NCBI RefSeq assembly: GCF_004359215.1
Contig: NC_090613.1
Location: 6,392,035 to 6,456,034 of the forward strand
DNA: 64,000 nucleotides
Direction of reading: 5' to 3'
Source of the DNA: Bremia lactucae
Lineage: Eukaryota > Oomycota > Peronosporomycetes > Peronosporales > Peronosporaceae
Under the pieces are notes generated by a model. It ran no database searches, was not told where the DNA came from, and worked only from the letters and a program-made list of their open reading frames with translations. Made by a program: the position numbers and the translations under genes. Positions 1-64,000 of the stretch are shown piece after piece. Within the stretch, counting starts at the first letter, position 1. Each line of letters opens with the position of its first letter.

Positions 1-1012
1 AGTGGTCAATAGAACTACGCCTTATGACCGACCTCTTGGCGGTATCATTGGCGAGTTTGATGCTAAAAGCGTGAGCGAGGCTCAACGCTTTGTGAATGAG
101 CGATTAGCCATCACACGTAAAGTCCGCGACGCAATGGCAAGCGCACAGGACAAGCAAAAAGAATATGCGGACCGAAATGGTCGCGAAAATAATGAGTGGG
201 TGAGAAAGTACTATTAGGTACTGCTACCCTACCTAAAAATGCAATTTCTGTACTACTTGGAGGTACTACGAAGTTGTTACCGCGTTGAATTGGGCCCTTT
301 ACGGTGGTAGAAGAGGTTGGAGACCTAAATTATAGGCTCACCCTTCCCCCGTATATGAAGACGCACCCCGTATTTTACGTGAGTCGTCTAAATCGGAATG
401 TTGACCCAAATGAGGTCACATATCCCCATCTTGCTAAGGAGACCAATGGTGACGCCGACTGTGAGTCGAGCGTCGTATGGGTGAGGGGGACGGTGAAGGC
501 GAAAGCTATTGGACCAATTCCTCTCTCCACGAACAGTACTTGGAGAGCGAGGGACATCACGCAATTAACGCGGATCCCTCAGCATTATCCTCTCAAATAG
601 GTCCAAGCAAGTTTTCAGGCGTTCATAACCCTGACGAGCCTTCGCTCGGACATCAACGAGATCCGAGGTCAGTCACGAGACTTGACCCTTGAGATCCGCA
701 ATACGTCGTTCAGCAGCGCTTAACGCATGCAACTAAACGGACGAAGGTAAGGCAGCCGCGAGTAGGTGGGCGAGATCGCCACTCCTACCGAGCGCTGCCT
801 GCACTGATGGATGCGGGTGGGAATCAGCGCTTCCTTGTTGGAAGGTTGCTTGCTCACTGATCGGTGAGGCAAAGATATCAGATCCTCGTCCAATGGAAAG
901 GTTACCCGAAGACTTTTGACTTTTGGGAACCGATCGATACCCTACGTATTGATGTGCCCGGCTTGGTTGCTGCCTATGAAAAGGAGCACCAGCTGAGGCC
1001 ACTTCGCTAGTC
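1..1012 (+). pseudogene. Family A copy 1: Ty3/gypsy integrase C-terminus and chromodomain
   Basis: This is the 3' end of a gypsy-type pol polyprotein entering from the left window edge. Positions 2-217 encode the region after the integrase core (starts NRTTPYDRPLG), the same peptide that ends the integrase ORF of copy A2 near 53474. After a frameshifted stretch, 304-600 encodes the integrase C-terminal fold (GDLNYRLTLPPYMKTHPVF). A chromodomain follows at about 820-1010, with the hallmark VQWKGYPKTFDFWEP and a tail ending LRPLR. Stops and shifts (for example TAG at 215 and TGA at 858) make this a pseudogene. In Ty3/gypsy elements this domain directs integration to marked chromatin; that role is family knowledge, not shown here. 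Confidence 0.85.
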
Positions 1013-1935
1013 TCAAATGGACTAGCAGAAGCAGCGTAGTGAGAAGAAACTGGGGGTATAGTACCACCCATGATTTTTTTTCACACGCAAACGGGCGAAA
1101 TTAATTCGCTGCGACCGCTATTTCATCGCATCGGAATGCGGATGAATGCGGCGCAGGAATTCCGCCTCGTATTGGTCGGGCGTTTCATTTGAACGCAACA
1201 CGACCGGGATCGGGAAAATACGCCCAAGCGATTTTCCCTGAGCCCTCCATGATTGAAAGACGCCATAATAATTATGTGCGTCTACAAGAGCGCGCTCTAG
1301 GAGCGACGCTCTTGACCCGTCTAAACAAGGCCATTTAGATGGAGGGGGCATCTTTGGAATGCCACCCGTCACATAGCCACGTTCTAAACGACTGGCTTGT
1401 GACACCGACTGAGCACATTCACGTGTCGTCGGCGGAGCTTTAAGCTCCGAATCCTCAATGTCAGAACCATTATGAATTATGGTCTGAGCATAAGGCGTTG
1501 TGGTTATACCCAACGAGAAAGCGGCTGCGCCTTTATGGGCAGCGCACTCATTACCTGTCGCTGCGCTTTCCAGTGCAGACGACGGGGCAGCATTCGTAAA
1601 TGATGCTGTCTCCATGTTGTGAGCCATGAGAGAAGTTTTGATGGGAATTAATGACGCATCATCATTCCTCATGAGCTCGTTGTCCGCATCACTACTATGA
1701 GGTGACGGCAACGGTGTCGACTCATTGTAGTCGACAATGAGCGACGGATCAACATCCACACTATTAAAGTGGGATGGATCCTATAGCCCTGTTTACGGGA
1801 CAGCAGCTGTGGCTGTCGGCGTTCGACTAAAGCATTTGACGCGGCCGGCGAATTGACGCGGCGCGTGCGCTTAGTGTGAGGTTCAGGAGGCGTCGTCGCA
1901 GACGACCCACCAACGTGGCCCCTTTTAGGTGGCAT
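733..1935 (-). CDS. Antisense ORF of family A, copy 1 (frameshifted)
   Basis: A minus-strand reading frame faces the pol gene and lies between its 3' end and the LTR. It starts at MPPKRGHVGGSS (ATG at 1935), has a basic patch (KRTRR) that could be a nuclear signal, then a Ser/Asp/Thr-rich stretch (DPSLIVDYNESTP...) and a better conserved block LLERALVDAHNYYGVFQ...EAEFLRRIHPHSDAMK ending at 1118. A frameshift lies near 1750. In the adjacent frame the antisense reading continues from 1071 to 733 through the sense chromodomain. The same protein is encoded in the same relative position by copies A2 (51632-53031, plus) and A3 (minus). I do not recognise a database family. It is not gag, because it is antisense and distal to pol. 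Confidence 0.6.
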
Positions 1936-2053
1936 CTTTGGCGCCGTGTATGGAAACACGTGCGCTAGCGTGACTGAGTGAACTAGCGGCACGTAAAGCT
2001 ACTCGCAGTTCCTCTCTCCTCTTGGACAAATTTAAAAATGTAAATTCGTTCTT

Positions 2054-2066
2054 GAAGGGGGGATGG
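2054..2066 (+). other. Polypurine tract of family A
   Basis: A purine run, GAAGGGGGGATGG, sits immediately before the LTR start TGTAACGGGC. This is the expected plus-strand priming site upstream of a 3' LTR, and it fixes the element as plus-oriented. Confidence 0.7.
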
Positions 2067-2622
2067 TGTAACGGGCTAAAGTTGTCCTAATGTCACACAG
2101 TCCCCGTTAAGTACACTTGGTGTACTTAAGGGGATGATCAATATTTAATAATAGTAACTAGATCGAGCACTCGGGTGTGGTGCACATTTTGTGACCAACC
2201 CTTGTGTATGAGATGCACATGTTGGTGCCTTCACATTAGGAGGGATGACGCCCCGCGTCATCCGTGATGGCGGCTAGCGTCATCCGTTACGCGAGGTATC
2301 TAGAAAGATACGCTCGCAATATATATTAAGTGTAATCTATAGAGATGACATTTTAACTGGAAAATAAAGGTATTTATGTTTAATTTTATTAAATATAAAT
2401 CAGTCTGAAAACTACTCCTACTTGGTAAGTGCGCACGAAGAGCCGGATTACCGCTCCTGTGACGTCACTTAACCAGAGTACTTATTGTGTTGGGTGAGGC
2501 CGCTAACGCGCCCACCCTAACTACCTCACTGCACGCAAGAGAAGCAGGTTAAACCGCTTCCTTGCTGTGCTAGGGTGTGTGTCTAAGTAGAGCGTGGCCG
2601 CATTACGACGTGTCCGCCTACA
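2067..2622 (+). repeat. 3' LTR of family A copy 1
   Basis: The segment runs from TGTAACGGGCTAAAG to GTCCGCCTACA (TG...CA). It is the reverse complement of near-identical segments at 32942-33475 and 50966-51498. Shared landmarks are the CCCCGTTAAGTACACTTGG block and the CCGTTACGCGAGGTATCTAG block. Length is 556 bp. Confidence 0.85.
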
Positions 2623-2746
2623 CCAACACCAATCACCACAGATCACATTGTTTTCTGCTGTGACGTCATTGTTGCTAAGAAATCTCTCGTTTAATTAAGC
2701 AAAATAGATGCGATATCGTAGCTTTCTGTTCTAAGCACAGAGTCTG

Positions 2747-2995
2747 TGTCAGGACCAGTCAGCTGCTGAGCCCTTAAACTCTCATATTGATTATTCTTTT
2801 AAAACCATTCATTTTCTTAAATTCAATTTTACATATGCGCCATAATAAAAACAAGTAAAAAGGTTTGTACAATTAGGAGAGATGATACTTAGTAAGAATT
2901 AGATTTAGGATAGGCAATACCTTAAGGAGTATACCAAAAGTATCGATTAGTAAAACTAATTTTTATATAGTCGTAATTTATTCTCATTCCTGACA
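2747..2995 (+). repeat. 5' LTR of family D
   Basis: It begins TGTCAGGACCAGTCAG and ends ATTCCTGACA, so the tips form the inverted repeat TGTCAGG/CCTGACA. It matches 5967-6216 over its whole length with few differences. Confidence 0.85.
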
Positions 2996-2997
2996 AG

Positions 2998-3013
2998 TGG
3001 TAGCACTTGTTGG
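2998..3013 (+). other. Primer binding site of family D
   Basis: TGGTAGCACTTGTTGG starts 2 bp after the 5' LTR. The TGG start fits pairing with a tRNA ending CCA. The first nine bases recur after the LTRs of families C and E1, so these elements probably use the same or a very similar tRNA. Confidence 0.6.
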
Positions 3014-3375
3014 TCTTTAGCTTGCTTCTCAGCCGTCCGCTCGCTTCTTCGCCTTCGCGCTTCGCTGGACTGCACTGCGTTGGATTGCAAGGTACTGCTT
3101 GTAGCGTGAGAGATTCCGCTCGCAGCCAGTAAAACGTACTGCTTGTAGCGTGGGAATTTCCGCTCGCAGTCAACTGCTCCATTCCTTTGGAAGCGCTGCG
3201 TAGCAGATTTAAGTGTGTGGCTTTCAGTATCCACTGTAAATCTAAGCGTCTGCTTGGCAGATATAGTCGCTTAGTATGTGTGAGGTTGGGTCTGGCTTAC
3301 CTCGGTGAATCAGTTAATCCATCTGGGATAAGGTTTAATCTTTAACGCATTACGCCTAAGGGCTAAAGTAAGTCG

Positions 3376-3672
3376 TTGAGTTCTATGAGCAAGAAGAGAA
3401 AGGCTAATACTCAGATTTCATTCGACTGTAGTAAGGCTTTCCTCTTTGAGTACGGTGAGAAGTCCGCAAAGACTGCAACCGATCTGCTTGCGTCTTTACA
3501 AAAGACCCTGCGCATTGCAAATATCTTAGCAAAGCAACTCACGAAGGAGAAAGCCTGCCTGCCCAAGCAAGGGTCCACCTTATCAGCTCCGCTACACGAT
3601 GTAAACCCCTTTTTTGGAAAAAGCCGAGCGCAATATTTTAAAGGATCTTCGATTAAACTTAAGATAATTTAA
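3376..3672 (+). CDS. Small leader ORF in family D, unknown
   Basis: A 98-codon ORF lies between the PBS and gag. It begins MSSMSKKRKANTQISFDCSK and is Lys/Leu-rich with a helical stretch (TATDLLASLQKTLRIANILAKQL). I recognise no family. It could be a displaced gag N-terminus, a leader peptide, or chance. The rest of 3000-3375 shows a short local direct repeat (GTACTGCTTGTAGCGTG twice near 3090-3155) but no other gene. Confidence 0.3.
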   Translation: MSSMSKKRKANTQISFDCSKAFLFEYGEKSAKTATDLLASLQKTLRIANILAKQLTKEKACLPKQGSTLSAPLHDVNPFFGKSRAQYFKGSSIKLKII

Positions 3673-3716
3673 TAAACTAAGTCTTATATAAGTTCCGAAC
3701 ACATCCTTTTTCCATT

Positions 3717-4600
3717 ATGGGCCAACCCTCAAACGCCGAGCTAATGCAGCAAATGATGCATATGCTACAGCAACAATAAGAATTAGTCAAATCATTGGCT
3801 AATTCGCAAAAGGAAGGTGGGCTTAAGGTGGACGGGCTAAGAATAGCGACGTATAGCGGAAGAAGTGAAGAGTCGGTTCGACATTTTTACGCGCAAGTAC
3901 AGCAACATCTTATTGCGCGCGGTACGAAGTGGAAAGTGGACGTAATGGCTCCTCAAGTACTTGCCGTGCTAGGTAGTTCATTGCGAGGACCAGCAGCACA
4001 ATCGGTCTTGCTGCATCAATCAGAAAAAAATTCACTCATTTAACGATTTTTTTGTAGCAGTGGAAAAGGCATTCGTTCCTGCGGATTTACAATAACGTCT
4101 TCGAGACGACCTGCATCGGCTGAGACAAGCCAATTGCAAAGGCTTAATGGACTACATTGCGAAATCTCGACACATTATTTCGCAAGTTGAGGACATGACT
4201 GAATTAGAGCAAATTATCTACTTTCAACGAGGGTTAAAAACAAGAACGCAATACAAAGTTCAATACAGACGGGTATACAAACTGTCGGAGGCTATTACTG
4301 TGACGCTAGACTTTGAACGCGTACGTTCGGTTGGTTATAATCACTACACCACTACAACCCCTCGTCCTGGTCAAATGTGGCCAGAGAATTAAACAATGAG
4401 CCTGAGCCGATGGAAATTGACAATGCTCGGCCATTTCATAGGTCTTTTCGCGTCCATAAACGACGTCCAAATAAACCAAAGCCTGCATACTGCAAAGAAC
4501 TGGGGCACAACGATTCAGCAGAATTACAAGCGCAGAAACCAGCAAAATAGTCGCGGCAGGATATCATCGCGATTGTGCAAAAGTCAACTATTTCGAGAAT
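3717..4600 (+). pseudogene. Family D gag (broken)
   Basis: The frame starts MGQPSNAELMQQMMHMLQQQ and is interrupted by a TAA at about 3778. It continues in frame as SLANSQKEGGLKVDGLRIAT to 4043, then shifts to MDYIAKSRHIISQVEDMTEL (4147-4392) and on to EPEPMEIDNARP. This order of glutamine-rich start, a capsid-like block ending in a helical segment, then a basic tail is typical of gypsy Gag. The tail contains CKELGHN, a remnant of a CCHC zinc knuckle whose remaining cysteine and flanks are degraded. Confidence 0.75.
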
Positions 4601-4639
4601 GAGTCAGTCGAAGAAGAAACATCGCGACTGTCTCGAATG

Positions 4640-5080
4640 AAGCTATCACCACGCTAAGTGAAGCTGACTTTGCTTCCTTCACGGGAAAATATTTTATCGT
4701 AAAAAAGGGTCATCTTGACGATCGTGCTGTTAATATAATGCTCGATTCTGGCGCCACATGCAATGTGGTGAAGCCGGGGTTGCTGCAACGCGTCCGTCTG
4801 AAGTGGCAAATCAAGTCACTCGTTCCGACGGTACTAATACCACCAAAAAGAAGGTGAAGAAAGGAGTCGCAAAAATCTCCTTTGATGGTAATTAATTTTC
4901 TGACGTTCCGGTCATTGAGTGGCCAATGAGCAATTCCCATGATGTAATTCTGGGTAAGTCTTGGTTTACTGCGCACGAGTCAATGATAAACTGGCGATCT
5001 CATCAAGTTTCGTTCAAAAGAGGTGACATACCACAGGATGAGGTTTTTGAACCGGTCATTATTTCCTCTGTCGACTTTTG
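4640..5080 (+). pseudogene. Family D retropepsin-like protease
   Basis: The active-site motif DSGATCNVV is near 4744-4770 and is followed by the flap/core region NSHDVILGKSWFTAHE near 4935-4980, as in aspartic proteases of gypsy elements. Stops and a shift near 4855 and 4895 interrupt it. In the intact state it would cleave the Gag-Pol polyprotein inside the particle. Confidence 0.75.
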
Positions 5081-5214
5081 AAGAAAATCGAAGACATCAC
5101 AATACGAAGAAGTCTATCGTGTCAAAATATATCAAGAATTGGAATCTAGAAAGCCTCAGAAAAAACGGTTAAAGGCTGAGGCTCTGCAAGTTGCCACCCT
5201 AATGACAGCGTCGT

Positions 5215-5997
5215 ATGTTGAGTTGTCACCAGTATGCACACGCTACACTGGTTAGTGCATCCACTTTATACTCTCCCGTTGAAATCGATACGGGAAGAAA
5301 GGAACGCTCTACATGGCAAAAAGCACCGGGCTGGACTATCCAACCAAAGGAGATTGACGTATACGCAAAAGAATTAATCGAAGAACGAACAAAGATCATC
5401 GATCAGGCTCGCAGAAATCTTTTAAAAGCATAAGCTTTGCAAAAGCAATATTACGATTAAAAGCGCCGAATAAATCAAGTTAGATTCAAGATTGGAGATA
5501 TTGTTATGCTTGATACTCGCATAATATTGTTTAAACACGCTGCGAAAGATGTGGGGACACCAATAGCTAAGCTTGCGGCAAGAAAGGTGGTACCATTCGA
5601 AATTATCAAAATGATAAATCCTAATGTGGCAAGGCTTAAGTTACCACAAAGTATGAACACGATTAATTCAACCTTTAATGTCGATGCTCTATCAAAGTAT
5701 GAACCGTTACCGGAAAAATTTCGAAGTCGTCTGACAACAAAAGCATCAAAATTCTTGGATAATGGCACAGCGGCTCGTTTTCAAGTTATTGAACGTCTCT
5801 TGAAGAAAAGCCAATTCAATCGTCAACCATACTGGCTCGTACAATGGCATGGTGAAACTAAGGAAGAAGCCAGCTGGAAAAAGAGAAAAGTATTCGCCGC
5901 GTCTTCCGCTGAAAGAATCTTGTCGCCGATTTCAATCAGCGTCAACGTGAGATCAATCGGGGAGGATGTCTGGACCAGTCAACTCGCTGAGCCTTGA
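5215..5997 (+). pseudogene. Family D integrase C-terminus and chromodomain
   Basis: 5215-5433 carries the region after the integrase core (KELIEERTKIIDQARRNLL), then a 163-codon open frame (5506-5997) holds the integrase C-terminal fold (PFEIIKMINPNVARLKLP) and a chromodomain (RFQVIERLLKK...PYWLVQWHGETKEEASW). The protease-to-integrase junction near 5090-5210 has lost RT, RNase H and the DDE core. The last codons run past the LTR start at 5967. Confidence 0.8.
5958..5966 (+). other. Polypurine tract of family D
   Basis: CGGGGAGGA lies directly before the 3' LTR start TGTCTGGACC. It is the plus-strand primer site expected at this place. Confidence 0.65.
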
Positions 5998-6216
5998 CCA
6001 CTCATTTTTATTTACCTTTTTAAAACCATTCATTTTCTTAAATTCAATTTTACATATGCGCCATAATAAAAACAAGTAAAAACGTTTGTGCAATTAGGAG
6101 AGATGATACTTAGTAAGAACTAGATTTAGGATAGGCGATACCTTAAGAAGTATACCAAAAGTACTGGTTAGTAAAACTAATTTTAATTCAGTCGTAATTT
6201 ACCCTCATTCTTGACA
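5967..6216 (+). repeat. 3' LTR of family D
   Basis: It begins TGTCTGGACCAGTCAAC and ends ATTCTTGACA. The interior block beginning AAAACCATTCATTTTCTTAA matches the 5' LTR with only scattered substitutions. Confidence 0.85.
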
Positions 6217-7060
6217 CTCTGATCTGCAAACTTCTATGACCTTCGTCGGTTTTATATCGCATATAAAAAAGAGAATGTTGGCAAAGCTGCCACTTTCATG
6301 TGTTTGACAACAGTCGAGCATCGCGCAGTAGGATATTTGCGTAGACAGCTAGTTGAGTTTGCCTTCACATAGCTTGGAAATGCGAAAGAGCCAGTAAATC
6401 TAGAAGTCGCGTGTGAATGACAATTTTTTGGGTCCTGCGGGAATTGGTGCAAATATTCTAGGAATGTGGGTTTTGTCGCATATTTCGTGTTCTTCTTTGA
6501 TGCCTGTTTTTTCGTTTTCAGTCGTTTGACTTCTGCTCGTGGTGCAACTTGTGATTGACGACAAGTAATCGATCGGTGGTCGCAATAGACGAATGGGAAG
6601 ATAATTGGAAGATCAACCGTTATTATTATATTTTTAATAAATCCGGCTCTCTAAAATCGATATATACAGAGCATATCATTCTTGAGCCTAATAAGCAGGC
6701 CGAGCGATATTTTTTAATTATTGCTTTAAAGCCACTGATCTAGATAAACATAAGTCATTCACATAGCTCATTTTACTTCTTAACGCGTAAGCAAAACCCA
6801 AAGCACATTTTGAACGGCGCATGGAATTCATTATATATTCACAGAGTGGGCGATGAAAAACTATAAATTCCACTTTTGGCACAATTATAAAATAAAAAAT
6901 TCTCCCTTGTCTATTATGCATCGGGCTTTGTCATCAGATGATCATTACCGACATGCGAGAAACGCAATAGCTTGCAGTTGCCGAAGTCGAGTATTGTCAT
7001 CTTGAACACACGATAGCGCTCGAGATTTGCAACTTATAGAGCTGTAAGTAGCAATTTGCA
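6217..7060. other. Unassigned stretch
   Basis: AT-rich sequence between the D element and an integrase fragment. Only ORFs below 70 codons are present, without recognisable domains. It is probably degraded element sequence or host intergenic DNA. Confidence 0.4.
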
Positions 7061-7490
7061 ATGAATATCGATCATGATAAGATAGCGCGATATTTCAAAA
7101 GCTTACGATGTGCCCCGAAGTCGATCACAGCAAAGGTTGTGCTCGTGTCTTTGTCGACACGATATTTCGACTCTATGGATTACTCTGTGAATTGGTTCAG
7201 ATTGAGCTTTTCCGTTTCACGGCGGAGTATTGCAATCCATGTTCAAATGACTTGGAACACGGTTGAAATGTCAGCTACCGATCATTCTGTAAGACATGGT
7301 CAGACAAAAATGCAAATCCTGTTTTCGAAGAAATACTTCGCAGATATGTCTACTCATTTACTAGTTGGAGCGAGTTCTTGCCTATGGCTGAATTTGATAC
7401 TAGCAACTCGGTGCATACCAAGACACAGCTACATAGCTCTTCGTAAATGGCTTATGCCATCTATGTAAATTCACCTTATAGAGTGTGACA
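7061..7490 (+). pseudogene. Integrase core fragment, B/E-type family
   Basis: Across frames the plus strand reads FVDTIFRLYG, RFTAEYCNPCSNDLEHG, FEEILRRYV and FLPMAEFDTSNSVHTKT, which match the end of the integrase core of copies B and E1 (for example HASKTHTPFY, FLPMVEFTIN). It is frameshifted, and the end of the DDE motif is unrecognisable. It ends near 7490 and looks like a displaced piece of a larger element. Confidence 0.6.
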
Positions 7491-7749
7491 CTAGTGCAAG
7501 GGCAGTTGCCAAACCTGTGTGCGTGGCCTCCTAATTTCGCGGCAGCACTAATTAAGTGCTGCTACTAGAAAGCATACACATTAGTAGACGCTCAGGCGTC
7601 TACTGCCGGAAACAAATCGCCCTCAATTTAGATTGGGGACGTCTTTTTTGAGTCGGCGAAAATGTATCACTCGAAGTTATCTGCAAACTCCTCCGGTGCG
7701 CCGGGAGACTAGCCGCGAAACCAGTGCGGTCTGGTGTAACAACTAGCAA

Positions 7750-8255
7750 ATGATCGCGAGTTTGTTAAACTCGAATGAACCTCTTGTTGCGGAGTCATCT
7801 TTTGGTAACTTCGACAATTGTTATGATGCTGAAGCTATGAACATGCATCACCCGGAACGAATTGATCGTAAATATAACTTCGAAAGGATTGTTGGCCTTA
7901 AATCTATATACGCCGAAGGGAGAGGGGCCGCAATACTTTGCGTCTGAATCCCAAAATGAAACATGGGTTGCCCGCTAAGGGCAATCATCCGAAATAACCA
8001 ACTAACATACACAATTCCGCTGTTTGACTCTTTCAGGCTTCACAGCTCTGGTGAGGACGAAGCGAATTCTTCATCGGCGCCTTTTCGGCATCGATGTTAC
8101 ACTAACAAGCGTTGAAAGGATTAACATTTCTGGTTCTAAACTTGGGATATTTTGTACAAAGTTACGAAGCGTCGGCCGTGAGGCATTGCTAGACAATCTG
8201 GTTACGGTGCGTGACAGGTTTGAGAAGATATCTGTAGTTGGTGCACACTAATAGA
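7750..8255 (+). CDS. Antisense ORF of a B-like element (family G fragment)
   Basis: Two open stretches (7750-7947 and 8024-8251) lie downstream of, and opposite to, the minus-strand integrase fragment at 8640-9480. The second contains ALVRTKRILHRRLFGIDVT and REALLDNLVTVRDRFEKIS. It aligns by eye with the antisense ORF middle domain of B (REAWLQRLKAI at about 11567) and of E2 (DVWLGKLDAFRERFEKRAV). Position, strand and sequence all agree with the antisense gene of the related families. Homology is moderate and the frame is broken. Confidence 0.45.
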
Positions 8256-8639
8256 TGCATCTTTTATCGAAAGAGGAAGATTTCTTTTGCCTCTCTTTGG
8301 GAAACTTATGCTCTGCTGTGTAACGGTGCAGTTCTAGCCCCTAGGATGGCATTTTCCATTTTCTGACTCAAAGAATAGCGCGCATTTTTTACGAGATGTG
8401 TGAAGAGGTTGTAATTAACAATTCCTTTACGAAAGCACAGAGCGCTTTTTACTCGAGAACTAAATGATAAGTCTCGTCGTACTGATCGACGAGACCTGGA
8501 ACGTAGAATTAAGGTTCTGAGCTATCATGAGAAGATGGTTATATTCTTCATCGAACGAGATAGCTCGTTTGGATCCTTTTCGTCGCGGTTGTTCAAAATC
8601 GCTTCTTATCATTCAATTTCTTCAATGGATTAAGAAGAA

Positions 8640-9490
8640 GGGGTATACTGGGCTCGAGTTACTTGACAGTTCCGACTGTTTGTCGACTTGATCACTGTCG
8701 CGTCCTTCAACACTCCCGGGAAAACGTTGACCATGAATGTGATCATCGTCACAGGTTAACATCGGTTCAACACCGACTTTGTATCGATCGGTCGAAAGCG
8801 CTTCGCAGCTGGTGACAACTCGCTAATGAACGCATCGCGAAGTTCAGTCCTCAATCCGAGATGATAAGTCTCTGGTGGATGCTGTGAAACGTTCTGGTGC
8901 GATTTATTCCCAGAGCCTTGTAGTAGTATTACGTTCGACGATAAGCATTGGATTCGCTCGTTGTTCATGAGGCAGCTAGATCGCGTTTGCATTGCCTTGA
9001 CGGTGCCATAAACGAAATGAGCCAATGTACTTGAGCAGTTATATATCAATGCCCACATTCGTCACAACATGTTCTGGTAGGATTACCGTAACCGTAGACA
9101 GTAGATTTAGGTCGTTGGCGATAAAAAAAGCTTGTTCGTCCATTTCGGTTAGCGTTTCGTTTCTGATGGTCCATCGCATCGGCAATGGAATACTGCACAA
9201 AGCGGACGACTTACTCTCGCGCCGGCAGGAACTTATTCGCTGACTCGGTTTGTTTTTGTTTTAGTGTGTCCGTGCGCACTACTGAGATATTATTCTCGTG
9301 TTCAGTGAGAGCGTCATTGCCATCATGGGAACTACCATTATCGATGCTGGTGTGATGAGCAAGAGCCAAACCGATATTTGCTCGAGCGAGCTCTTCTCAT
9401 GCGAAAAGGTTGGAATTGAAACAAACCAACGAGTGCTCTCTTCAGAGATATTAGAAATTATACTCCAAAAATGTCACCATAGTGACGGTT
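8640..9490 (-). pseudogene. Integrase C-terminus and chromodomain remnant (family G fragment)
   Basis: Read on the minus strand, 9160-8900 gives FFIANDLNLLSTVTVILPEH, HVVTNVGIDI and LLKYIGSFRLWHRQGNAN. These match the integrase C-terminal fold of B (TVNLPKREVTNLV, FTGPFRVLHCRGNAYTLE). Near 8700-8640 a faint chromodomain remnant (HGQRF...) is visible. Many stops are present. Confidence 0.5.
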
Positions 9491-9507
9491 AATTAAGTGT
9501 GGGTGGA

Positions 9508-10160
9508 TGTAACGAAATGTTCCGTTACATAAATGTTATTCCTATACGAGTAATCATAAAGGAGAATGAGATTATTAGTATTTAACGTTTTTACCCAAAT
9601 TTTAATTAATCCATACGTGGTAATATTATAGCAGCAATGCGACAGTCATTTTCACTGAATTATTCTAAGCCAGTATAAATCCTGCCATTCGCAGCTAGAC
9701 GCTCGGTTGGCGGCGAGCAATGAGTGGTTATACATAGTAACATTAATATCAAGTCAGTTAAAGAGCTTGCAATTCGTAGGAACTTGCTTTTATAATTCAA
9801 TTTTACTTTTACCAATATTAATCTTTTTATAATTGACCCTTAGTCGCTAAGAATTCATAGCGACCTAAAACATTTCATTGCACGTTCTGTACGTGAAGTA
9901 ATCGGAGGCGCCTTGCCTCAATCGTAATCAGTTGTACTAAAGCAATACTAGTGAAAATTGCCTCGTTACGATTTTGGTGTGAATGCTGATTCAGATCATT
10001 TGCAAAAGACGAGCGCTTTCTGCAGGAAATCTTGATCCCCGCGGATTTTGGAACAGCAAATACCTGTTTAGTACTTTTATAAACCACACCGAACAAAGCT
10101 ATACATCAAATGCTACAAAAGTCGCCTGGTATGGATGTAAGACCCATGCAGCTTGTTACA
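9508..10160 (+). repeat. Putative LTR start (type E)
   Basis: TGTAACGAAATGTTCCGTTACATAA begins at 9508, after the purine-rich GTGGGTGGA. The same tip design occurs at 32452. A possible end TTGTTACA is at 10153-10160, but this is uncertain because no second full-length copy is available. No coding capacity is recognised between 9508 and 10330. Confidence 0.35.
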
Positions 10161-10329
10161 ATAGAACAACGTATTTTTTATTCAATGGGTTACGCAGCCT
10201 TAAACAAAATTTAGAATTTAAAATTTACAAATACAGCAATACCAATGTAGTTATGGTGATGAAGCTAATTATTGCGAATTTGTTATCATCGAATTTTAAA
10301 TTGATTTGAATACTTTTTCTAATAATAAT

Positions 10330-10666
10330 TATAACGGTGCACTGCCGACTTGTACTGCTTCAGTGCAAGTGGTGCCTCACGTACACTAACTAGTACGTGC
10401 AGAGGAAGACTCTCATCCAAACACTTGCTTTAAAGAGGATTTAAAGTAAGCTGTATTGATGTAATTAAGATTTTCTGTTTTCTATCTATTTATACTAACG
10501 ACTGGACCGCGGAGAAAGTAGATACAATGGTCTATATTTACCAATTGATAAGCTTTCCGAATGTTACTATGTAAAGTAATATTCTTCAAATGTTATCTTC
10601 CTTAAAGATAATATTTTAATTAAGAACCTTAAGGTTTAATTTCATGTAACGATACATCCCGTTACA
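10330..10666 (-). repeat. 3' LTR of the minus-strand B element
   Basis: Read on the minus strand it starts TGTAACGGGATGTATCGTTAC, matching the LTR at 50436 (plus) and the one ending at 56192 (minus). It ends near TATAACGG at 10330. It is about 100 bp shorter than the other B LTRs. A purine tract (AGGGAGGGGTGG on the minus strand, 10667-10678) precedes it. Confidence 0.75.
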
Positions 10667-10743
10667 CCACCCCTCCCTAAAACGACAATCACTCTGATTG
10701 TCATTATATAAGGTGGTCACTATAAGACCACATAATTAAAAAC

Positions 10744-12555
10744 AATGTTGATTGGTCAGAACCATCTTTTTCAATCCTATCGCATGGCTAACAAGTCCAT
10801 GCGGCATGCGATAGTGCGGCGCCTTCGGCTGCGGTACACGCAGCCGCGAGCGACGCATTATTGTCTCTTGCGGCAGAAATTTCGTCTGCCGTAGTATCAT
10901 CTTCTTTCGAAGCACTAGCTGCTGCGGGTGCACGTGGTGAGTCACAACGTGAGTGCAATCCCTCTTTGGAGGTCGACTATGAATGCGAGTCGGACGAGAT
11001 GGCCGACTCGGGGACAGCAGAACAATCGCTTGATCGTCGTCAGACGGCTGACTATGAGCCTTTGAATGAGGGGGCTCAATCGGATAGACGTGCTTATAGC
11101 GTTCGCGCTCGCAATAGCATGTGTGGTCTGACGATGAGGATTCTTCATCGCCAGCACCGTCTTTCGCGCCGTCACCCGCACTTATATCTGTGCGTGGTGA
11201 TGACGATGGCGTAAGCCATCGTAATAAAAGTTTTTGTAGTACCCCTGCTTCAGTGGATACCACTCAGGGGAGTGCAGACAATAAAATGTGCTCGTCTTGC
11301 CCTTGAGAAGAAGCCGTGGCTTTTGTCCGATTGGCTATTCAGTAAATTGTCTGGAGAGACTACTCCTCACAATATGTATCCCTTATTTATTGCGACAAAG
11401 CTGCACGGCCTTCGTCCCAGCGCAAAGAATTTTCGCGCTGAGGAAGGTTTTTATCTCGATGGTTTTCTTGAGCATCGATGGTATAGTTGCCACAACAAGC
11501 GAGATAAAAGCCCATTGATGCGAGACTGAAACGTGTTTATTTGCAATGCCAAAGACATTCGACGCGAAGCCTGGCTTCAAAGACTCAAGGCGATTCGCAT
11601 TAAGTTTGGAAACGAAATTTAACCGGTTCAAGATTAAAAGATTTAAATTGCATCGATTGTCTCGTGGGGCAGGACTTTCATGCCTCACGTGGGGTGGTCC
11701 CTGTCCGTGTTGTATCTACAGCACGAAACGAGTGTAAGAGGGTGTTTGATTCCTTTCTTCGCCCTGATGAAAAGCTCGCATCTGCGCGATGCGAATGACG
11801 TTTTGCAATCGATTCACAAGCGCCAGGCGCTCTTGTCGTCCGCCGGACCTTCTGATCCATCGAATGGGTCACGTCATACTGATGGATGAGGCCCTCAACG
11901 TCAACAAATAGCTAGGAACGAGGTTCCCAGCTGTCATGCGAAGGTGGATAACCGCGCCAGCGAACAAGATAACTCGTTCGCTGTCTCTTCACATCACGGT
12001 GGTTTAGAATACGTTCCACAAGGAAACGTTGACCATCGTGTGAATCCTTCAATTGTTGTGACGGGGGAGGTGAAATTAGATCCGAACCGTGTGTCGGATT
12101 TAGAGTCGAAGAGTGACAAACTCGACCACTTCCTCCATGTATTGGAGAATGGTCTTGATCACGAGCACGGCAAGCGTCGCTCGTTAGATCAGACGGTGCA
12201 GGCTCATCATATCGAACGGCTGGAAGAGTGTTCGAAGAGTGCGTACTCCATGTTGGAGTACGAAGGGAAATATCACGATGTTCGTGATGAGCTGTCGTCA
12301 GCTCATCGCAGTGTCGAGGATCTTCGAAACCTGCATGAGAAACTCCAGATTCAACATGAGAATCTGGTCCGCGATCACAACAATCTTTTGGGGATTCTTG
12401 AAAAGGGTGGTCAGATCCGTCCTCGAAAGAAACCGCATTTTGATGGTAAGGGCGGAGCCAACCAACGTAAAACGTACGATGCGTTCGCATCCTACGTGGC
12501 GATTCTAATGTGTACGCGTTGCCTCTGCAATGCAGTACACGGAATGGCCCTGTAA
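10744..12555 (+). CDS. Antisense ORF of family B with C-terminal coiled coil (frameshifted)
   Basis: The frame starts MLIGQNHLFQSYRMANKSM just inside the 3' LTR, shifts near 10815, and continues as AAEPSAAVHAAASDALLSLA then an acidic Ser-rich stretch (DYECESDEMADSG). A conserved middle follows (EKKPWLLSDWLFSKLSGETT, 11290-11520). The last part (11944-12555) is a 203-codon open frame rich in heptad-like repeats (VSDLESKSDKLDHFLHVLEN, YHDVRDELSSAHRSVEDL), a strong coiled-coil candidate. The same protein is encoded antisense in E1 (50357-48784) and, in diverged form, in E2. It overlaps the sense integrase C-terminus and chromodomain by about 0.6 kb. Function unknown. Confidence 0.65.
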
Positions 12556-12685
12556 ACTTGGGAAGTAGCTCACTTCTAACTAAATTAGTGACTTCACGCT
12601 TAGGTAAGTTTACCGTACAGAGAAGTACTAGGTCATTAAATTTAATTGAAAGAATATTTGCATTTCCATGTTTATTGCATTCCAT
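11912..12685 (-). pseudogene. Family B integrase C-terminus and chromodomain
   Basis: A 257-codon open frame holds the integrase C-terminal fold (TGPFRVLHCRGNAYTLESPR, then HRTFYVGWLRPYHQ), a long Asp/His/Ser-rich linker, and a chromodomain ([32 protein letters not shown]). Sense and antisense frames are both open across 11944-12555. The linker is unusually long for this junction, and that is exactly the part opposite the antisense coiled coil. Confidence 0.85.
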
Positions 12686-12937
12686 TTTTGACAGTTCATT
12701 GCGCTAGCAATGGAATCCTGTACGAAACGGACTACTGATTCTCGAGCCAGCAGAGATTATTCTGCTGACTCATTTGTTTTGGCCTTTCCAGTGCGCTTTG
12801 TGCGCACTGCCATAATCTTTCTCATCTTCGATGTCGAAGCAATCGACATCGACATTATTCGCGTCGTAGGTAACGACGACGTGTGATGAGCATGAAACAG
12901 AAACGATATTGCTCGTGCGTGTCCACCTCCTCTTAAA

Positions 12938-13970
12938 CTAGAGGATCCTCTTAATTGGATGGCTTACGATATCCACGAAGATCGGTGGATGCGTTTTAGA
13001 CGCATGCACCGAACTGTTGACGGTGAATTCAACTATCGGTAAGAACTCGCTCCAATTCGGATGCGATTGAACGTAACCTCGAAATATCTCTTCGAGAGAA
13101 AGCGATTTTCCGCGTTCCGTCTGACCATCCGTATTTGTATGATCAGAAATTGACATAGTCAGCCGTGTTCCGAGAGATCGGAACACGGATTGCCAAAACT
13201 CCGCCGTAAATCGTGGATCTCAACTCGAGATCGCTTCACAGGGTAAACCGTGGAGATCGAATGCCGTGTCGATAAAGACACGGGCACAGCCCGGAGCCGT
13301 GATCGACTCTAGTACTACAACAAGATGTAAAATCTTGCTGAATCTGTCTTCAAAAAAAGAGATTCCATTGTTTTGTGATTGTCTTCAGAAATATGAAGAC
13401 GAAGTCCATAGATACGGACTGCCAACATTCTGCCTGAATTAGTATAGGTTGGAGGGGTGCACGGGATGAAGGGTTAAGCTTCACCCGTTGACATACCTCG
13501 CAAGCACGAATGTACTTGGGCACGAACTGATACTGGCGGGGCCAGTAAAAGTCGCGACTTACGGTGACGTAAGTCTTCTCACGTCCACGATGCCCACTTG
13601 TTGGAGCATCGGACACTCAAAAATGATACACAAGCGCAAATCATTGTGAATTGGGACGACGAAACGTGGAGTGTCGCCGGTAACGACTGTGTAACAATAA
13701 GCCGTTATGTGTCCTGTATCGATCGGATGACGATCGATAAAAAGCTGGTATATCTTTAAAAGATTTATCAGATGGATTCATCAAATGATCCATTAAACAC
13801 AGAAGGTCCTTATCTTCTGTTTAGGCTTTCTTTATGTGACATCAACTAAGGTTTATGACGGAACGCTCGTAGTGAGTGTTGCAAAGTGGGATTAATTTCA
13901 CTGTTGGAGTGCACTGCTGACTCGAAATCGGGTCGGCGTGATAACGCATCTGCGTCGACATTAAGCCCGG
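12938..13970 (-). pseudogene. Family B integrase zinc domain/core and RNase H end
   Basis: Reading 13970 to 12938 on the minus strand: the RNase H C-terminus (LNVDADALSRRPDFES), the integrase zinc-binding region (DAPTSGHRGREKTYVTVSRD, CEVCQRVKLNPSS), the start of the catalytic core (WQSVSMDFVF, first Asp kept), then the end of the core (SDHTNTDGQTERGKSLSLEE, catalytic Glu kept). Frameshifts separate the pieces. It abuts a plus-strand element at about 13970, marking a breakpoint between two elements. Confidence 0.8.
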
Positions 13971-16828
13971 ACGATGCCTGCCTTATGCTCATCAGATGGT
14001 CATCTGATGAACGTCTTGGAGCGTTCACAAGCGTGTGGATGTCCTACGAGTGAGTGCGATGGCCTCAATTGTGGTTCGGGCGTTAACATGACTGCACAAG
14101 ACCTAAGTGTGAATACCCAACACATTGTGGAGTTAGATCCCGACGGCCGTGCACAAGCACAGGCAGTGTCGAAGCTCGACCACTCGAATAAGTTGAGTGG
14201 TACAATCAAGGATGCTTGCTAGGAAAGCAACATCCAAGAAAATCTCAAGCGACTGTATATTAGAGACAGTGCGAAAGTCTTAAATCGACACTCCAGTCGA
14301 TCGTAGAGGATTTCGCTATGGTTGCGCAACCACAGCTAGAGACAATTAAAAAGGATACTCCTCAAATAAAACTTGAAGAAATAAGTCCCCAAGATTACGC
14401 GGGAGAAAGTACCCGGAAACCTGTGGTCAAAGGTTCCTAGATACCCTCGAAATTAAGATTTAATGAAAAAACTAATACACTTAATGTCTTTAATGAACAT
14501 CGGATCAAATGTTGGCGCTAATACACTTGATCTGATAGCGCATCCAAAACAACTTCGGGGATAATTCAATTGCCAACGCCAGAACTGAAACCGTTCTTGC
14601 ATGATGTCCGTAGTGGCAAAGTCAAGCAGATCTGTGTTCTTATCACCGATGATAACTACGTGGCAGATATTCGGTCGGCAATAGTATTTCCTGAAATCGA
14701 TCGCATTGATAAACGAAAGTGTTTTCAATTGTATGACTTGGATTGTACGTTTCACGTCCCAATCCTTGGAGTCTTTCAAGACAGACTCTTTATATAAGAA
14801 TTTAATAGAATTTAAGGGTGTCTCCCCTGAATCAGTACCGTACAAGTTGCCTAGTATAAAGGCACTCGACAAGAAATCGATTTAATTCTAGATTTGAAAT
14901 ACTATGTCATGAAGCAATGGCTATTGCCTCGTGAACAAGTATTAGCGACCGTTAAATTCTTTGCCGATCGCTTAGCAGCGGATCATGTGAAAGAGCTGAC
15001 CTCCCCATGTAGCTCTCCGATCTTCTGTATGCGTAACTTAACAGGAGGGTTCGCGAAGTGTGCATGCATTTATTAAATTGAACGCTGCAAATTAACTGGC
15101 TCAAACGCCGATACCACGAAAAGACGTAATATCGATGGTTTGTCAAAGAGTACCATATTTTCGTCAATGGATCTGATGGATCGTTATGCATGAATAGGAC
15201 ATTCATTTAATAGCAGAAAGCACCTTAAACGGAATCCGATGGGAATGGCTTATAATACCACAAAGGCTTCCAGATACCCCTGCGACATTCAACAGATGTA
15301 TAATCAAGATTTTGAGATGGATGCGGAATTTTGCACCGGGTTATTTGATGACGTCTTCGTTCATAGCAGAGCCATGACGGAAAGTCGGACGTTAAAGTAC
15401 ATCGTACCCACATCCGAAAGGTTCTTACACTTACACCTAAGCACAAGTTGTATGCAAATCTCAAGAAGTATATATTCGCCGCAAGCGAAATACCACTTCT
15501 TGGGTAAACACGGTGTTCGCCCTGATCCGAATAAGACCAGGGCAACTACTAACTGGCCTATGCCTGTCGATGTAAAGGGACTTCGAAAGATTCTAGGTTT
15601 AGCGGCTTACTTGCATAAATCCTCCCGCAATCATGCCGGGATGACAGTACATATTTCGTTTTTATTGAAGGGAAATATAAATTGGTCATAGAACGCATAT
15701 TGACAGCGTTCCTTTGAGGGTGGCAAAGCTTGATGCAATCGCCAAACCTAGCGATGGTTGGCCAAGACAGATCAATACATGTGATCTGTGACGCCAGCGA
15801 TTTTGCAATCGGCCGTGCGTTAATAAAATATAACACAGACCGCGCAGAGCGCGTATTTTGCTCAGCTTTGACCACCTGAATTATTTTTTCCAAGTGCATA
15901 ACAAGGAGCTCTTTGCCATGAAATATGCACTGGCTAAGTTCAGGGTCTATCACTTGGGAGTTGAGCGTTCATTGTACTACGGACCATGCGTTTTTCTTAC
16001 GGCCGTAAAAAGTCCATACCTCTCGCAAAAAATGGCGAGATGGCTGCTTTATTCGCGGAGTATAATTTTCCGTCGAATACAAATTAAGACGACTTAATGT
16101 CGTCGCTAGTGTCCTTTCGCGCCGGCTCGATTTGGTCCGGCTGCACAATTCAACAGTAAGCACAGGGCCACTTTTACAACAATCAACAGTGACCGTATGT
16201 CCACTGCTGTAGCAGTAAGGGTTCCGTCGTCAGCATTACTTGCCGATGTTAGAAGAGCCTATTGAAAAGATAAGGCTTCTCAAGGTTTGATGGATCACCT
16301 CGAAAATTTATCACAACGATCCTTGTAGAGATTGTCAAAATTGTATCGAACTTTAACAGATCGATACACAACATGCACTGATTTTTTTGCTGCACACCCA
16401 TTGCTGGTGTAACACCTCGTGTCGTCATCCTCGCCCATAATGATTTTAGTTTACGCATTATGCATGAGTGTCACGATGCACCAATAAGTGGGCATCGTGA
16501 ACGTGAGAAGACTTAAGTCACGATAGGTCGCGACTTCTACTGGCCACGCCAGTAGAAGTTTGTCCGCAAGCACATATGTGCTTGCGAAGGTTGTCACCGG
16601 CTTCATCCCGACCTCCGTTACAACCTCTGCATGTTCCGGCAGAGTGTTGGCAGTCGGTATCTATGGACTTTTGTTCAGGAAATCCGAAGACGATGACTAG
16701 AATAATGGCATTCTTGTTTTGTTGATCGTTTCAGCAAGATGTTACGTCTTTTCTCAGTACCAGATTCAACGACTGCCAAAGGCTGTTCTCGTGTTTTTGT
16801 TGACACAATATTTCCACTCCATGGGAAT
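13971..16828 (+). pseudogene. Element E2, first part: protease end to integrase zinc domain
   Basis: Starts at the end of the protease (ALCSSDGHLMNVLERSQACG). The pre-RT linker (PELKPFLHDVRSGKVKQICV, 14570-14797) and the RT start (LLPREQV, 14930) follow, then RT palm with FDDVFVHSRA at about 15345 (Tyr of YxDD replaced), then HKSSRNHAGMTVHISFLLKG. RNase H remnants (HNKELFAMKYALAKFRVY) are at 15897-16090. The integrase zinc region (VCVCEGCHR-like, about 16560-16590) and a core fragment (VFVDTIFPLHG) end at 16828, exactly where the F LTR starts; the same gene resumes at 23851. Many stops. Confidence 0.8.
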
Positions 16829-17075
16829 TGTAAGGCGGTACACATGTTACGTATTTGAGTGCGATACTAGGTGTGAAATACTGATAGTTAAATTATGTTA
16901 GGATGTACTGTCTAGAGTAAATGGTGGCTGACTATTACGTTTAAAAAATTCTAGATATTTTGGGACTTCCTTAAAACAAATAAACTATCCGACCGGAGAA
17001 TACTCGCAGCCACTTCAATCAATACTCGAGTGTATCCCTTCCACGCAAATCACGGAGCACAAACGCCCCGTGACA
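16829..17075 (+). repeat. 5' LTR of family F
   Basis: Begins TGTAAGGCGGTACACATG and ends CCCCGTGACA. It is matched by 23581-23850 through the blocks GTGGCTGACTATTACGTTTA and AAAACAAATAAACTATC. Confidence 0.8.
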
Positions 17076-17076
17076 C

Positions 17077-17094
17077 TTGGTGGCAAATTTAAGT
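17077..17094 (+). other. Probable primer binding site of family F
   Basis: TTGGTGGCAAATTTAAGT lies right after the 5' LTR; TGGTGGC starts 3 bp in. It differs from the TGGTAGCA site of families C, D and E1. Confidence 0.4.
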
Positions 17095-17293
17095 CCATCC
17101 AACGAAATGAGTTCGACCGTCATCTACGCTGACGGTGTGTTCGCGATGCACCATCGCGATTGGCAACACCTCACGGTTCAGGAGTGGGACGTCCTCGAAC
17201 GCATCGACAACTTGTCGGGCTTGGCTACGTTGTGACTGTCGCCGCGGTTTTCACCACGACGCCAGAAATCAACGAACGATCCACCTTGACTAG

Positions 17294-17725
17294 GTGCGTG
17301 CTCACCCACTCGATTCTTCTGGTGACTTAAGTCCACATTTTAATATAGGGCATCAATGCGGGTCATTAGCAAATCTATCTGACGCACAAGCCGCCCGCGT
17401 TGATCGAGGACGCATTCGCCATCACGACTACAGAGTCATCTTACAAACACGCGGTTCGTTCCATAAACGAGCCGGAACCCATGAATTTCGACGTGGTCGT
17501 CGCCGCCGCTGTCGTGGCAGCGCTCGCCAAGCACAATCCGAAGTCAAATGTGTCCAAGAATACGACAGCAACAAAGGCGATTACGCGGTTTCGTCGTCGC
17601 CAACTCAGTCATCGCGCGGCGAAGTGCCGAACGCCCACTATTGTTGTCGCAGGAGTTATAGCTCAAGCAGTTGGTGTCTCCTTGTTTTCAAGAAACATGG
17701 AGCGCCGGTATAAGTAGCCCGCCCT
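17294..17725 (+). pseudogene. Family F gag C-terminal part (broken)
   Basis: Overlapping frames encode IEDAFAITTTESSYKHAVRS, then NEPEPMNFDVVVAAAVVAAL, then a basic part with RRQLSHRAAKCRTP, a decayed CCHC zinc knuckle. Placement before the protease supports a Gag identity. The N-terminal capsid part before 17294 is not clearly readable. Confidence 0.6.
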
Positions 17726-17821
17726 AATGGTCGTAACAGTTTTTTTTGTTGGCCGCATGCCCGATGGGCCAAGCAACTGCTCTACTAGTACAGCTCCTCC
17801 AGCAGCGACAGAAGACTCATC

Positions 17822-18290
17822 GTGTTGGGTCTACAAGGTGCTGGCGCAAAGCGAACGTTCCGCCTTTTGCTCGATTCTGGGGCGACTAGAAATATCGTTT
17901 GCGCTAACAATATTTATCTGCTATCCTCGCGGGTACAAACCTGTATGTTCGAGCGATACGCCGACGGGGAACCACGCTCAGTTCCTCGTCACTCCGTTTC
18001 ATTATCTTATGAGTTCGACGGCTTTGCGAGTAGCGATGAGTTCTTGGTGATCAAACTCAGCGGATCGCTCGACTGATTCTTTAAAAATGCCTGGCTCGCC
18101 CGATACCAACCAGACATCGAGTGGCTAAACTGCACGACGAAGCCGCGCGACATCGACGTCAACGCTGTGCTCGCTGTCCTGAACGGTCAGTCGATCAGCG
18201 GCCGCATGTTGCAGTCGTATGCCCCGACTCTGCGACAGCGATTTCGCACGGAGAGAGCGATGGCCCTTCATCTGTTGTCTGCTCCAACGT
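17822..18290 (+). pseudogene. Family F retropepsin-like protease
   Basis: The active site LLDSGATRNIV is at about 17864-17895. Downstream come VQTCMFERYADGEPRSV, DEFLVIKLSGSLD, then NAWLARYQPDIEWL (the G-x-W-L region, broken by a TGA at 18075). The order and motifs match gypsy proteases. A linker toward RT follows. Confidence 0.75.
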
Positions 18291-18379
18291 CTTATGCGTG
18301 AACTTTGTTGAACAGATGTTTTCGAGTCGTGATCAAGGCACACCGTCCAGACAGCGTTAATGGTGCGTAAAGGCTGAGC

Positions 18380-20240
18380 AGTGGCTTGTAGTCCAGCATA
18401 CAACATAGCAGTGTCTCAACCGTCTGTCTCCGCGCAAGCAGCGGCTTCTGCGCCTCTAGCAACGTTGACAACTGCAGTCGTGAGCACTCGCCGTTGTCGC
18501 CGTCCGCCCAATCGTCATGTTTGGCGCGCGCCGCTTCTGAACAAAAGTCACCAGTCGCATCACAGACGTCATCCACAACGGTGTTGGAGGCAAACTCGGT
18601 GATCGGCGTGATCAGCGAGAGTGCTGAGCAACACGACATTCAGCTCTCGGGTCCTCCTCGTGATGCACATGGCATCTCGCAACTCCTGGAGCTGACGTCG
18701 GACGAACTGTTGCTCGCCATTCAGAATGACGAGGTCCAGCAATTGTGCATCGTCATACCGGATCCGTCCGTGCATAATCAGGAGCGTTCAGATGGCATGT
18801 AGCTGAAGTCTTCGCGGGCAGAACGTTTCGCCGCACAGTTTGTTGTGGGGCGAGCTTGAGCTTCGGTAGCCCCGTGTTTGCTTTCGCTCGCGAGTTCGGG
18901 GACGTGTTCCCAGACAAGATCCCTTTGAGTCTGCCAAAAGATCGGGGTGTACGGCATGAAGTCGATCTCGCGCCGGGCTGAAAGTACTGTATCACGCGTC
19001 AGTGGCCTCTGCCACGAGGTCAAGTCGAAGCAACTTACTCGATATTCGAGCCGACGTGTTGCCGGCCACGTTCGCGAGAGCACGTCGCCACACTCGAGCC
19101 CCATCTTCTGAGTCAAGAAAAAGATAGGCGGCTGGCGCATTGTTCATGCCTATAAAATTTAAACGAGGTGACAACTCCCGCTCAAACGCCGATTCCTCGC
19201 AAAGACATGGTGATAGACACCATGACGGGTAGCACGATCTTCAGTGCGATCGATTTCACGGACGGCTTCTACTAGATCTTCATGCGAGAATCTGACGTTT
19301 CGATGACAGCCGTCAGCATCGCTAGAGGCATGATCTAGGAGTGGCTCGTGGTGCCGCAGGGACTCAAGAACGCCTCAATGGCCTTAACTCGTATGGTGAT
19401 GCAAGTCTTCCGCACGCTGCGTGACTTCACACCCGCATACTTCGACGACATCGTCGTCCATATCCGCGCTACTGAAGACGCAACTGACGTTGTTGTACAA
19501 CTTGGTCATCTGCGTCGTGTCTTCACGGCGATGCGCGAGAACAAGCTGTATACCAACTTGAAGTAGTGCATTTTCGGTGCTCCCGAGCCCTCTTCTCGGC
19601 AGCTACGTCAGCGCAAAGGGAGTTTGCGCTGATCCGGAGAAGATCACGTCTATCTGCGTTTGGCCGATTCCAAAAAACTTCGTCAGTGGCTTGGCCTTCC
19701 CAACTACTTGCATCACCACGCGAAAGACTTCGCGCAGACGACCTATCCTCTCTCACAACTGCTCATGTCGTGGGAAAGTGGCGACAAGAGCACTGCGACG
19801 CGTTCACCGCAGTGAAGGAGAGCCTATCAGCTATATCCGTCTTGATGATTGCTGATAGCTCCAAACCGTTTCAGTCATGTGCGACGCCAGCGATTTTGTG
19901 ATCGGTCGTGCGCTTATGCAGCACGGTGACGCCGGCGTCGAGCGCGAGATCAGCTATCAGTATAGGCAACTCAAGGCTGCCGAGCGCAACTACCCAGTTC
20001 ACGACAAGGAATGACTTGCGATGTAGTAAGCACTCGGGAACTTACTCGGCAAACAGGCTTTCGTTGTGTACACGGATCAAACATCGCTGCGGACGGCTGT
20101 CAAGACACCACATCTCAATTAACGTATGGCGCGCTGGCTGTCGTACATCGTAAAATGCACTTTGGGCTCTACAAGCCGGGCGCGACGAACATTATCGTGG
20201 ACGCTTTTTCGCTTCGTACCGATTATGACCACGTGCGGAT
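18380..20240 (+). pseudogene. Family F reverse transcriptase and RNase H
   Basis: The pre-RT linker (LLELTSDELLLAIQNDEVQQ, to 18802) is followed by RT in broken frames: PAQTPIPRKDMVI-like text near 19170-19210, AIDFTDGFY near 19248, VPQGLKNASMAL at 19351 and the catalytic YFDDIVVH at 19440-19463 (both Asp kept). Thumb/connection follows to about 19790. RNase H is seen as MCDASDFVIGRALMQ (about 19877) and PHLNxRMARWLSYI (about 20110), ending near 20230. Several TAG/TGA stops are one G-to-A change away from Trp. Confidence 0.8.
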
Positions 20241-20306
20241 CTTGGCCACGCCGCCAATGTCGACGATGGTGACGACGATGAGTGTGCAGCGTGCGTCGCT
20301 CTCGGT

Positions 20307-21190
20307 TTGAACATCACAGTCGTGACTACAGTGATTAAACTGTATGTCGACATTGTGAATGCGTATCGCAATGATCCATTTAATGCTTCGATTGCTGATT
20401 ACTGCATCTATCCATCACCAGACGGGTCGCACAAGCTGGCTGCACCAGAACGCGCCCGTGTCGGGCGCTACTCAGTCGTTGACGGCCTCTTGTTGTATCA
20501 GATCGACGAGCATGACGCTCTCCGCAAAGTTATACCCACGGAAGATGGTGTCCGTGCGAACGTAATTCACAAGTTCCAAGATGGGGCGTCTGCCGGCCAT
20601 CTGGGCCAAGAGAAGACGTATTTTGCACTGGCTCGCAACAACTACTGGCCCCACATGAATATATGGATCCGCAATTGGGTTCGCTCGTGCGAGACGTGCC
20701 GGTGCGTCAAGCTGTCACCCGCGAATCAAGAGCCGCAGCATCCGCTGCCGATAGCGACTAAAGTTTGACGTTCAGTCAGCATGAACCATGTATTCTGTCT
20801 TCCTCCCGACGCGGAAGGTCGCCATGGGATCCTTGTCATCGTCGATCATTTAAGTAAAATGGCAAATCTTGCGGCTGTCATGTCGTCGATCCGCGGAAGA
20901 GACAGCCGCAGTGATTCTAGACATCGTGTATCGACACCACGGCATGCCCGAGTCGATCGTCTCGGACAGAGACCCGCGGTTCACAGCCGCGTTCTGGTCG
21001 CGAATGTTAGACCTGCTTGGCATTCGCTTGATGATGTCGACAGCTGCCCATCCAGAGACAGATGGACAGACCGAGCGCGTCATTCGCATACTCGAGGATA
21101 TCTTCCGCGCAGCTACACGGCGTCGTTTACGTCGAGAACTGGCTTCCTGCCCATGGCTGAATTCGCCATGAACAGCGCAAGCCATTCCCA
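20307..21190 (+). pseudogene. Family F integrase zinc domain and DDE core
   Basis: 20307-20768 is open and contains the HHCC zinc region (IHKFQDGASAGHLGQEKTYF ... CETCRCVK). The core follows: SMNHVFCLP at 20778 (the first catalytic Asp is Asn here), then IVSDRDPRFTAAFWSRM at about 20958 (second Asp) and HPETDGQTERVIRILEDIF at about 21045 (Glu present), after a frameshift near 20890. The Asp-to-Asn change alone would inactivate it. Confidence 0.85.
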
Positions 21191-21826
21191 GTGACTCAAT
21201 GCTGGAGAGAAGCTACAAACGCTCATGAGTCACTGCCCGATGTGAGTACATCGAGCTCTACACACGCAACAAGCCTAGAAGTAGCGCAAGCGCACGTACC
21301 ACTCGCGACGAAAGCGGCTCATCCCGACGTCGCGTCGTTGAGTGCCATATCGACGCTCCCTCTGACCAGCAATTTATCACGCACACGATCTGCGCATGGC
21401 GTCGTGTCGTGAGAGCTGGCTGCGCCGTCCGCTTGGTGCCCCCCACACGTGAATGCAAAATCCACCAGCGCGACGGAAAGAACAAGCAATACGACACATC
21501 AAATTGATGTGATATATTTACTATCGGCGAACAAATGTCAAAAGCGACAATCAAATCGCTTTATCCAGAGACAGTTGCCGCAGTACACGCGCCGCGACAC
21601 GGGTGCGATTGCCTGATCCAGAAGGTCGGCGAGCACCACACTCGTCCGCTGCACAACGACAGACGGCGAACGTCTCGCTGTCTGGTTCAGGAGGATTCGT
21701 TCTCCATCGACAGTCCGTCGCGGGATTCGTGCGTGACTCCATTACAGAGGTATTGGATACACGAAAGGCGTCCGCGGATGCGCACGGGCGTTCACAAACT
21801 CTGACGAATACAAGATCGGTGATTAA

Positions 21827-22800
21827 ATGTTATTGTCATCGTCAAACATCAACAGTGCTTCAGTGTCTAACCTCGGCGCGAGCGAATTCGCGCCGCGCTA
21901 CATTGAACCCTTAACTGTACTCGAGAGGAAAGGAGACGCGTACACGCACGACAGCCCGAGCTCGATGCGGCCAAAGCGCTACCATCCTAGCGTTTTACCG
22001 TGTTTCCACAATTCTTCTCAGCAGTCGACCTCACACGGGTCTCGTCGTCGCTCCAGCAGTCGACCTCACACGGGCCTCGTCGTCTCTCCAGCAGTCGTTT
22101 TCGCAAGTGCCGACTATTCCGCCATCGTCGCAGTCAGCGCCGTCGCTTCAGCAGCCGGCGTTGATCAAGCCTACTGACCCGCGTGCTTTGCGTTCTCAAG
22201 CGACATGCGATCCTCAACACTCGGCTCCGCTTGAGCCGGCTGACTCAAATACGACATCGCTGCTGTTGCATCCATGGCCCGCTGGAATCGGACAATCTGC
22301 TGCGTCTGCTGATGCACTAGTTTTCCCTGCAGCTGTGCATGTTGTGCCAACGTCTCCGACGCAACAGCATTACAGAGCGCCAGCTCGTACGTCAGCGCTG
22401 CGTGATCAACCTGGCTCGTCGCATGCTGGGCGATATCAGCGTGATGGTTCTACGCCCTTAGTAGATATCGAGGGTGTGACTCGATGTATTGTCGATGGTC
22501 TTGTCGACCGTCGTACCAGTCATGATGCTGGTCATCGCGGCGATGAACGCTATGCATCAGCTCACTACCGCATGCGTTGACTTTGCCATCCTCCGACATC
22601 AGATACGTGGGAGCCGCGTTCCACACTTGTTGCTGATATTCCGGATCTGAGACAAGCGTACGAGGACGCCCGAGCGGCGGCTCATCCGTATACGCTCGAG
22701 CGGGTGAACGCGATCGGCATTGACCTACAATCGGCGCGTTTAGCGGTTGAGTGGGGGCCGCTAGTCGTGGCGGTTGCAGCGGTGGAGCATCCACAGCTCT
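21827..22800 (+). pseudogene. Family F integrase C-terminus, Pro/Ser-rich linker and chromodomain
   Basis: PRYIEPLTVLERKGDAYTHD (about 21892) is the integrase C-terminal fold. A long Ser/Pro/Gln/Ala-rich linker follows. At about 22560-22650 the frame reads LCHPPTSDTWEPRSTLVADI and PDLRQAYEDARAAAHP, the second half of a chromodomain, after a stop where Trp is expected. From 22800 to 23580 I see only short ORFs. Confidence 0.65.
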
Positions 22801-22878
22801 AGTCGATCGGGGTCGGCCGCCTGGTAGATACCACGCGGGCGGTGGTGTACTGGACTTGTCGCTTCCACGAGCGATCAA
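22450..22878 (-). CDS. Possible antisense ORF of family F
   Basis: A 142-codon open frame opposite the chromodomain. Its N-terminus is Pro/Arg-rich (STPPPAWYLPGGRPR, APPLQPPRLAAPTQP). It occupies the same relative place as the antisense ORFs of A, B and C but shows no clear coiled coil or sequence match. It may be a shadow of the sense frame. Confidence 0.25.
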   Translation of the reverse strand: MIARGSDKSSTPPPAWYLPGGRPRSTRAVDAPPLQPPRLAAPTQPLNAPIVGQCRSRSPARAYTDEPPLGRPRTLVSDPEYQQQVWNAAPTYLMSEDGKVNACGSELMHSVHRRDDQHHDWYDGRQDHRQYIESHPRYLLRA

Positions 22879-23580
22879 CTCTCACACGCGTTCGGTCAGC
22901 TAGTTCTCTCGAATCTTCTCGAGCCACTCGGCCGGACTTGGCCGAGCAACCCTAACTCTTCACACTTTTCCACCACTCACGAGAGTGGATGTAGCAGCCG
23001 GCACGATCCGACTGCATGATCCCTCACAGACATCGTGTCGCAATGTGCTCAGTCGGTGTTGGGCATTGCGCGTTCACCGAGTACGAAAGCGTCTTTTCTC
23101 GAAAGAACTATGGACCAAAGATGTTCTGCACCACAAACCAGAAACCTCGACCAAGACTCGTCGAGCCATGCCGTCGTCACGTTGCGGTCTGGCGTAACTG
23201 ATTTTCCTTTGCTTCTACAAGACGTTCTAATAACTAGCAGATAGCGCCGCGGATCGTCGTCGCGTCGACGATCCCACTGCAGTCGTCCACGCTGTACGGC
23301 GTGAACGTGCCGACATATCGGTTTCCTGCCACCATGTCTTCAAGTCACGGTGTGGCTGTGTCTTTCAATATTCGTCCATGTCATGCGTCTCGGCTATCAT
23401 CGTCGAAGCGAGAAGCAGTGTGAGCGCTTTGAACAACGCAATGTCTCGTCGCACATGCGTAGTTCTCGAAGGCCGAGCACACTGCGAGAGCGCAGTGTGT
23501 GTCCCGCAATTCGTTTTTCCTTGTTTTGTATTTTTTTATTTGACTTTAGTGAAAGTGGTCACTATATTGAGTCGGAGTGT

Positions 23581-23850
23581 TGTAACGATGTACACAAAAT
23601 ACTCATTTAGGTGCGATACTAGATTTGAAATACTGATAGTAAGGATTAATTACAATTTACTATCTAAAGTAGATAGTGGCTGACTATTACGTTTAGGGGG
23701 ATCTAGATATTTTAGGACATCCCTAAAACAAATAAACTATCAGACCGGAAAATACTCGCTGCCACTCATGTCAACACTCGAGTGTCTCCCTTCCACGCTT
23801 CTCATCAGCGACCGTGAAAGTAAATCACTGAGCACAAAAGCCCAGTGGCA
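23581..23850 (+). repeat. 3' LTR of family F
   Basis: Begins TGTAACGATGTACACAAAAT and ends GCCCAGTGGCA. It aligns with 16829-17075 and carries a small extra segment near 23800. Confidence 0.75.
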
Positions 23851-24830
23851 GGTAACTCCGTGAAATAATTTCAGATCAAGATTTCCCGTCTCACGACGGA
23901 GTTTTGCAATCCGTGTTCAAATGACTTGGATCACGGTTGAAAATGTCAGCAATTGATGATCCTGAAGGACATTATCAGACAGAAGATGCAAATCGTTTTC
24001 TCGAAGAAATACTTCGCGATAACTCCACTCGTTTACTAGTAAAAGCGAGCTTTTGCCGATGGCGAGTTTTGCCATCAACAAATCAGTGCATGCTTCCGCA
24101 ATGCATAAAGCGTTTTTCGTGAATGGCTTATGCCATCCACCTTGTTTGGGAGTGGGAGGGGACTCGCTCGAAAAAACAACAATCATGCTCTTGCTCACCG
24201 CACATTGACTCTACGATCAATGCGAAGGACACCAATGTTGAATCAATCAAAATTGAAGGGGACAAACTGAACGATAGCAAAAAGGCTATTACTGACTTTT
24301 ATAACGATGCTGAGAAGACTCTGAATCGAGAACAATATTATGAGTGCGAACAATAATGCTCACTGATGAGAAAAATGACATCTAAGCAGTGCGCTTAGGT
24401 CACACTGAAGACAAAAATAAAGCCGAGTCATCGGATGAGCTAGAGAAGCAGTGGTCCAGGCTGAACGGATTCCATCGCTGATGCATGGAGTGACAGAAAT
24501 AGGATTTGACAAAAATGGAAAGCAAACGTTCTTTCATTTATTGCCGATGATCAAGTCATACTGGCTACGGTAAATCCACCAAAACATGAAGTTACGAATG
24601 TGGTCAGTAATAAATAACTAGTCAGGTATATAAGCTTATTTCGTGTACTGCACCGCCAAGGCAATGCGTACACGATCGAGCTGCCGCATAGGACGCGTAC
24701 GCATCCAACAGTTTTTGTCGGGCGTATCCGCCCGTACCAACAGTACGAGGCTTCTTCCGATTCTGAATCACTTCGGAATGGTCTAAGGCGTCTGCCAAGG
24801 CCTGATGGTTTCAAGCTAAAGCATGATATT
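23851..24830 (+). pseudogene. Element E2, second part: integrase core end and C-terminus
   Basis: Resumes the integrase (LRRSFAIRVQMTWITVENVS-type broken text, then FLEEILRDNS), then 24123-24356 (MAYAIHLVWEWEG, the PFYxNGL-equivalent region and acidic linker). At 24640-24760 the integrase C-terminal fold is clear: FRVLHRQGNAYTIELPHRTR and THPTFFVGRIRPYQQYE. Frameshifts and stops are present. Confidence 0.75.
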
Positions 24831-25871
24831 GCTGGGGTAAAGTATGGTTCTCACAAACCAGACATTCCACTTCACCTTCAAATATGAGATCTTTTGACGA
24901 GCTGTCACCAGCTTGTTTTGAAGGTTATGATATTTACATTCTTTCGCCAGGTGATCAGTCGCATCTTGCGCACATTTTTTCAACTGGTCTGGGGAAATAT
25001 AATCGACCGTCATCGCTAACTCGCGGCGACGGGATCGCTCGTAATCAATGTCCTCCCGTGAAATCTTGAAGAATGCGATCCAAGTCACGATGTTGACTCG
25101 GGATCGGCGAACTGGGTGTACTCGAGTTTCCTTCCCCCTCCACATCCATTGACGGATTCGAGTAATGTAAAGCGTTTCCTTGCTGAACGTTTATCGAACC
25201 ACCGTGAGGTGAAAGGAGTTCGAACGAGTTATATGTTTCGTTGGCCAGGGTATCCACCCTCACATGATAATTGAGATCCTAGTTCCCAACTGATGGTGGA
25301 CGTTCCGGGTTTTTGTCCAACAGTACGACAAGACACATCCTCATCGACGAGGAATTCATCAGAGAACGAGCGCTCCGCGCACGTTAAAGGATTGGAGGTT
25401 CTCAATCCCTTCGCGCATCTCACAAGAGATGAGCGTTCTCCAGTGGGGATCTATAAGGCATTTTACCCCCTTAAGGACATGACCTGCACCCATATAGCAA
25501 CATGGACATGAGTTCCCTCACGAGAATCAATGTATCACTGCCTCTCTAGGCAATCAAAGCAACTTAGAACTTGCACCTACGACGGCTCGTTTTTCGAACC
25601 GCTCACGGAAAGCATCAAGTTTGCCAAGCCAGACGTCGCGGCCTATATTCTGCACATTCTGTTCAAATGTTTAGAAAAAAGGAAAGATATACTTTGCCCG
25701 CTTACAAGTGTACCACGGTTGCCGGAAAAACATCGATAAAGAATTCTGTTTTGTCATCAACAGGCTTTTGAAGGCTGGATTAGTCCAACAGCGGAATATG
25801 GTACCGATCGTTGGTCATAAGATGACGCCGACCCGGCGCAGTCACCTTGGGAGTAGCAGGTGACTTATACC
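24816..25871 (-). CDS. Antisense ORF of E2, distal part (coiled coil and middle)
   Basis: The minus frame 25145-24816 (109 codons) reads YERSRRRELAMTVDYISPDQ, LKKCAQDATDHLAKECKYHN and LQNKLVTARQKISYLKV. It is collinear with the B coiled coil (HGKRRSLDQTV, LEECSKSAYSMLEYEGKYHD, VRDELSSAHRSVEDL). Upstream, near 25650-25570, GRDVWLGKLDAFRERFEKRA matches the B middle REAWLQRLKAI. In the same interval the sense strand has several stops. The N-terminal part lies beyond the C2 insertion, at 32407-32187. Confidence 0.55.
25150..25310 (+). pseudogene. Element E2 chromodomain
   Basis: Reads VKRFLAERLSNHREVKGVRT then SYMFRWPGYPPSHDN, stop, DPSSQL. This is a chromodomain like those of B and E1 ([17 protein letters not shown]), with the central Ser-Trp altered to a stop. 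Confidence 0.75.
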
Positions 25872-26342
25872 TGTAGCAGAGCCACCTTGCTCGTCAAGTC
25901 AGAGGAACTTATTGACTGAAAGAGTCTTTAAGTTCTATAGAACTAATAGGTTTAGCAAATCAGGGTAGCTTAGTGAATCCTAGTTCAAGGGATTCAGGGG
26001 TTCGTAGAACCAAGTTGCAACTAGTTCCCGAGAGTATGTCCTTCAAAAGACTTCTGTCTCTCGCAGAAAAATGCGCGAGCCTTCAAAAAACACTACACGC
26101 TTCAAGATCTAAAGGGAAACTAAAGACTATACTATTTTTTAAATTTAAAACCCTACCCTAGCTGAATTTAAATAGATTTCGGCCGCCAGATTTATATCTG
26201 GCGGTTAAACATATGTTACCCATAATAAATGATGTTTTTGGAATTTTGCGATTAACTATTCAAAAAAGAATTAAAGGGTGTTTTAACCATAAAGTAAACG
26301 TACTATAACAACGATTTACCGACCGAAGTGTGCCCCATTACA
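25872..26342 (-). repeat. 3' LTR of C copy 2
   Basis: On the minus strand it begins TGTAATGGGGCACACTTCGG and ends GGTGGCTCTGCTACA. It shares the CCGCCAGATATAAATCTGG block with the other C LTRs. Confidence 0.85.
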
Positions 26343-26448
26343 CTTACGGATCAGACTGTTGACACCTAGTGACAATATTCGCATCATTTCCTCATTGAGG
26401 TTGGAATATAAATAGCTAACCATTTAGTTGTGTTTTGCATTACTTTGT

Positions 26449-27668
26449 CTAATGACACCTAAGCGTGAGTCACAGACTCTTGGCGCCTTCCTCGGCGATA
26501 AGGAAATGGTGAACTATAAAAGTCACACACCATTGGGGGATGAAGAAAAAGAGCGTCTCTTCTACACCCCTCCTCGCGTTGACGAACGTCGGCGGCTCCC
26601 GAATCAGTTTCCAGAACGTGGTGCCGCAAACATTTTAGCTCCATTTCCCAGGACACTGGACTCTGAGTCCAACTTTATCACGAACCCGCTTTATGAAGAG
26701 CAACAGCAGGCAATCTTCATGGAGGGACTAGCTCGTCGTCGAGCTACAGAGACCTTGTGAAAGCAAAAGCTCACTGTGCATATCGATTTATGACGAAGAG
26801 CGCCTCACAGAGGTTACGGGTCTCAGCTTGGCCATCTGGACTTCCGGATCCAAGGCGAGGGCGTTAGAGGACTCGCTGCTTTTGATGCTCTTCATGAGCG
26901 ATACCTTACGCCAAAAATAATGCCGTGAGGTCAGTATTTGACGCGTTCGCCTGATCAGGCCCGTGGGATTTCGGTGACTTCAAGGAGGGAAATCCCGATC
27001 ATCTGGTCTATTAAAGAGTCTGCAGATGTGGCTGAGATTCGTTTGGAACGGAAGCTACGCTTTGATTTCGCTAAGCTTAAGGCCAAAAGCCAGCAACGTC
27101 CGGCGTGTATGCCTTAAAACGAGGGTAAGTCTAGCCAGCACTCCAGTGCTTTGGTTACACGCACAACCGCCGCACTGAGGCTATAGATCCATTTATTATC
27201 ATCTTTTTGGTGAAAAGCGTCGTTTGAATCATGTTGACCTGATCGCGGCGCTCGAAACGACAACGGCGCACGGGACATCTTGCCGAATTGAACTCCAATA
27301 ATTTTTTCCAAGAGGGGTACCCAAGTTACTTCACCAGATACTGGTATTAGCCCTTGCGACGACGTCACTTCACAAACTTGTCCACATGAAACTAAAGGTT
27401 CCCTCGTCATCGAGCAACGCGGGAGGGGGCCCAAATCGTGGTGGAAGTTTTCAATGCTCTAAAGAACGAGTTGCAACTTCTTCGTGAGGGCTTTGCTCGG
27501 ATTGAGGGTTCCTTTGACGCGGTCCAAAATTGTCTCTTAACGTTGTCAACAACCTTGTTTACAGGGCCAGCTGGAAATCCTGGTGAGGATGCAGCAATCT
27601 GCGGCATGTCCGCCTGTCTCGGCGCACGCAACTCCAAGTCCACGTGGGAAATGTTCCGTATGGCTTAA
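26449..27668 (+). CDS. Antisense ORF of family C, copy 2 (broken)
   Basis: Starts MTPKRESQTLGAFLGDKEMV and is open to 26760. After frameshifts it reads FDALHERYLTPKIMP (about 26885), RLERKLRFDFAKLKAKSQQR (27040-27110), SPDTGISPCDDVTSQ (27325-27380) and KNELQLLREGFARIEGSFDA (27465-27530). Copy C1 encodes matching text on its antisense strand (ALQEQYLTPKVM, NTSPDTGIGPYDDVAFRVS, KHEVQLLRDILARVKSSFET). From about 27180 on it overlaps the sense chromodomain and integrase C-terminus. Function unknown; the C-terminal part has coiled-coil character. Confidence 0.55.
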
Positions 27669-28840
27669 GCAAGCCGACGTTGAGCACTTGGCTTGTACGC
27701 AGCTTGCTAGGAAGGTCTAGCGTATAAGTTACGCTCTTGTTGGCCATGACCGTAAATGGTCCAATAAAGCGCGGACACAATTAGGTCTTGAATACCGCGG
27801 AAATCAAGTTTGCAGGTAGGTTCTTAGCGTTTAACAAAACTCGATCTCCGACCGAATAAGAATTAATACAACTTCTGCCTGTAGCGCCAGCTTGCTCTTC
27901 CTGTTTGTCTTGGCTATCAGCCATCGTACCACGGTCATGGCTTAAGGCAGTAAATCGCGTCGCGAGAAACTCGCTTACATGTTTCCGAACGGTTATGGGG
28001 CTTATATCAGCAAGAATATTAGCTAATTCTCACGTCATGGTCGTTAAATGAGAGATCTCATAATCTGGCCTGCGTGATAAAGCATCAGCCAAAGTATTTC
28101 GCTTGCCAGGCTTATATTTCACCTCGAAATAGTATTCGGCGACTAAGTTGCAGTGCGTAAAGACGAGTGATCTGTATGTATTACAAACGGCTTAAAGCCT
28201 AGCAGATGAACTCTGAATTTGACTCGAGCATACTTTATTGCAATAACTCTTCGTCATGAACTGGGTGGTTCTTTTCCGCAGCTTTAAGCTGCTAGACTCG
28301 AACGCAATTACACGTTCACGCCCAGCATCATCTGTTTGTAACAGAGCACTGCAAATAACAAAGTCCGATGCGTCACAGAGGAACTAAAAGGCCAATTTGG
28401 ATTTGGCAGAGCCAGATTCGGGGCATTCATAAGACTATCCTTAACTGCTTGAAAACATCATTCTCGGTGCTACTCCAGCACCAATCAGTTTCGTTTTTAA
28501 GGAGATAAGCTAATGGCTTAGCCATATCATTCTCGCCATATTTGTGTAAGTAGATGGCGAGACCTAACCCACGCAGATCCTTTTGGTTTTTAAGAATCGG
28601 CCAATCAGCTATGGCTTTTACCTTAGCGGGATCCGCTTCAAGGCCTCGCATCCAAATGAAGCATCCAAGAAGATAATTTCTTCTGCGCCACAAATGCATT
28701 AGATGCAATGGCATACAATTAATTTGTGCGCATACACTCGAGCGCTGCTCACAAATGGTCCATGTGGTTTTCCACATCCGTCTGGCCCTGTTCCGCACGA
28801 CTGTGGACAAATATGTCATCAAACTAAGTCTGTGCATAAA
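27180..28840 (-). pseudogene. C copy 2: connection region to integrase C-terminus and chromodomain
   Basis: Minus strand: 28837-28427 covers the end of RT and thumb (GLEADPAKVKAIADWPILKN, YGENDMAKPLAYLLKNETDW). RNase H is frameshifted text down to about 28080, near ALADALSRRPDYE. Most of the integrase zinc domain and core is missing. The C-terminal fold is at 27780-27640 (CPRFIGPFTVMANKSVTYTL) and a worn chromodomain at about 27350-27230 (RRRKGQYQYLVKWLGY-type). The deletion of the DDE core makes this copy integration-incompetent. Confidence 0.75.
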
Positions 28841-28892
28841 ATCGTCTAGTGACGCAGCTGTTCCGATGGAACAGCTGCGTCACTAGACGATT
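28840..28892. repeat. Perfect 25-bp palindrome in RT of C copy 2
   Basis: Arms 28840-28864 and 28868-28892 are exact reverse complements (AATCGTCTAGTGACGCAGCT... on both strands) around the 3-nt loop GAT. The minus-strand arm encodes the RT segment FNRLVTQLF. The other arm replaces the codons that should follow, so the palindrome arose by copying one arm in reverse. Confidence 0.95.
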
Positions 28893-28894
28893 CA

Positions 28895-30000
28895 ATGTTG
28901 CCGGGGCGTTGGAAAGCCCTTGTGGCATAACCAACCACTACCAAAGTATACCGCTTGGGGTGGTAGCCGCGGTAAGCAGGATATCGCTAGCTCGCATGAC
29001 CAGTTGGTAATAACCATCGACTAAGTCAAGTGCACTGTACATTGCATCCCATCATATTGTTCTGAAGAGCATCTTTTCTAGGAATGAGAGTTTGTGCTGC
29101 TACAGTGGCAGCATTAAGCTTATTATAGGCATGTACAATGCGCCATTTACCATTTGGCTCGTTGACACAAAATGTCGGTGTCGAATTGGGAAATTGCTCT
29201 CTTGTACTATTCCATCCTCGTGCTTATACGGAAGAAATCGTCAATGACGTCAAACTGTTCTACTCTGCGCAATAAGTGCAGATTTGGTGTCATCTAGAAC
29301 AGCGTCGTCCAGAAGTGACGATGAGTTTAACTCAATCGTTGGTCGAATGACTACCATCTCAGATAAGTGTCCAGCCTTTAAGGCTCGGCTGCACTCATCA
29401 ATAGACATTTCGTCTAGTTCAAAAAGAGCATGTAACGGAGAAATTGCCGCAAGGCTAACTTCTTCCTCAATGTAACCAGTTACACCATTTACAAGCGTGT
29501 GTAATTGCTCACTCGTATCACTTTGTGAGGGTATAAACGCTTCGCGTCTACCCAGTCTTGGAGTGGAGACAATACGCCACATAGAGGCCGGGACATTCAC
29601 GTCCTCGGGTTTTCCAGCCTGTATTGGTTCTATACAAGACATGGTGTCTAATTTAACACCCGACAAGGAGTTAGGTAACTCAATTTCCTTATCCGGTTAA
29701 CGTTTACGTGTTGCTTCACGTGCATTAGAAGGGTTTGACCCAAGATGCCCTGGCGAACCGCCAATAGTGTCCTTAATGACACTCAGTATGGTGCCATTTC
29801 GGCCGACCACACTCGGTGGACTAAGACGTGCCACTCCACGTATCTCAAAGATTTTGCACCCTTATGGTCCTGGCGAACCGCCAATAGTGTCACTACTGAC
29901 ACTCAGTATGGTGCCACCTCGGTCGGCCACACTCGGTGGAGTTAGACGTGCCACGCAACGTATATTTGGGATATAGCACCCTTGATGACTCGGTCTTAAG
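28895..30000 (-). pseudogene. C copy 2: pre-RT linker and RT N-terminal half
   Basis: 29666-29250 encodes the linker before RT (KLDTMSCIEPIQAGKPEDVN, MSIDECSRALKAGHLSEMVV), the same text as copy C1 at 42270-42660. RT then runs toward 28900 with FCVNEPNGKWRIVHAYNKLN-like text in broken frames (29170-29110), LHLVDGYYQL-type text near 29025, and a final LSNAPATFNRLVTQLF cut by the palindrome. Multiple stops are present. Confidence 0.75.
29750..29989. repeat. 120-bp tandem duplication in the C copy 2 linker
   Basis: TGGCGAACCGCCAATAGTGT occurs at 29751 and again at 29871, and similarity continues through each 120-bp unit to the GCACCCTT block. Copy C1 has the unit once (about 42070-42190), so this is a local duplication in C2. 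Confidence 0.85.
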
Positions 30001-30099
30001 CCAACAACAATGCTTTCAGCATTCAGCGAATCGTTATTATAATGAGTATCACTTGACGGAGTACGTGCCGTTCCACTCCCTTTTTCTAAGTCACGCTCC

Positions 30100-30640
30100 C
30101 AATTATTGTTTTAACATCGAAGTTTATCAACTCAGACATTCCAATGTCTAACACACTGACAAACTCAGTCAATGATCCCGCCAATAGCGCTATTGTTGCC
30201 TTGCAAAGGTGGGTTCATGACTCTTCAAAACGCTGCAAGGAACATTACGCGTGGAGCCAAAGGAATTAGCCCTCCAATCGATCCACGGCTCATGGTGTTC
30301 AAGCCAGGCCATGTCAAGGATGAATCCAAATCAAGGACGAGACAGCGTTCCATGCTGTCAAAATCCAGAAACTTTATGCCTAAGTTCAATCGAACTTTAG
30401 GAAGAGTGACACGATACCCAATCGCTAAGCGAACAGTTAATGTATCACTTTCATGCGCTGTAAGCGCCTCAACGTTATGTTGATTTCCCTGAAGGTAAAG
30501 ACGTCAAGCATAATTGCAAGACGCTCCTGAGTCCATTAAAATTGACCATGGCTTATCAAAGTCGCTTAAGCGACTAAAAGCCAGGATTGTACTCACGCCT
30601 GGAGTCATTACACCGAGCTAATTGGGGCTAGGTCCTGTTT
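30100..30640 (-). pseudogene. C copy 2 protease region
   Basis: On the minus strand 30640-30500 reads a tail like APISSV, TPGVSTILAF and SRLSDFDKPWSILMDSGAS, corresponding to the C1 text KGFDKPCTNLIDSGASCNY, the aspartic protease active site. The remainder to about 30100 is frameshifted. Confidence 0.6.
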
Positions 30641-30643
30641 AGT

Positions 30644-31692
30644 TTAATCTCCTAGAGGTTTAACAGAGTCTATGTCTTTCCCAGTAGGGCGCTTCGCACC
30701 TACTGGGTATCGACATTTTCCCGCACCGTGCCAGATTTCTGGTATAGGTCGGAGTTGGTGCTCTTTCCAGCTTTCCGCGTATTTCGTAGGGGACAAGCCG
30801 GACGTAAGGTTTCCGTGCATCCGCACATAAACATCTACGGATGTTTGATGCTGTTCAACAGCTTGGAGTGCTTCTTTTCCCTCCTCAGCGAGGTTTAGAT
30901 CTATGAGTTCTGGTCTAGCCGATACCGAAGTGCTCAAAGAGCTTGTACGGTAAACAGGCGTGCCAAAATGAGCGGGCCTAATGTCGAATTTAGCACATAG
31001 CGCTATGGCAACTGCCTCCTCGAAACTAGCACGATGGAAATGAAATGATACCGTTCTGGCAACTTCTCATTGAGACCCCCATGAAAACCGTTACGACAAT
31101 TGCTTCTTGCACCAGGTCTAAGATGCAAAGAGAGTTCTCCATTCCTGGGCATAGTTTCCTAGGCATTGTTTACCCTGACGAGTCGCTATTAGCCGTGATC
31201 GCATACGAGAAGCCTGATCAGGCGATGCAAACATGCAAGTCATTTGCTGTTTTAGCAAAACCCATGAGGGAAAAGTGACGTTTATCGACGTGCTGCACGA
31301 GAGTGCCCATGCCATGGCTCGACCTTCGAGCTTGGAAATGGTTATGGCCACTTTTTTCGTTCTGTTAGGAATAGGGCCGGATCTATGGAAGGCTTTATCG
31401 GCTTGATTAAAAAAGAAGGTTTTCTCCCTCTTTACCCTCAAATGTCCAAAGAAGGGCGGGGCTTGGGCTCTAGATGAGGTACCGAAATGTACGTAGTTGG
31501 TATAGATGCCGTCAAGTGGTTCTGTACCTGTCCGAGAAGACAGAATTCGTATTGCATAAAGGCTTCAAGCCTTGCATCCAGAATCTCTGGTCCCTGTGAC
31601 ATGATCATTTTAATATGTTGTAGCCCAAACAAGGTTTTGCGATTCTTAAATGCTGCGCGTTTCGTCTGTGAAATGTCTGGAAACGTTTCCAT
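30644..31692 (-). pseudogene. C copy 2 gag
   Basis: 31692-31438 starts METFPDISQTKRAAFKNRKT and contains RLEAFMQYEFCLLGQVQNHL. 31441-31118 continues with KKVAITISKLEGRAMAWALS, LLKQQMTCMFASPDQASRMR and GNYAQEWRTLFAS, a typical gypsy capsid region. 30937-30644 is the C-terminal tail, where a zinc knuckle is expected but degraded. A frameshift near 31118 separates the parts. Confidence 0.8.
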
Positions 31693-31733
31693 TTCAGCAG
31701 AGGCTTAGTTTAATAAAGACTCAGGCGTAGATT

Positions 31734-31750
31734 TACTACGATTGCTACCA
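31734..31750 (-). other. Primer binding site of C copy 2
   Basis: TGGTAGCAATCGTAGTA (minus strand) starts 2 bp after the LTR end. Copy C1 has TGGTAGCACTCGTAGTC in the same place (about 45444-45460). Confidence 0.55.
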
Positions 31751-31752
31751 GG

Positions 31753-32186
31753 TGTAGCGGAGCTCACTTAGTTTTATAGAACTAGTAGATTTAACAACTC
31801 AGGGAGTCGTACAAGCTAGTTTACCTCGGTGAATCTTTATTCAAGGGATTCTAGGGTTTATTAACCAAATGGGAACTAGTGCCCGAGAGTATGTATCTTA
31901 GAAAGTCTTCTGTCTCTCACAGATCGGCGCGCAACTCTTAGGAAGGCACTAGACGCTTTAAGATTAAATTGGGAAATGAACTTTATTCCATTATATAAAC
32001 CTAATACCTTATCCTAGCTAAAATTAAATAGATTTCGACCGCCAGATTTAGATCTGGCGCTACCACATATGATACCCATAATGAATGAATTTAAGTGATT
32101 AACTATTTAAAACAAATAAAAGGGTACTTTCCCTTTTAATTAAATCTACCGCAGCAACAACACCAGATGAAGTGAGCCCCATTGCA
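31753..32186 (-). repeat. 5' LTR of C copy 2
   Basis: On the minus strand it begins TGCAATGGGGCTCACTTCAT and ends GAGCTCCGCTACA. It is followed 2 bp later by TGGTAGCAATCGTAGTA, the primer binding site. Confidence 0.85.
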
Positions 32187-32407
32187 GTACCAGTCACGTC
32201 CAATGGGAATAGAAGGGGACGTTTTCCCTCAGTAGACACATAAGCGTCTTGTGAAACATTCGCATCGCTAACAGCTGCGCTGAGCCGTGCAGCTGCTAGC
32301 TTTGCTGCCTCACAGGCGACGCGCACGGGTTTTGAAACGCAATTGAAAGTCGGAATCATAAAAAAGTGGTATTCAACAAAGATAGACATAATACTTCTCT
32401 CTGTCAC
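32187..32407 (-). CDS. Antisense ORF of E2, N-terminal part
   Basis: The frame starts MTERSIMSIFVEYHFFMIPT and contains VSKPVRVACEAAKLAAARLS and DANVSQDAYVSTEGKR. It compares with the E1/B antisense N-termini ([20 protein letters not shown]). It begins about 45 bp inside the E2 3' LTR and is cut by the C2 insertion at 32186. Confidence 0.5.
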
Positions 32408-32451
32408 TTTACATTAGTCACTATAGTTACTGTTCTTTAAGATGGGAATGA

Positions 32452-32941
32452 TGTAACGGGAACTTTCGTTACATAAGTATTATTTAATATAAGATTAATG
32501 ATATTTATTATTTTACATGAGAGGAAATAAATAAAGAAGTACTTAATTTGTGTATTTCGCTAAAGTTGGCTTTATAGTTCAAATATTACCAAAATTGGTA
32601 ATATTGATGCAATAAGATATAAGATCTATTGATTCGCTAATCGTTACAAGACACGTCAGGCGTCGCGCAAGGAGGCGCATTGCAAAGTTGGTTATCAATA
32701 TTTGAAGCCAGTCGATAGAAGATCGTTAGCAAAGAACTAAATATACTAATACAGTTTAACTTTTTCTCTATCTTAAAGCCTTGGAAGAGTTTAACATTTG
32801 TGGCCAAGGCTTATTAGCTACTAATAACCTTCTTCTGCACGTCGTGAACGGTAAGTAGTCGAGGTATCCCACCTTCACCCTGTTTCAGTGAGGTTGACTA
32901 GTGCTGTTAACAGTTCTAGCATAGGGTGCCTCTTCATTTAT
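32452..32941 (+). repeat. 3' LTR (type E) of E2, 5' part
   Basis: Starts TGTAACGGGAACTTTCGTTAC after the purine-rich tract TTTAAGATGGGAATGA. It is interrupted at 32941 by a solo family-A LTR. Its own end beyond 33475 could not be placed. Confidence 0.6.
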
Positions 32942-33475
32942 TGTAGGCGGGCTCGTCGTAATGCGGCCACGCTCTACTTAGACACACATCCTAGCATAGC
33001 GAGGAAGCGGTAAGACCGTCTTCTCTTGCGTGCAGTGAGGTAGTTCTGGTGGGTGCCTTAGCGACCTCACCCAACTCACTAAGTACTTTAGTTAAGTGTC
33101 GTCATGGGAGCGGTAATCCGGCTCCTTGTGCGCACTTACCAAGTAGGAAGTAGTTTTCAAGCTGATTTACATTTAATCGCATTATATAAAAAAAACCTAT
33201 ATATACCAATCAAAATGTCATCTCTATAGATAACATTTAATATGTATTGCAAGCGTATCTTTCTAGATACCTCGCGTAACGGATGATGCTAGCCATCATC
33301 CCTCCTAATGTGAATGCACCTATGTGCATCACATACACAAGGGTTGGTCACAAATGTGAACCACACCCGAGTGCTGGGTCTAATTACTTTAGTGTAGTAA
33401 TTGACCATCCCCATAAGTACACCAAGTGTACTTAGCGGGGACTGTGTATCATTAGGGCACCTTTAGCCCGTTACA
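32942..33475 (-). repeat. Solo LTR of family A with 5-bp target duplication
   Basis: 534 bp from TGTAGGCGGGCTCGTCG to AGCCCGTTACA, flanked on both sides by TTTAT (32937-32941 and 33476-33480). It is homologous to the LTRs at 2067-2622 and 50966-51498. The exact duplication and the absence of element body identify it as a recombined solo LTR. Confidence 0.95.
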
Positions 33476-34424
33476 TTTATAGTCACGCTTTTGAATTCAT
33501 ATATTTGATAAGATTATACAACAGTAGCATAATATGCGAGTTGATTCGTAATCTTCTTTTAACTTACTTTTGAGTACGATACTTTTTCGGATGCGAAGTA
33601 GAAAATTGGGATGTAAGGGTGCCATAATAATTGACGCAGTTACGCTTTGTATTTTCGAAATGTTGCAGTGTAGGATCGCTTGATTGCTCTTTTGCATGCA
33701 GCATGCAGTCACTCGACGAGAGACAGAAATCACGTATACCACAACGACAAGAAAGCCTGCAGCTTAAACTCTTGTCATTGATTTTAAATGTTAGGTTCGC
33801 GCTTCATGTATGATAGAATCTCAAGAAATTGTTTAAATAGCGACGGGCGACGGCTGTCAAATTTACTTCCTTGACTGTACAAAGGCAAGCGGGCTTATGG
33901 AAACAACGATCGCAGAGCGGGTTTGTAGCAGGAAGAATATGCTCAGCGCATTCCAGCCGATTTGCAGGACGCAGCTGGTTATCTGGCTATCAATGGAGAA
34001 AAATGACCTACACTGCAGATTTGGAAACGCTTTATCTCAACACTGCACTTGAGACATGATTGATTGCACATACCAATGTCTGAATGCCCGATTATCCGTA
34101 AACTACGTGCGGAAAGAACAAGCTAATATGGCACATGTATGTAAATCGGCTACTGCACAAGTCAGCCTGCTCTATCAAGCTAAAATACAAACTAATTTTC
34201 ACTGCATCGCTTCAAGATATAGTGAAGCCTGACTTTTTTACGAGGCCGAAGGGCAGTAATGCTGTGCTAATCAATCTATATGAGTCCATGACCTTTTCTT
34301 GCAAATTCAGGTTTATATTGGTGCTAGTGGGCAATAGCTATCGTCTTTACCTAAAAGCGAGGAAAAAAGTTCCTAACCGTACATCTATTTCAGTGTCCGA
34401 AAATCGTTATCGCCATAAACCAAA
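33476..34424. other. Intergenic stretch upstream of the FYVE gene
   Basis: Short ORFs only. One plus-strand segment (33925-34007) reads EEYAQRIPADLQDAAGYLAI and could be an old coding remnant. The promoter of the FYVE gene should lie in the last few hundred bases, but I see no clear motif. Confidence 0.35.
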
Positions 34425-35561
34425 GTGATCGATCGACGCCTCGGCATCGGTACCCTTGCGCTTTTAATGCAGCCGCCTTCGACAGAGTCGAGTTACACAA
34501 CTGGAATGAACCCCTCTTTAGCGTCAAAAAATGAATATATTCAGGTGCCGGACGACGTGAAGGACTTGTTAGTTCAGCAAATTATTGGTGCTGTCGAAGA
34601 TGTGCTCGATAGCATGATGCACGAAGAAACGCGGGACAAACACTGGCGCAGTAAGATGTGCAAGGACGATGTAGTGTACTACGAAGACCGAACGAGCGTC
34701 TCGAAGGGGCAGTCGAGATTCTGCTGTATTAGCGCCACGAGTGCTTCCGTAGAGGACGTCATCAAGCTGTTCCTGGTGTCTGACACGGACACGTTGCTGC
34801 AGCGCTGCCGTGTCATGTATGACAACATTATGGATGCGAAAATTTTAAGCGTCTTGGAACACCCATCTGAAGACAATCCGATGCGTTCGTCATACATTCG
34901 GTACACAGCTTTTAAGACCCCGACATTACTGCGCAATCACCGTGACATGTGCGTTGTCGTAGCAACAGATGTCATTTATTGCCCAGATGGCTCAACAGTC
35001 GGCTACTGCGTCTGGGACTCACTCAGTCTGCCGAAAGGCTCTGCATTTGACGTGCCTCCTGGTTTTATCCGCAGTCGCATGTTTCGTTCGGGGTATTTCG
35101 TTCAAAACTTGGGAAAGGCCGGGTCAGAGACCAAGGTTGCGTACCTTGTAGGCCTTGAGGCCGGTGGTGCTGCACCACGGTTAGCAGCACGATACGTGAT
35201 GCCTCGATTCGGTGCCGTTCTTAATCGAGTGATTGCCCACGTGACACGTAAGCAATTCGATCCAGAGATGTTTGCACCTCGGTCCGAATGGGCAGATATA
35301 CGTACGGCAGAGTTTTGTCAGTGCTGCAGCGAACACTTTGGGGCCATCAAGCTACTGGACACTCGACGATACAATTGTGTCATTTGTGGCAACGCCATCT
35401 GTCATGCATGTCATCACGTCGAAAAAGTCTCAGTTCCTGATGCCTGTAGCAATGCAACTGTCGCGGTTTGTGTGAGTTGCAAGATGACGACACGCACAAA
35501 GTCTCAAAGTAAATCGCGACGCGAGAGCTCAAGCGCTTTGACAGAAGTGTCGGAGTTGTAG
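34425..35561 (+). CDS. START-like / FYVE zinc-finger protein
   Basis: An intronless 378-codon ORF. Residues about 40-290 have the layout of the oomycete START-like domain that precedes FYVE fingers (DVVYYEDRTSVSK, YIRYTAFKTPTLLRNHRDMC, YCVWDSLSLP, GYFVQNLGKAGSETKVAYL). Residues about 300-355 form a zinc finger with four CxxC pairs: CQCC, CVIC, CHAC and CVSC. FYVE fingers bind phosphatidylinositol 3-phosphate on endosomes. Here the usual RRHHCR patch reads RRYNCV, so lipid binding may differ. The C-terminus is Ser/Arg-rich. The start is uncertain: ATGs at 34467 and 34504 are alternatives, and 34504 would remove a weakly structured leader. It is an island between retroelement blocks and appears intact. 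Confidence 0.8.
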   Translation: MIDRRLGIGTLALLMQPPSTESSYTTGMNPSLASKNEYIQVPDDVKDLLVQQIIGAVEDVLDSMMHEETRDKHWRSKMCKDDVVYYEDRTSVSKGQSRFCCISATSASVEDVIKLFLVSDTDTLLQRCRVMYDNIMDAKILSVLEHPSEDNPMRSSYIRYTAFKTPTLLRNHRDMCVVVATDVIYCPDGSTVGYCVWDSLSLPKGSAFDVPPGFIRSRMFRSGYFVQNLGKAGSETKVAYLVGLEAGGAAPRLAARYVMPRFGAVLNRVIAHVTRKQFDPEMFAPRSEWADIRTAEFCQCCSEHFGAIKLLDTRRYNCVICGNAICHACHHVEKVSVPDACSNATVAVCVSCKMTTRTKSQSKSRRESSSALTEVSEL

Positions 35562-35789
35562 CTGCCATTGTGCTCCACCTCATGAAACGCAGACATTATG
35601 CTTAAATTGGCTAGTGCATATAGTTTCTGTATACTTTACAGCATAGTAATCTTAAAAGCGCTCTTCACCGTGATTCCATTATCCAGCATTGTAATATTTA
35701 GATTGACACAGAGCCTCTTTTGTTTATTTTGATAACCTTTACGTGAGTGTGTGTCGTGCGATTTAAAGCAAGGAGATGTGAGTGGTTGG
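35562..35789. other. 3' flank of the FYVE gene up to a rearrangement junction
   Basis: AT-rich, no coding signal. Family C pol sequence begins abruptly near 35790, so this boundary is a breakpoint. Confidence 0.4.
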
Positions 35790-38090
35790 GGCCTTGCCAA
35801 TTATTTATGCAATATAGTGAAAAATACGCTGATATGGCTAGGCCATTATCTTTTCTCCTTAAAAAGGATACAGAATAGTGCTGGACTAGCACCGAACATA
35901 ATGCTTTTCGAGCAGTAAGGATAGTCTTATTTATGCCCCGATTCTGGCACTGCCAAACCCAAATTGGCCTTTCAGTGTCGTCTGTGACGCATCGAATTTC
36001 GAAGAACTACCCAGTTCATGACAAAAAGTCACTTGCTATGAAGTATGCTCTAGTCAATTTCAGAATTCATCTGCTCAGCTCTAAGCCGTTGTGATATTTA
36101 CAGATCACGCGTCATTACGCACGGCAACTAAGTCACCCCATCTCTCACGAAGAATGGCCCGACAGCTATCCTTTTTCGCGAAATACAACTTCGAGGTGAA
36201 ATATAAGCCCGGCCAGCAGAATGCTTTGGCCGATGCGTTATCACGCAGGCCGGATTATGAGCTCTCTCATTTAACGACTATCTTTTCGCCTATTCCTGAA
36301 TTACTCCGTTCGACTTACGCCAAGGATGAATAGTGTGTCGCTCTGCTACGAGCTCTACGGAACTCTGACTCAGGTATTAATGCCGGCACGTTTGCGTGCA
36401 AGGTTATATCATTTTCTATCGATAGCGACCTGTTGCTTTATTGCACAGACACCGCAGACCCTCCGCGTGTCGTTGTTTCTCATGATGAGGATTTGAAGTA
36501 CCGAATCCTCTTTGAGGCACACGATACCGTCCTTGGTGGTCATCTCGGTTGAGAAATGACCTACGGCTCTGTAAGCCAGATTTATTGGTGGCCCAACCTT
36601 TTATAATGGGTCAGCACATATTTTCGCACATGCAAAATTTGCCAACGGGTTAAATCCTCGGCGCATGCTGCTGCGCCACTGGCGAGCCTTCTCGTCCCCA
36701 TAGCTTGCTGGGAGTCCATAAGTATGAATTTTGTTTTCGGACTGCCGAAAGATTCAGCCGTTAACTCCAGCATAGTGGTCTTTGTTGACAGACTGAGCAA
36801 AATGGCTCACTTAGCGGCCGTTCCGGATTCCATTGATGGTGAAGGTACAGCTCAGCTGTTTATTGATCGCGTGTTTCGATAACATGGTTTGCCAGTGGCA
36901 ATTGTCTCTGATCGGGACTCCCGTTTCATGAATAAATGCTGGAAATCAACCGATCCTCAAACTTGGTAAATCAAATGCCAGAGTGCTTGGCACCAGATTG
37001 GATATGTCCACTGCGGACCATCCGCAGACCAATGGTCATACTAAACGTGCCAATCGCGTCGAAGACGTTTTACGAAGCGTGTGTGCTCAGACACCAAAGC
37101 GCTGGAGCTCAATGCTCCCAGTGAAGGAATTTGCGTTAAATAACGCTGTACATGCCTCTAACGGCTATACTCCGTTCTATGTCAACGGTCTCACCCACCC
37201 ACGCGTTCCATTAACGATAACTCTGCGTGGTTCAGGGCTTGGTGGGGGAGAATTAGCCGACAGGCTTGCTGATATCAGCCCTGTTACCGTTCGGGAACAA
37301 GTAAGCGAGTTTCCCGCGACGCGATTAAGTGTCTTAAGACATGTAAGGGATACGATGGCTGATAGCCAAGACAAACAAAAAGAACGAGCAGATGCCATAG
37401 GCGGAAGCTGCATTAATTCTTATATGGTCGGAGACCGAGTTTTACTAAACGCTAAAAATTTACCTACCAACTTGGTTTCCGCGGTCTTCAAGACCAAATT
37501 GCGCCCGAGCTTTATTGGACCATTTACGGTCGTGGACAAGAAAGGCCTAGCTTATACGCTAAACCTTCCTAGCAAGCTGCGTACACACCCAGTGCTCTAC
37601 GTTGGCTTGCTTAAGCCATATCGGGGCCATTCCTACGTGGACCTGAAGGCGCTTGCGCCGAGAGAGGCGGTCGTGCCGCAGATTGCTGCATCCTCACCAG
37701 GATGTCCAGCTGGCCCTTTAAACGAGACTGCTGATGCACCAGCGTTGAAAGACGGTCCCGAACCGTCTCAAAAGAGCTCTTAACCCGAGCAAGGATATCA
37801 CGAAGAAGTTGCACCTCGTGCTTCAGAGCATCAGATGCCTCCACCGAGATTTTGGCCCCTCTCGCGCTGCTTGATGCGCGAGGGAGCCTTCAGTTTCACG
37901 TAGAGAAACTCTAAAAGCGACGTCGTCGTAAGGGCCAATACCAGTATCTGGTGAAGTGTTTAGGGTTACCCTCTTCTGAAAACTCTTGGGAGTTCGAGGT
38001 ACCTCTTCGGCAAGATTACCCATACGCCATTGATGTTTTTGAGCGCGAAGCTCAGGGTCAACTCGCATCAAACGACGCTTCCCACCACTA
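35790..38090 (+). pseudogene. C copy 1, distal half: RT connection, RNase H, integrase, chromodomain
   Basis: Starts in the RT connection (GLANYL..., ADMARPLSFLLKKDTE). RNase H at 36001-36260 reads DHASLRTATKSPHLSRRMAR and KPGQQNALADALSRRPDYE. The integrase zinc region is CKICQRVKSSAHAAAP (about 36629). In the core the first catalytic Asp is Asn (SISMNFVFGLP) and the third acid is Lys (HTKRANRVEDV), with VSDRDSRF intact between them and a frameshift near 36950. 36983-37783 is open through the C-terminal fold (RPSFIGPFTVVDKKGLAYTL, HPVLYVGLLKPY). A chromodomain follows at 37890-38060 (KGQYQYLVKCLGLPSSENSW). It cannot integrate. Confidence 0.85.
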
Positions 38091-38830
38091 AACGTGGGAT
38101 TAGGTGTATATATAGAATCAGTACGGCTTCGATCCATGGTTGTACGGTCAACCGAAACACTGAATTTATCGGCTAGGCCTTTCTTCGTTTTGTGGCATAA
38201 ATGCCGAACGTAACTGGCCTTCGGCCTTAAGCTTAGCGTAATCGAAGTAAAGTTACCAATCCAAACCAGCATCATTCCTATCTGCAGACTCTCTGATATT
38301 CCAAATATTACGAAGTCGGCGGGCCCGGTGAGCCCAGTTCTCAAATGAGACTTCGTTTTCACTCCTTGTTTCGTTTGGAAACAAAACGATCGAAAGTTCC
38401 CTCATGGAGGTCACCGAAGCCTCATGGGCTTGATCACGTAAACGCGTCAGATACAGGCTTCGCGTCATTACCTTTGGCGTAAGGTATTGCTCCTGAAGAG
38501 CGTCGCGGGCAGCGATCTCCTCCGGCGTCCTCGCCGGGTCACCGTAGATCCAGGGGTCCAAGCTGTGGCCTGCTTTCTCTTTGAGACGCTCGTCCGCACT
38601 AAGCGGAGTGAATTTGTATTAACTATGAGCTTTAGCTTTCGCTATATCGGCAGCTCGACGACGAACTCATTCCTCTATGAGGATTGTCTGCTCTTGCTCT
38701 TCATCGAGCGGATTCGTAATGATGTTGGACTCAGGGTCCCGTCATGCTCAATGCAGTTAAGACATCAGCGGCACCACGTTCTGGGAACGGATTCGGGGCC
38801 CGCCGACGTTCATCCGGAGGAGAAGGCGTG
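37611..38830 (-). CDS. Antisense ORF of family C, copy 1
   Basis: Minus frames 38561-38253 (MDPWIYGDPARTPEEIAARD, ALQEQYLTPKVMTRSLYLTR), 38362-37823 (YTPNPTFSGGKRRLMRVDPE, NTSPDTGIGPYDDVAFRVS) and 37844-37611 (KHEVQLLRDILARVKSSFET) form one broken protein between the 3' LTR and the end of pol, overlapping the sense chromodomain. Copy C2 encodes the same blocks in the same order. Upstream (38830-38561) the N-terminus is frameshifted. The C-terminal block has coiled-coil character. Confidence 0.55.
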
Positions 38831-39041
38831 AAAGAACGACGTTCTTTCTCCTTCTGTTTTGATGGAGAGTGACTTTCAAAGTCCACCATTCCTCATCGTC
38901 GAGGAAGGTGCAAGGGGTCTATGACTCACGCTTGAATATCATGAAACAAAGGAAAGAAAAACACAATCGAACGGTTAGCTGTTTGGGTTCCAACCTCAAA
39001 GAGGAAATTCAGCGAATGTTGTCACCCGGTGTCAACAGTCC

Positions 39042-39055
39042 GATGGGGCGGGGGG
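39042..39055 (+). other. Polypurine tract of C copy 1
   Basis: A purine-rich GATGGGGCGGGGGG run ends at the LTR start TGTAAAGGGG, defining this as the plus-oriented 3' LTR side. Confidence 0.7.
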
Positions 39056-39540
39056 TGTAAAGGGGAACACATCGGTTGAAGAACCTTGTTGTGGTACTAT
39101 TACTTTATGGGTTAAATACCCTATTATATAATTTTAAAATAGTTAGTTACTTAAATCCCATTTATTATGGGTAACAAATGTGGTCGCCGCCAGATATAAA
39201 TCTGGCGTCCAAAATCTATTTTAAATTAGCTAGCGTAAGGCTTTAAAATCTAAATAATTAAATAAAGTGCAGTCCATCTTTTAATCTTGATGCGTTAAAT
39301 GCCTTTCAAAGGCTTCCGCATTGATCTGTAAGAGATAGAAGCCTTTCTAAGGTATATCCTCTTGGGAACTAGTTGTCACTTGTTTCTACGAGCCCCTGAA
39401 CCCCTTGAAATAGGATTCCTTAAGCTTTAATAGCTTGTACGACCCCCTGAGTTGTTAAACCCATTAGTTCAATAGAACTAAGTGACTCTCTGAGTCTGAA
39501 AGTCTTCTTCTGACTTTAGGAGCGAGGTAGCTCCGCTACA
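39056..39540 (+). repeat. 3' LTR of C copy 1
   Basis: 485 bp, TGTAAAGGGGAACACATCGG to GAGGTAGCTCCGCTACA. It is almost identical, in reverse complement, to 45463-45948; only a few differences are visible. The sequence after 39540 is not a primer binding site but the E1 RT on the minus strand. Confidence 0.95.
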
Positions 39541-40440
39541 GGCTGACTGCCTTACATGGTTCGCTATATCGATTGATAAAGAATTTATCGATCGCTCACT
39601 TGTTCACGAGGCAGTGGCCCCTGATACATGACACAGTACTTCGAGCCCGGTTTGAGCTCGTTCTCATGTCAAGTGCCGTTATCCTTAGGCAACTCGCATG
39701 GAACTGCTTCAGGGGAATACATCCCTGAATTCCGTCAAATGCTTGTATAAAGGATTTGTCTTAAGCGACTCCCAGGATTGAGTAGTGTTTTTTCCAATCC
39801 GAGTCTTCACGTCGAGGACACTTTCGTATATCGATGAGCTGCAGAGAACCCGTTTGTTCTCTGCAAAAATTACCGCTGACCGAATATCGCTAACGTATTC
39901 ATCCTCTCTGACGTGTATGCAGATCTGCCTAATTTTGCCACTATGCAGATCTCTCAAGAACCGCTTGGGTTCTAGGGTTGGTAATTGAGTTATCTCCGAA
40001 CTTAACTTCGTAGGCACATACATATCTGAAGTATAAGCGCCTACTCTTGATCCGTCATTAATCAAGACATTCAACGTCTCGGTTTCTTCCTGGGATATAT
40101 CCACAGGCTGCCGAGGGAGTAATCTCTCGGGATCTAGAAGTCTAGTAACTTCAACTATTTGAGGAGATTTCTCCTCAAGTACGTGGGGACCTCTTCCCTC
40201 AACGTCTTCCGAGTGTGATTGCGCTAACACAGTCGGGTCCACTACGGTCGACTCTCTACTCGACCTTGGATCATCGTGTTGTCCCTTTGGGGCAACCGGT
40301 ATACTCCTTGAATGTCGACCACTAAGCGTACATTCATGTCTCAATCCACTCGACCTCTTCGAGTGGTGGACCTTCGGCGCTGCCTGTGTATTAACACAGC
40401 CGCCGGCAGCTGACTCCACAATGTGATTCGTAATCACACT
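39541..40440 (-). pseudogene. E1 fragment, inverted: pre-RT linker and start of RT
   Basis: Minus frame 40440-39709 reads VSVITNHIVESAAGGCVNTQ through PKRFLRDLHSGKIRQICIHV, YVSDIRSAVIF and NPLYKHLTEFRDVFP, the linker before RT in B/E elements (E2 has PELKPFLHDVRSGKVKQICV). RT then begins (GPLPREQV) and, after a 1-base shift, reads AIDKFFINRYSEPCKAVS, stopping at the LTR boundary 39541. Its continuation SSPKSPPTLCGRK is at 45949, after the other C LTR. Its upstream partner is the protease ending at about 45322. Confidence 0.85.
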
Positions 40441-41110
40441 CACAGGGTTCAGAGGTCCTGCATGCAAGGCTTGAAGCCTTTATGCGATACGAAGCCTCCC
40501 TGATCGGTCAGGTACAGGACCATTTAGCGGCATCTATGCCAACCCGGTACATTTCTGTACCTGACTCAGAGCCGAAGGCTCGCCCTCTAACGGTAAATGT
40601 GAAGACATTTGAGGGCAAAGTGGGAGAAAATCTCCCTTTTTGGGTAAAGCAAATGGAAATGTCCAATGAATCCGCCTTGTTCTTACCAGAACGGCAAAAG
40701 GTGGCTATTGCCATTTCCAAACTTTGAGGTAGAGCCATGGAGTGGGCACTATCGTGCAGCACGTCTGTAAACGACGTTTTTCCCTCGTGGGATTCGCTGA
40801 AACAGCAAATGACCAGTATGTTTGCACCGCCTGATCAGGCTTTTCGCATGCAAGCACGGCTCCTAGCGACTCGACAGAGAAAAACGAATCCTAGGGGACT
40901 CTGTCCAGGAGTTGTGAACTCCCATTGCATTTATGCATCTTTACGCGGGGCCTCAATGACGGCGTTGTACGGACGGAATCATTCGGTCTTATCCTGCTAC
41001 TTTTGAAGAGGCAGTTGCCATAGCGCAATGCGATGAGTTCGAATTTAAGCCTGCTCGTGTTAGCACGCTCATTTACCAAACAAGCTCTTCGAGCACATGG
41101 GTTCAGTCTA
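40440..41110 (+). pseudogene. C copy 1 gag without its N-terminus
   Basis: Begins abruptly with SQGSEVLHARLEAFMRYEAS, residue about 32 of the C2 gag. It continues IGQVQDHLAASMPTRYISVP, KVAIAISKL and GRAMEWALSCSTSVNDVFPS to about 41010 with frameshifts. The missing N-terminus is on the minus strand at 45417-45325. A zinc-knuckle remnant YYMCGSTNHLRPAC is at about 41196. Confidence 0.85.
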
Positions 41111-41469
41111 ATAGACCAGAACCCATGGATCTAAGCCTCGTTGAGGAAAGAGAAGAGGGTTTTCAAGCGGTGAATCAGCATTAGAACATCCGTAGATATT
41201 ATATGTGCGGGAGCACGAACCATTTACGTCCGGCCTGTCCCCAATGAAATACGCGTTAAGCTCAAAAGAGCACCAATTCCGACGCATGCCAGAAATCTGG
41301 TTCGGTACGGGAAAACGTCGATGCCCGTGGGTGCGAGCACCCTGCTGGGGAAGGCCTAGGCTCTGTTGAGCTTCTAGGAGGTGAAAGTAAACAAGATCTA
41401 GCCCCAATTAGCTTGTTGCGTAATGGCACGAAGCGTGAGTACAAGCCTGGCTTTTTAATCGCTTAAACG

Positions 41470-41700
41470 ACTGTGAAGGGCTTTGATAAGCCATGTACAA
41501 ATTTAATTGACTCAGGAGCCTCTTGCAATTATGCTCGACAAATTTCCTTGGAGGAAATCAACAATACGTCGAGGCGCTTAAAGCGCATGAAAGTGACACA
41601 ATCACTGTTCGCTCAGCAACTGAGATTCGTGTCACTGTTCCTAAGTTTCATTGAACTAAGGCATAAAGTTTCTGGACTTTGACAGTATGGGATGCTGTCC
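41470..41700 (+). pseudogene. C copy 1 protease
   Basis: KGFDKPCTNLIDSGASCNYA contains the aspartic protease active site DSGAS. Downstream text is frameshifted, with AWPGYDTMSHRAIGG-like text near 41740 as the distal strand. Confidence 0.7.
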
Positions 41701-41939
41701 CGTTCTTGATTAAAATTCGAGATATGATCCTATCCTTGGTATGGCCTGGTTATGACACCATGAGCCATAGAGCGATTGGAGGTCTAAGACCTTATGGCGC
41801 CACGCACAATTTTCCTATCAAAGTTTTGGAGAGCGATGAACCCACCTTTGCTAGGCAACAGAAGCGCTATTGGCGCGGATCATTGAATGAGTCTGTCAGT
41901 TTTTAAACATTGGCATATCTGAGTTAATTAACTCTAATT

Positions 41940-43179
41940 TTAAAAACATTAATTCTGAGCCCGACCCAGCAGAAATAAGTGGGACGGTACGTACTCCGTC
42001 GAGTGACACTCGTTGTAATAACGGTTCACTGAGTGCTGAAAGCATTGTTGGCCAAACGCCGAATCATCGAGGGTGCGATGTCCCTGAGATACGTGGAGTG
42101 GCACGTCTAAGTCCACCGAGTGTGGTCCGCCGAGGTGGCACCGTACTGAGTGTCAATAGTGACACTATTGCCGGTTCGCCAGGGCATTTTGGGTCAAACC
42201 CTTCTAATGCACGTGAAGCGACACGTAAGCATTCACTGGTTAAGGAAGTTGAGTTACCTAACTCCTTGTCGGATGTCAAATTAGACACCATGTCTTGTAT
42301 AGAACCAAAACAGGCTGAAATATCCGGGGACATGAATTTCCTGGCCTCCAATAGGCGTATTGTCTCCACTCCAAGACAGAATGGACACGAAGCGTGTATA
42401 CCCTCACAAAGTGATACGAGTGAGCAATTACATACGCTTGGAAATGGTGTAACCGGTAACATTGAGGGGGAATTAGCCTTGCGGCAATTCCTTCGTTAGA
42501 TGCTCTTTTAGAGCTAGACGAAATGTCTATCGATGAGTGCAGCCGAGCCTTAAAGGCTGGACACTTATCTGAGATGGTGGTCATTCGACCAACGATTGAG
42601 TTAAACTCATCGGCTCTTCTACACGAAGCTGTCCTGGATGACACAAAAGCTGCACTTAGTGCGCGAAATGTGTCATCATGCTTAAAGATCCTGTGGCTCC
42701 TTTTTATTCCTGATTAAGGAAATCCAAGATGTGGTATGTAATAATCCACCATCTTTTTACCTCCGGATAGAGGTGTTCATCATGAAATTGACTTGGTTCC
42801 GGGAACCAAATACTGCGTCACAAGACAATGGCCTTTACCAAGGGAGCAGTGTGACGTCATTGACGATTTCTTACGTGGTAAGCACGAGGCTGGAATGGTA
42901 CGAGAGAGCAAATCACCTAATTCGACACCGACATTTTGTGTCAAATAGCCAAAGGGTAAATTGCGCATTGTACATGCTTATAGTAAGCTTAATGCTGTCA
43001 CTATACCAGCACAAACCCCGATTCCTAGAAAGGATGTTCTTCAGAACAATATAGTGGGATGTACAATGTACAGTGCATTGGACTTAGTCGATTTCCACTA
43101 CCAACTGCTCATGCGAGCTAGCGATATCTCGATTACAGCGGTTAGCACCCCAAGCGGTATGGTAATTGCCACTATTTAA
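41940..43179 (+). pseudogene. C copy 1 pre-RT linker and first half of RT
   Basis: 42098-42499 and 42500-42660 give the linker (KLDTMSCIEPKQAEISGDMN, LDEMSIDECSRALKAGHLSE). RT follows from about 42720: EIDLVPGTKYCVTRQWPLP (frame shifted), FVRESKSPNSTPTFCVK-type text, LRIVHAYSKLNAVTIPAQTP, and ALDLVDFHYQLLMRASDISI to TPSGMV at 43165. It stops at 43179 just before the YxDD palm region. The next C segment in order starts at 35790, with roughly 130 codons missing between. Confidence 0.8.
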
Positions 43180-43560
43180 GGCGCAAATGCCATAAGTTTA
43201 TCATAATAATTAAATAAATAAGCAATGTAATATACTATAATTGCCTAAGAAATTTCCTATGCAACGCTGCAGTAAAGTAAAAAAATGCTGTCAATTCTTC
43301 ATTCTAAATGCAATTCAAACTTGTGATTAGTTGGGCTACACAGTACATGATGCCACAATGAATAAGGCATCAGTTGCAGTTGCTCACATAATATCTGAAC
43401 GGCCAGTTTCGTCACTTAACTCCAACAACGGACTAAGTATGTAGCGGTATAAAGATTATTCCTACAATAGGAAGATTAAATATTACTTCCAATATATAGG
43501 GTTTTGATGAAGACGTATAAAAATTTACTTATTTAATAATTAAAAGAAATAGAAGTTACA
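43180..43560 (+). repeat. 5'-truncated LTR of E1
   Basis: An AT-rich segment without coding signal ends AGAAGTTACA at 43560, followed 3 bases later by TGGTAGCACTTTCTAG, a primer binding site like those of C and D. Its 5' end is cut at the junction with C RT. I cannot align it by eye with the E1 3' LTR at 50436, so this call rests on the end plus PBS. Confidence 0.5.
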
Positions 43561-43562
43561 TA

Positions 43563-43578
43563 TGGTAGCACTTTCTAG
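43563..43578 (+). other. Primer binding site of E1
   Basis: TGGTAGCACTTTCTAG shares TGGTAGCACT with families C and D and lies just 3' of the LTR end GTTACA. Confidence 0.5.
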
Positions 43579-43624
43579 TCTGTCCAAGGACCACAGTTCT
43601 ATCATCTAACATGAACATGTTAGA

Positions 43625-44560
43625 ATGTTAGATAAAAATGGAAGAACGCATCACGTTTCGCGTGATAGCTACTCCTTTATGAGTGACATAAAAAGGAGTG
43701 CGGTCGAACGAATGAGTTTGACCGTAGGGAACGATGCCATCTTGGCCATGCTGTCCGATTTGGACAGAGATGACCTCCATTCAGCCACCACCAAGCTCAT
43801 TCAACATAAACTTGACGAGGCAAAGGAGAAAGTAGTCTTGCTTAATCAGCGAGGCTCTCAAGAGGCAAAACTGTTGAGGTTACAACAGGTATAGACCCCT
43901 GTACCTGGGATGACGCACACGCGTCGTCTCGAAACCATAAAGAGGAACATCTTTAAGTATATGGGAGTCGAAGAAGACTCCCTCTTAAAATGGTTCGTCG
44001 AGTTGGACGATGCCATTAGGCTCGTCACATCGTCGACGAGCAAATGCAAGTCGCATTTGCTCAGTCAAATTTGGCAGGTCGTGCCAAAACTTGGGCACGA
44101 GGCCTTAAGCTGCGCACCCCATATAGCTTTGCGTTGCTAGAGGCTTTCAAAGCCTGGCTCAAACAGACATTTAAACCGCCTAGGGCTGAGTTCAGAGCTC
44201 GATGGGAGCTTCTGAAACTCAAGCAAGGCTAGCGTGATGTGCATGCTTATGCCCAGCACATACGACTCTTAGAGAGTTGTATCACGAATACTCCAGTTGA
44301 CGAACAAACGTTGAGTACTGTGTTCATGCAAGATCTTACGGATGGTCCCGTGAAGACCCACCTGTTCCGCTTGAAACTGGATACGCTTGAAGAAGCAATA
44401 TCCGTTGCGGAACAGAAGGACCTTATCTTGAGACAGGCTCAAGCTTGTTCGTCTTCGTATCGTCCTCCAAGACGACACGAGCTTGGAGGTTCAGGACCTA
44501 TGGACCTCTCTTATGTCGAAATCGAGAGACCTCCCTTTTAGAACAATAAACGATTGCAGA
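43625..44560 (+). pseudogene. E1 gag
   Basis: 43625-43894 is an N-terminal helical region (MLSDLDRDDLHSATTKLIQH, KLDEAKEKVVLL). 43910-44541, with one frameshift near 44050 and a TAG at 44230, encodes the capsid (LLKWFVELDDAIRLVTSSTS, AFKAWLKQTFKPPRAEFRAR, HAYAQHIRLLESCITNTPVD). A zinc-knuckle remnant CQNLGIYAHEC is at about 44570, with the His replaced by Ile. This is gypsy-type Gag. Confidence 0.8.
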
Positions 44561-44864
44561 AACGCACGCTGTCAAAATTTAGGTATCTACGCTCATGAGT
44601 GTAGTGCCCCACGCCCAGTTCCTAGGCGTACTTATGCGCAGAATAGTAAAAAGGGCACGGTCGCGGGTCCGGCGTCGTTGCAAATTTGCGACAGCGAGGC
44701 GGACCGCCAAAAAACGGACGGGTTTAGTAGGGGCGCAACGCCCTACTGATACAGCAATCTCAAGAAACCTTGTAAATCTCTTGACAAAAGTTGCTCCAGA
44801 CACACAATTATTATGTGTCTCTGCACCTGGTGATGAGGTATCCCTCTTAACCTTGAATTAAAAA

Positions 44865-45322
44865 GTGACAAATGATGTGTCACTTAGAGCCCTCGTGGAC
44901 TGTGGAGCGTCGAATAATTTTATTCGTCGCCAGTCGCTAGAGGGTCGTGGGATCAAATATGCTGAGCGCGACATCCCTCCAACGAGGATGACGGTGCGTC
45001 TAGCGACAGGCGCATCGATAACAGTAATGAAACGCGTAGTGAAATTTCACTACACGCTAAAAGATTTACAGTACGATGATGATTTCATCCTACTGGACTT
45101 GGATGACAAATTTGATGTCATCCTAGGTCTACCCTGGCTCAGAAAATATGAGCCAAGGATCAGATGGCAGCATCGATCCGGAAAGATGCCTGCCACTTGT
45201 TCATCAGATGTCCATCTGATCAACGTTTTGGATTTTCACAAGTGTGTGGGTGTACTGCGAGTGAGTGCGATGGCCTCACTTGTGGTGTGGTCGTAAGTAC
45301 GATTTCACAAGATCACAGTTTC
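44865..45322 (+). pseudogene. E1 retropepsin-like protease
   Basis: A 143-codon open frame with the active site LVDCGASNNFIRR (Ser of DSG replaced by Cys), then VKFHYTLKDLQYDDDFILLD and FDVILGLPWLRKYEPRIRW, the expected strand order for gypsy proteases. The frame continues to MASLVVW and, shifted, STISQDHSFT at about 45320, where E1 sequence stops. The linker that should follow is at 40440-39541 in reverse. Confidence 0.85.
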
Positions 45323-45462
45323 ACGTGTTCAAGCTCAAAAAAGATTTTGAGCTTGTCATAAGCGGCGTGATGCGCTTCTGATAGTTCTGGAACCTCTTCC
45401 ATCTTCGTGAGGGTTTAGTCTTGTAAAGACTCAGGCGTAAATTGACTACGAGTGCTACCAGG
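45323..45462 (-). pseudogene. C copy 1 leader, primer site and gag N-terminus (inverted)
   Basis: Minus strand from 45462: CC, then TGGTAGCACTCGTAGTC (primer binding site), then the leader, then MEEVPELSEAHHAAYDKLKI and FFELEHVK (45417-45330). This matches the C2 gag start METFPDISQTKRAAFKNRKT, LFGLQHIK. The next C gag residues are at 40440 on the plus strand. Confidence 0.85.
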
Positions 45463-45948
45463 TGTAGCGGAGCTACCTCGCTCCTAAAGTCAGAAGAAGA
45501 CTTTCAGACTCAGAGAGTCACTTAGTTCTATTGAACTAATGGGTTTAACAACTCAGGGGGTCGTACAAGCTATTAAAGCTTAAGGAATCCTATTTCAAGG
45601 GGTTCAGGGGCTCGTAGAAACTAGTGACAACTAGTTCCCAAGAGGATATACCTTAGAAAGGCTTTTATCTCTTACAGATCAATGCGGAAGCCTTTGAAAG
45701 GCATTTAACGCATCAAGATTAAAAGATGGACTGCACTTTATTTAATTATTTAGATTTTAAAGCCTTACGCTAGCTAATTTAAAATAGATTTTGGACGCCA
45801 GATTTATATCTGGCGGCGACCACATTTGTTACCCATAATAAATGGGATTTAAGTAACTAACTATTTTAAAATTATATAATAGGGTATTTAACCCATAAAG
45901 TAATAGTACCACAACAACGGTTCTCCGACCGATGTGTGCCCCAGTACA
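45463..45948 (-). repeat. 5' LTR of C copy 1
   Basis: 486 bp; on the minus strand it begins TGTACTGGGGCACACATCGG and ends GAGGTAGCTCCGCTACA. It is nearly identical to 39056-39540 but in the opposite orientation. Confidence 0.95.
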
Positions 45949-47210
45949 CAAGCTCCCCAAAAAGCCCTCCGACCTTATGTGGGCGAAAGGCCCCTCGAGA
46001 GTGGCGGACATGCCCGCATTCAATAAGCTGAATACTGCAACGGTACCGGCTCAAACGCCGATACCTGGATAAGACGTAATCATAGATAGTATGTCTAAGA
46101 GTACCATCTTTTGTCGATGGATCTGAAAAATGGTTTTTATCAGATTCTTATGCGTGAACGGGACATCCCGTAGACAGCAGTGAGCACTCCCAGTATGATG
46201 CTCTGGAAATAGCTAGTACCACAGGGGCATAGTAACACCCCTGCAGCAGATGCGTTACGCCTCTGTTGAATTTTGACGTTATATTCGTCCATAGCCGGGC
46301 CATGGACGGAAAGACGGACGTGGAAGCTCATAAAACTCACGTTCGTCAGAACCTTACACTTATGCGAAAGCACAAGTTGTACGCAAATCTCAAAAGTATA
46401 TATGCGAAATACCACTTCCTGGTGCATCGTCGGAAAACACGGCGTTCGCCTTGATCCCAAAGATCCGGGCAATTACCGATTAACTAGTTCCAATCGATGT
46501 CAAGGGATTAAGAAGGATCCTCGGGCTAGCGCCGTAATTGCACAAGTGATATATTTCTGAAATCCTTTTTTTCAACAGAAATGTTTATGGAAAGAACACT
46601 TTTATTAATATTCAAAAAATTATTTTGAAATTTTTTAATATTAAAGGTCACGCAATTATGCAGATATGACAGTTCATCTCTCGTCTCTTCAAAAAAAAGA
46701 CGAGAAATAGTTATGGAACGCTGATTGTCAGCGTTCCTTTGAAGGTATCAAGCAACGCTTGATGCAAACGCCCATCTTGGCGATTGCAGATCAAAGCACA
46801 CCATCCCATGTGGTCTGTGACGCCAGCGATCACGCAATCGGCTGTGCATTAATGCAATTCGATACAGGCGACGCGGACCGCGGCGTCTAAACCAATCACG
46901 TCAGCTTCAACCAAATAAAAGCAATTATCCAATGCATGACAAGGAACTCCTTGCCGTGAAATATGCACTGGCTACACTTAGGGTCTGTCTCCTAGGAGAT
47001 AGACCGTTCATCGTACATACGGACCATGCGTCATTACGCACGGCCGTAAACAACCCACAGCTCTCGCAAAGGATAGCGAGGTGGCTGTCCTTCTTCGCGG
47101 AGTATATTTTCTCCGTGGAATATAAACCAGGACGACTTAATGTCGTCGTCGATGCGTTGTCACGCCGACCAAATTTCGAGCCTGCTGCGTACCTTTCTCA
47201 ACACCTCTAG
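45949..47210 (+). pseudogene. E1 RT (from fingers) and RNase H
   Basis: Starts SSPKSPPTLCGRK, a shifted form of the RT text SPxSSPxFC. Then LNTATVPAQTPIP, palm text around MNFDVIFVHSRA (46266, second Asp of YxDD changed to Val), HKLYANLKSIYAKYHFLV and frameshifted connection. An AT-rich insertion of about 80 bp lies near 46560-46650. RNase H is better kept: VVCDASDHAIGCALMQFDTG (about 46815), MHDKELLAVKYALATLRVCL, HTDHASLRTAVNNPQLSQRI, KPGRLNVVVDALSRRPNFEP (46932-47190). Confidence 0.8.
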
Positions 47211-47449
47211 CTTCACCTCTAGCTTCACGCACTACAACAGTGAAAACATTCTTACTATTGCAACAGTCATTACGAGTGTTCCGTCATCAACTTTGCTTGA
47301 TCACTTAAAAAAGCCTACCCAGAAATATAAAGCCCTTCTGCGCTTAATGGATCATCTGATGAATCTATCGAATGTATATTAAATGATTTATCGGCTTTAT
47401 ATTTATCGTCATTCGATCGATTTACAACACACAACGACTTACTGATCTA

Positions 47450-48290
47450 CACAGCCGTTGCCGACAACACTTCACGTGTCGTCGTCCCAACTCACGATAA
47501 TTTGCGCTTGCAAACCATGTATGAGTGTCACGATGCACCAACAAGTGGGCATCATGGACGTGAGAGAACTTATCTCACAGCAAGTCGCGACTTTTACTGG
47601 CCCCGCCAGTATCAGTTCGTGCGCAAGTACATTCGTTCTTGCGAGGTATGCCAACGGGTGAAGCCTAGCCCTTCATCCCGTGCACCTCTCCAACCTCTAC
47701 TAATTCCGACAGAATGTTGGCAGTCCGTATCTATGGACTCCGTTTTCGGATTTCCCGACGGCGATCATATATACAATGAAATCATTGTTTTTGTAGACAG
47801 ATTCAGCAAGATGGTACATCTACCTAAAGTACCAGAGTGAATAACGGCTCCAAGCTATGCCAGTGTCTTTATCGACACGGTAATCAGACTCCACGGTTTA
47901 CCCCGTGAATTAGTGTCCGATAGAGATCCACGCTTTCGGGGGAGTTTTGGCAATCGGTGTTCTGATCTCTCGGAATACGGCTGACTATGTCAACTTCTGA
48001 TCATCCAGAGATAAATGGTCAGACGGAACGCATAAATCGCTTTCTCGAAGAGATACTTCGAGGTTACGTCCAAACGTATCCGAATTGGAGAGAATTGTTA
48101 CCGATGGTCGAATTCACCATTAACAATTCGATGCATGCGTCTACAACGCATACACCGTTCTATCTGAATGGCTTACTCCAACCACGCATACCCACCCCAA
48201 AAAAAGGGGGTTTTGTAATCGCACAAGAAAACCAACTCTGGATCATGCTCATCACGCGTCGAAGTTACTAACGACGCGAATGATGTCGAT
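47450..48290 (+). pseudogene. E1 integrase zinc domain and core
   Basis: 47502-47840: HDAPTSGHHGRERTYLTASR, CEVCQRVKPSPSSRAPLQP, WQSVSMDSVFGFPDGD (first Asp), DRFSKMVHLPKVPE, then a stop. VSDRDPRF (second Asp) is at about 47917. After a frameshift, 47987-48271 gives HPEINGQTERINRFLEEILR (Glu) and FTINNSMHASTTHTPFYLNG. All three catalytic acids survive, but the frame is broken. Confidence 0.85.
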
Positions 48291-48439
48291 GTCGAAACAA
48301 TCGACATCGAAGATGGGAAAGATCTCATGGCAGTGCGCATAAAGCGCACTGAAAAAGACAGGAAAAATGCGTCAGCAGATAATTTCTGCTGGCTCAAGAA
48401 TCCATATTCCGTTTCATACAGGATTCCACTGCTAACGCA

Positions 48440-49320
48440 GTGGACCGGCAGAAACGGAACGCAGACAAACTTGGAAGAGCAAATGTTCCTTCATTTAAAA
48501 TATATGATCAAGTACAAATGTCTACGGTAAACTTACCTAGGCATGTAGTCACTAACGTGGTAGTAGTAAACTACTCCCCAAGTTCATTGGGCGATTCCGT
48601 GTACTGCTTCGCAGAGGCAGTCCGTACACAATATAGTTGCCACGAAGGATGCAAAGGCATCCTACGTTTTACGTTGGTCGACTCAGCCCGTACCATCAGT
48701 ACGCGGGTTTTCCGCGGACGGATCTGAAGACCCCTTTCAAGAATCCCCAGAAGATTCTTGTGATCACGACCCAGACTCTCATGTTAAGTCTGGAGATTCT
48801 CATGCCGAATCAGAAGTTCCTCGAAATTGCGACGAGCTGACGACAGCTCGTCATGAAGAGCGTGATGTTCCCGTTCGTACTTCAACGTTGAATACGCACT
48901 TTTCGAACGGTCGTCCAACCGTTCAATACGGTGAGTCTGCACCGTCTTTTCCAACGAGTGACGCTTATCACACTCGTGATCAAGACCCTCCTCCAATACA
49001 TGGAGGTAGTGGTCGAGTTTGTCGATCTTCGACTCTAGATTCGACACACAGGTCGGATCTAATTTGCCCTCCCTCACCAAAACCATTGGTCGATTCCCAC
49101 GGTGGTCAACGTTTCCTTGTGGAGCGCATTGTAAGTTACCATGATCTGAAGGGGCAGCGAACCATTTATCTTGTCGCTGGCGCGGTTATCCACCTTCGCA
49201 TGACAGCCGGGAGCCTCGTTCCCAGCTGGATGTTGACGTTGAGGGCCTCATCCGTCAGCATGACGAGACCCATTGAATCAGAAGGTCCATCGAAAAACAC
49301 GCGCCCCTGGCGCCTGTAAA
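48440..49320 (+). pseudogene. E1 integrase C-terminus, linker and chromodomain
   Basis: STVNLPRHVVTNVVV (about 48521) and FYVGRLSPYHQYAGFPRTDL (48651-48710) give the C-terminal fold. A long Asp/His/Ser/Thr-rich linker ([20 protein letters not shown] in frame) follows, then [20 protein letters not shown] (about 49110-49170) of a chromodomain, with the [17 protein letters not shown] core frameshifted. The linker lies opposite the antisense coiled coil. Confidence 0.8.
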
Positions 49321-50357
49321 TCGATTGCAAAATGTCAATCGCATCGAGCATCTCGATAGAGCTGCGAGCTCTTCCCAAGGCGAAAAAAATAGAATAAACA
49401 TCCTCTTTCACCCGTTTTGTGTTGTCGACACAAACGGACAGGGAATACCTCACGAGACAACCGACGCAGTTAAAGCTTGCACCGTTTGAAGTTCGTTTGT
49501 CAAAGTTCATGCGAATCGCGTTAAGTCTTTGAAGCCAGGCTTTGCATCCAATGTCTTTGACATTGCGAATACATGCGTTCCAGGCTTGTCAACGATCATT
49601 TATTTCGCTTGTTGTTGCCTCTATGCCATCGATTCTCAAGAAAAGCACAAGATGAATTTCCTTCTCACCGCGAAAATTCTTTGCGCTAGGTGAAGGCCGT
49701 GTAGCTTTGTCGCAATAAATAAGGGATATTTATGGTGTGGAGTAGTCTTTCCAGACAATCTTTTCAGAAGCCATTCGGGCAAAAGCCACGGCTTCTTCTC
49801 AGGGTTAAGACGATACATTTTATATTCTGCACTCCCCTGAGGGGTACCCACTGAAGCAGGGGTACTACAAGAACTTTTATTACGATTACTTACGGCATCG
49901 CCATCACCACGCACAGGGATATGTGCGGGTAAGGGCACGGTAGACGGTGCTGGCGATGAGAAATCATGCTCATCGTCGGAAATACGCATGCTATAGCAAA
50001 CGCTATTAGCATCTATCCGATTGAGCCCCCTTAATTCGAAGGCTCATAGTCAGCCGCTTGACGACGTTCAGGCGACTGTTCCGCTCACCCCGAGTCGGCC
50101 ATCTCGTCCGTCTCGCATTCATAGTCGACCGTCAGAGAGGGGTCACACTGACGTGGTGTATCACCACGTGCACCTGCAACATCTTGCGTTGCGGGAGAAG
50201 ACAATAATACGGCAGATGAAATGTTTGCCGCAAGAGACAATAATGCGTCGCCCGTGGCTGCATGTACCGCAGACGAAGGTTCCGCACTAATTGCTACCCG
50301 CATGGACTCGTTGACCATGCGATAGAACTGAAAGGGATGGTTCTGACCAATCAACAT
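48784..50357 (-). CDS. Antisense ORF of E1 with C-terminal coiled coil (frameshifted)
   Basis: Starts [20 protein letters not shown] at 50357, about 80 bp inside the 3' LTR. It continues through [15 protein letters not shown] and [19 protein letters not shown]. 49989-49636 has [20 protein letters not shown] and [20 protein letters not shown]. 49510-49166 has [20 protein letters not shown] and [20 protein letters not shown]. 49086-48784 is the coiled coil ([40 protein letters not shown]). All blocks match copy B in order. Function unknown. Confidence 0.65.
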
Positions 50358-50420
50358 CGTTCACAGTTAAGTGGTCTTATAGTGGCCACTCTATTCAATG
50401 AAAATTATAGCGATTGTCGT

Positions 50421-50435
50421 TTATGGGAGGGGTGA
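50421..50435 (+). other. Polypurine tract of E1
   Basis: TTATGGGAGGGGTGA directly precedes the LTR start TGTAACGTGGTG. The B copy has AGGGAGGGGTGG in the same place on the minus strand. Confidence 0.65.
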
Positions 50436-50872
50436 TGTAACGTGGTGTATCGTTACATGAAATTAACACTTAAAGGTTGTGAATTAATATGCTATCTAAA
50501 ATTTCGATAATATTTGGAAAATATTACTTTACATAGTTGTATTCGGAAAGCTTATCCACTGGTATATATAAACCATTATATCTACTTGATCCGCGGTCTA
50601 GTCAGCACTGGATGCGCGCAAAGAGAGAGACAGATAAGACCTTATCACATCTTTGTATGAGTATCTAATTCAGTTAGTATGAAACAGATAGAAACAGAAA
50701 AAATAATTATATTCAGTTAGTTTTCTTTAACCTTTTTTAAAGCAAGTGTTCTAAAGAGAGTCTTTCTCTGCCCGTACTAGTGTACGTAAAGTGACGCGTG
50801 GCACCACTTGCACTAAAGCAGTGCAGAGTGAACTTTTACAGAAGCAGTACAAGTCGGCAGTGCCCCGTTATC
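50436..50872 (+). repeat. 3' LTR (type B) of E1
   Basis: Begins TGTAACGTGGTGTATCGTTAC and ends near CAGTGCCCCGTTAT. It matches the minus-strand LTRs at 10330-10666 and 55753-56192. Confidence 0.75.
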
Positions 50873-50965
50873 CCACACCACACGCCACTCTACGTACACT
50901 TGTACGTGCAGAGGAAGACTCTCTTTAAGACACTTGCTTTAGAGAGGGTTAAAGTAAACATAACT
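50873..50965 (-). repeat. Inverted fragment of a type B LTR
   Basis: The block ACTTGTACGTGCAGAGGAAGAC to AGAGGGTTAAAGTA repeats, in reverse complement, the 50730-50790 part of the adjacent LTR (compare 10395-10450). It is cut by the A LTR at 50966. The neighbouring pieces make an imperfect palindrome. Confidence 0.6.
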
Positions 50966-51498
50966 TGTAGGCAGGCACGTCGTAATGCGGCCACGCTCTA
51001 CTTAGACACACACCCTACCACAGCGAGGAAGCGGTTTAACCAGCTTCTCTTGCGTGCAGTGAGGAAATTGTGGCGATCGCGTTAGCGACCTCACCCAACG
51101 CACTAAGTACTTTAGTTAAGAGTCGTCACGGGAGCGGTAATCCAGCTCCTCGTGCGCACTTACCAATTAGGAAGTAGTCTTAAGGCTGATTTATATTTTA
51201 TCGCATTAAAATATAAATACCTATTTTTACCAATCAATATGTCATCTCTGTAAATAACACCTAATATGTATTGCAAGCTTATCTTTCTAGATACCTCGCG
51301 TAACGGATGACGCTAGGCATCATTTCTCCAAATGTGAATGCACCTACGTGCATCACATATACAAGGTTTGGTCACAAATATGAACCACACCCGAGTGCAG
51401 GGTCTAATTACTTAATTTAGAAGTTGACCATCTCCTTAAGTATACCAAGTGTACTTAACGGGGACTGTGTAACATTAGGACAACTTTAGCTCGTTACA
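50966..51498 (-). repeat. 3' LTR of family A copy 2
   Basis: 533 bp from TGTAGGCAGGCACGTCG to TTTAGCTCGTTACA on the plus strand. On the minus strand it follows the purine tract TTTAAGGGGGGATGA (51499-51513). Confidence 0.85.
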
Positions 51499-51631
51499 TC
51501 ATCCCCCCTTAAAGATCGAATTCACATTTTTAAATTCGTCGAAGAGGAGCAAGGAACTGCGAGCAGCTTTCCCCCGCCGCTAGTTCACTCAATCACTCTA
51601 GCGACGTGCGTTTCCATACACGGCGCCAAAG

Positions 51632-53031
51632 ATGCCACCTAAAAGGGGCCACGTTGGTGGGTCGTCTGCGAAGACGCCCGCTCAACCTCACGCTAAGCGC
51701 ACGCGCCGCGTTAATTCGCCGGCCGCGTCTAATGCCTTAGTCAAACCGCCAACAGCTACTGCTGCTGTCGCGTTAACAGGGCTAAACAATATAACCCACT
51801 TTAACAGTGACGATGCTGATCCGTCGCTCATTGTCGACTACAATGAGTCGACACCGGTGCCGTCACCTCATAGTAGTGATGCGGACAACGAGCTCCTGAG
51901 GAATAATGATGGCGCATTATTGCCCATCCATACTTCTCTCATGGCTCATAATATGGAGACAGCAACATTTACGAACGTTGTCTCGTCGTCTGCGCTGGAT
52001 AGCGTAGCGACAGGTAATGAGAGCGCTGCCCATAAAGGCGCAGCCGCTTTTCCGTTGGGAATAGCCACAACGTCTTATGTTCAGACCATAATCCATAATG
52101 GCTCTGAAAGAGAGGATTCGGAGCCTAAAGCTCCGCCGACAAGCCGGCAAGCCAGTCGTTTAGAACGTGGCATATCTCTGATGCCCCGTCCATCTCAATC
52201 GCCTCGTTTAAAAGGGCCAAGAGCGTCGCTCCTAGAGCGCGCTCTTCTAGATGCATATAATTATAATTGCGTCTTTAAAATCATGGAGGGCTCAGTGAAA
52301 ATCGCTTGAGCGTATTTTCCCAAGTACGCTAAACCGCTTTTCCCTGAGCCCTCCATGATTTGAAGACGCGATAATAATTATGTGCATCCCGGTCGTGTTG
52401 CGTGAAATGAAACGCCCGACCAATACGAGGCGAAATTCCTGCGCCGCATTCATCCGCATTCCGATGCGATGAAGCAGCGGTTGCAACGAATTAACTTCAC
52501 CCGCTAACCTTTGAAAGAAATCCTGGGCGGTACTGTACCCCCTGTTTCTTCTCTTCTAGTCCATTTGAGACTAGCGAAGAGGCCTCAGCTGGTGCTCCTT
52601 TTCATAGGCAGCCACCAAGCCGGGCACATCCATACGTAGGGTATCGATCGGTTCCCAAGAGTCAAAACTCTTCGGGTAACCTTTACATTGGACGAGGATC
52701 TGATTCCTTTGCCTCACGGGGCGGTGGGCAAGCAACCTTCCAAAAAGGAAGCGTTAATTCCCAACCGCATCCATCAGTGCAGGCGGCGCCCGATAGGAGA
52801 GGCGATCTCGCCAACCTACTCGCGGTTGCCTTACCTTTGTTCGTTCAGTCACAGGCGTTTAGCGCTGCTGAACGGCGTATTGCAGCTCGTCAGGGTTATG
52901 AACGCCTGAAGACACGCTTGGACCTCTTTGAGAGGATAATGCTGAGGAACCCGCGTTATTCGCGTGATGTCCCTCGCTCTCCAAGTCCTGTTCGTGGAGG
53001 GAGAAATCGGTCCGATAGCTTTTCGCCTTAA
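51632..53031 (+). CDS. Antisense ORF of family A, copy 2
   Basis: ATG at 51632, MPPKRGHVGGSSAKTPAQPH, basic KRTRR, then a Ser/Asp/Thr-rich region and RASLLERALLDAYNYN to 52309. A foldback duplication (52250-52388) then breaks the frame. RRIHPHSDAMKQRLQRINFT is recovered at about 52443-52503. From 52777 the frame AAPDRRGDLANLLAVALPLF, then YERLKTRLDLFERIMLRNPR, ending in SPSPVRGGRNRSD, continues opposite the chromodomain and integrase C-terminus. Copy A3 keeps a longer coiled coil here (GRIADLEGQVSRLTSDLYDV). It is collinear with copy A1. Confidence 0.6.
52250..52388. repeat. Foldback inverted duplication in the A2 antisense ORF
   Basis: Arms 52250-52314 and 52325-52388 are near-perfect reverse complements (for example TCATGGAGGGCTCAG against CTGAGCCCTCCATGA) around a 10-nt loop. 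Copy A1 has a single arm at this place (1215-1285), so the second arm was copied from the first. Confidence 0.9.
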
Positions 53032-53260
53032 CCATCCCCCTCACCCGAACGATGCTCGACTCACAGTCGGTCTCCTTAGCCAGATGGACATATGCGATCT
53101 CATTTGGTCCTACATACCGTTTCGGACGACCTACGTTAAATACGGGGTGCGTCTTCATATACGGGGGAAGGGTGAGCCTATAATTTAGGTCTCCAACCTC
53201 TTCGACCTCCGTAAAGGGCCCAATGAAACGCGGCAACAACTTTGTAGTACCTCCAGGTAG
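52560..53260 (-). pseudogene. A copy 2: integrase C-terminus and chromodomain
   Basis: 53239-52859 encodes RFIGPFTEVEEVGDLNYRLT, YMKTHPVFNVGRPKRYVGPN and a Ser/His-rich linker. 52780-52580 carries a frameshifted chromodomain homologous to A1 (VQWKGYP...). It overlaps the plus-strand antisense ORF along its whole length. Confidence 0.8.
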
Positions 53261-54470
53261 TACAGAATTGCATTCTTAGGTAGGGAAGCAGTACTTTATA
53301 GTGCTTTTCCTCCCACTCTAAAGCGTTCAATATTTTTGCGACCATTTCAATCCGCATATCCTTTTTGCTTGTCCTGTGTGCTTGCATTTGCGTCACGGAC
53401 TTTACGTGTGATGGCTTATCGTTCGTCCACAAAGCGTTGAGCCTCGCTCACGCTTTTTTGGCATCAAACCCGCCTATGATACGCCGAGAGGTCGGTCATA
53501 AGGCGTAAATTTATTGACCACCGCTAAACTGGCAGGGTCACTAAGGCAAGTTTTTGTCGTTGAGATGATACCCTCATGGGTCATCGTCATATTGACGAGA
53601 CTATGTCCCTCTTTCTCACCGAGCACAGTGAAGGGCCCTCCCCCACTAAGACTCGGGCTGCTCACAAATGAGACTGGCGTCCGAGGATGGCGCAGTCCGT
53701 TTATATAAAACGGTGTCTCACCCGTAATGGCGTAGACACTGTTATTTATAGCGAACTCCACAAATTGCAATTGCTTGCTCCACTCTTTGGGAGTTGCTAT
53801 CGTGCGAAAGACATCCGCCACGACCGAATCGGCACGTTCTGTTTCGCCATCGGTCTGGGGATAATCTGCAATCGACATGTGGAGCTTTCTACCAAGCAGC
53901 ACAAACACATGTCGCCAGAAACCAGACGTAAAATGTGGATCCCGGTCCGATCCTATGGACTCGGACATTCCGTGTAGTCGATGAACATGATCCAGGAACA
54001 AGAGAGCTGCCTCCTTGCCTGTGATCGATGTCTTACATGGTGCTAAATGCACCATTTTGCTCAGTCTGTCTACAAAGACGACTAGCCTTGTCCGACCCTT
54101 ATGATAGGGCGGCATGCCAAACATGAAGTCTAGACTTACAGACTTCCAACAGCTGGTTGGAATCGGTAGCAGCTTCAGTGGCGCACTGCTGGACGGTGCA
54201 GGCCTAATGAGCTGACACTGTTCGCAAGAGTGAATACAGTTGGCCACCCATCTATATAGGTGTGGCCACCCAAATTCCTCTGACACTCGTAAGAATGTCT
54301 TTTCACGGCCCAGATGCCCCACTAGGTGGCGCATGATGGAGCCCGTGAAGGATAATCAGCTTGAGTTCTGTGTCATGAGGCACATCGATTCTCAAGGGAT
54401 CACAAGGTGACAGCTTGCCATAACAACTATTTAGTACTGCTTGCCTACCTATAAGTTTCGTTAGGCTTTT
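53261..54470 (-). pseudogene. A copy 2: integrase zinc domain and catalytic core
   Basis: 54334-53474 is 286 codons open, the best-kept integrase here. The zinc region is HHAPPSG... (about 54330) and CIHSCEQC. The core has SVSLDFMFGMPPYHK (Asp), GSDRDPHFTSGFWR (Asp) and ADYPQTDGETERADS (Glu), so all three catalytic acids are present. It ends VVNKFTPYDRPLG, which continues as copy A1's left edge does. RT and RNase H are absent: the sequence stops near 54470 against the oppositely oriented copy A3. 53473-53261 is frameshifted. Confidence 0.85.
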
Positions 54471-54474
54471 TGAC

Positions 54475-55190
54475 GTGCTAAAAGAGGTTGAAGACCTAAT
54501 TATAGGCCTACCATTCGCCCGTATATGAAGACGCACCTGTATTTTACAGGGGTCGTCTGAAACGGTATGTAGACCCAAATGTTGTTACATATTCCCATCC
54601 GTCTAAGGAGACCCATGGTGACGCCAATTGTGAGTCGAGCGTCGTTCGGGTGAGGGGGACGGAGAAGGCGAAAAACTATCGGACCAACGCCTCCCACCAC
54701 AAACTGGACTTGGAGAGCGAGGGACATCACGCGAGTAACGCGGATTCCTCAGCATTATCCTCTCAAAGAGGTCCAAGCGAGTCTTCAGGCGTCCATAACC
54801 CTGACGAGCCTTCGCTCGGACATCATAAAGATCCGAGGTCAGTCGCGAGACTTGACCCTCGAGATCCGCAATACGTCCTTCAGCAGAGCTAAACGCCTGT
54901 GACTGAACGGACGAAGGTAAGGCAGCCGCGAGTAGGTGGGCAAGATCGCCACTCCTATCGGGCGCCGCCTGCACTAATGAATGCGAGTGGGAATCAACGC
55001 TTCCTTGTTGGAAGATTGCTTGCCCACCGCTCCGTGAGGCAAGGGTATCAGATCCTCGTCCAATACTTAAGGTTACCCGAAGAGTTTTGACTCTTGGGAA
55101 CTGATCGATACCCTACGTATTGATGTGCCCGGCGTGGTGGCTGCCTATGAAAAGGAGCCCCAGCTGAGGCCTCTTCGCTAGTCTCAAATG
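54475..55190 (+). pseudogene. A copy 3: integrase C-terminus and chromodomain
   Basis: In broken frames the plus strand gives the C-terminal fold (KEVEDL, LPFARI), the linker (GEGDGE, ERGTSRE) and a chromodomain near 54990-55180 that parallels 830-1010. It starts abruptly head-to-head with copy A2. Confidence 0.75.
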
Positions 55191-55690
55191 GACTACCAGA
55201 AGTAGCGTTGTGAGAAGAAACGGGGGGGGGGGTACAGTACTGTCGATGATTTCTTTGATGCGCAAGCGGGCGAAATCAATTCGCTGCGACCGCTGTCTCA
55301 TCGCATCGGAATGCGGATGAATGCGGCGCATGAATTCCGCCTCTAATTAATCATTTGTTTTATTTGAATGCAAAACGACCAGAATCGGGAAAATACGCAT
55401 AAGCGATTTTTTCTAAGCCTTCCATAATTTAAAGACACCATATTAGTTATGTGCGTCTAAAATAGCGCACTTTGGAAGCGACGCTCTTGGCCCGTTTAAG
55501 CGAGGCCGTTTAGATGGAGGGGGCGTCGGTAATATGTTACCCGTCATCACATAGCCACGTACAAAACGACTGGCTTGTGACATTGACTGAGCACGTTCAC
55601 GTGTCGTCGGTGAAGCTTTAAGCTCAAAATCCTATATATCAGAACCAAAAATGGATAATGGTCTATGCGATAGACATTGTGGTTTTACCC
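54603..55690 (-). CDS. Antisense ORF of family A, copy 3 (broken)
   Basis: 54974-54603 is open: MQAAPDRSGDLAHLLAAALP, then the coiled coil GRIADLEGQVSRLTSDLYDV / RAKARQGYGRLKTRLDLFER, ending in a Ser/Pro/Arg-rich tail (SFSPSPSPSPERRS). 55331-55113 adds RRIHPHSDAMRQRSQRIDFA. Upstream to 55690 the N-terminal half is heavily mutated. It is truncated at 55752 by the B-type LTR. Confidence 0.5.
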
Positions 55691-55752
55691 AAGAGTAGCG
55701 GCTGCGCCACTGCGGGCAGCGCTCTCATTAATGGTTGCTGCGCTATCCAGCG

Positions 55753-56192
55753 TGTAACGGCGCACTACGACTTGTACTGCTTCAGTACAAGTCCACTTCG
55801 CACTGCTTCAGTTGCGAGTGGTGCCTTACGTTATTTCACGTACACTAGTACGTGCAGAGGAAGACTTCTCTTTAAGGTAAAGAGGAATAAATGAAAACTG
55901 TATCAATATTATTCAGTATCTCTTCTATCTATCTTGTACATGCTAACTTAATTATAATCTAATACTAAACATGCAATTGAATTCTTATCTTATCTGTATC
56001 TCTCTTTTGTTTATCTCTACAGCTGATTAGTCTGCGGAATAAATTGATATAATTGTCTATACCAATTTATGGATAAGAAATTTGAACATTACTATTTAAA
56101 GTAATATCCTCCAAAGATTATCTACCTTTTCGATAATATATTAATTAACAACCTTTAAGTGTTAATTTCATGTAACGATACACCCTGTTACA
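55753..56192 (-). repeat. Type B LTR (minus)
   Basis: 440 bp. On the minus strand it starts TGTAACAGGGTGTATCGTTAC and ends GTGCGCCGTTACA. It forms the right edge of the retroelement block. No target duplication is seen (CAGCG against TGGAC). Confidence 0.8.
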
Positions 56193-57143
56193 TGGACAAT
56201 GTACTCCACTTCGCTTAGCGAAAAACACTTAATGTCTGTCCACCAACTCCAAGGTCCAACTTCACGTTTGGTCGTGGGGCCTGACCCGTCGACCTAAATT
56301 CACCTGTATACAAATTACGAGTTCGTAACACTTGGCCCTGACCCCTGACGACGCTCTTTATCCATAGAATTCAAACGTAAAGAAATCCTAGCCAGCTCTG
56401 CCGCAATGTCGCTGCCCGGTTAGGGTTCCACACTTGGCACTCCCCTTTCGCGAGCGCCCAAGTACTCTTCCTCAGTGGCGCCCCTTCGCGTGCTGCCACA
56501 TGCGCTTCTTCCCCATACGCATTCCCTGCGTAATTAGGTGTTGCGCCCCTAAGCACTTCCTCATCCGCCACTGGGCTCATAACCTTCTAATAAAAAGCAA
56601 GAAAGGTCTCCAAAGAAGTGTTTTCAAAGATTAAGTTTATAAACAACACTATTTGTGTCATACCTCCTACCACCCTGATTTGCAGTTGCTCGTTGCTCCT
56701 GCGAAATGGTATGCTCACACCTTCCGTCTTTTCTGTCACCTGCAACACACCAAAATATACAAATGAAAGACAATTCTGGAGAACGGCAGTTGTTTTCTTG
56801 ATGGCTTGGGACCTGGCGGTATTTCAATCTGTGAAATACCATTTTCCAACAGTGTTCACCGTCGCGAACTCGTGGACGGCGCAACAAACCCAATTGCGCT
56901 GAGGACAGGGGTCTTATAGGCTGTTTGCTCTTACTGTACCTGTTCATCGCCGCAATTCCAGTGACTCCAGCGACTCATTTGCTTTGCAAGTATAAAAAAA
57001 TCAATTTTATATTGTTGTACTACAAAAGAGAGTTTGACTCTGGAGGAAACTTGAGTAGCCCCGCTGGGCAGTAAAAACTCCAAAAACCTCTTGAAAAGGC
57101 CTATACGCTTATTTTAAGATGACTGGCTCGTTAGAGGTGGGTT
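56193..57143. other. Intergenic stretch right of the retroelement block
   Basis: Only short ORFs with no recognisable domain or conserved family. It is probably host intergenic sequence. Confidence 0.4.
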
Positions 57144-57397
57144 CGTTAAGGGTATTGATACCCCACAGCTAAAATTGATATCCCCACAACTATTTCTCAA
57201 AATGTTTTTTATTTTGAATTTCATAAACCGCTCCTACTTAAATTGTTACTCCCACAACTTTTTTAAAAAAATGCTTTTAAATTCGCAAACTAAAGTTGTT
57301 AGTCCCACAACTTCTGTAAAGATATTAATTGCTATAAACACAACGCCGAAAACATGACGTTACATCAAAAACTCGATGAAGGAAAACTGGATCTGAA

Positions 57398-57703
57398 CTA
57401 GCCAAAAGTCTCGTTCCTCACTAATGCAATTGCATTAACCCAAGGTAACTTTACACCAAGATGCAGCTGAGCCATTTGCCAGTGGTTACTATTGACTTGC
57501 AAGAGTACCTTTCCTTTCGCTACTGTGGTGTATGGATTGAAAGAAGTTTCGGATCCATCTTCAGTCAAAATAAACACTGACCTTGAATAGCAGGTAGCTG
57601 CAAGAACAGCACATGCAGGAGAACCAAACCAGCTGGTTACAGGTATCGGTCCATTGCAGCAGGTGAGCAATTGCATGATAACCACATTTCGTATGTTCCT
57701 CAT
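57398..57703 (-). CDS. Short ORF inside the inverted-repeat transposon, cysteine-protease-like?
   Basis: 101 codons with VTSWFGSPACAVLAATCYSR, SVFILTEDGSETSFNPYTT and LLQVNSNHWQMAQLHLG. The NSNHW near the end resembles the catalytic-His region of OTU/C48-type proteases carried by some eukaryotic transposons. This is a weak resemblance from memory of motif style. No stop interrupts it, but most of the expected domain is missing. Confidence 0.3.
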   Translation of the reverse strand: MRNIRNVVIMQLLTCCNGPIPVTSWFGSPACAVLAATCYSRSVFILTEDGSETSFNPYTTVAKGKVLLQVNSNHWQMAQLHLGVKLPWVNAIALVRNETFG

Positions 57704-57955
57704 AAGTCACTATGTTGTATCGCAGATTTTCTTAAAGCTTATGCGTAGCCATCAATGAATGCAAACTCTTGTGCATCTTTGAAGAGCTCTTCAAATGTGT
57801 TATAGGTTTGGTGTACTGGTGCTAAAATGTTGTAAAGGGCAAGTGTCTTTGTCAAGTTTTGATGTAAGCATTGAATGAATGGAAACTGTATAAAGGAGCT
57901 GAACAAGCATCCTTCATATAGATAAAGAATACTGTGGACATTGTGGCATCAATCT

Positions 57956-58080
57956 ACAGTCGAAACATAGTATGTACTAGCCAATCAAAGCCGAAATATA
58001 ATAGTAATAGCCACTGCTAGTTGAAATATAATATATATTAGCCAATCACAGGTGACACATAATGTCTATTGGCGATTCGG
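57956..58080. repeat. Degenerate tandem repeats, about 31-33 bp
   Basis: About four imperfect units with the core AGCCAATCAnAG followed by GAAATATAATA, for example at 57978, 58010 and 58040. Confidence 0.6.
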
Positions 58081-58277
58081 CATTTTGGATTGAACTTGCA
58101 ATTAAAATCATTACAGAAGTTGTGGAAATAACCATTTTAATTGCGAGTTTAAAATTATTATTTTTCTAAAAAAATAGTTGTGAGAGTAACAATTTAAGTC
58201 ATTTAAATTTAAATAAATATTAATTAAAAATAGCTGTGGGAATATCAATTTTAGTTGTGGGGACCGTTCTTTTACCA

Positions 58278-58860
58278 TAAAGTCAAAGCCTTGGTGTTAT
58301 TGATTAGCCAAACTATCCAATCATCTGAAGAAATCGTCGGCAAATACAATAAATCTCAAAATGTGTCTTGATTCCTTTGCGATGTAGATTCCTTCTTCAA
58401 GAGGTCCTTGCACGCCGATATATTAGTCCCATCTTCACGTGTGCCTGAATTCTAGTGCCTTGTTGGTCACACTTTACTCGGATTTGCTGAAGCTACCCGT
58501 TGCTGCCTACCTCTACCAATGCTTGGCTCTTTTTAGTCTCGTCCCGTTATAATTTTAAATCATGGCCACCTTTTCGCCTTAGGCGGCAGATAATTCACGT
58601 GAGGCCTCTATAGTTACATACCCCTGCCCTAACATTTTCAACCAACAAGTAGTATTTATTCACAGGAACATTTGCAGAGACTCATGAGCAACCACGGTAA
58701 CCCCCCCCCGTACTGAACGTGTCTTTTTTTGAATAATACTTTCCGTTACTAGCGCCATGGATGCCGTCGTAACGACACTTTATCAGTATTACATCAACTT
58801 TTTCTCAGTGCCTCGCAGTGAAGCAGCCTCTGCATCTCGCCTGTCGCAATATCTAATCTT
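58278..58860. other. Upstream region of the RME-8-like gene
   Basis: No recognisable gene. A C-run is at 58701-58709. A short ORF from 58757 (61 codons) overlaps the gene start in another frame and is not supported. The frame of the gene has a stop at 58819, upstream of its first ATG at 58861. Confidence 0.45.
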
Positions 58861-61800
58861 ATGGTGGCGAACCCACTTATTGACTCTACTCTACCATCAG
58901 GAAGTTTTTCGGGCGGTGACACAGTTATCGCACAATATCTAGCAACTAAAGAGTCATGGTGGGTCACATATCCACGCATTCTCGTGGTCACGGCTTCCAC
59001 ACTAAGCACGTACAACCCAGAAACATTTTTATGCACAAATCAGTGGAATATTATTGACATCGAAGCCGTGAAGCTATTCCCGACTAAAAATGACTTCGTT
59101 CTTAGACTCGAGACATCACGTTTCCGTTCAGCCAGATTGAAGTTTAACTGCCCCGCTAGGGGCCATCTACTATCGCTACTAGCAAAGCTGCGTTGCCAAG
59201 CTAAAGGAAAAGCATCGCTCTATCGTTTAGTGTATGCCCCAAGAATCCACTTCCGCTGTATTGAGCAATATGCCAATGGGTCCAACAAACTGCTGTTCTT
59301 GCAAGTGACGGTGTCGAGTATTGTCTTCTTGGACGAACGCGGGCGCCATGTTCAGAATCTTCCGTATCTTTATTTACGCATGACCGCATACTCGACTGAG
59401 CATTGCGAGGGCATGGTGCTGTCGACAGCTTTTCATGATCGATTCTTTATCTGCACCGATAGACATGATTGTCTAAATGCGATCGTAGCTGCTGCAAATG
59501 AGGTGGGGATTGGGCTTTGCACGACCTCAACACACATCACGGCGCAGCAACTTCGGTTTCATAATTTAAAGTTGCTGAATCGTGCATCAGTCATCCGTTT
59601 CGATGTCAAGATGGCAAATACGACGGTGGATGAGGGCGACGCAGTGCCTCGGAGCGATTCTAGCGACACCGAAAAGAAGGTATATAAGAAGATACAATTA
59701 ATTCTTCAGGGCGATTTTATAGTCGAGATGCACTGTTCCATGCGCACTGTAATTGCGCGTCCGTACAGCGCACTTTTAGCGATTGTCCGCCCTGATTGGG
59801 ATCTGCGAATGCTAGTGTTGGAATTTAAGCAAGAAGAATTGCTTATCCTTGACGTAGACGGCCGCGATCAGCTTGTCATCATGCTACTGCTGGTGTGTCG
59901 AGAGGCAGGTCAGCACAATGTTGTCCTCAACTCTTCGAGATTCAATTATTGCCGATTCTACTACCCTCATACTGCTGACAGCGCCACTGATGATAGCAAT
60001 ACTGCCGGCGTGACAATGACAACGTTCTTGCTAAGGCGACTCTCGCATACAGGTCGCGGAGAAGACAGCTACGGCGAAAAAGGTCGAAGCAGCAGTGTGT
60101 GGTCTTTTCGCAGGCGACAAGGTGGACTTCGGGCTTCATTAGGAAACAATGACACAGCAAGATCTGATACGAGCCAGCGTGGCGGGTGGTTTCAGCGCCG
60201 TATCAATAGTAACAAGCGTGCAACAGAGCCTTCGTTCGACATGCGCCATTCCATCGACTCAGGCCTATTCATGTATGAGGGCGTGAGCATCACTGTTGCT
60301 ATGGAAGAGCTCAATGCCAATCTCCCACTGGACGAGCTTATGCACAGCGGACCTGGGCAAGCTGACGAAGTAAACAAGTCGATAAGACTTGTCTTTGAGC
60401 ATTTTATTATGTTAGTAGCCACACATAGACGATATGGAGATACAACCAGATCTGAGATAACCACCACCATACAAGCACTTTTGCGCTTATATCACCATCC
60501 AGATGCATGCTTCACAGACGAGATGGTTTGTAAGCTTGCTTGTTATGACATGTTATTTTGAATGCTGACCATTGTGTTTGCGGGTAGATTCCTCAACTTT
60601 TTGACACTGTCCATGAGCTCGTATTACAGCAAGAAGTTCTTACTTGCTACTGGTGCCTCAGGTTGCTGCAATGTTTGTTGGGCATTCGGACTATCAATAC
60701 TGCTCCAGGGTGCAATGGAGCTGGGGACCAGCGTGCTAAACTGATTCAGCACCTTGTCTACCACGAGGCGCTGCTACATACCATTGCCGAACTTATTCCG
60801 GCCTCGTTAGATGACTTGAACAATTCATCTGGCGTAGCAAACTTGTCTTTTAACGGAACAGCTTTCTGGGTGGATGATCCAGAAATTGAATTTGACTTGC
60901 TATCTAATTCTTCAACACATCCCTCCATCTTATTCACAAAGGAGGCTCAGATCCAGAATACAATTAATGTGGTATTTTACGAGACGCTACTCACATTGCA
61001 CCAAATAGTGGTGTATCTGCAAAGTGCAGTAATGGAGCAGCGGGCGACGCTTGATTGCCCAAATTACGTTGCGGCGAGCAACCGACATTCGTTGCAAAAG
61101 AATAATCTTAATGATACATTGGCTGTCAAGCAGATAGAGGCTGTTGCAGAAAAACTACTGGAAAAACACCGATTTCTGGTGGAATCAATCATCGACGTTC
61201 GTCTTGTTCGGATGGCCGAGACATCAGTGGCACTCGTAAAATTCGTATTGTGTCACTTCGCGACCAGAGCCACACATCAACCTCATGTATCGCCTTTGTC
61301 GCATTTTATTGAAAGAGATTATAACGATACTCAAAAGGAACGTCTGCGCGCGTTGAATTCTTTTTTGAATAGCTACCAAGCCATAACTGAGAGCAGCTTG
61401 GAGCCTCCGTCACTTTTATTCTGTACTGGAAAAACAATTGAAATGCCGGTTTATGCATTTAGCAACAGCACTAGCGATTGCACAAATGCGGCAGCGGACA
61501 GGCTGCTTTACCAAAAAAAGTTGAATGATGTTGCATCGAACGGATCAATGAGACTTGAGTATTTAAACTCTATGAAGTCACCGAGTTCAATCCGAGATGA
61601 TAAAAAGAACACGCCAATAAAACCAGAGCCATATAAAAGTCCGTCGGAAGAGATGCTGCAAAAATTGTTAACGCAAAAGAAAAAGAAAAAGTGTATTTTA
61701 TCACTTAATGGCGAAAGCACTTGCAGAAGCCACGTCAAGCAGCAAGCAAAGTACGATCTTAATCATGCTTTTGGACCACAAATCTGCAAAAAACAAAACC

Positions 61801-62438
61801 AACTGTCGGTTCCAGCGCCAGAGAAGCGCTTGAGTGGTCAAATAAGTCCTATAAGTATTGCTTGTAAAGAGACAAGTTTCTTAAGTGAAATGGACACAGA
61901 AAACACAATCCGTCCATTGCTGGAAAGTCGTTACTCTTTTCCTGGTACCTGCTCATCGCAAGCCTTTCAGGCGTCTTTCAAAGCGTCAGGAAGTCGAACA
62001 TCGAACGAATGCGATGCATGCATTGGATGCAATGATGTGTGTACGAACGAGATTTGCTTTTCATGTGCTGAGAAGAAATACCACGTGTGTGTCGCCTTTG
62101 CAAACTCTTTAGTTACTTCTAGGGCAACAGGGCATCAAAGTATATCAAATTATCGCATGTCGTCGTCAAATGAACATTCCTGCAACGTTGAGCGAGAGTA
62201 TTCTTCCTGCGAAATGAAACGGCACCAAAACCAGCGTTCATGTTGGATCCGTATCGGTGACAGTATTGCAGACGTGACAAGTTTGCTTGTCGTGCATCCT
62301 GGAGGAGCACATGTGATACTGGAGGCAGCAAAGCATGGCAAAGATTGCGGGCGAATTTTGGAACTGCACCCACCTGCTGCATTGGAAAAAGTAATGCAGT
62401 ATCGCCTGGGTCGATATTACTGTTGCAGCTCGTCTTGA
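58861..62438 (+). CDS. RME-8/DNAJC13-like N-terminal region fused to a cytochrome b5-like domain
   Basis: Two exons (58861-60525 and 60588-62438), 1171 residues predicted. The N-terminus resembles the PH-like start of the endosomal DnaJ protein RME-8/GRV2: AQYLATKESWWVTYPRILVV, STYNPETFLCTNQWN, LLFLQVTVSSIVFLDERGR. RME-8 acts on endosomal sorting. Middle repeats and the central J domain are not seen; the protein is about half the usual length. After a Lys-rich linker (LLTQKKKKK) comes a Cys-rich patch (CDACIGCNDVCTNEICFSC). The last 65 residues look like a cytochrome b5 fold (WIRIGDSIADVTSLL, VVHPGGAHVILEAA, ELHPPAALEKVMQYRLGRY), with HPGG and a second His placed as heme ligands. One ORF spans both parts of exon 2. 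Whether it is a true fusion or two genes would need transcripts. Confidence 0.65.
60526..60587 (+). other. Predicted intron of the RME-8-like gene
   Basis: 62 bp, donor GTTTGT and acceptor CGGGTAG, with a branch-like GCTGAC at 60564-60569. Removing it joins TDEM to IPQLFDTVHELVLQQ in phase 0. The alternative donor GTAAGC at 60530 breaks the frame. Confidence 0.75.
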
Positions 62439-62576
62439 GACACCACTCTATTGCGATTAGCGAATGTTATGGCTCATGCAGTAGAATTCCTCGTTACATA
62501 ACTCCACTAAATCCTAAATTTTAAGCATATTTTGCTGAAGCAACACCTTCACCTTTCCATCGTGATAGCATTAATG

Positions 62577-63995
62577 CTATTCTCTCTTATTAAGCTTTTG
62601 TAGAAAACGCAGTGTTGTCTTCGCCATGATAGAAGTTAACTGGGAGACAATTCCTTCAAGAATCTCCACATGACCAGTACATTGTTGTGGAAATTTTGAA
62701 ATTAGCGTGAATATAACTGTTGCAAATTTGAGCGAGCCTTTAATGTCCCCAAGATCCGGGCGCTCCAGAACGGTTTCAACCGCTTCAATAAACAGTTCTA
62801 TTGTCGATGATGATAACGCTGGTTTCATGCTGAATATGTTTTGGAATACCAATAATGCCGAATCATTGGAAAGCAAAAGCGAGCTCGAAGAATTGGCACT
62901 ACCGCTGGCTGTAGTTGCTTTTAAAGATCTTCGAAGATATTCGTCCAGCTGGTGAATTGGTATTGAGTATGGAATCTGTAAAATTCGAATAATTGCTTCC
63001 GCTTGCGGAGGCCCAATGTCATACTTGGAATTATTAAAATTTCCACCCACCAAAAGGGGAAGTAAAAGTGAGTCAACAAGAGCTTCACTATAATTAGGAC
63101 TATAGCGAAGCGCGGTCTGGAGAAGTACACGAGAGATGACTGATTTGGCCGAGCAGATCTTCGGTAAGATGCTAGTTTCGAGAAAGATTGCTGCGTACCG
63201 CGAACTCCAATTAGAATCAACTAATGCACTGCCAACAAGACGATAGCAATTGCTTGCGTTAGTATACATTATTATCATTTTTAGAAGATATCTACCTTGT
63301 GATCTGAAATAGAGCTTCGTCCATGGTCAAGTCCATACGAAGTTTCTTGCACAAAAGCTGAAAAGTCACCTCGTTAGCTACATTGGCAGTCTGAACGTCA
63401 TTAACGACTTCAGCTATCAAATCGAAAGCACGTGAAGCTACATCATCAATCACAATTGCTGTTTCATTTTTCAGCTGAGCGAGCTGCTTAGCCAGTCCGG
63501 ACGCGCGATCTTCCACCTATCGCAAAAGACGACGTGTGAAAGCAAGCAATACATATCCGATTGTAGAAATATGTTTCAGACCTCTTTTGATAGCAAAGGT
63601 TGTTGGTGTATCATCATTCCTGTTTGTGTCGAAATTGGCAATTTATCCCTCGAATTCTGTTGCATTGGTTTCAATGTGGCCGAAGTATCTAGAGTTTCGG
63701 CTTTAAAGCGCTTTTTTACTCGAAAATATGCCGTTATTGGAGTCATAGAGCAAATTTCTGACGATAATGCCTTTGGCATATTTTCTGCCTCAAATTCATG
63801 TAAGGAGAAGTCGACTTGATTCAATGTCAGCCGCCGCATCCGACGTCGGAACGCAGAATTTTTGGGCAAATTTTTTTTTTTTTTTCTACTTTCCTCAACT
63901 CCAAGCACCATTTCTGCTAACGTCAAACATACAGCATCAGTTTCGTATCGTCGTGGCATTGCTGTCACTTGAAGGAAGGCTTTTGCCAGGCTCAT
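62577..63995 (-). CDS. FANCE-like protein (Fanconi anaemia complementation group E C-terminal domain)
   Basis: Three exons on the minus strand (63995-63582, 63516-63296, 63228-62577), 428 residues if ATG 63995 is the start; the gene may begin outside the window. The C-terminal half is a helical repeat protein resembling the FANCE C-terminal domain: SVISRVLLQTALRYSP, EALVDSLLLPLLVGGN, FIEAVETVLERPDLGDIKGS, KFATVIFTLISKFPQQ, TTLRFLQKLNKRE. FANCE bridges the Fanconi core complex to FANCD2 in DNA cross-link repair. The N-terminus is basic (RKKKKNLPKNSAFRRRMRR), encoded opposite a 15-T run where slippage is possible. It is convergent with the RME-8-like gene, 138 bp between stops. Confidence 0.55.
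63229..63295 (-). other. Predicted intron 2 of the FANCE-like gene
   Basis: 67 bp, donor GTAGAT, branch-like ACTAAC, acceptor TTGGCAG. Joins FQITS to ALVDSNWSS in phase 2. A nearer acceptor (GCAAG, 43-bp intron) also keeps frame, but its length is atypical compared with the other introns here. Confidence 0.65.
63517..63581 (-). other. Predicted intron 1 of the FANCE-like gene
   Basis: 65 bp, donor GTCTGA after AAAGAG, acceptor CGATAG before GTGGAAGAT. Phase 0; joins LLSKE to VEDRASGL. Confidence 0.65.
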
Positions 63996-64000
63996 AGCCG

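Follow-up and report, generated by a model that had tools for sequence, protein, structure and literature searches.

A conserved antisense accessory gene between pol and the 3' LTR, overlapping the pol C-terminus, in Ty3/gypsy families of Bremia lactucae

Ty3/gypsy elements of the oomycete Bremia lactucae carry a conserved antisense accessory gene between pol and the 3' LTR, which overlaps the C-terminus of pol. The gene was examined in a stretch of 64,000 nucleotides of contig NC_090613.1 (positions 6,392,035 to 6,456,034; hereafter the window) and in the whole genome (115.9 Mb in 220 contigs). The ancestral antisense frame was shown to be open in families A and C and very nearly so in family B, and in B and C the gene is very probably protein-coding.

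The window is made up of nested, decayed Ty3/gypsy elements plus host-like genes, the latter including ORFs with a FYVE zinc finger (34419-35561), an RME-8 N-terminus (58822-60561) and a cytochrome b5-like domain (60588-62438); an Rfam search of the 64-kb window returned no match. The initial annotation had described a long ORF antisense to pol in nine element copies. Coding-like antisense sequence does lie at approximately those positions, with pol proteins opposite or beside it, but all nine copies are broken and none holds a long ORF, the longest open antisense pieces being 81-235 aa. The earlier reading by joined pieces was right in substance, because other copies hold related pieces in the same order, and alignments bore out the collinearity of copies within each family. 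Other copies do show the arrangement by which aORF-3R is recognised, with an ORF between pol and the 3' LTR that runs antisense to gag-pol; those of the window are broken.

The family B copy occupies 10745..12555 on the forward strand, with its start codon at 10745 and not at 10744, and its longest open piece is 221 aa; 10744-12555 translated as a single frame contains eight stops, the final one included. The part from 10745 to about 11.77 kb lies outside pol, the pol end in this copy being an estimate from its relatives L005 and L007, and the remainder lies opposite the chromodomain and the linker between the integrase SH3 domain and the chromodomain. On the reverse strand, a domain search placed the pol C-terminus at about 11912..12703, where SH3_Tf2-1 is found together with a chromodomain (48.8 bits) that is cut by a stop. 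Another family B copy, E1 (48784..50357, reverse strand; longest open piece 140 aa), is also broken, and 10500-13912 aligns with 50603-47229 at 80%. The E2 antisense gene, on the reverse strand, is interrupted by the element C2, which was inserted in the E2 element (25871-32187): its start lies on one side (32187..32407; 73 aa open), and its distal part, with the central domain and coiled coil, lies on the other (24816..25871). The longest open piece of E2 is 124 aa. The G fragment (7750..8255, forward strand; longest open piece 81 aa) represents the central block of a gene of the B/E2 type.

Family A is present as the broken copies A1 (733..1935, reverse strand; longest open piece 220 aa), A2 (51632..53031, forward strand; 235 aa from stop to stop, 225 from Met) and A3 (54603..55690, reverse strand; 169 aa). 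A pol integrase piece (H2C2, rve) was located beside A2 by domain search at about 53474..54355 on the reverse strand. A2 also holds a short inverted duplication at 52250-52388, and the alignments of most other A copies skip query positions 690 to 755. Family C is present as the broken copies C1 (37611..38830, reverse strand; a 192-aa piece) and C2 (26449..27668, forward strand; longest open piece 103 aa). The family C pol C-terminus (SH3_Tf2-1) lies at about 36932..37783 on the forward strand, and in the relative L042 it continues through the chromodomain. In C2, on the reverse strand, the 3' LTR (25931..26342) is 71% identical to the 5' LTR (31770..32186), and a gag piece (Retrotrans_gag, 25.4 bits) lies at 31121..31564. 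Two C-type LTR stretches in opposite orientation (39086-39540 and 45463-45917) are 100% identical over 455 nt, in contrast to the 71% of the C2 LTR pair, which may reflect a recent insertion, gene conversion or an assembly effect.

On the antisense strand, ...TTACA forms the end of the 3' LTR and is followed by a pyrimidine run which was read as the complement of the polypurine tract, and the aligned C2 LTR pair ends at the same TTACA. The first conserved Met, counted by eye from the LTR edge, lies at about 78 nt in B (L001), 130 nt in A (L030 and L033) and 110 nt in C (C2 and L041). This places the start of the gene about 80-130 nt inward of the LTR edge, from where it runs opposite the chromodomain, in agreement with the earlier description of an ORF that starts just inside the 3' LTR and reaches into the integrase/chromodomain region. 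In three family C copies (L041, L043 and L103) the open frame extends upstream into the LTR, so the start in this family may lie inside the LTR; the selection test described below gave OR 0.42 (p=0.098) for the upstream stretch of 54 codons. A scan for core-promoter or Inr-like motifs near the start found nothing consistent.

The 3' end of the pol strand has the order SH3_Tf2-1, a linker of about 90-145 residues and the chromodomain, which scores 47.1 and 48.2 bits in C and 16.4 bits, below the cut-off of 25.1, in A. The antisense frame is about 440-580 codons long across copies and overlaps the pol linker and chromodomain by about 480-700 nt, such that about one third of it lies opposite pol and about 1 kb of space lies outside. 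In the reference copies of A, B and C, pol is read in a single open pol-strand frame (f1, 0 stops), whose phase with respect to the antisense frame does not differ among the three.

At least 40 matching places were found in the genome for each family, and whole-genome protein searches gave at least 113 for B, 134 for C and 131 for A. Because of how the copies were gathered, with queries from the antisense region, these counts cover antisense-bearing copies. Among the matches listed, 9 of 113 in B, 11 of 134 in C and 10 of 131 in A (query copies included) are stop-free over at least 96% of the query. Single unaltered copies hold open stop-to-stop antisense pieces of 367 aa in B (L007), 341 aa in A (L029) and 310 aa in C (L049 and L065), and two of 20 B copies, chosen by hand at intervals along the B match list, are open across the entire fetched stretch. 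Beside an A copy with a shortened antisense region, an ORF for a Ty1/copia-type reverse transcriptase (RVT_2) was seen at L013:2717-3337.

Two groups of near-identical matches were also seen. At least 17 E2-type matches are identical in score and in match span, suggestive of a recent burst, and one member of this group (L069) has no ORF of more than 144 aa on either strand over 3 kb. Eleven C-type matches, among those listed, have one score, and in each the frame that was searched is interrupted by a TAG and a TAA; in one copy of this group the first 54 codons are open, and both stops are therefore within the gene proper. The spread of both young groups seems to have taken place with no intact antisense gene in cis, which suggests that an intact copy is probably not needed in cis. 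This fits supply in trans, as for non-autonomous elements, but it also fits dispensability.

The openness of the ancestral frame was judged from majority stops, meaning codon columns in which most copies have a stop. In family A the antisense frame has none in pieces of 255, 133 and 160 codons (548 counted; the first two overlap by about 79, leaving about 469 distinct), and in family C it has none in 237 and 159 codons (396 together), while outside pol the other five frames of these two families hold 5 to 23. When the reference pieces of 255 (A), 133 (A) and 237 (C) codons were subjected to mononucleotide shuffling, the frame was open in 0, 46 and 0 of 20000 shuffles, respectively. In family B the antisense frame has one majority stop in 208 codons (other frames 4-16), one in 134 and none in 233. 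Two other frames of the 134-codon middle piece likewise have one majority stop, so openness alone does not single out the antisense frame there. On the pol strand, the frames outside pol each contain 5-12 majority stops in families A and C; the three frames of the B middle piece contain 1, 9 and 4. The sense orientation and membrane segments of an env-like third gene were not found: every pol-strand frame of the four reference pieces outside pol contains stops (2 to 15), and no segment is strongly hydrophobic.

Selection was assessed by aligning the copies of a family to one open copy and comparing amino-acid-changing with silent changes, shared against singleton, in all six frames. A shared change is one found in at least three copies and in at least 12% of copies; such changes should mostly date from the time of element activity, and singletons from decay after insertion. 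Copies covering less than 60% of the reference piece (less than 55% in the B start-piece test) were dropped, as were aligned stretches of less than 66% identity in the shared-change, stop-count and control tests, less than 68% for the B start piece and less than 60% for pairwise dN/dS, and near-duplicates at least 98.5% identical to a copy already kept. Four diverged A copies were included in the pairwise dN/dS and stop counts and left out of the six-frame shared-change test, and the family C sample consisted of one set of search loci plus the window copy C1. All p values are approximate, since sites are not fully independent and the copies share a tree.

Outside pol, the antisense frame gave OR 0.27 (p=1.6e-4; 29 copies, 134 codons) in family B and OR 0.36 (p=2.4e-7; 22 copies, 237 codons) in family C. 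The one other frame to shift is the mirror frame on the pol strand (B 0.54, p=0.07; C 0.60, p=0.01), whose codons share their variable position with those of the antisense frame. The median pairwise dN/dS of the antisense frame outside pol was 0.46-0.48 in B and 0.46-0.52 in C, the lowest of the six frames in every identity bin. This measure had been set as a check by the initial annotation, and it indicates purifying selection in both families. In family A the shared-change test gave OR 1.03 from 35 shared changes among 30 copies and 0.67 from 27 among 29 copies, with low power, and the pairwise dN/dS was 0.77-0.80, which is not the lowest of the frames. The start piece of family B gave OR 1.06 (12 copies). 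An earlier version of the test, which used codon positions only and fewer B copies, showed a trend that was clearest in C and is superseded by the six-frame test. Although the substitution test lacks power in family A, the absence of any majority stop makes it very probable that the ancestor of this family had an open antisense frame of about 470 codons.

The same procedure was applied to pol as a positive control and to three LTR stretches as a negative control. For pol it gave OR 0.17 (p=6.7e-9) and 0.18 (p=3.2e-6) in C, with mirror frames at 0.28 and 0.36; 0.34 (p=0.06) in A, where just 14 changes are shared; and a non-significant 0.58 in B (10 copies), where the mirror frame reached 0.40 (p=0.026). 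The 18 frame tests on LTR stretches ranged from OR 0.39 to 1.42, with 15 of them below 1 and two nominally significant (0.39, p=0.023; 0.51, p=0.03). Because the LTR controls lean in this way, the baseline is closer to 0.7 than to 1, and little weight attaches to isolated p values of about 0.02. The antisense ORs of B and C outside pol lie beyond the LTR control range.

The picture is more mixed where the two genes overlap. In family B the antisense frame gave OR 0.38 (p=9e-5) and the pol frame 0.86; in family A the values were 0.44 (p=0.027) and 0.73, with one unread frame at 3.47 (p=0.017). Family C gave 0.57 (p=0.09) for the antisense frame and 0.53 (p=0.038) for pol, but the strongest depletion was in an unread pol-strand frame (0.42, p=0.005), and the C overlap therefore gives no clear picture. 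Pairwise dN/dS in the closer B pairs was 0.55-0.59 for the antisense frame against 0.80-0.86 for pol, and in the most diverged B pairs it was 1.28 against 0.40. In C it was 0.61-0.70 for pol and 0.83-1.05 for the antisense frame (with a bin of three pairs set aside), and lowest in the unread pol-strand frame (0.57-0.60).

Conservation at the protein level was seen between families B and E2. In a tblastn search, the antisense frame of B outside pol found 12 of 12 E2/G subjects (13 matches, best 1.1e-28; 42-46% identity in the two best), while the mirror frame reached 1.8e-14 and the remaining frames 1e-5 or weaker. In the overlap several frames match, with pol the best (2.6e-39) and the antisense frame next (1.4e-32). 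Profiles built solely from unaltered ORFs of each family matched between B and E2 at 99.9%, with 43% identity over 108 columns. Of the blocks that had been described as common to B/E1, E2 and G, the central one is thus upheld for B/E1 and E2, and G matches E2 weakly at the protein level (E 8e-4 and 0.01). A single gene common to all families could not be sustained by profile comparison, in which the proteins of A, C and B/E2/G are not demonstrably homologous. The A-C probability was 13.6-23.5% for overlapping pieces with a short alignable block, which is no more than suggestive, and A-B and B-C were below 10%. There are accordingly at least two, and perhaps three, types of antisense protein.

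The six antisense pieces tested are all basic (pI 8.0-10.5) and have no strongly hydrophobic segment, the maximum 19-residue hydropathy being 1.14. A simple purpose-made score detected heptad-like stretches in the C-terminal pieces of A, B, C and E2, consistent with the coiled coil that had been noted at the end of the protein. In Pfam/NCBIfam searches the antisense pieces matched nothing at the curated cut-offs, and the sub-threshold matches were mostly to coiled-coil families. A search of PDB sequences gave a best E of 0.02 or weaker, and two scans of viral contigs found no relative. Basic clusters chosen by eye recur, with the A, B and C patterns present in 26, 16 and 8 ORF pieces, respectively, among 2835 ORFs in all frames; these clusters may serve nuclear import.

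The reading preferred here, for which the chances are about even, is that the antisense protein of these chromodomain elements is a nuclear regulator acting in trans, as judged from sequence features and by analogy. The gene for this accessory protein, encoded opposite gag-pol, would start just inside the polypurine tract, or possibly within the LTR in family C, and end opposite the linker between the integrase SH3 domain and the chromodomain. A promoter in or beside the 3' LTR, reading in the antisense direction, would produce a separate mRNA. The protein would then act in trans, multimerise through its coiled coil and enter the nucleus by means of its basic clusters, where it could regulate transcription or integration of the element. 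Broken copies could spread because the protein, like gag-pol, would be supplied by other copies. The nuclear role is proposed because of the motifs chosen by eye and by analogy with known antisense proteins.

The protein might instead be a structural factor in the cytoplasm, associated with the particle or assisting gag. Basic coiled-coil proteins suit assemblies bound to nucleic acid, and the length of the frame is compatible with such a role, but no gag or capsid family matched the pieces at curated cut-offs and the two young groups were seemingly amplified with broken frames, although supply in trans allows the same; a structural role is considered rather unlikely. A further alternative is that the antisense RNA is the functional product, acting through dsRNA or silencing to control the element, and that the protein is secondary. 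Control of this kind has been discussed for plant elements (PMC7264820), and any antisense transcript here would overlap pol. An excess of silent changes concentrated in a single frame, with a weaker effect in the mirror frame and no significance in the remaining four, is not what an RNA product predicts, nor is the conservation of the protein between B and E2, and this explanation is improbable.

There is similarly little likelihood that a host or foreign gene was captured by transduction in a few lineages and is of no use to the element. The proteins do lack relatives at cut-off in Pfam, NCBIfam and PDB sequences, and the origin of the plant antisense ORFs is stated to be unknown in PMC7264820, but the gene occupies the same place with the same overlap phase in A, B and C (in copies gathered with the gene as the query), and shared changes in B and C bear the mark of purifying selection. 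That the frame is a by-product of pol codon constraints, or of chance, is very improbable, and outside pol this was largely ruled out for B and C by the shared-change test, the stop counts and the controls: a third or so of the frame is opposite pol, the overlap lacks antisense constraint in C and in diverged B pairs, and the LTR controls lean below 1, but the signal is strongest where pol is absent and the pol-strand frames carry majority stops there.

It is possible, and suggested tentatively as the less likely case, that the genes of A, C and B/E2/G are one ancient antisense coiled-coil regulator gene, which diverged too far for sequence methods and was inherited by diverged chromodomain Ty3/gypsy families, the sequence for its C-terminus being overprinted on that for the integrase linker and chromodomain. 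A single ancient gene is proposed because A, B and C have it in the same place and the same phase to pol, with the same C-terminal coiled coil, and because the A and C profiles match weakly. On this view, a further major eukaryotic lineage would have evolved an HBZ-type antisense regulator independently.

Plant, fungal and retroviral elements provide known examples of antisense genes beside the 3' LTR, and the use of such genes to retrotransposons is an open question. Here a single genome offers more than 100 matches per family together with a selection signal that can be measured, and the question becomes testable: it can be asked which families keep the gene, what the element gains from it and whether the pairing of a coiled-coil antisense protein with a chromodomain is a solution that recurs. 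Genome annotation may mistake such frames for host genes, or overlook them.

Among known systems, elements of the plant Retand lineage carry antisense ORFs with TRP28 (PF04195), for which PMC11963269, in its account of these ORFs, gives the function as unknown and suspects regulation. The initial annotation had likened the gene to the antisense ORF of plant Tat (Grande-like) elements, which is apt for its position (as described in parts of PMC11963269 and PMC7264820) and does not extend to the kind of protein. PF04195 was not among the matches for the antisense pieces scanned, and its single match in the genome (16.7 bits against a cut-off of 26.2, at C15:405097-405246) is below cut-off and not among the antisense-gene places listed; membership of the plant TRP28 family was ruled out accordingly. 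Retand elements, as characterised in PMC11963269, are also non-chromovirus and have a region of 2.9-6.6 kb between pol and the LTR, whereas here pol ends in a chromodomain, about 1 kb lies outside pol and the ORF runs opposite pol. In maize Grande, gene23 is described as an antisense accessory gene next to the 3' LTR with its own promoter, encoding the nuclear protein GENE23 (passages in PMC11963269 and PMC7264820); the two genes are alike in orientation and position, the one here being known from its sequence. The antisense gene brtn of fungal Boty elements (cited in PMC8365987 and mentioned in PMC7264820) is alike in antisense position, a likeness drawn by description.

Within the oomycetes, the Chronos and Archon Ty3/gypsy elements were defined by an extra RNase H, of plant/archaeal type in Chronos, and Chronos has a chromodomain after the integrase as do the elements here, a likeness which rests on that domain (main text of PMC5348765). 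The word antisense is absent from the main text of this survey, and no report of an antisense ORF in oomycete elements was found in searches of the open-licence PubMed Central literature, in keeping with the initial annotation, which named none. HBZ of HTLV-1 is also encoded by an antisense gene from the side of the 3' LTR and has a C-terminal dimerising region (PMC10186651), but it has a bZIP domain, whereas here bZIP_1 reached 20.1 bits against a cut-off of 27.6 in the E2 coiled-coil piece only, with none listed for the A, B and C pieces. The likeness to HBZ is used as a working analogy and not as kinship, and the mode of action proposed would resemble that of HBZ or of nuclear GENE23 while being unrelated to both. 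The carrier lineage and the protein thus appear to be new, while the type of antisense position is already known from plant Retand and Grande and from fungal Boty.
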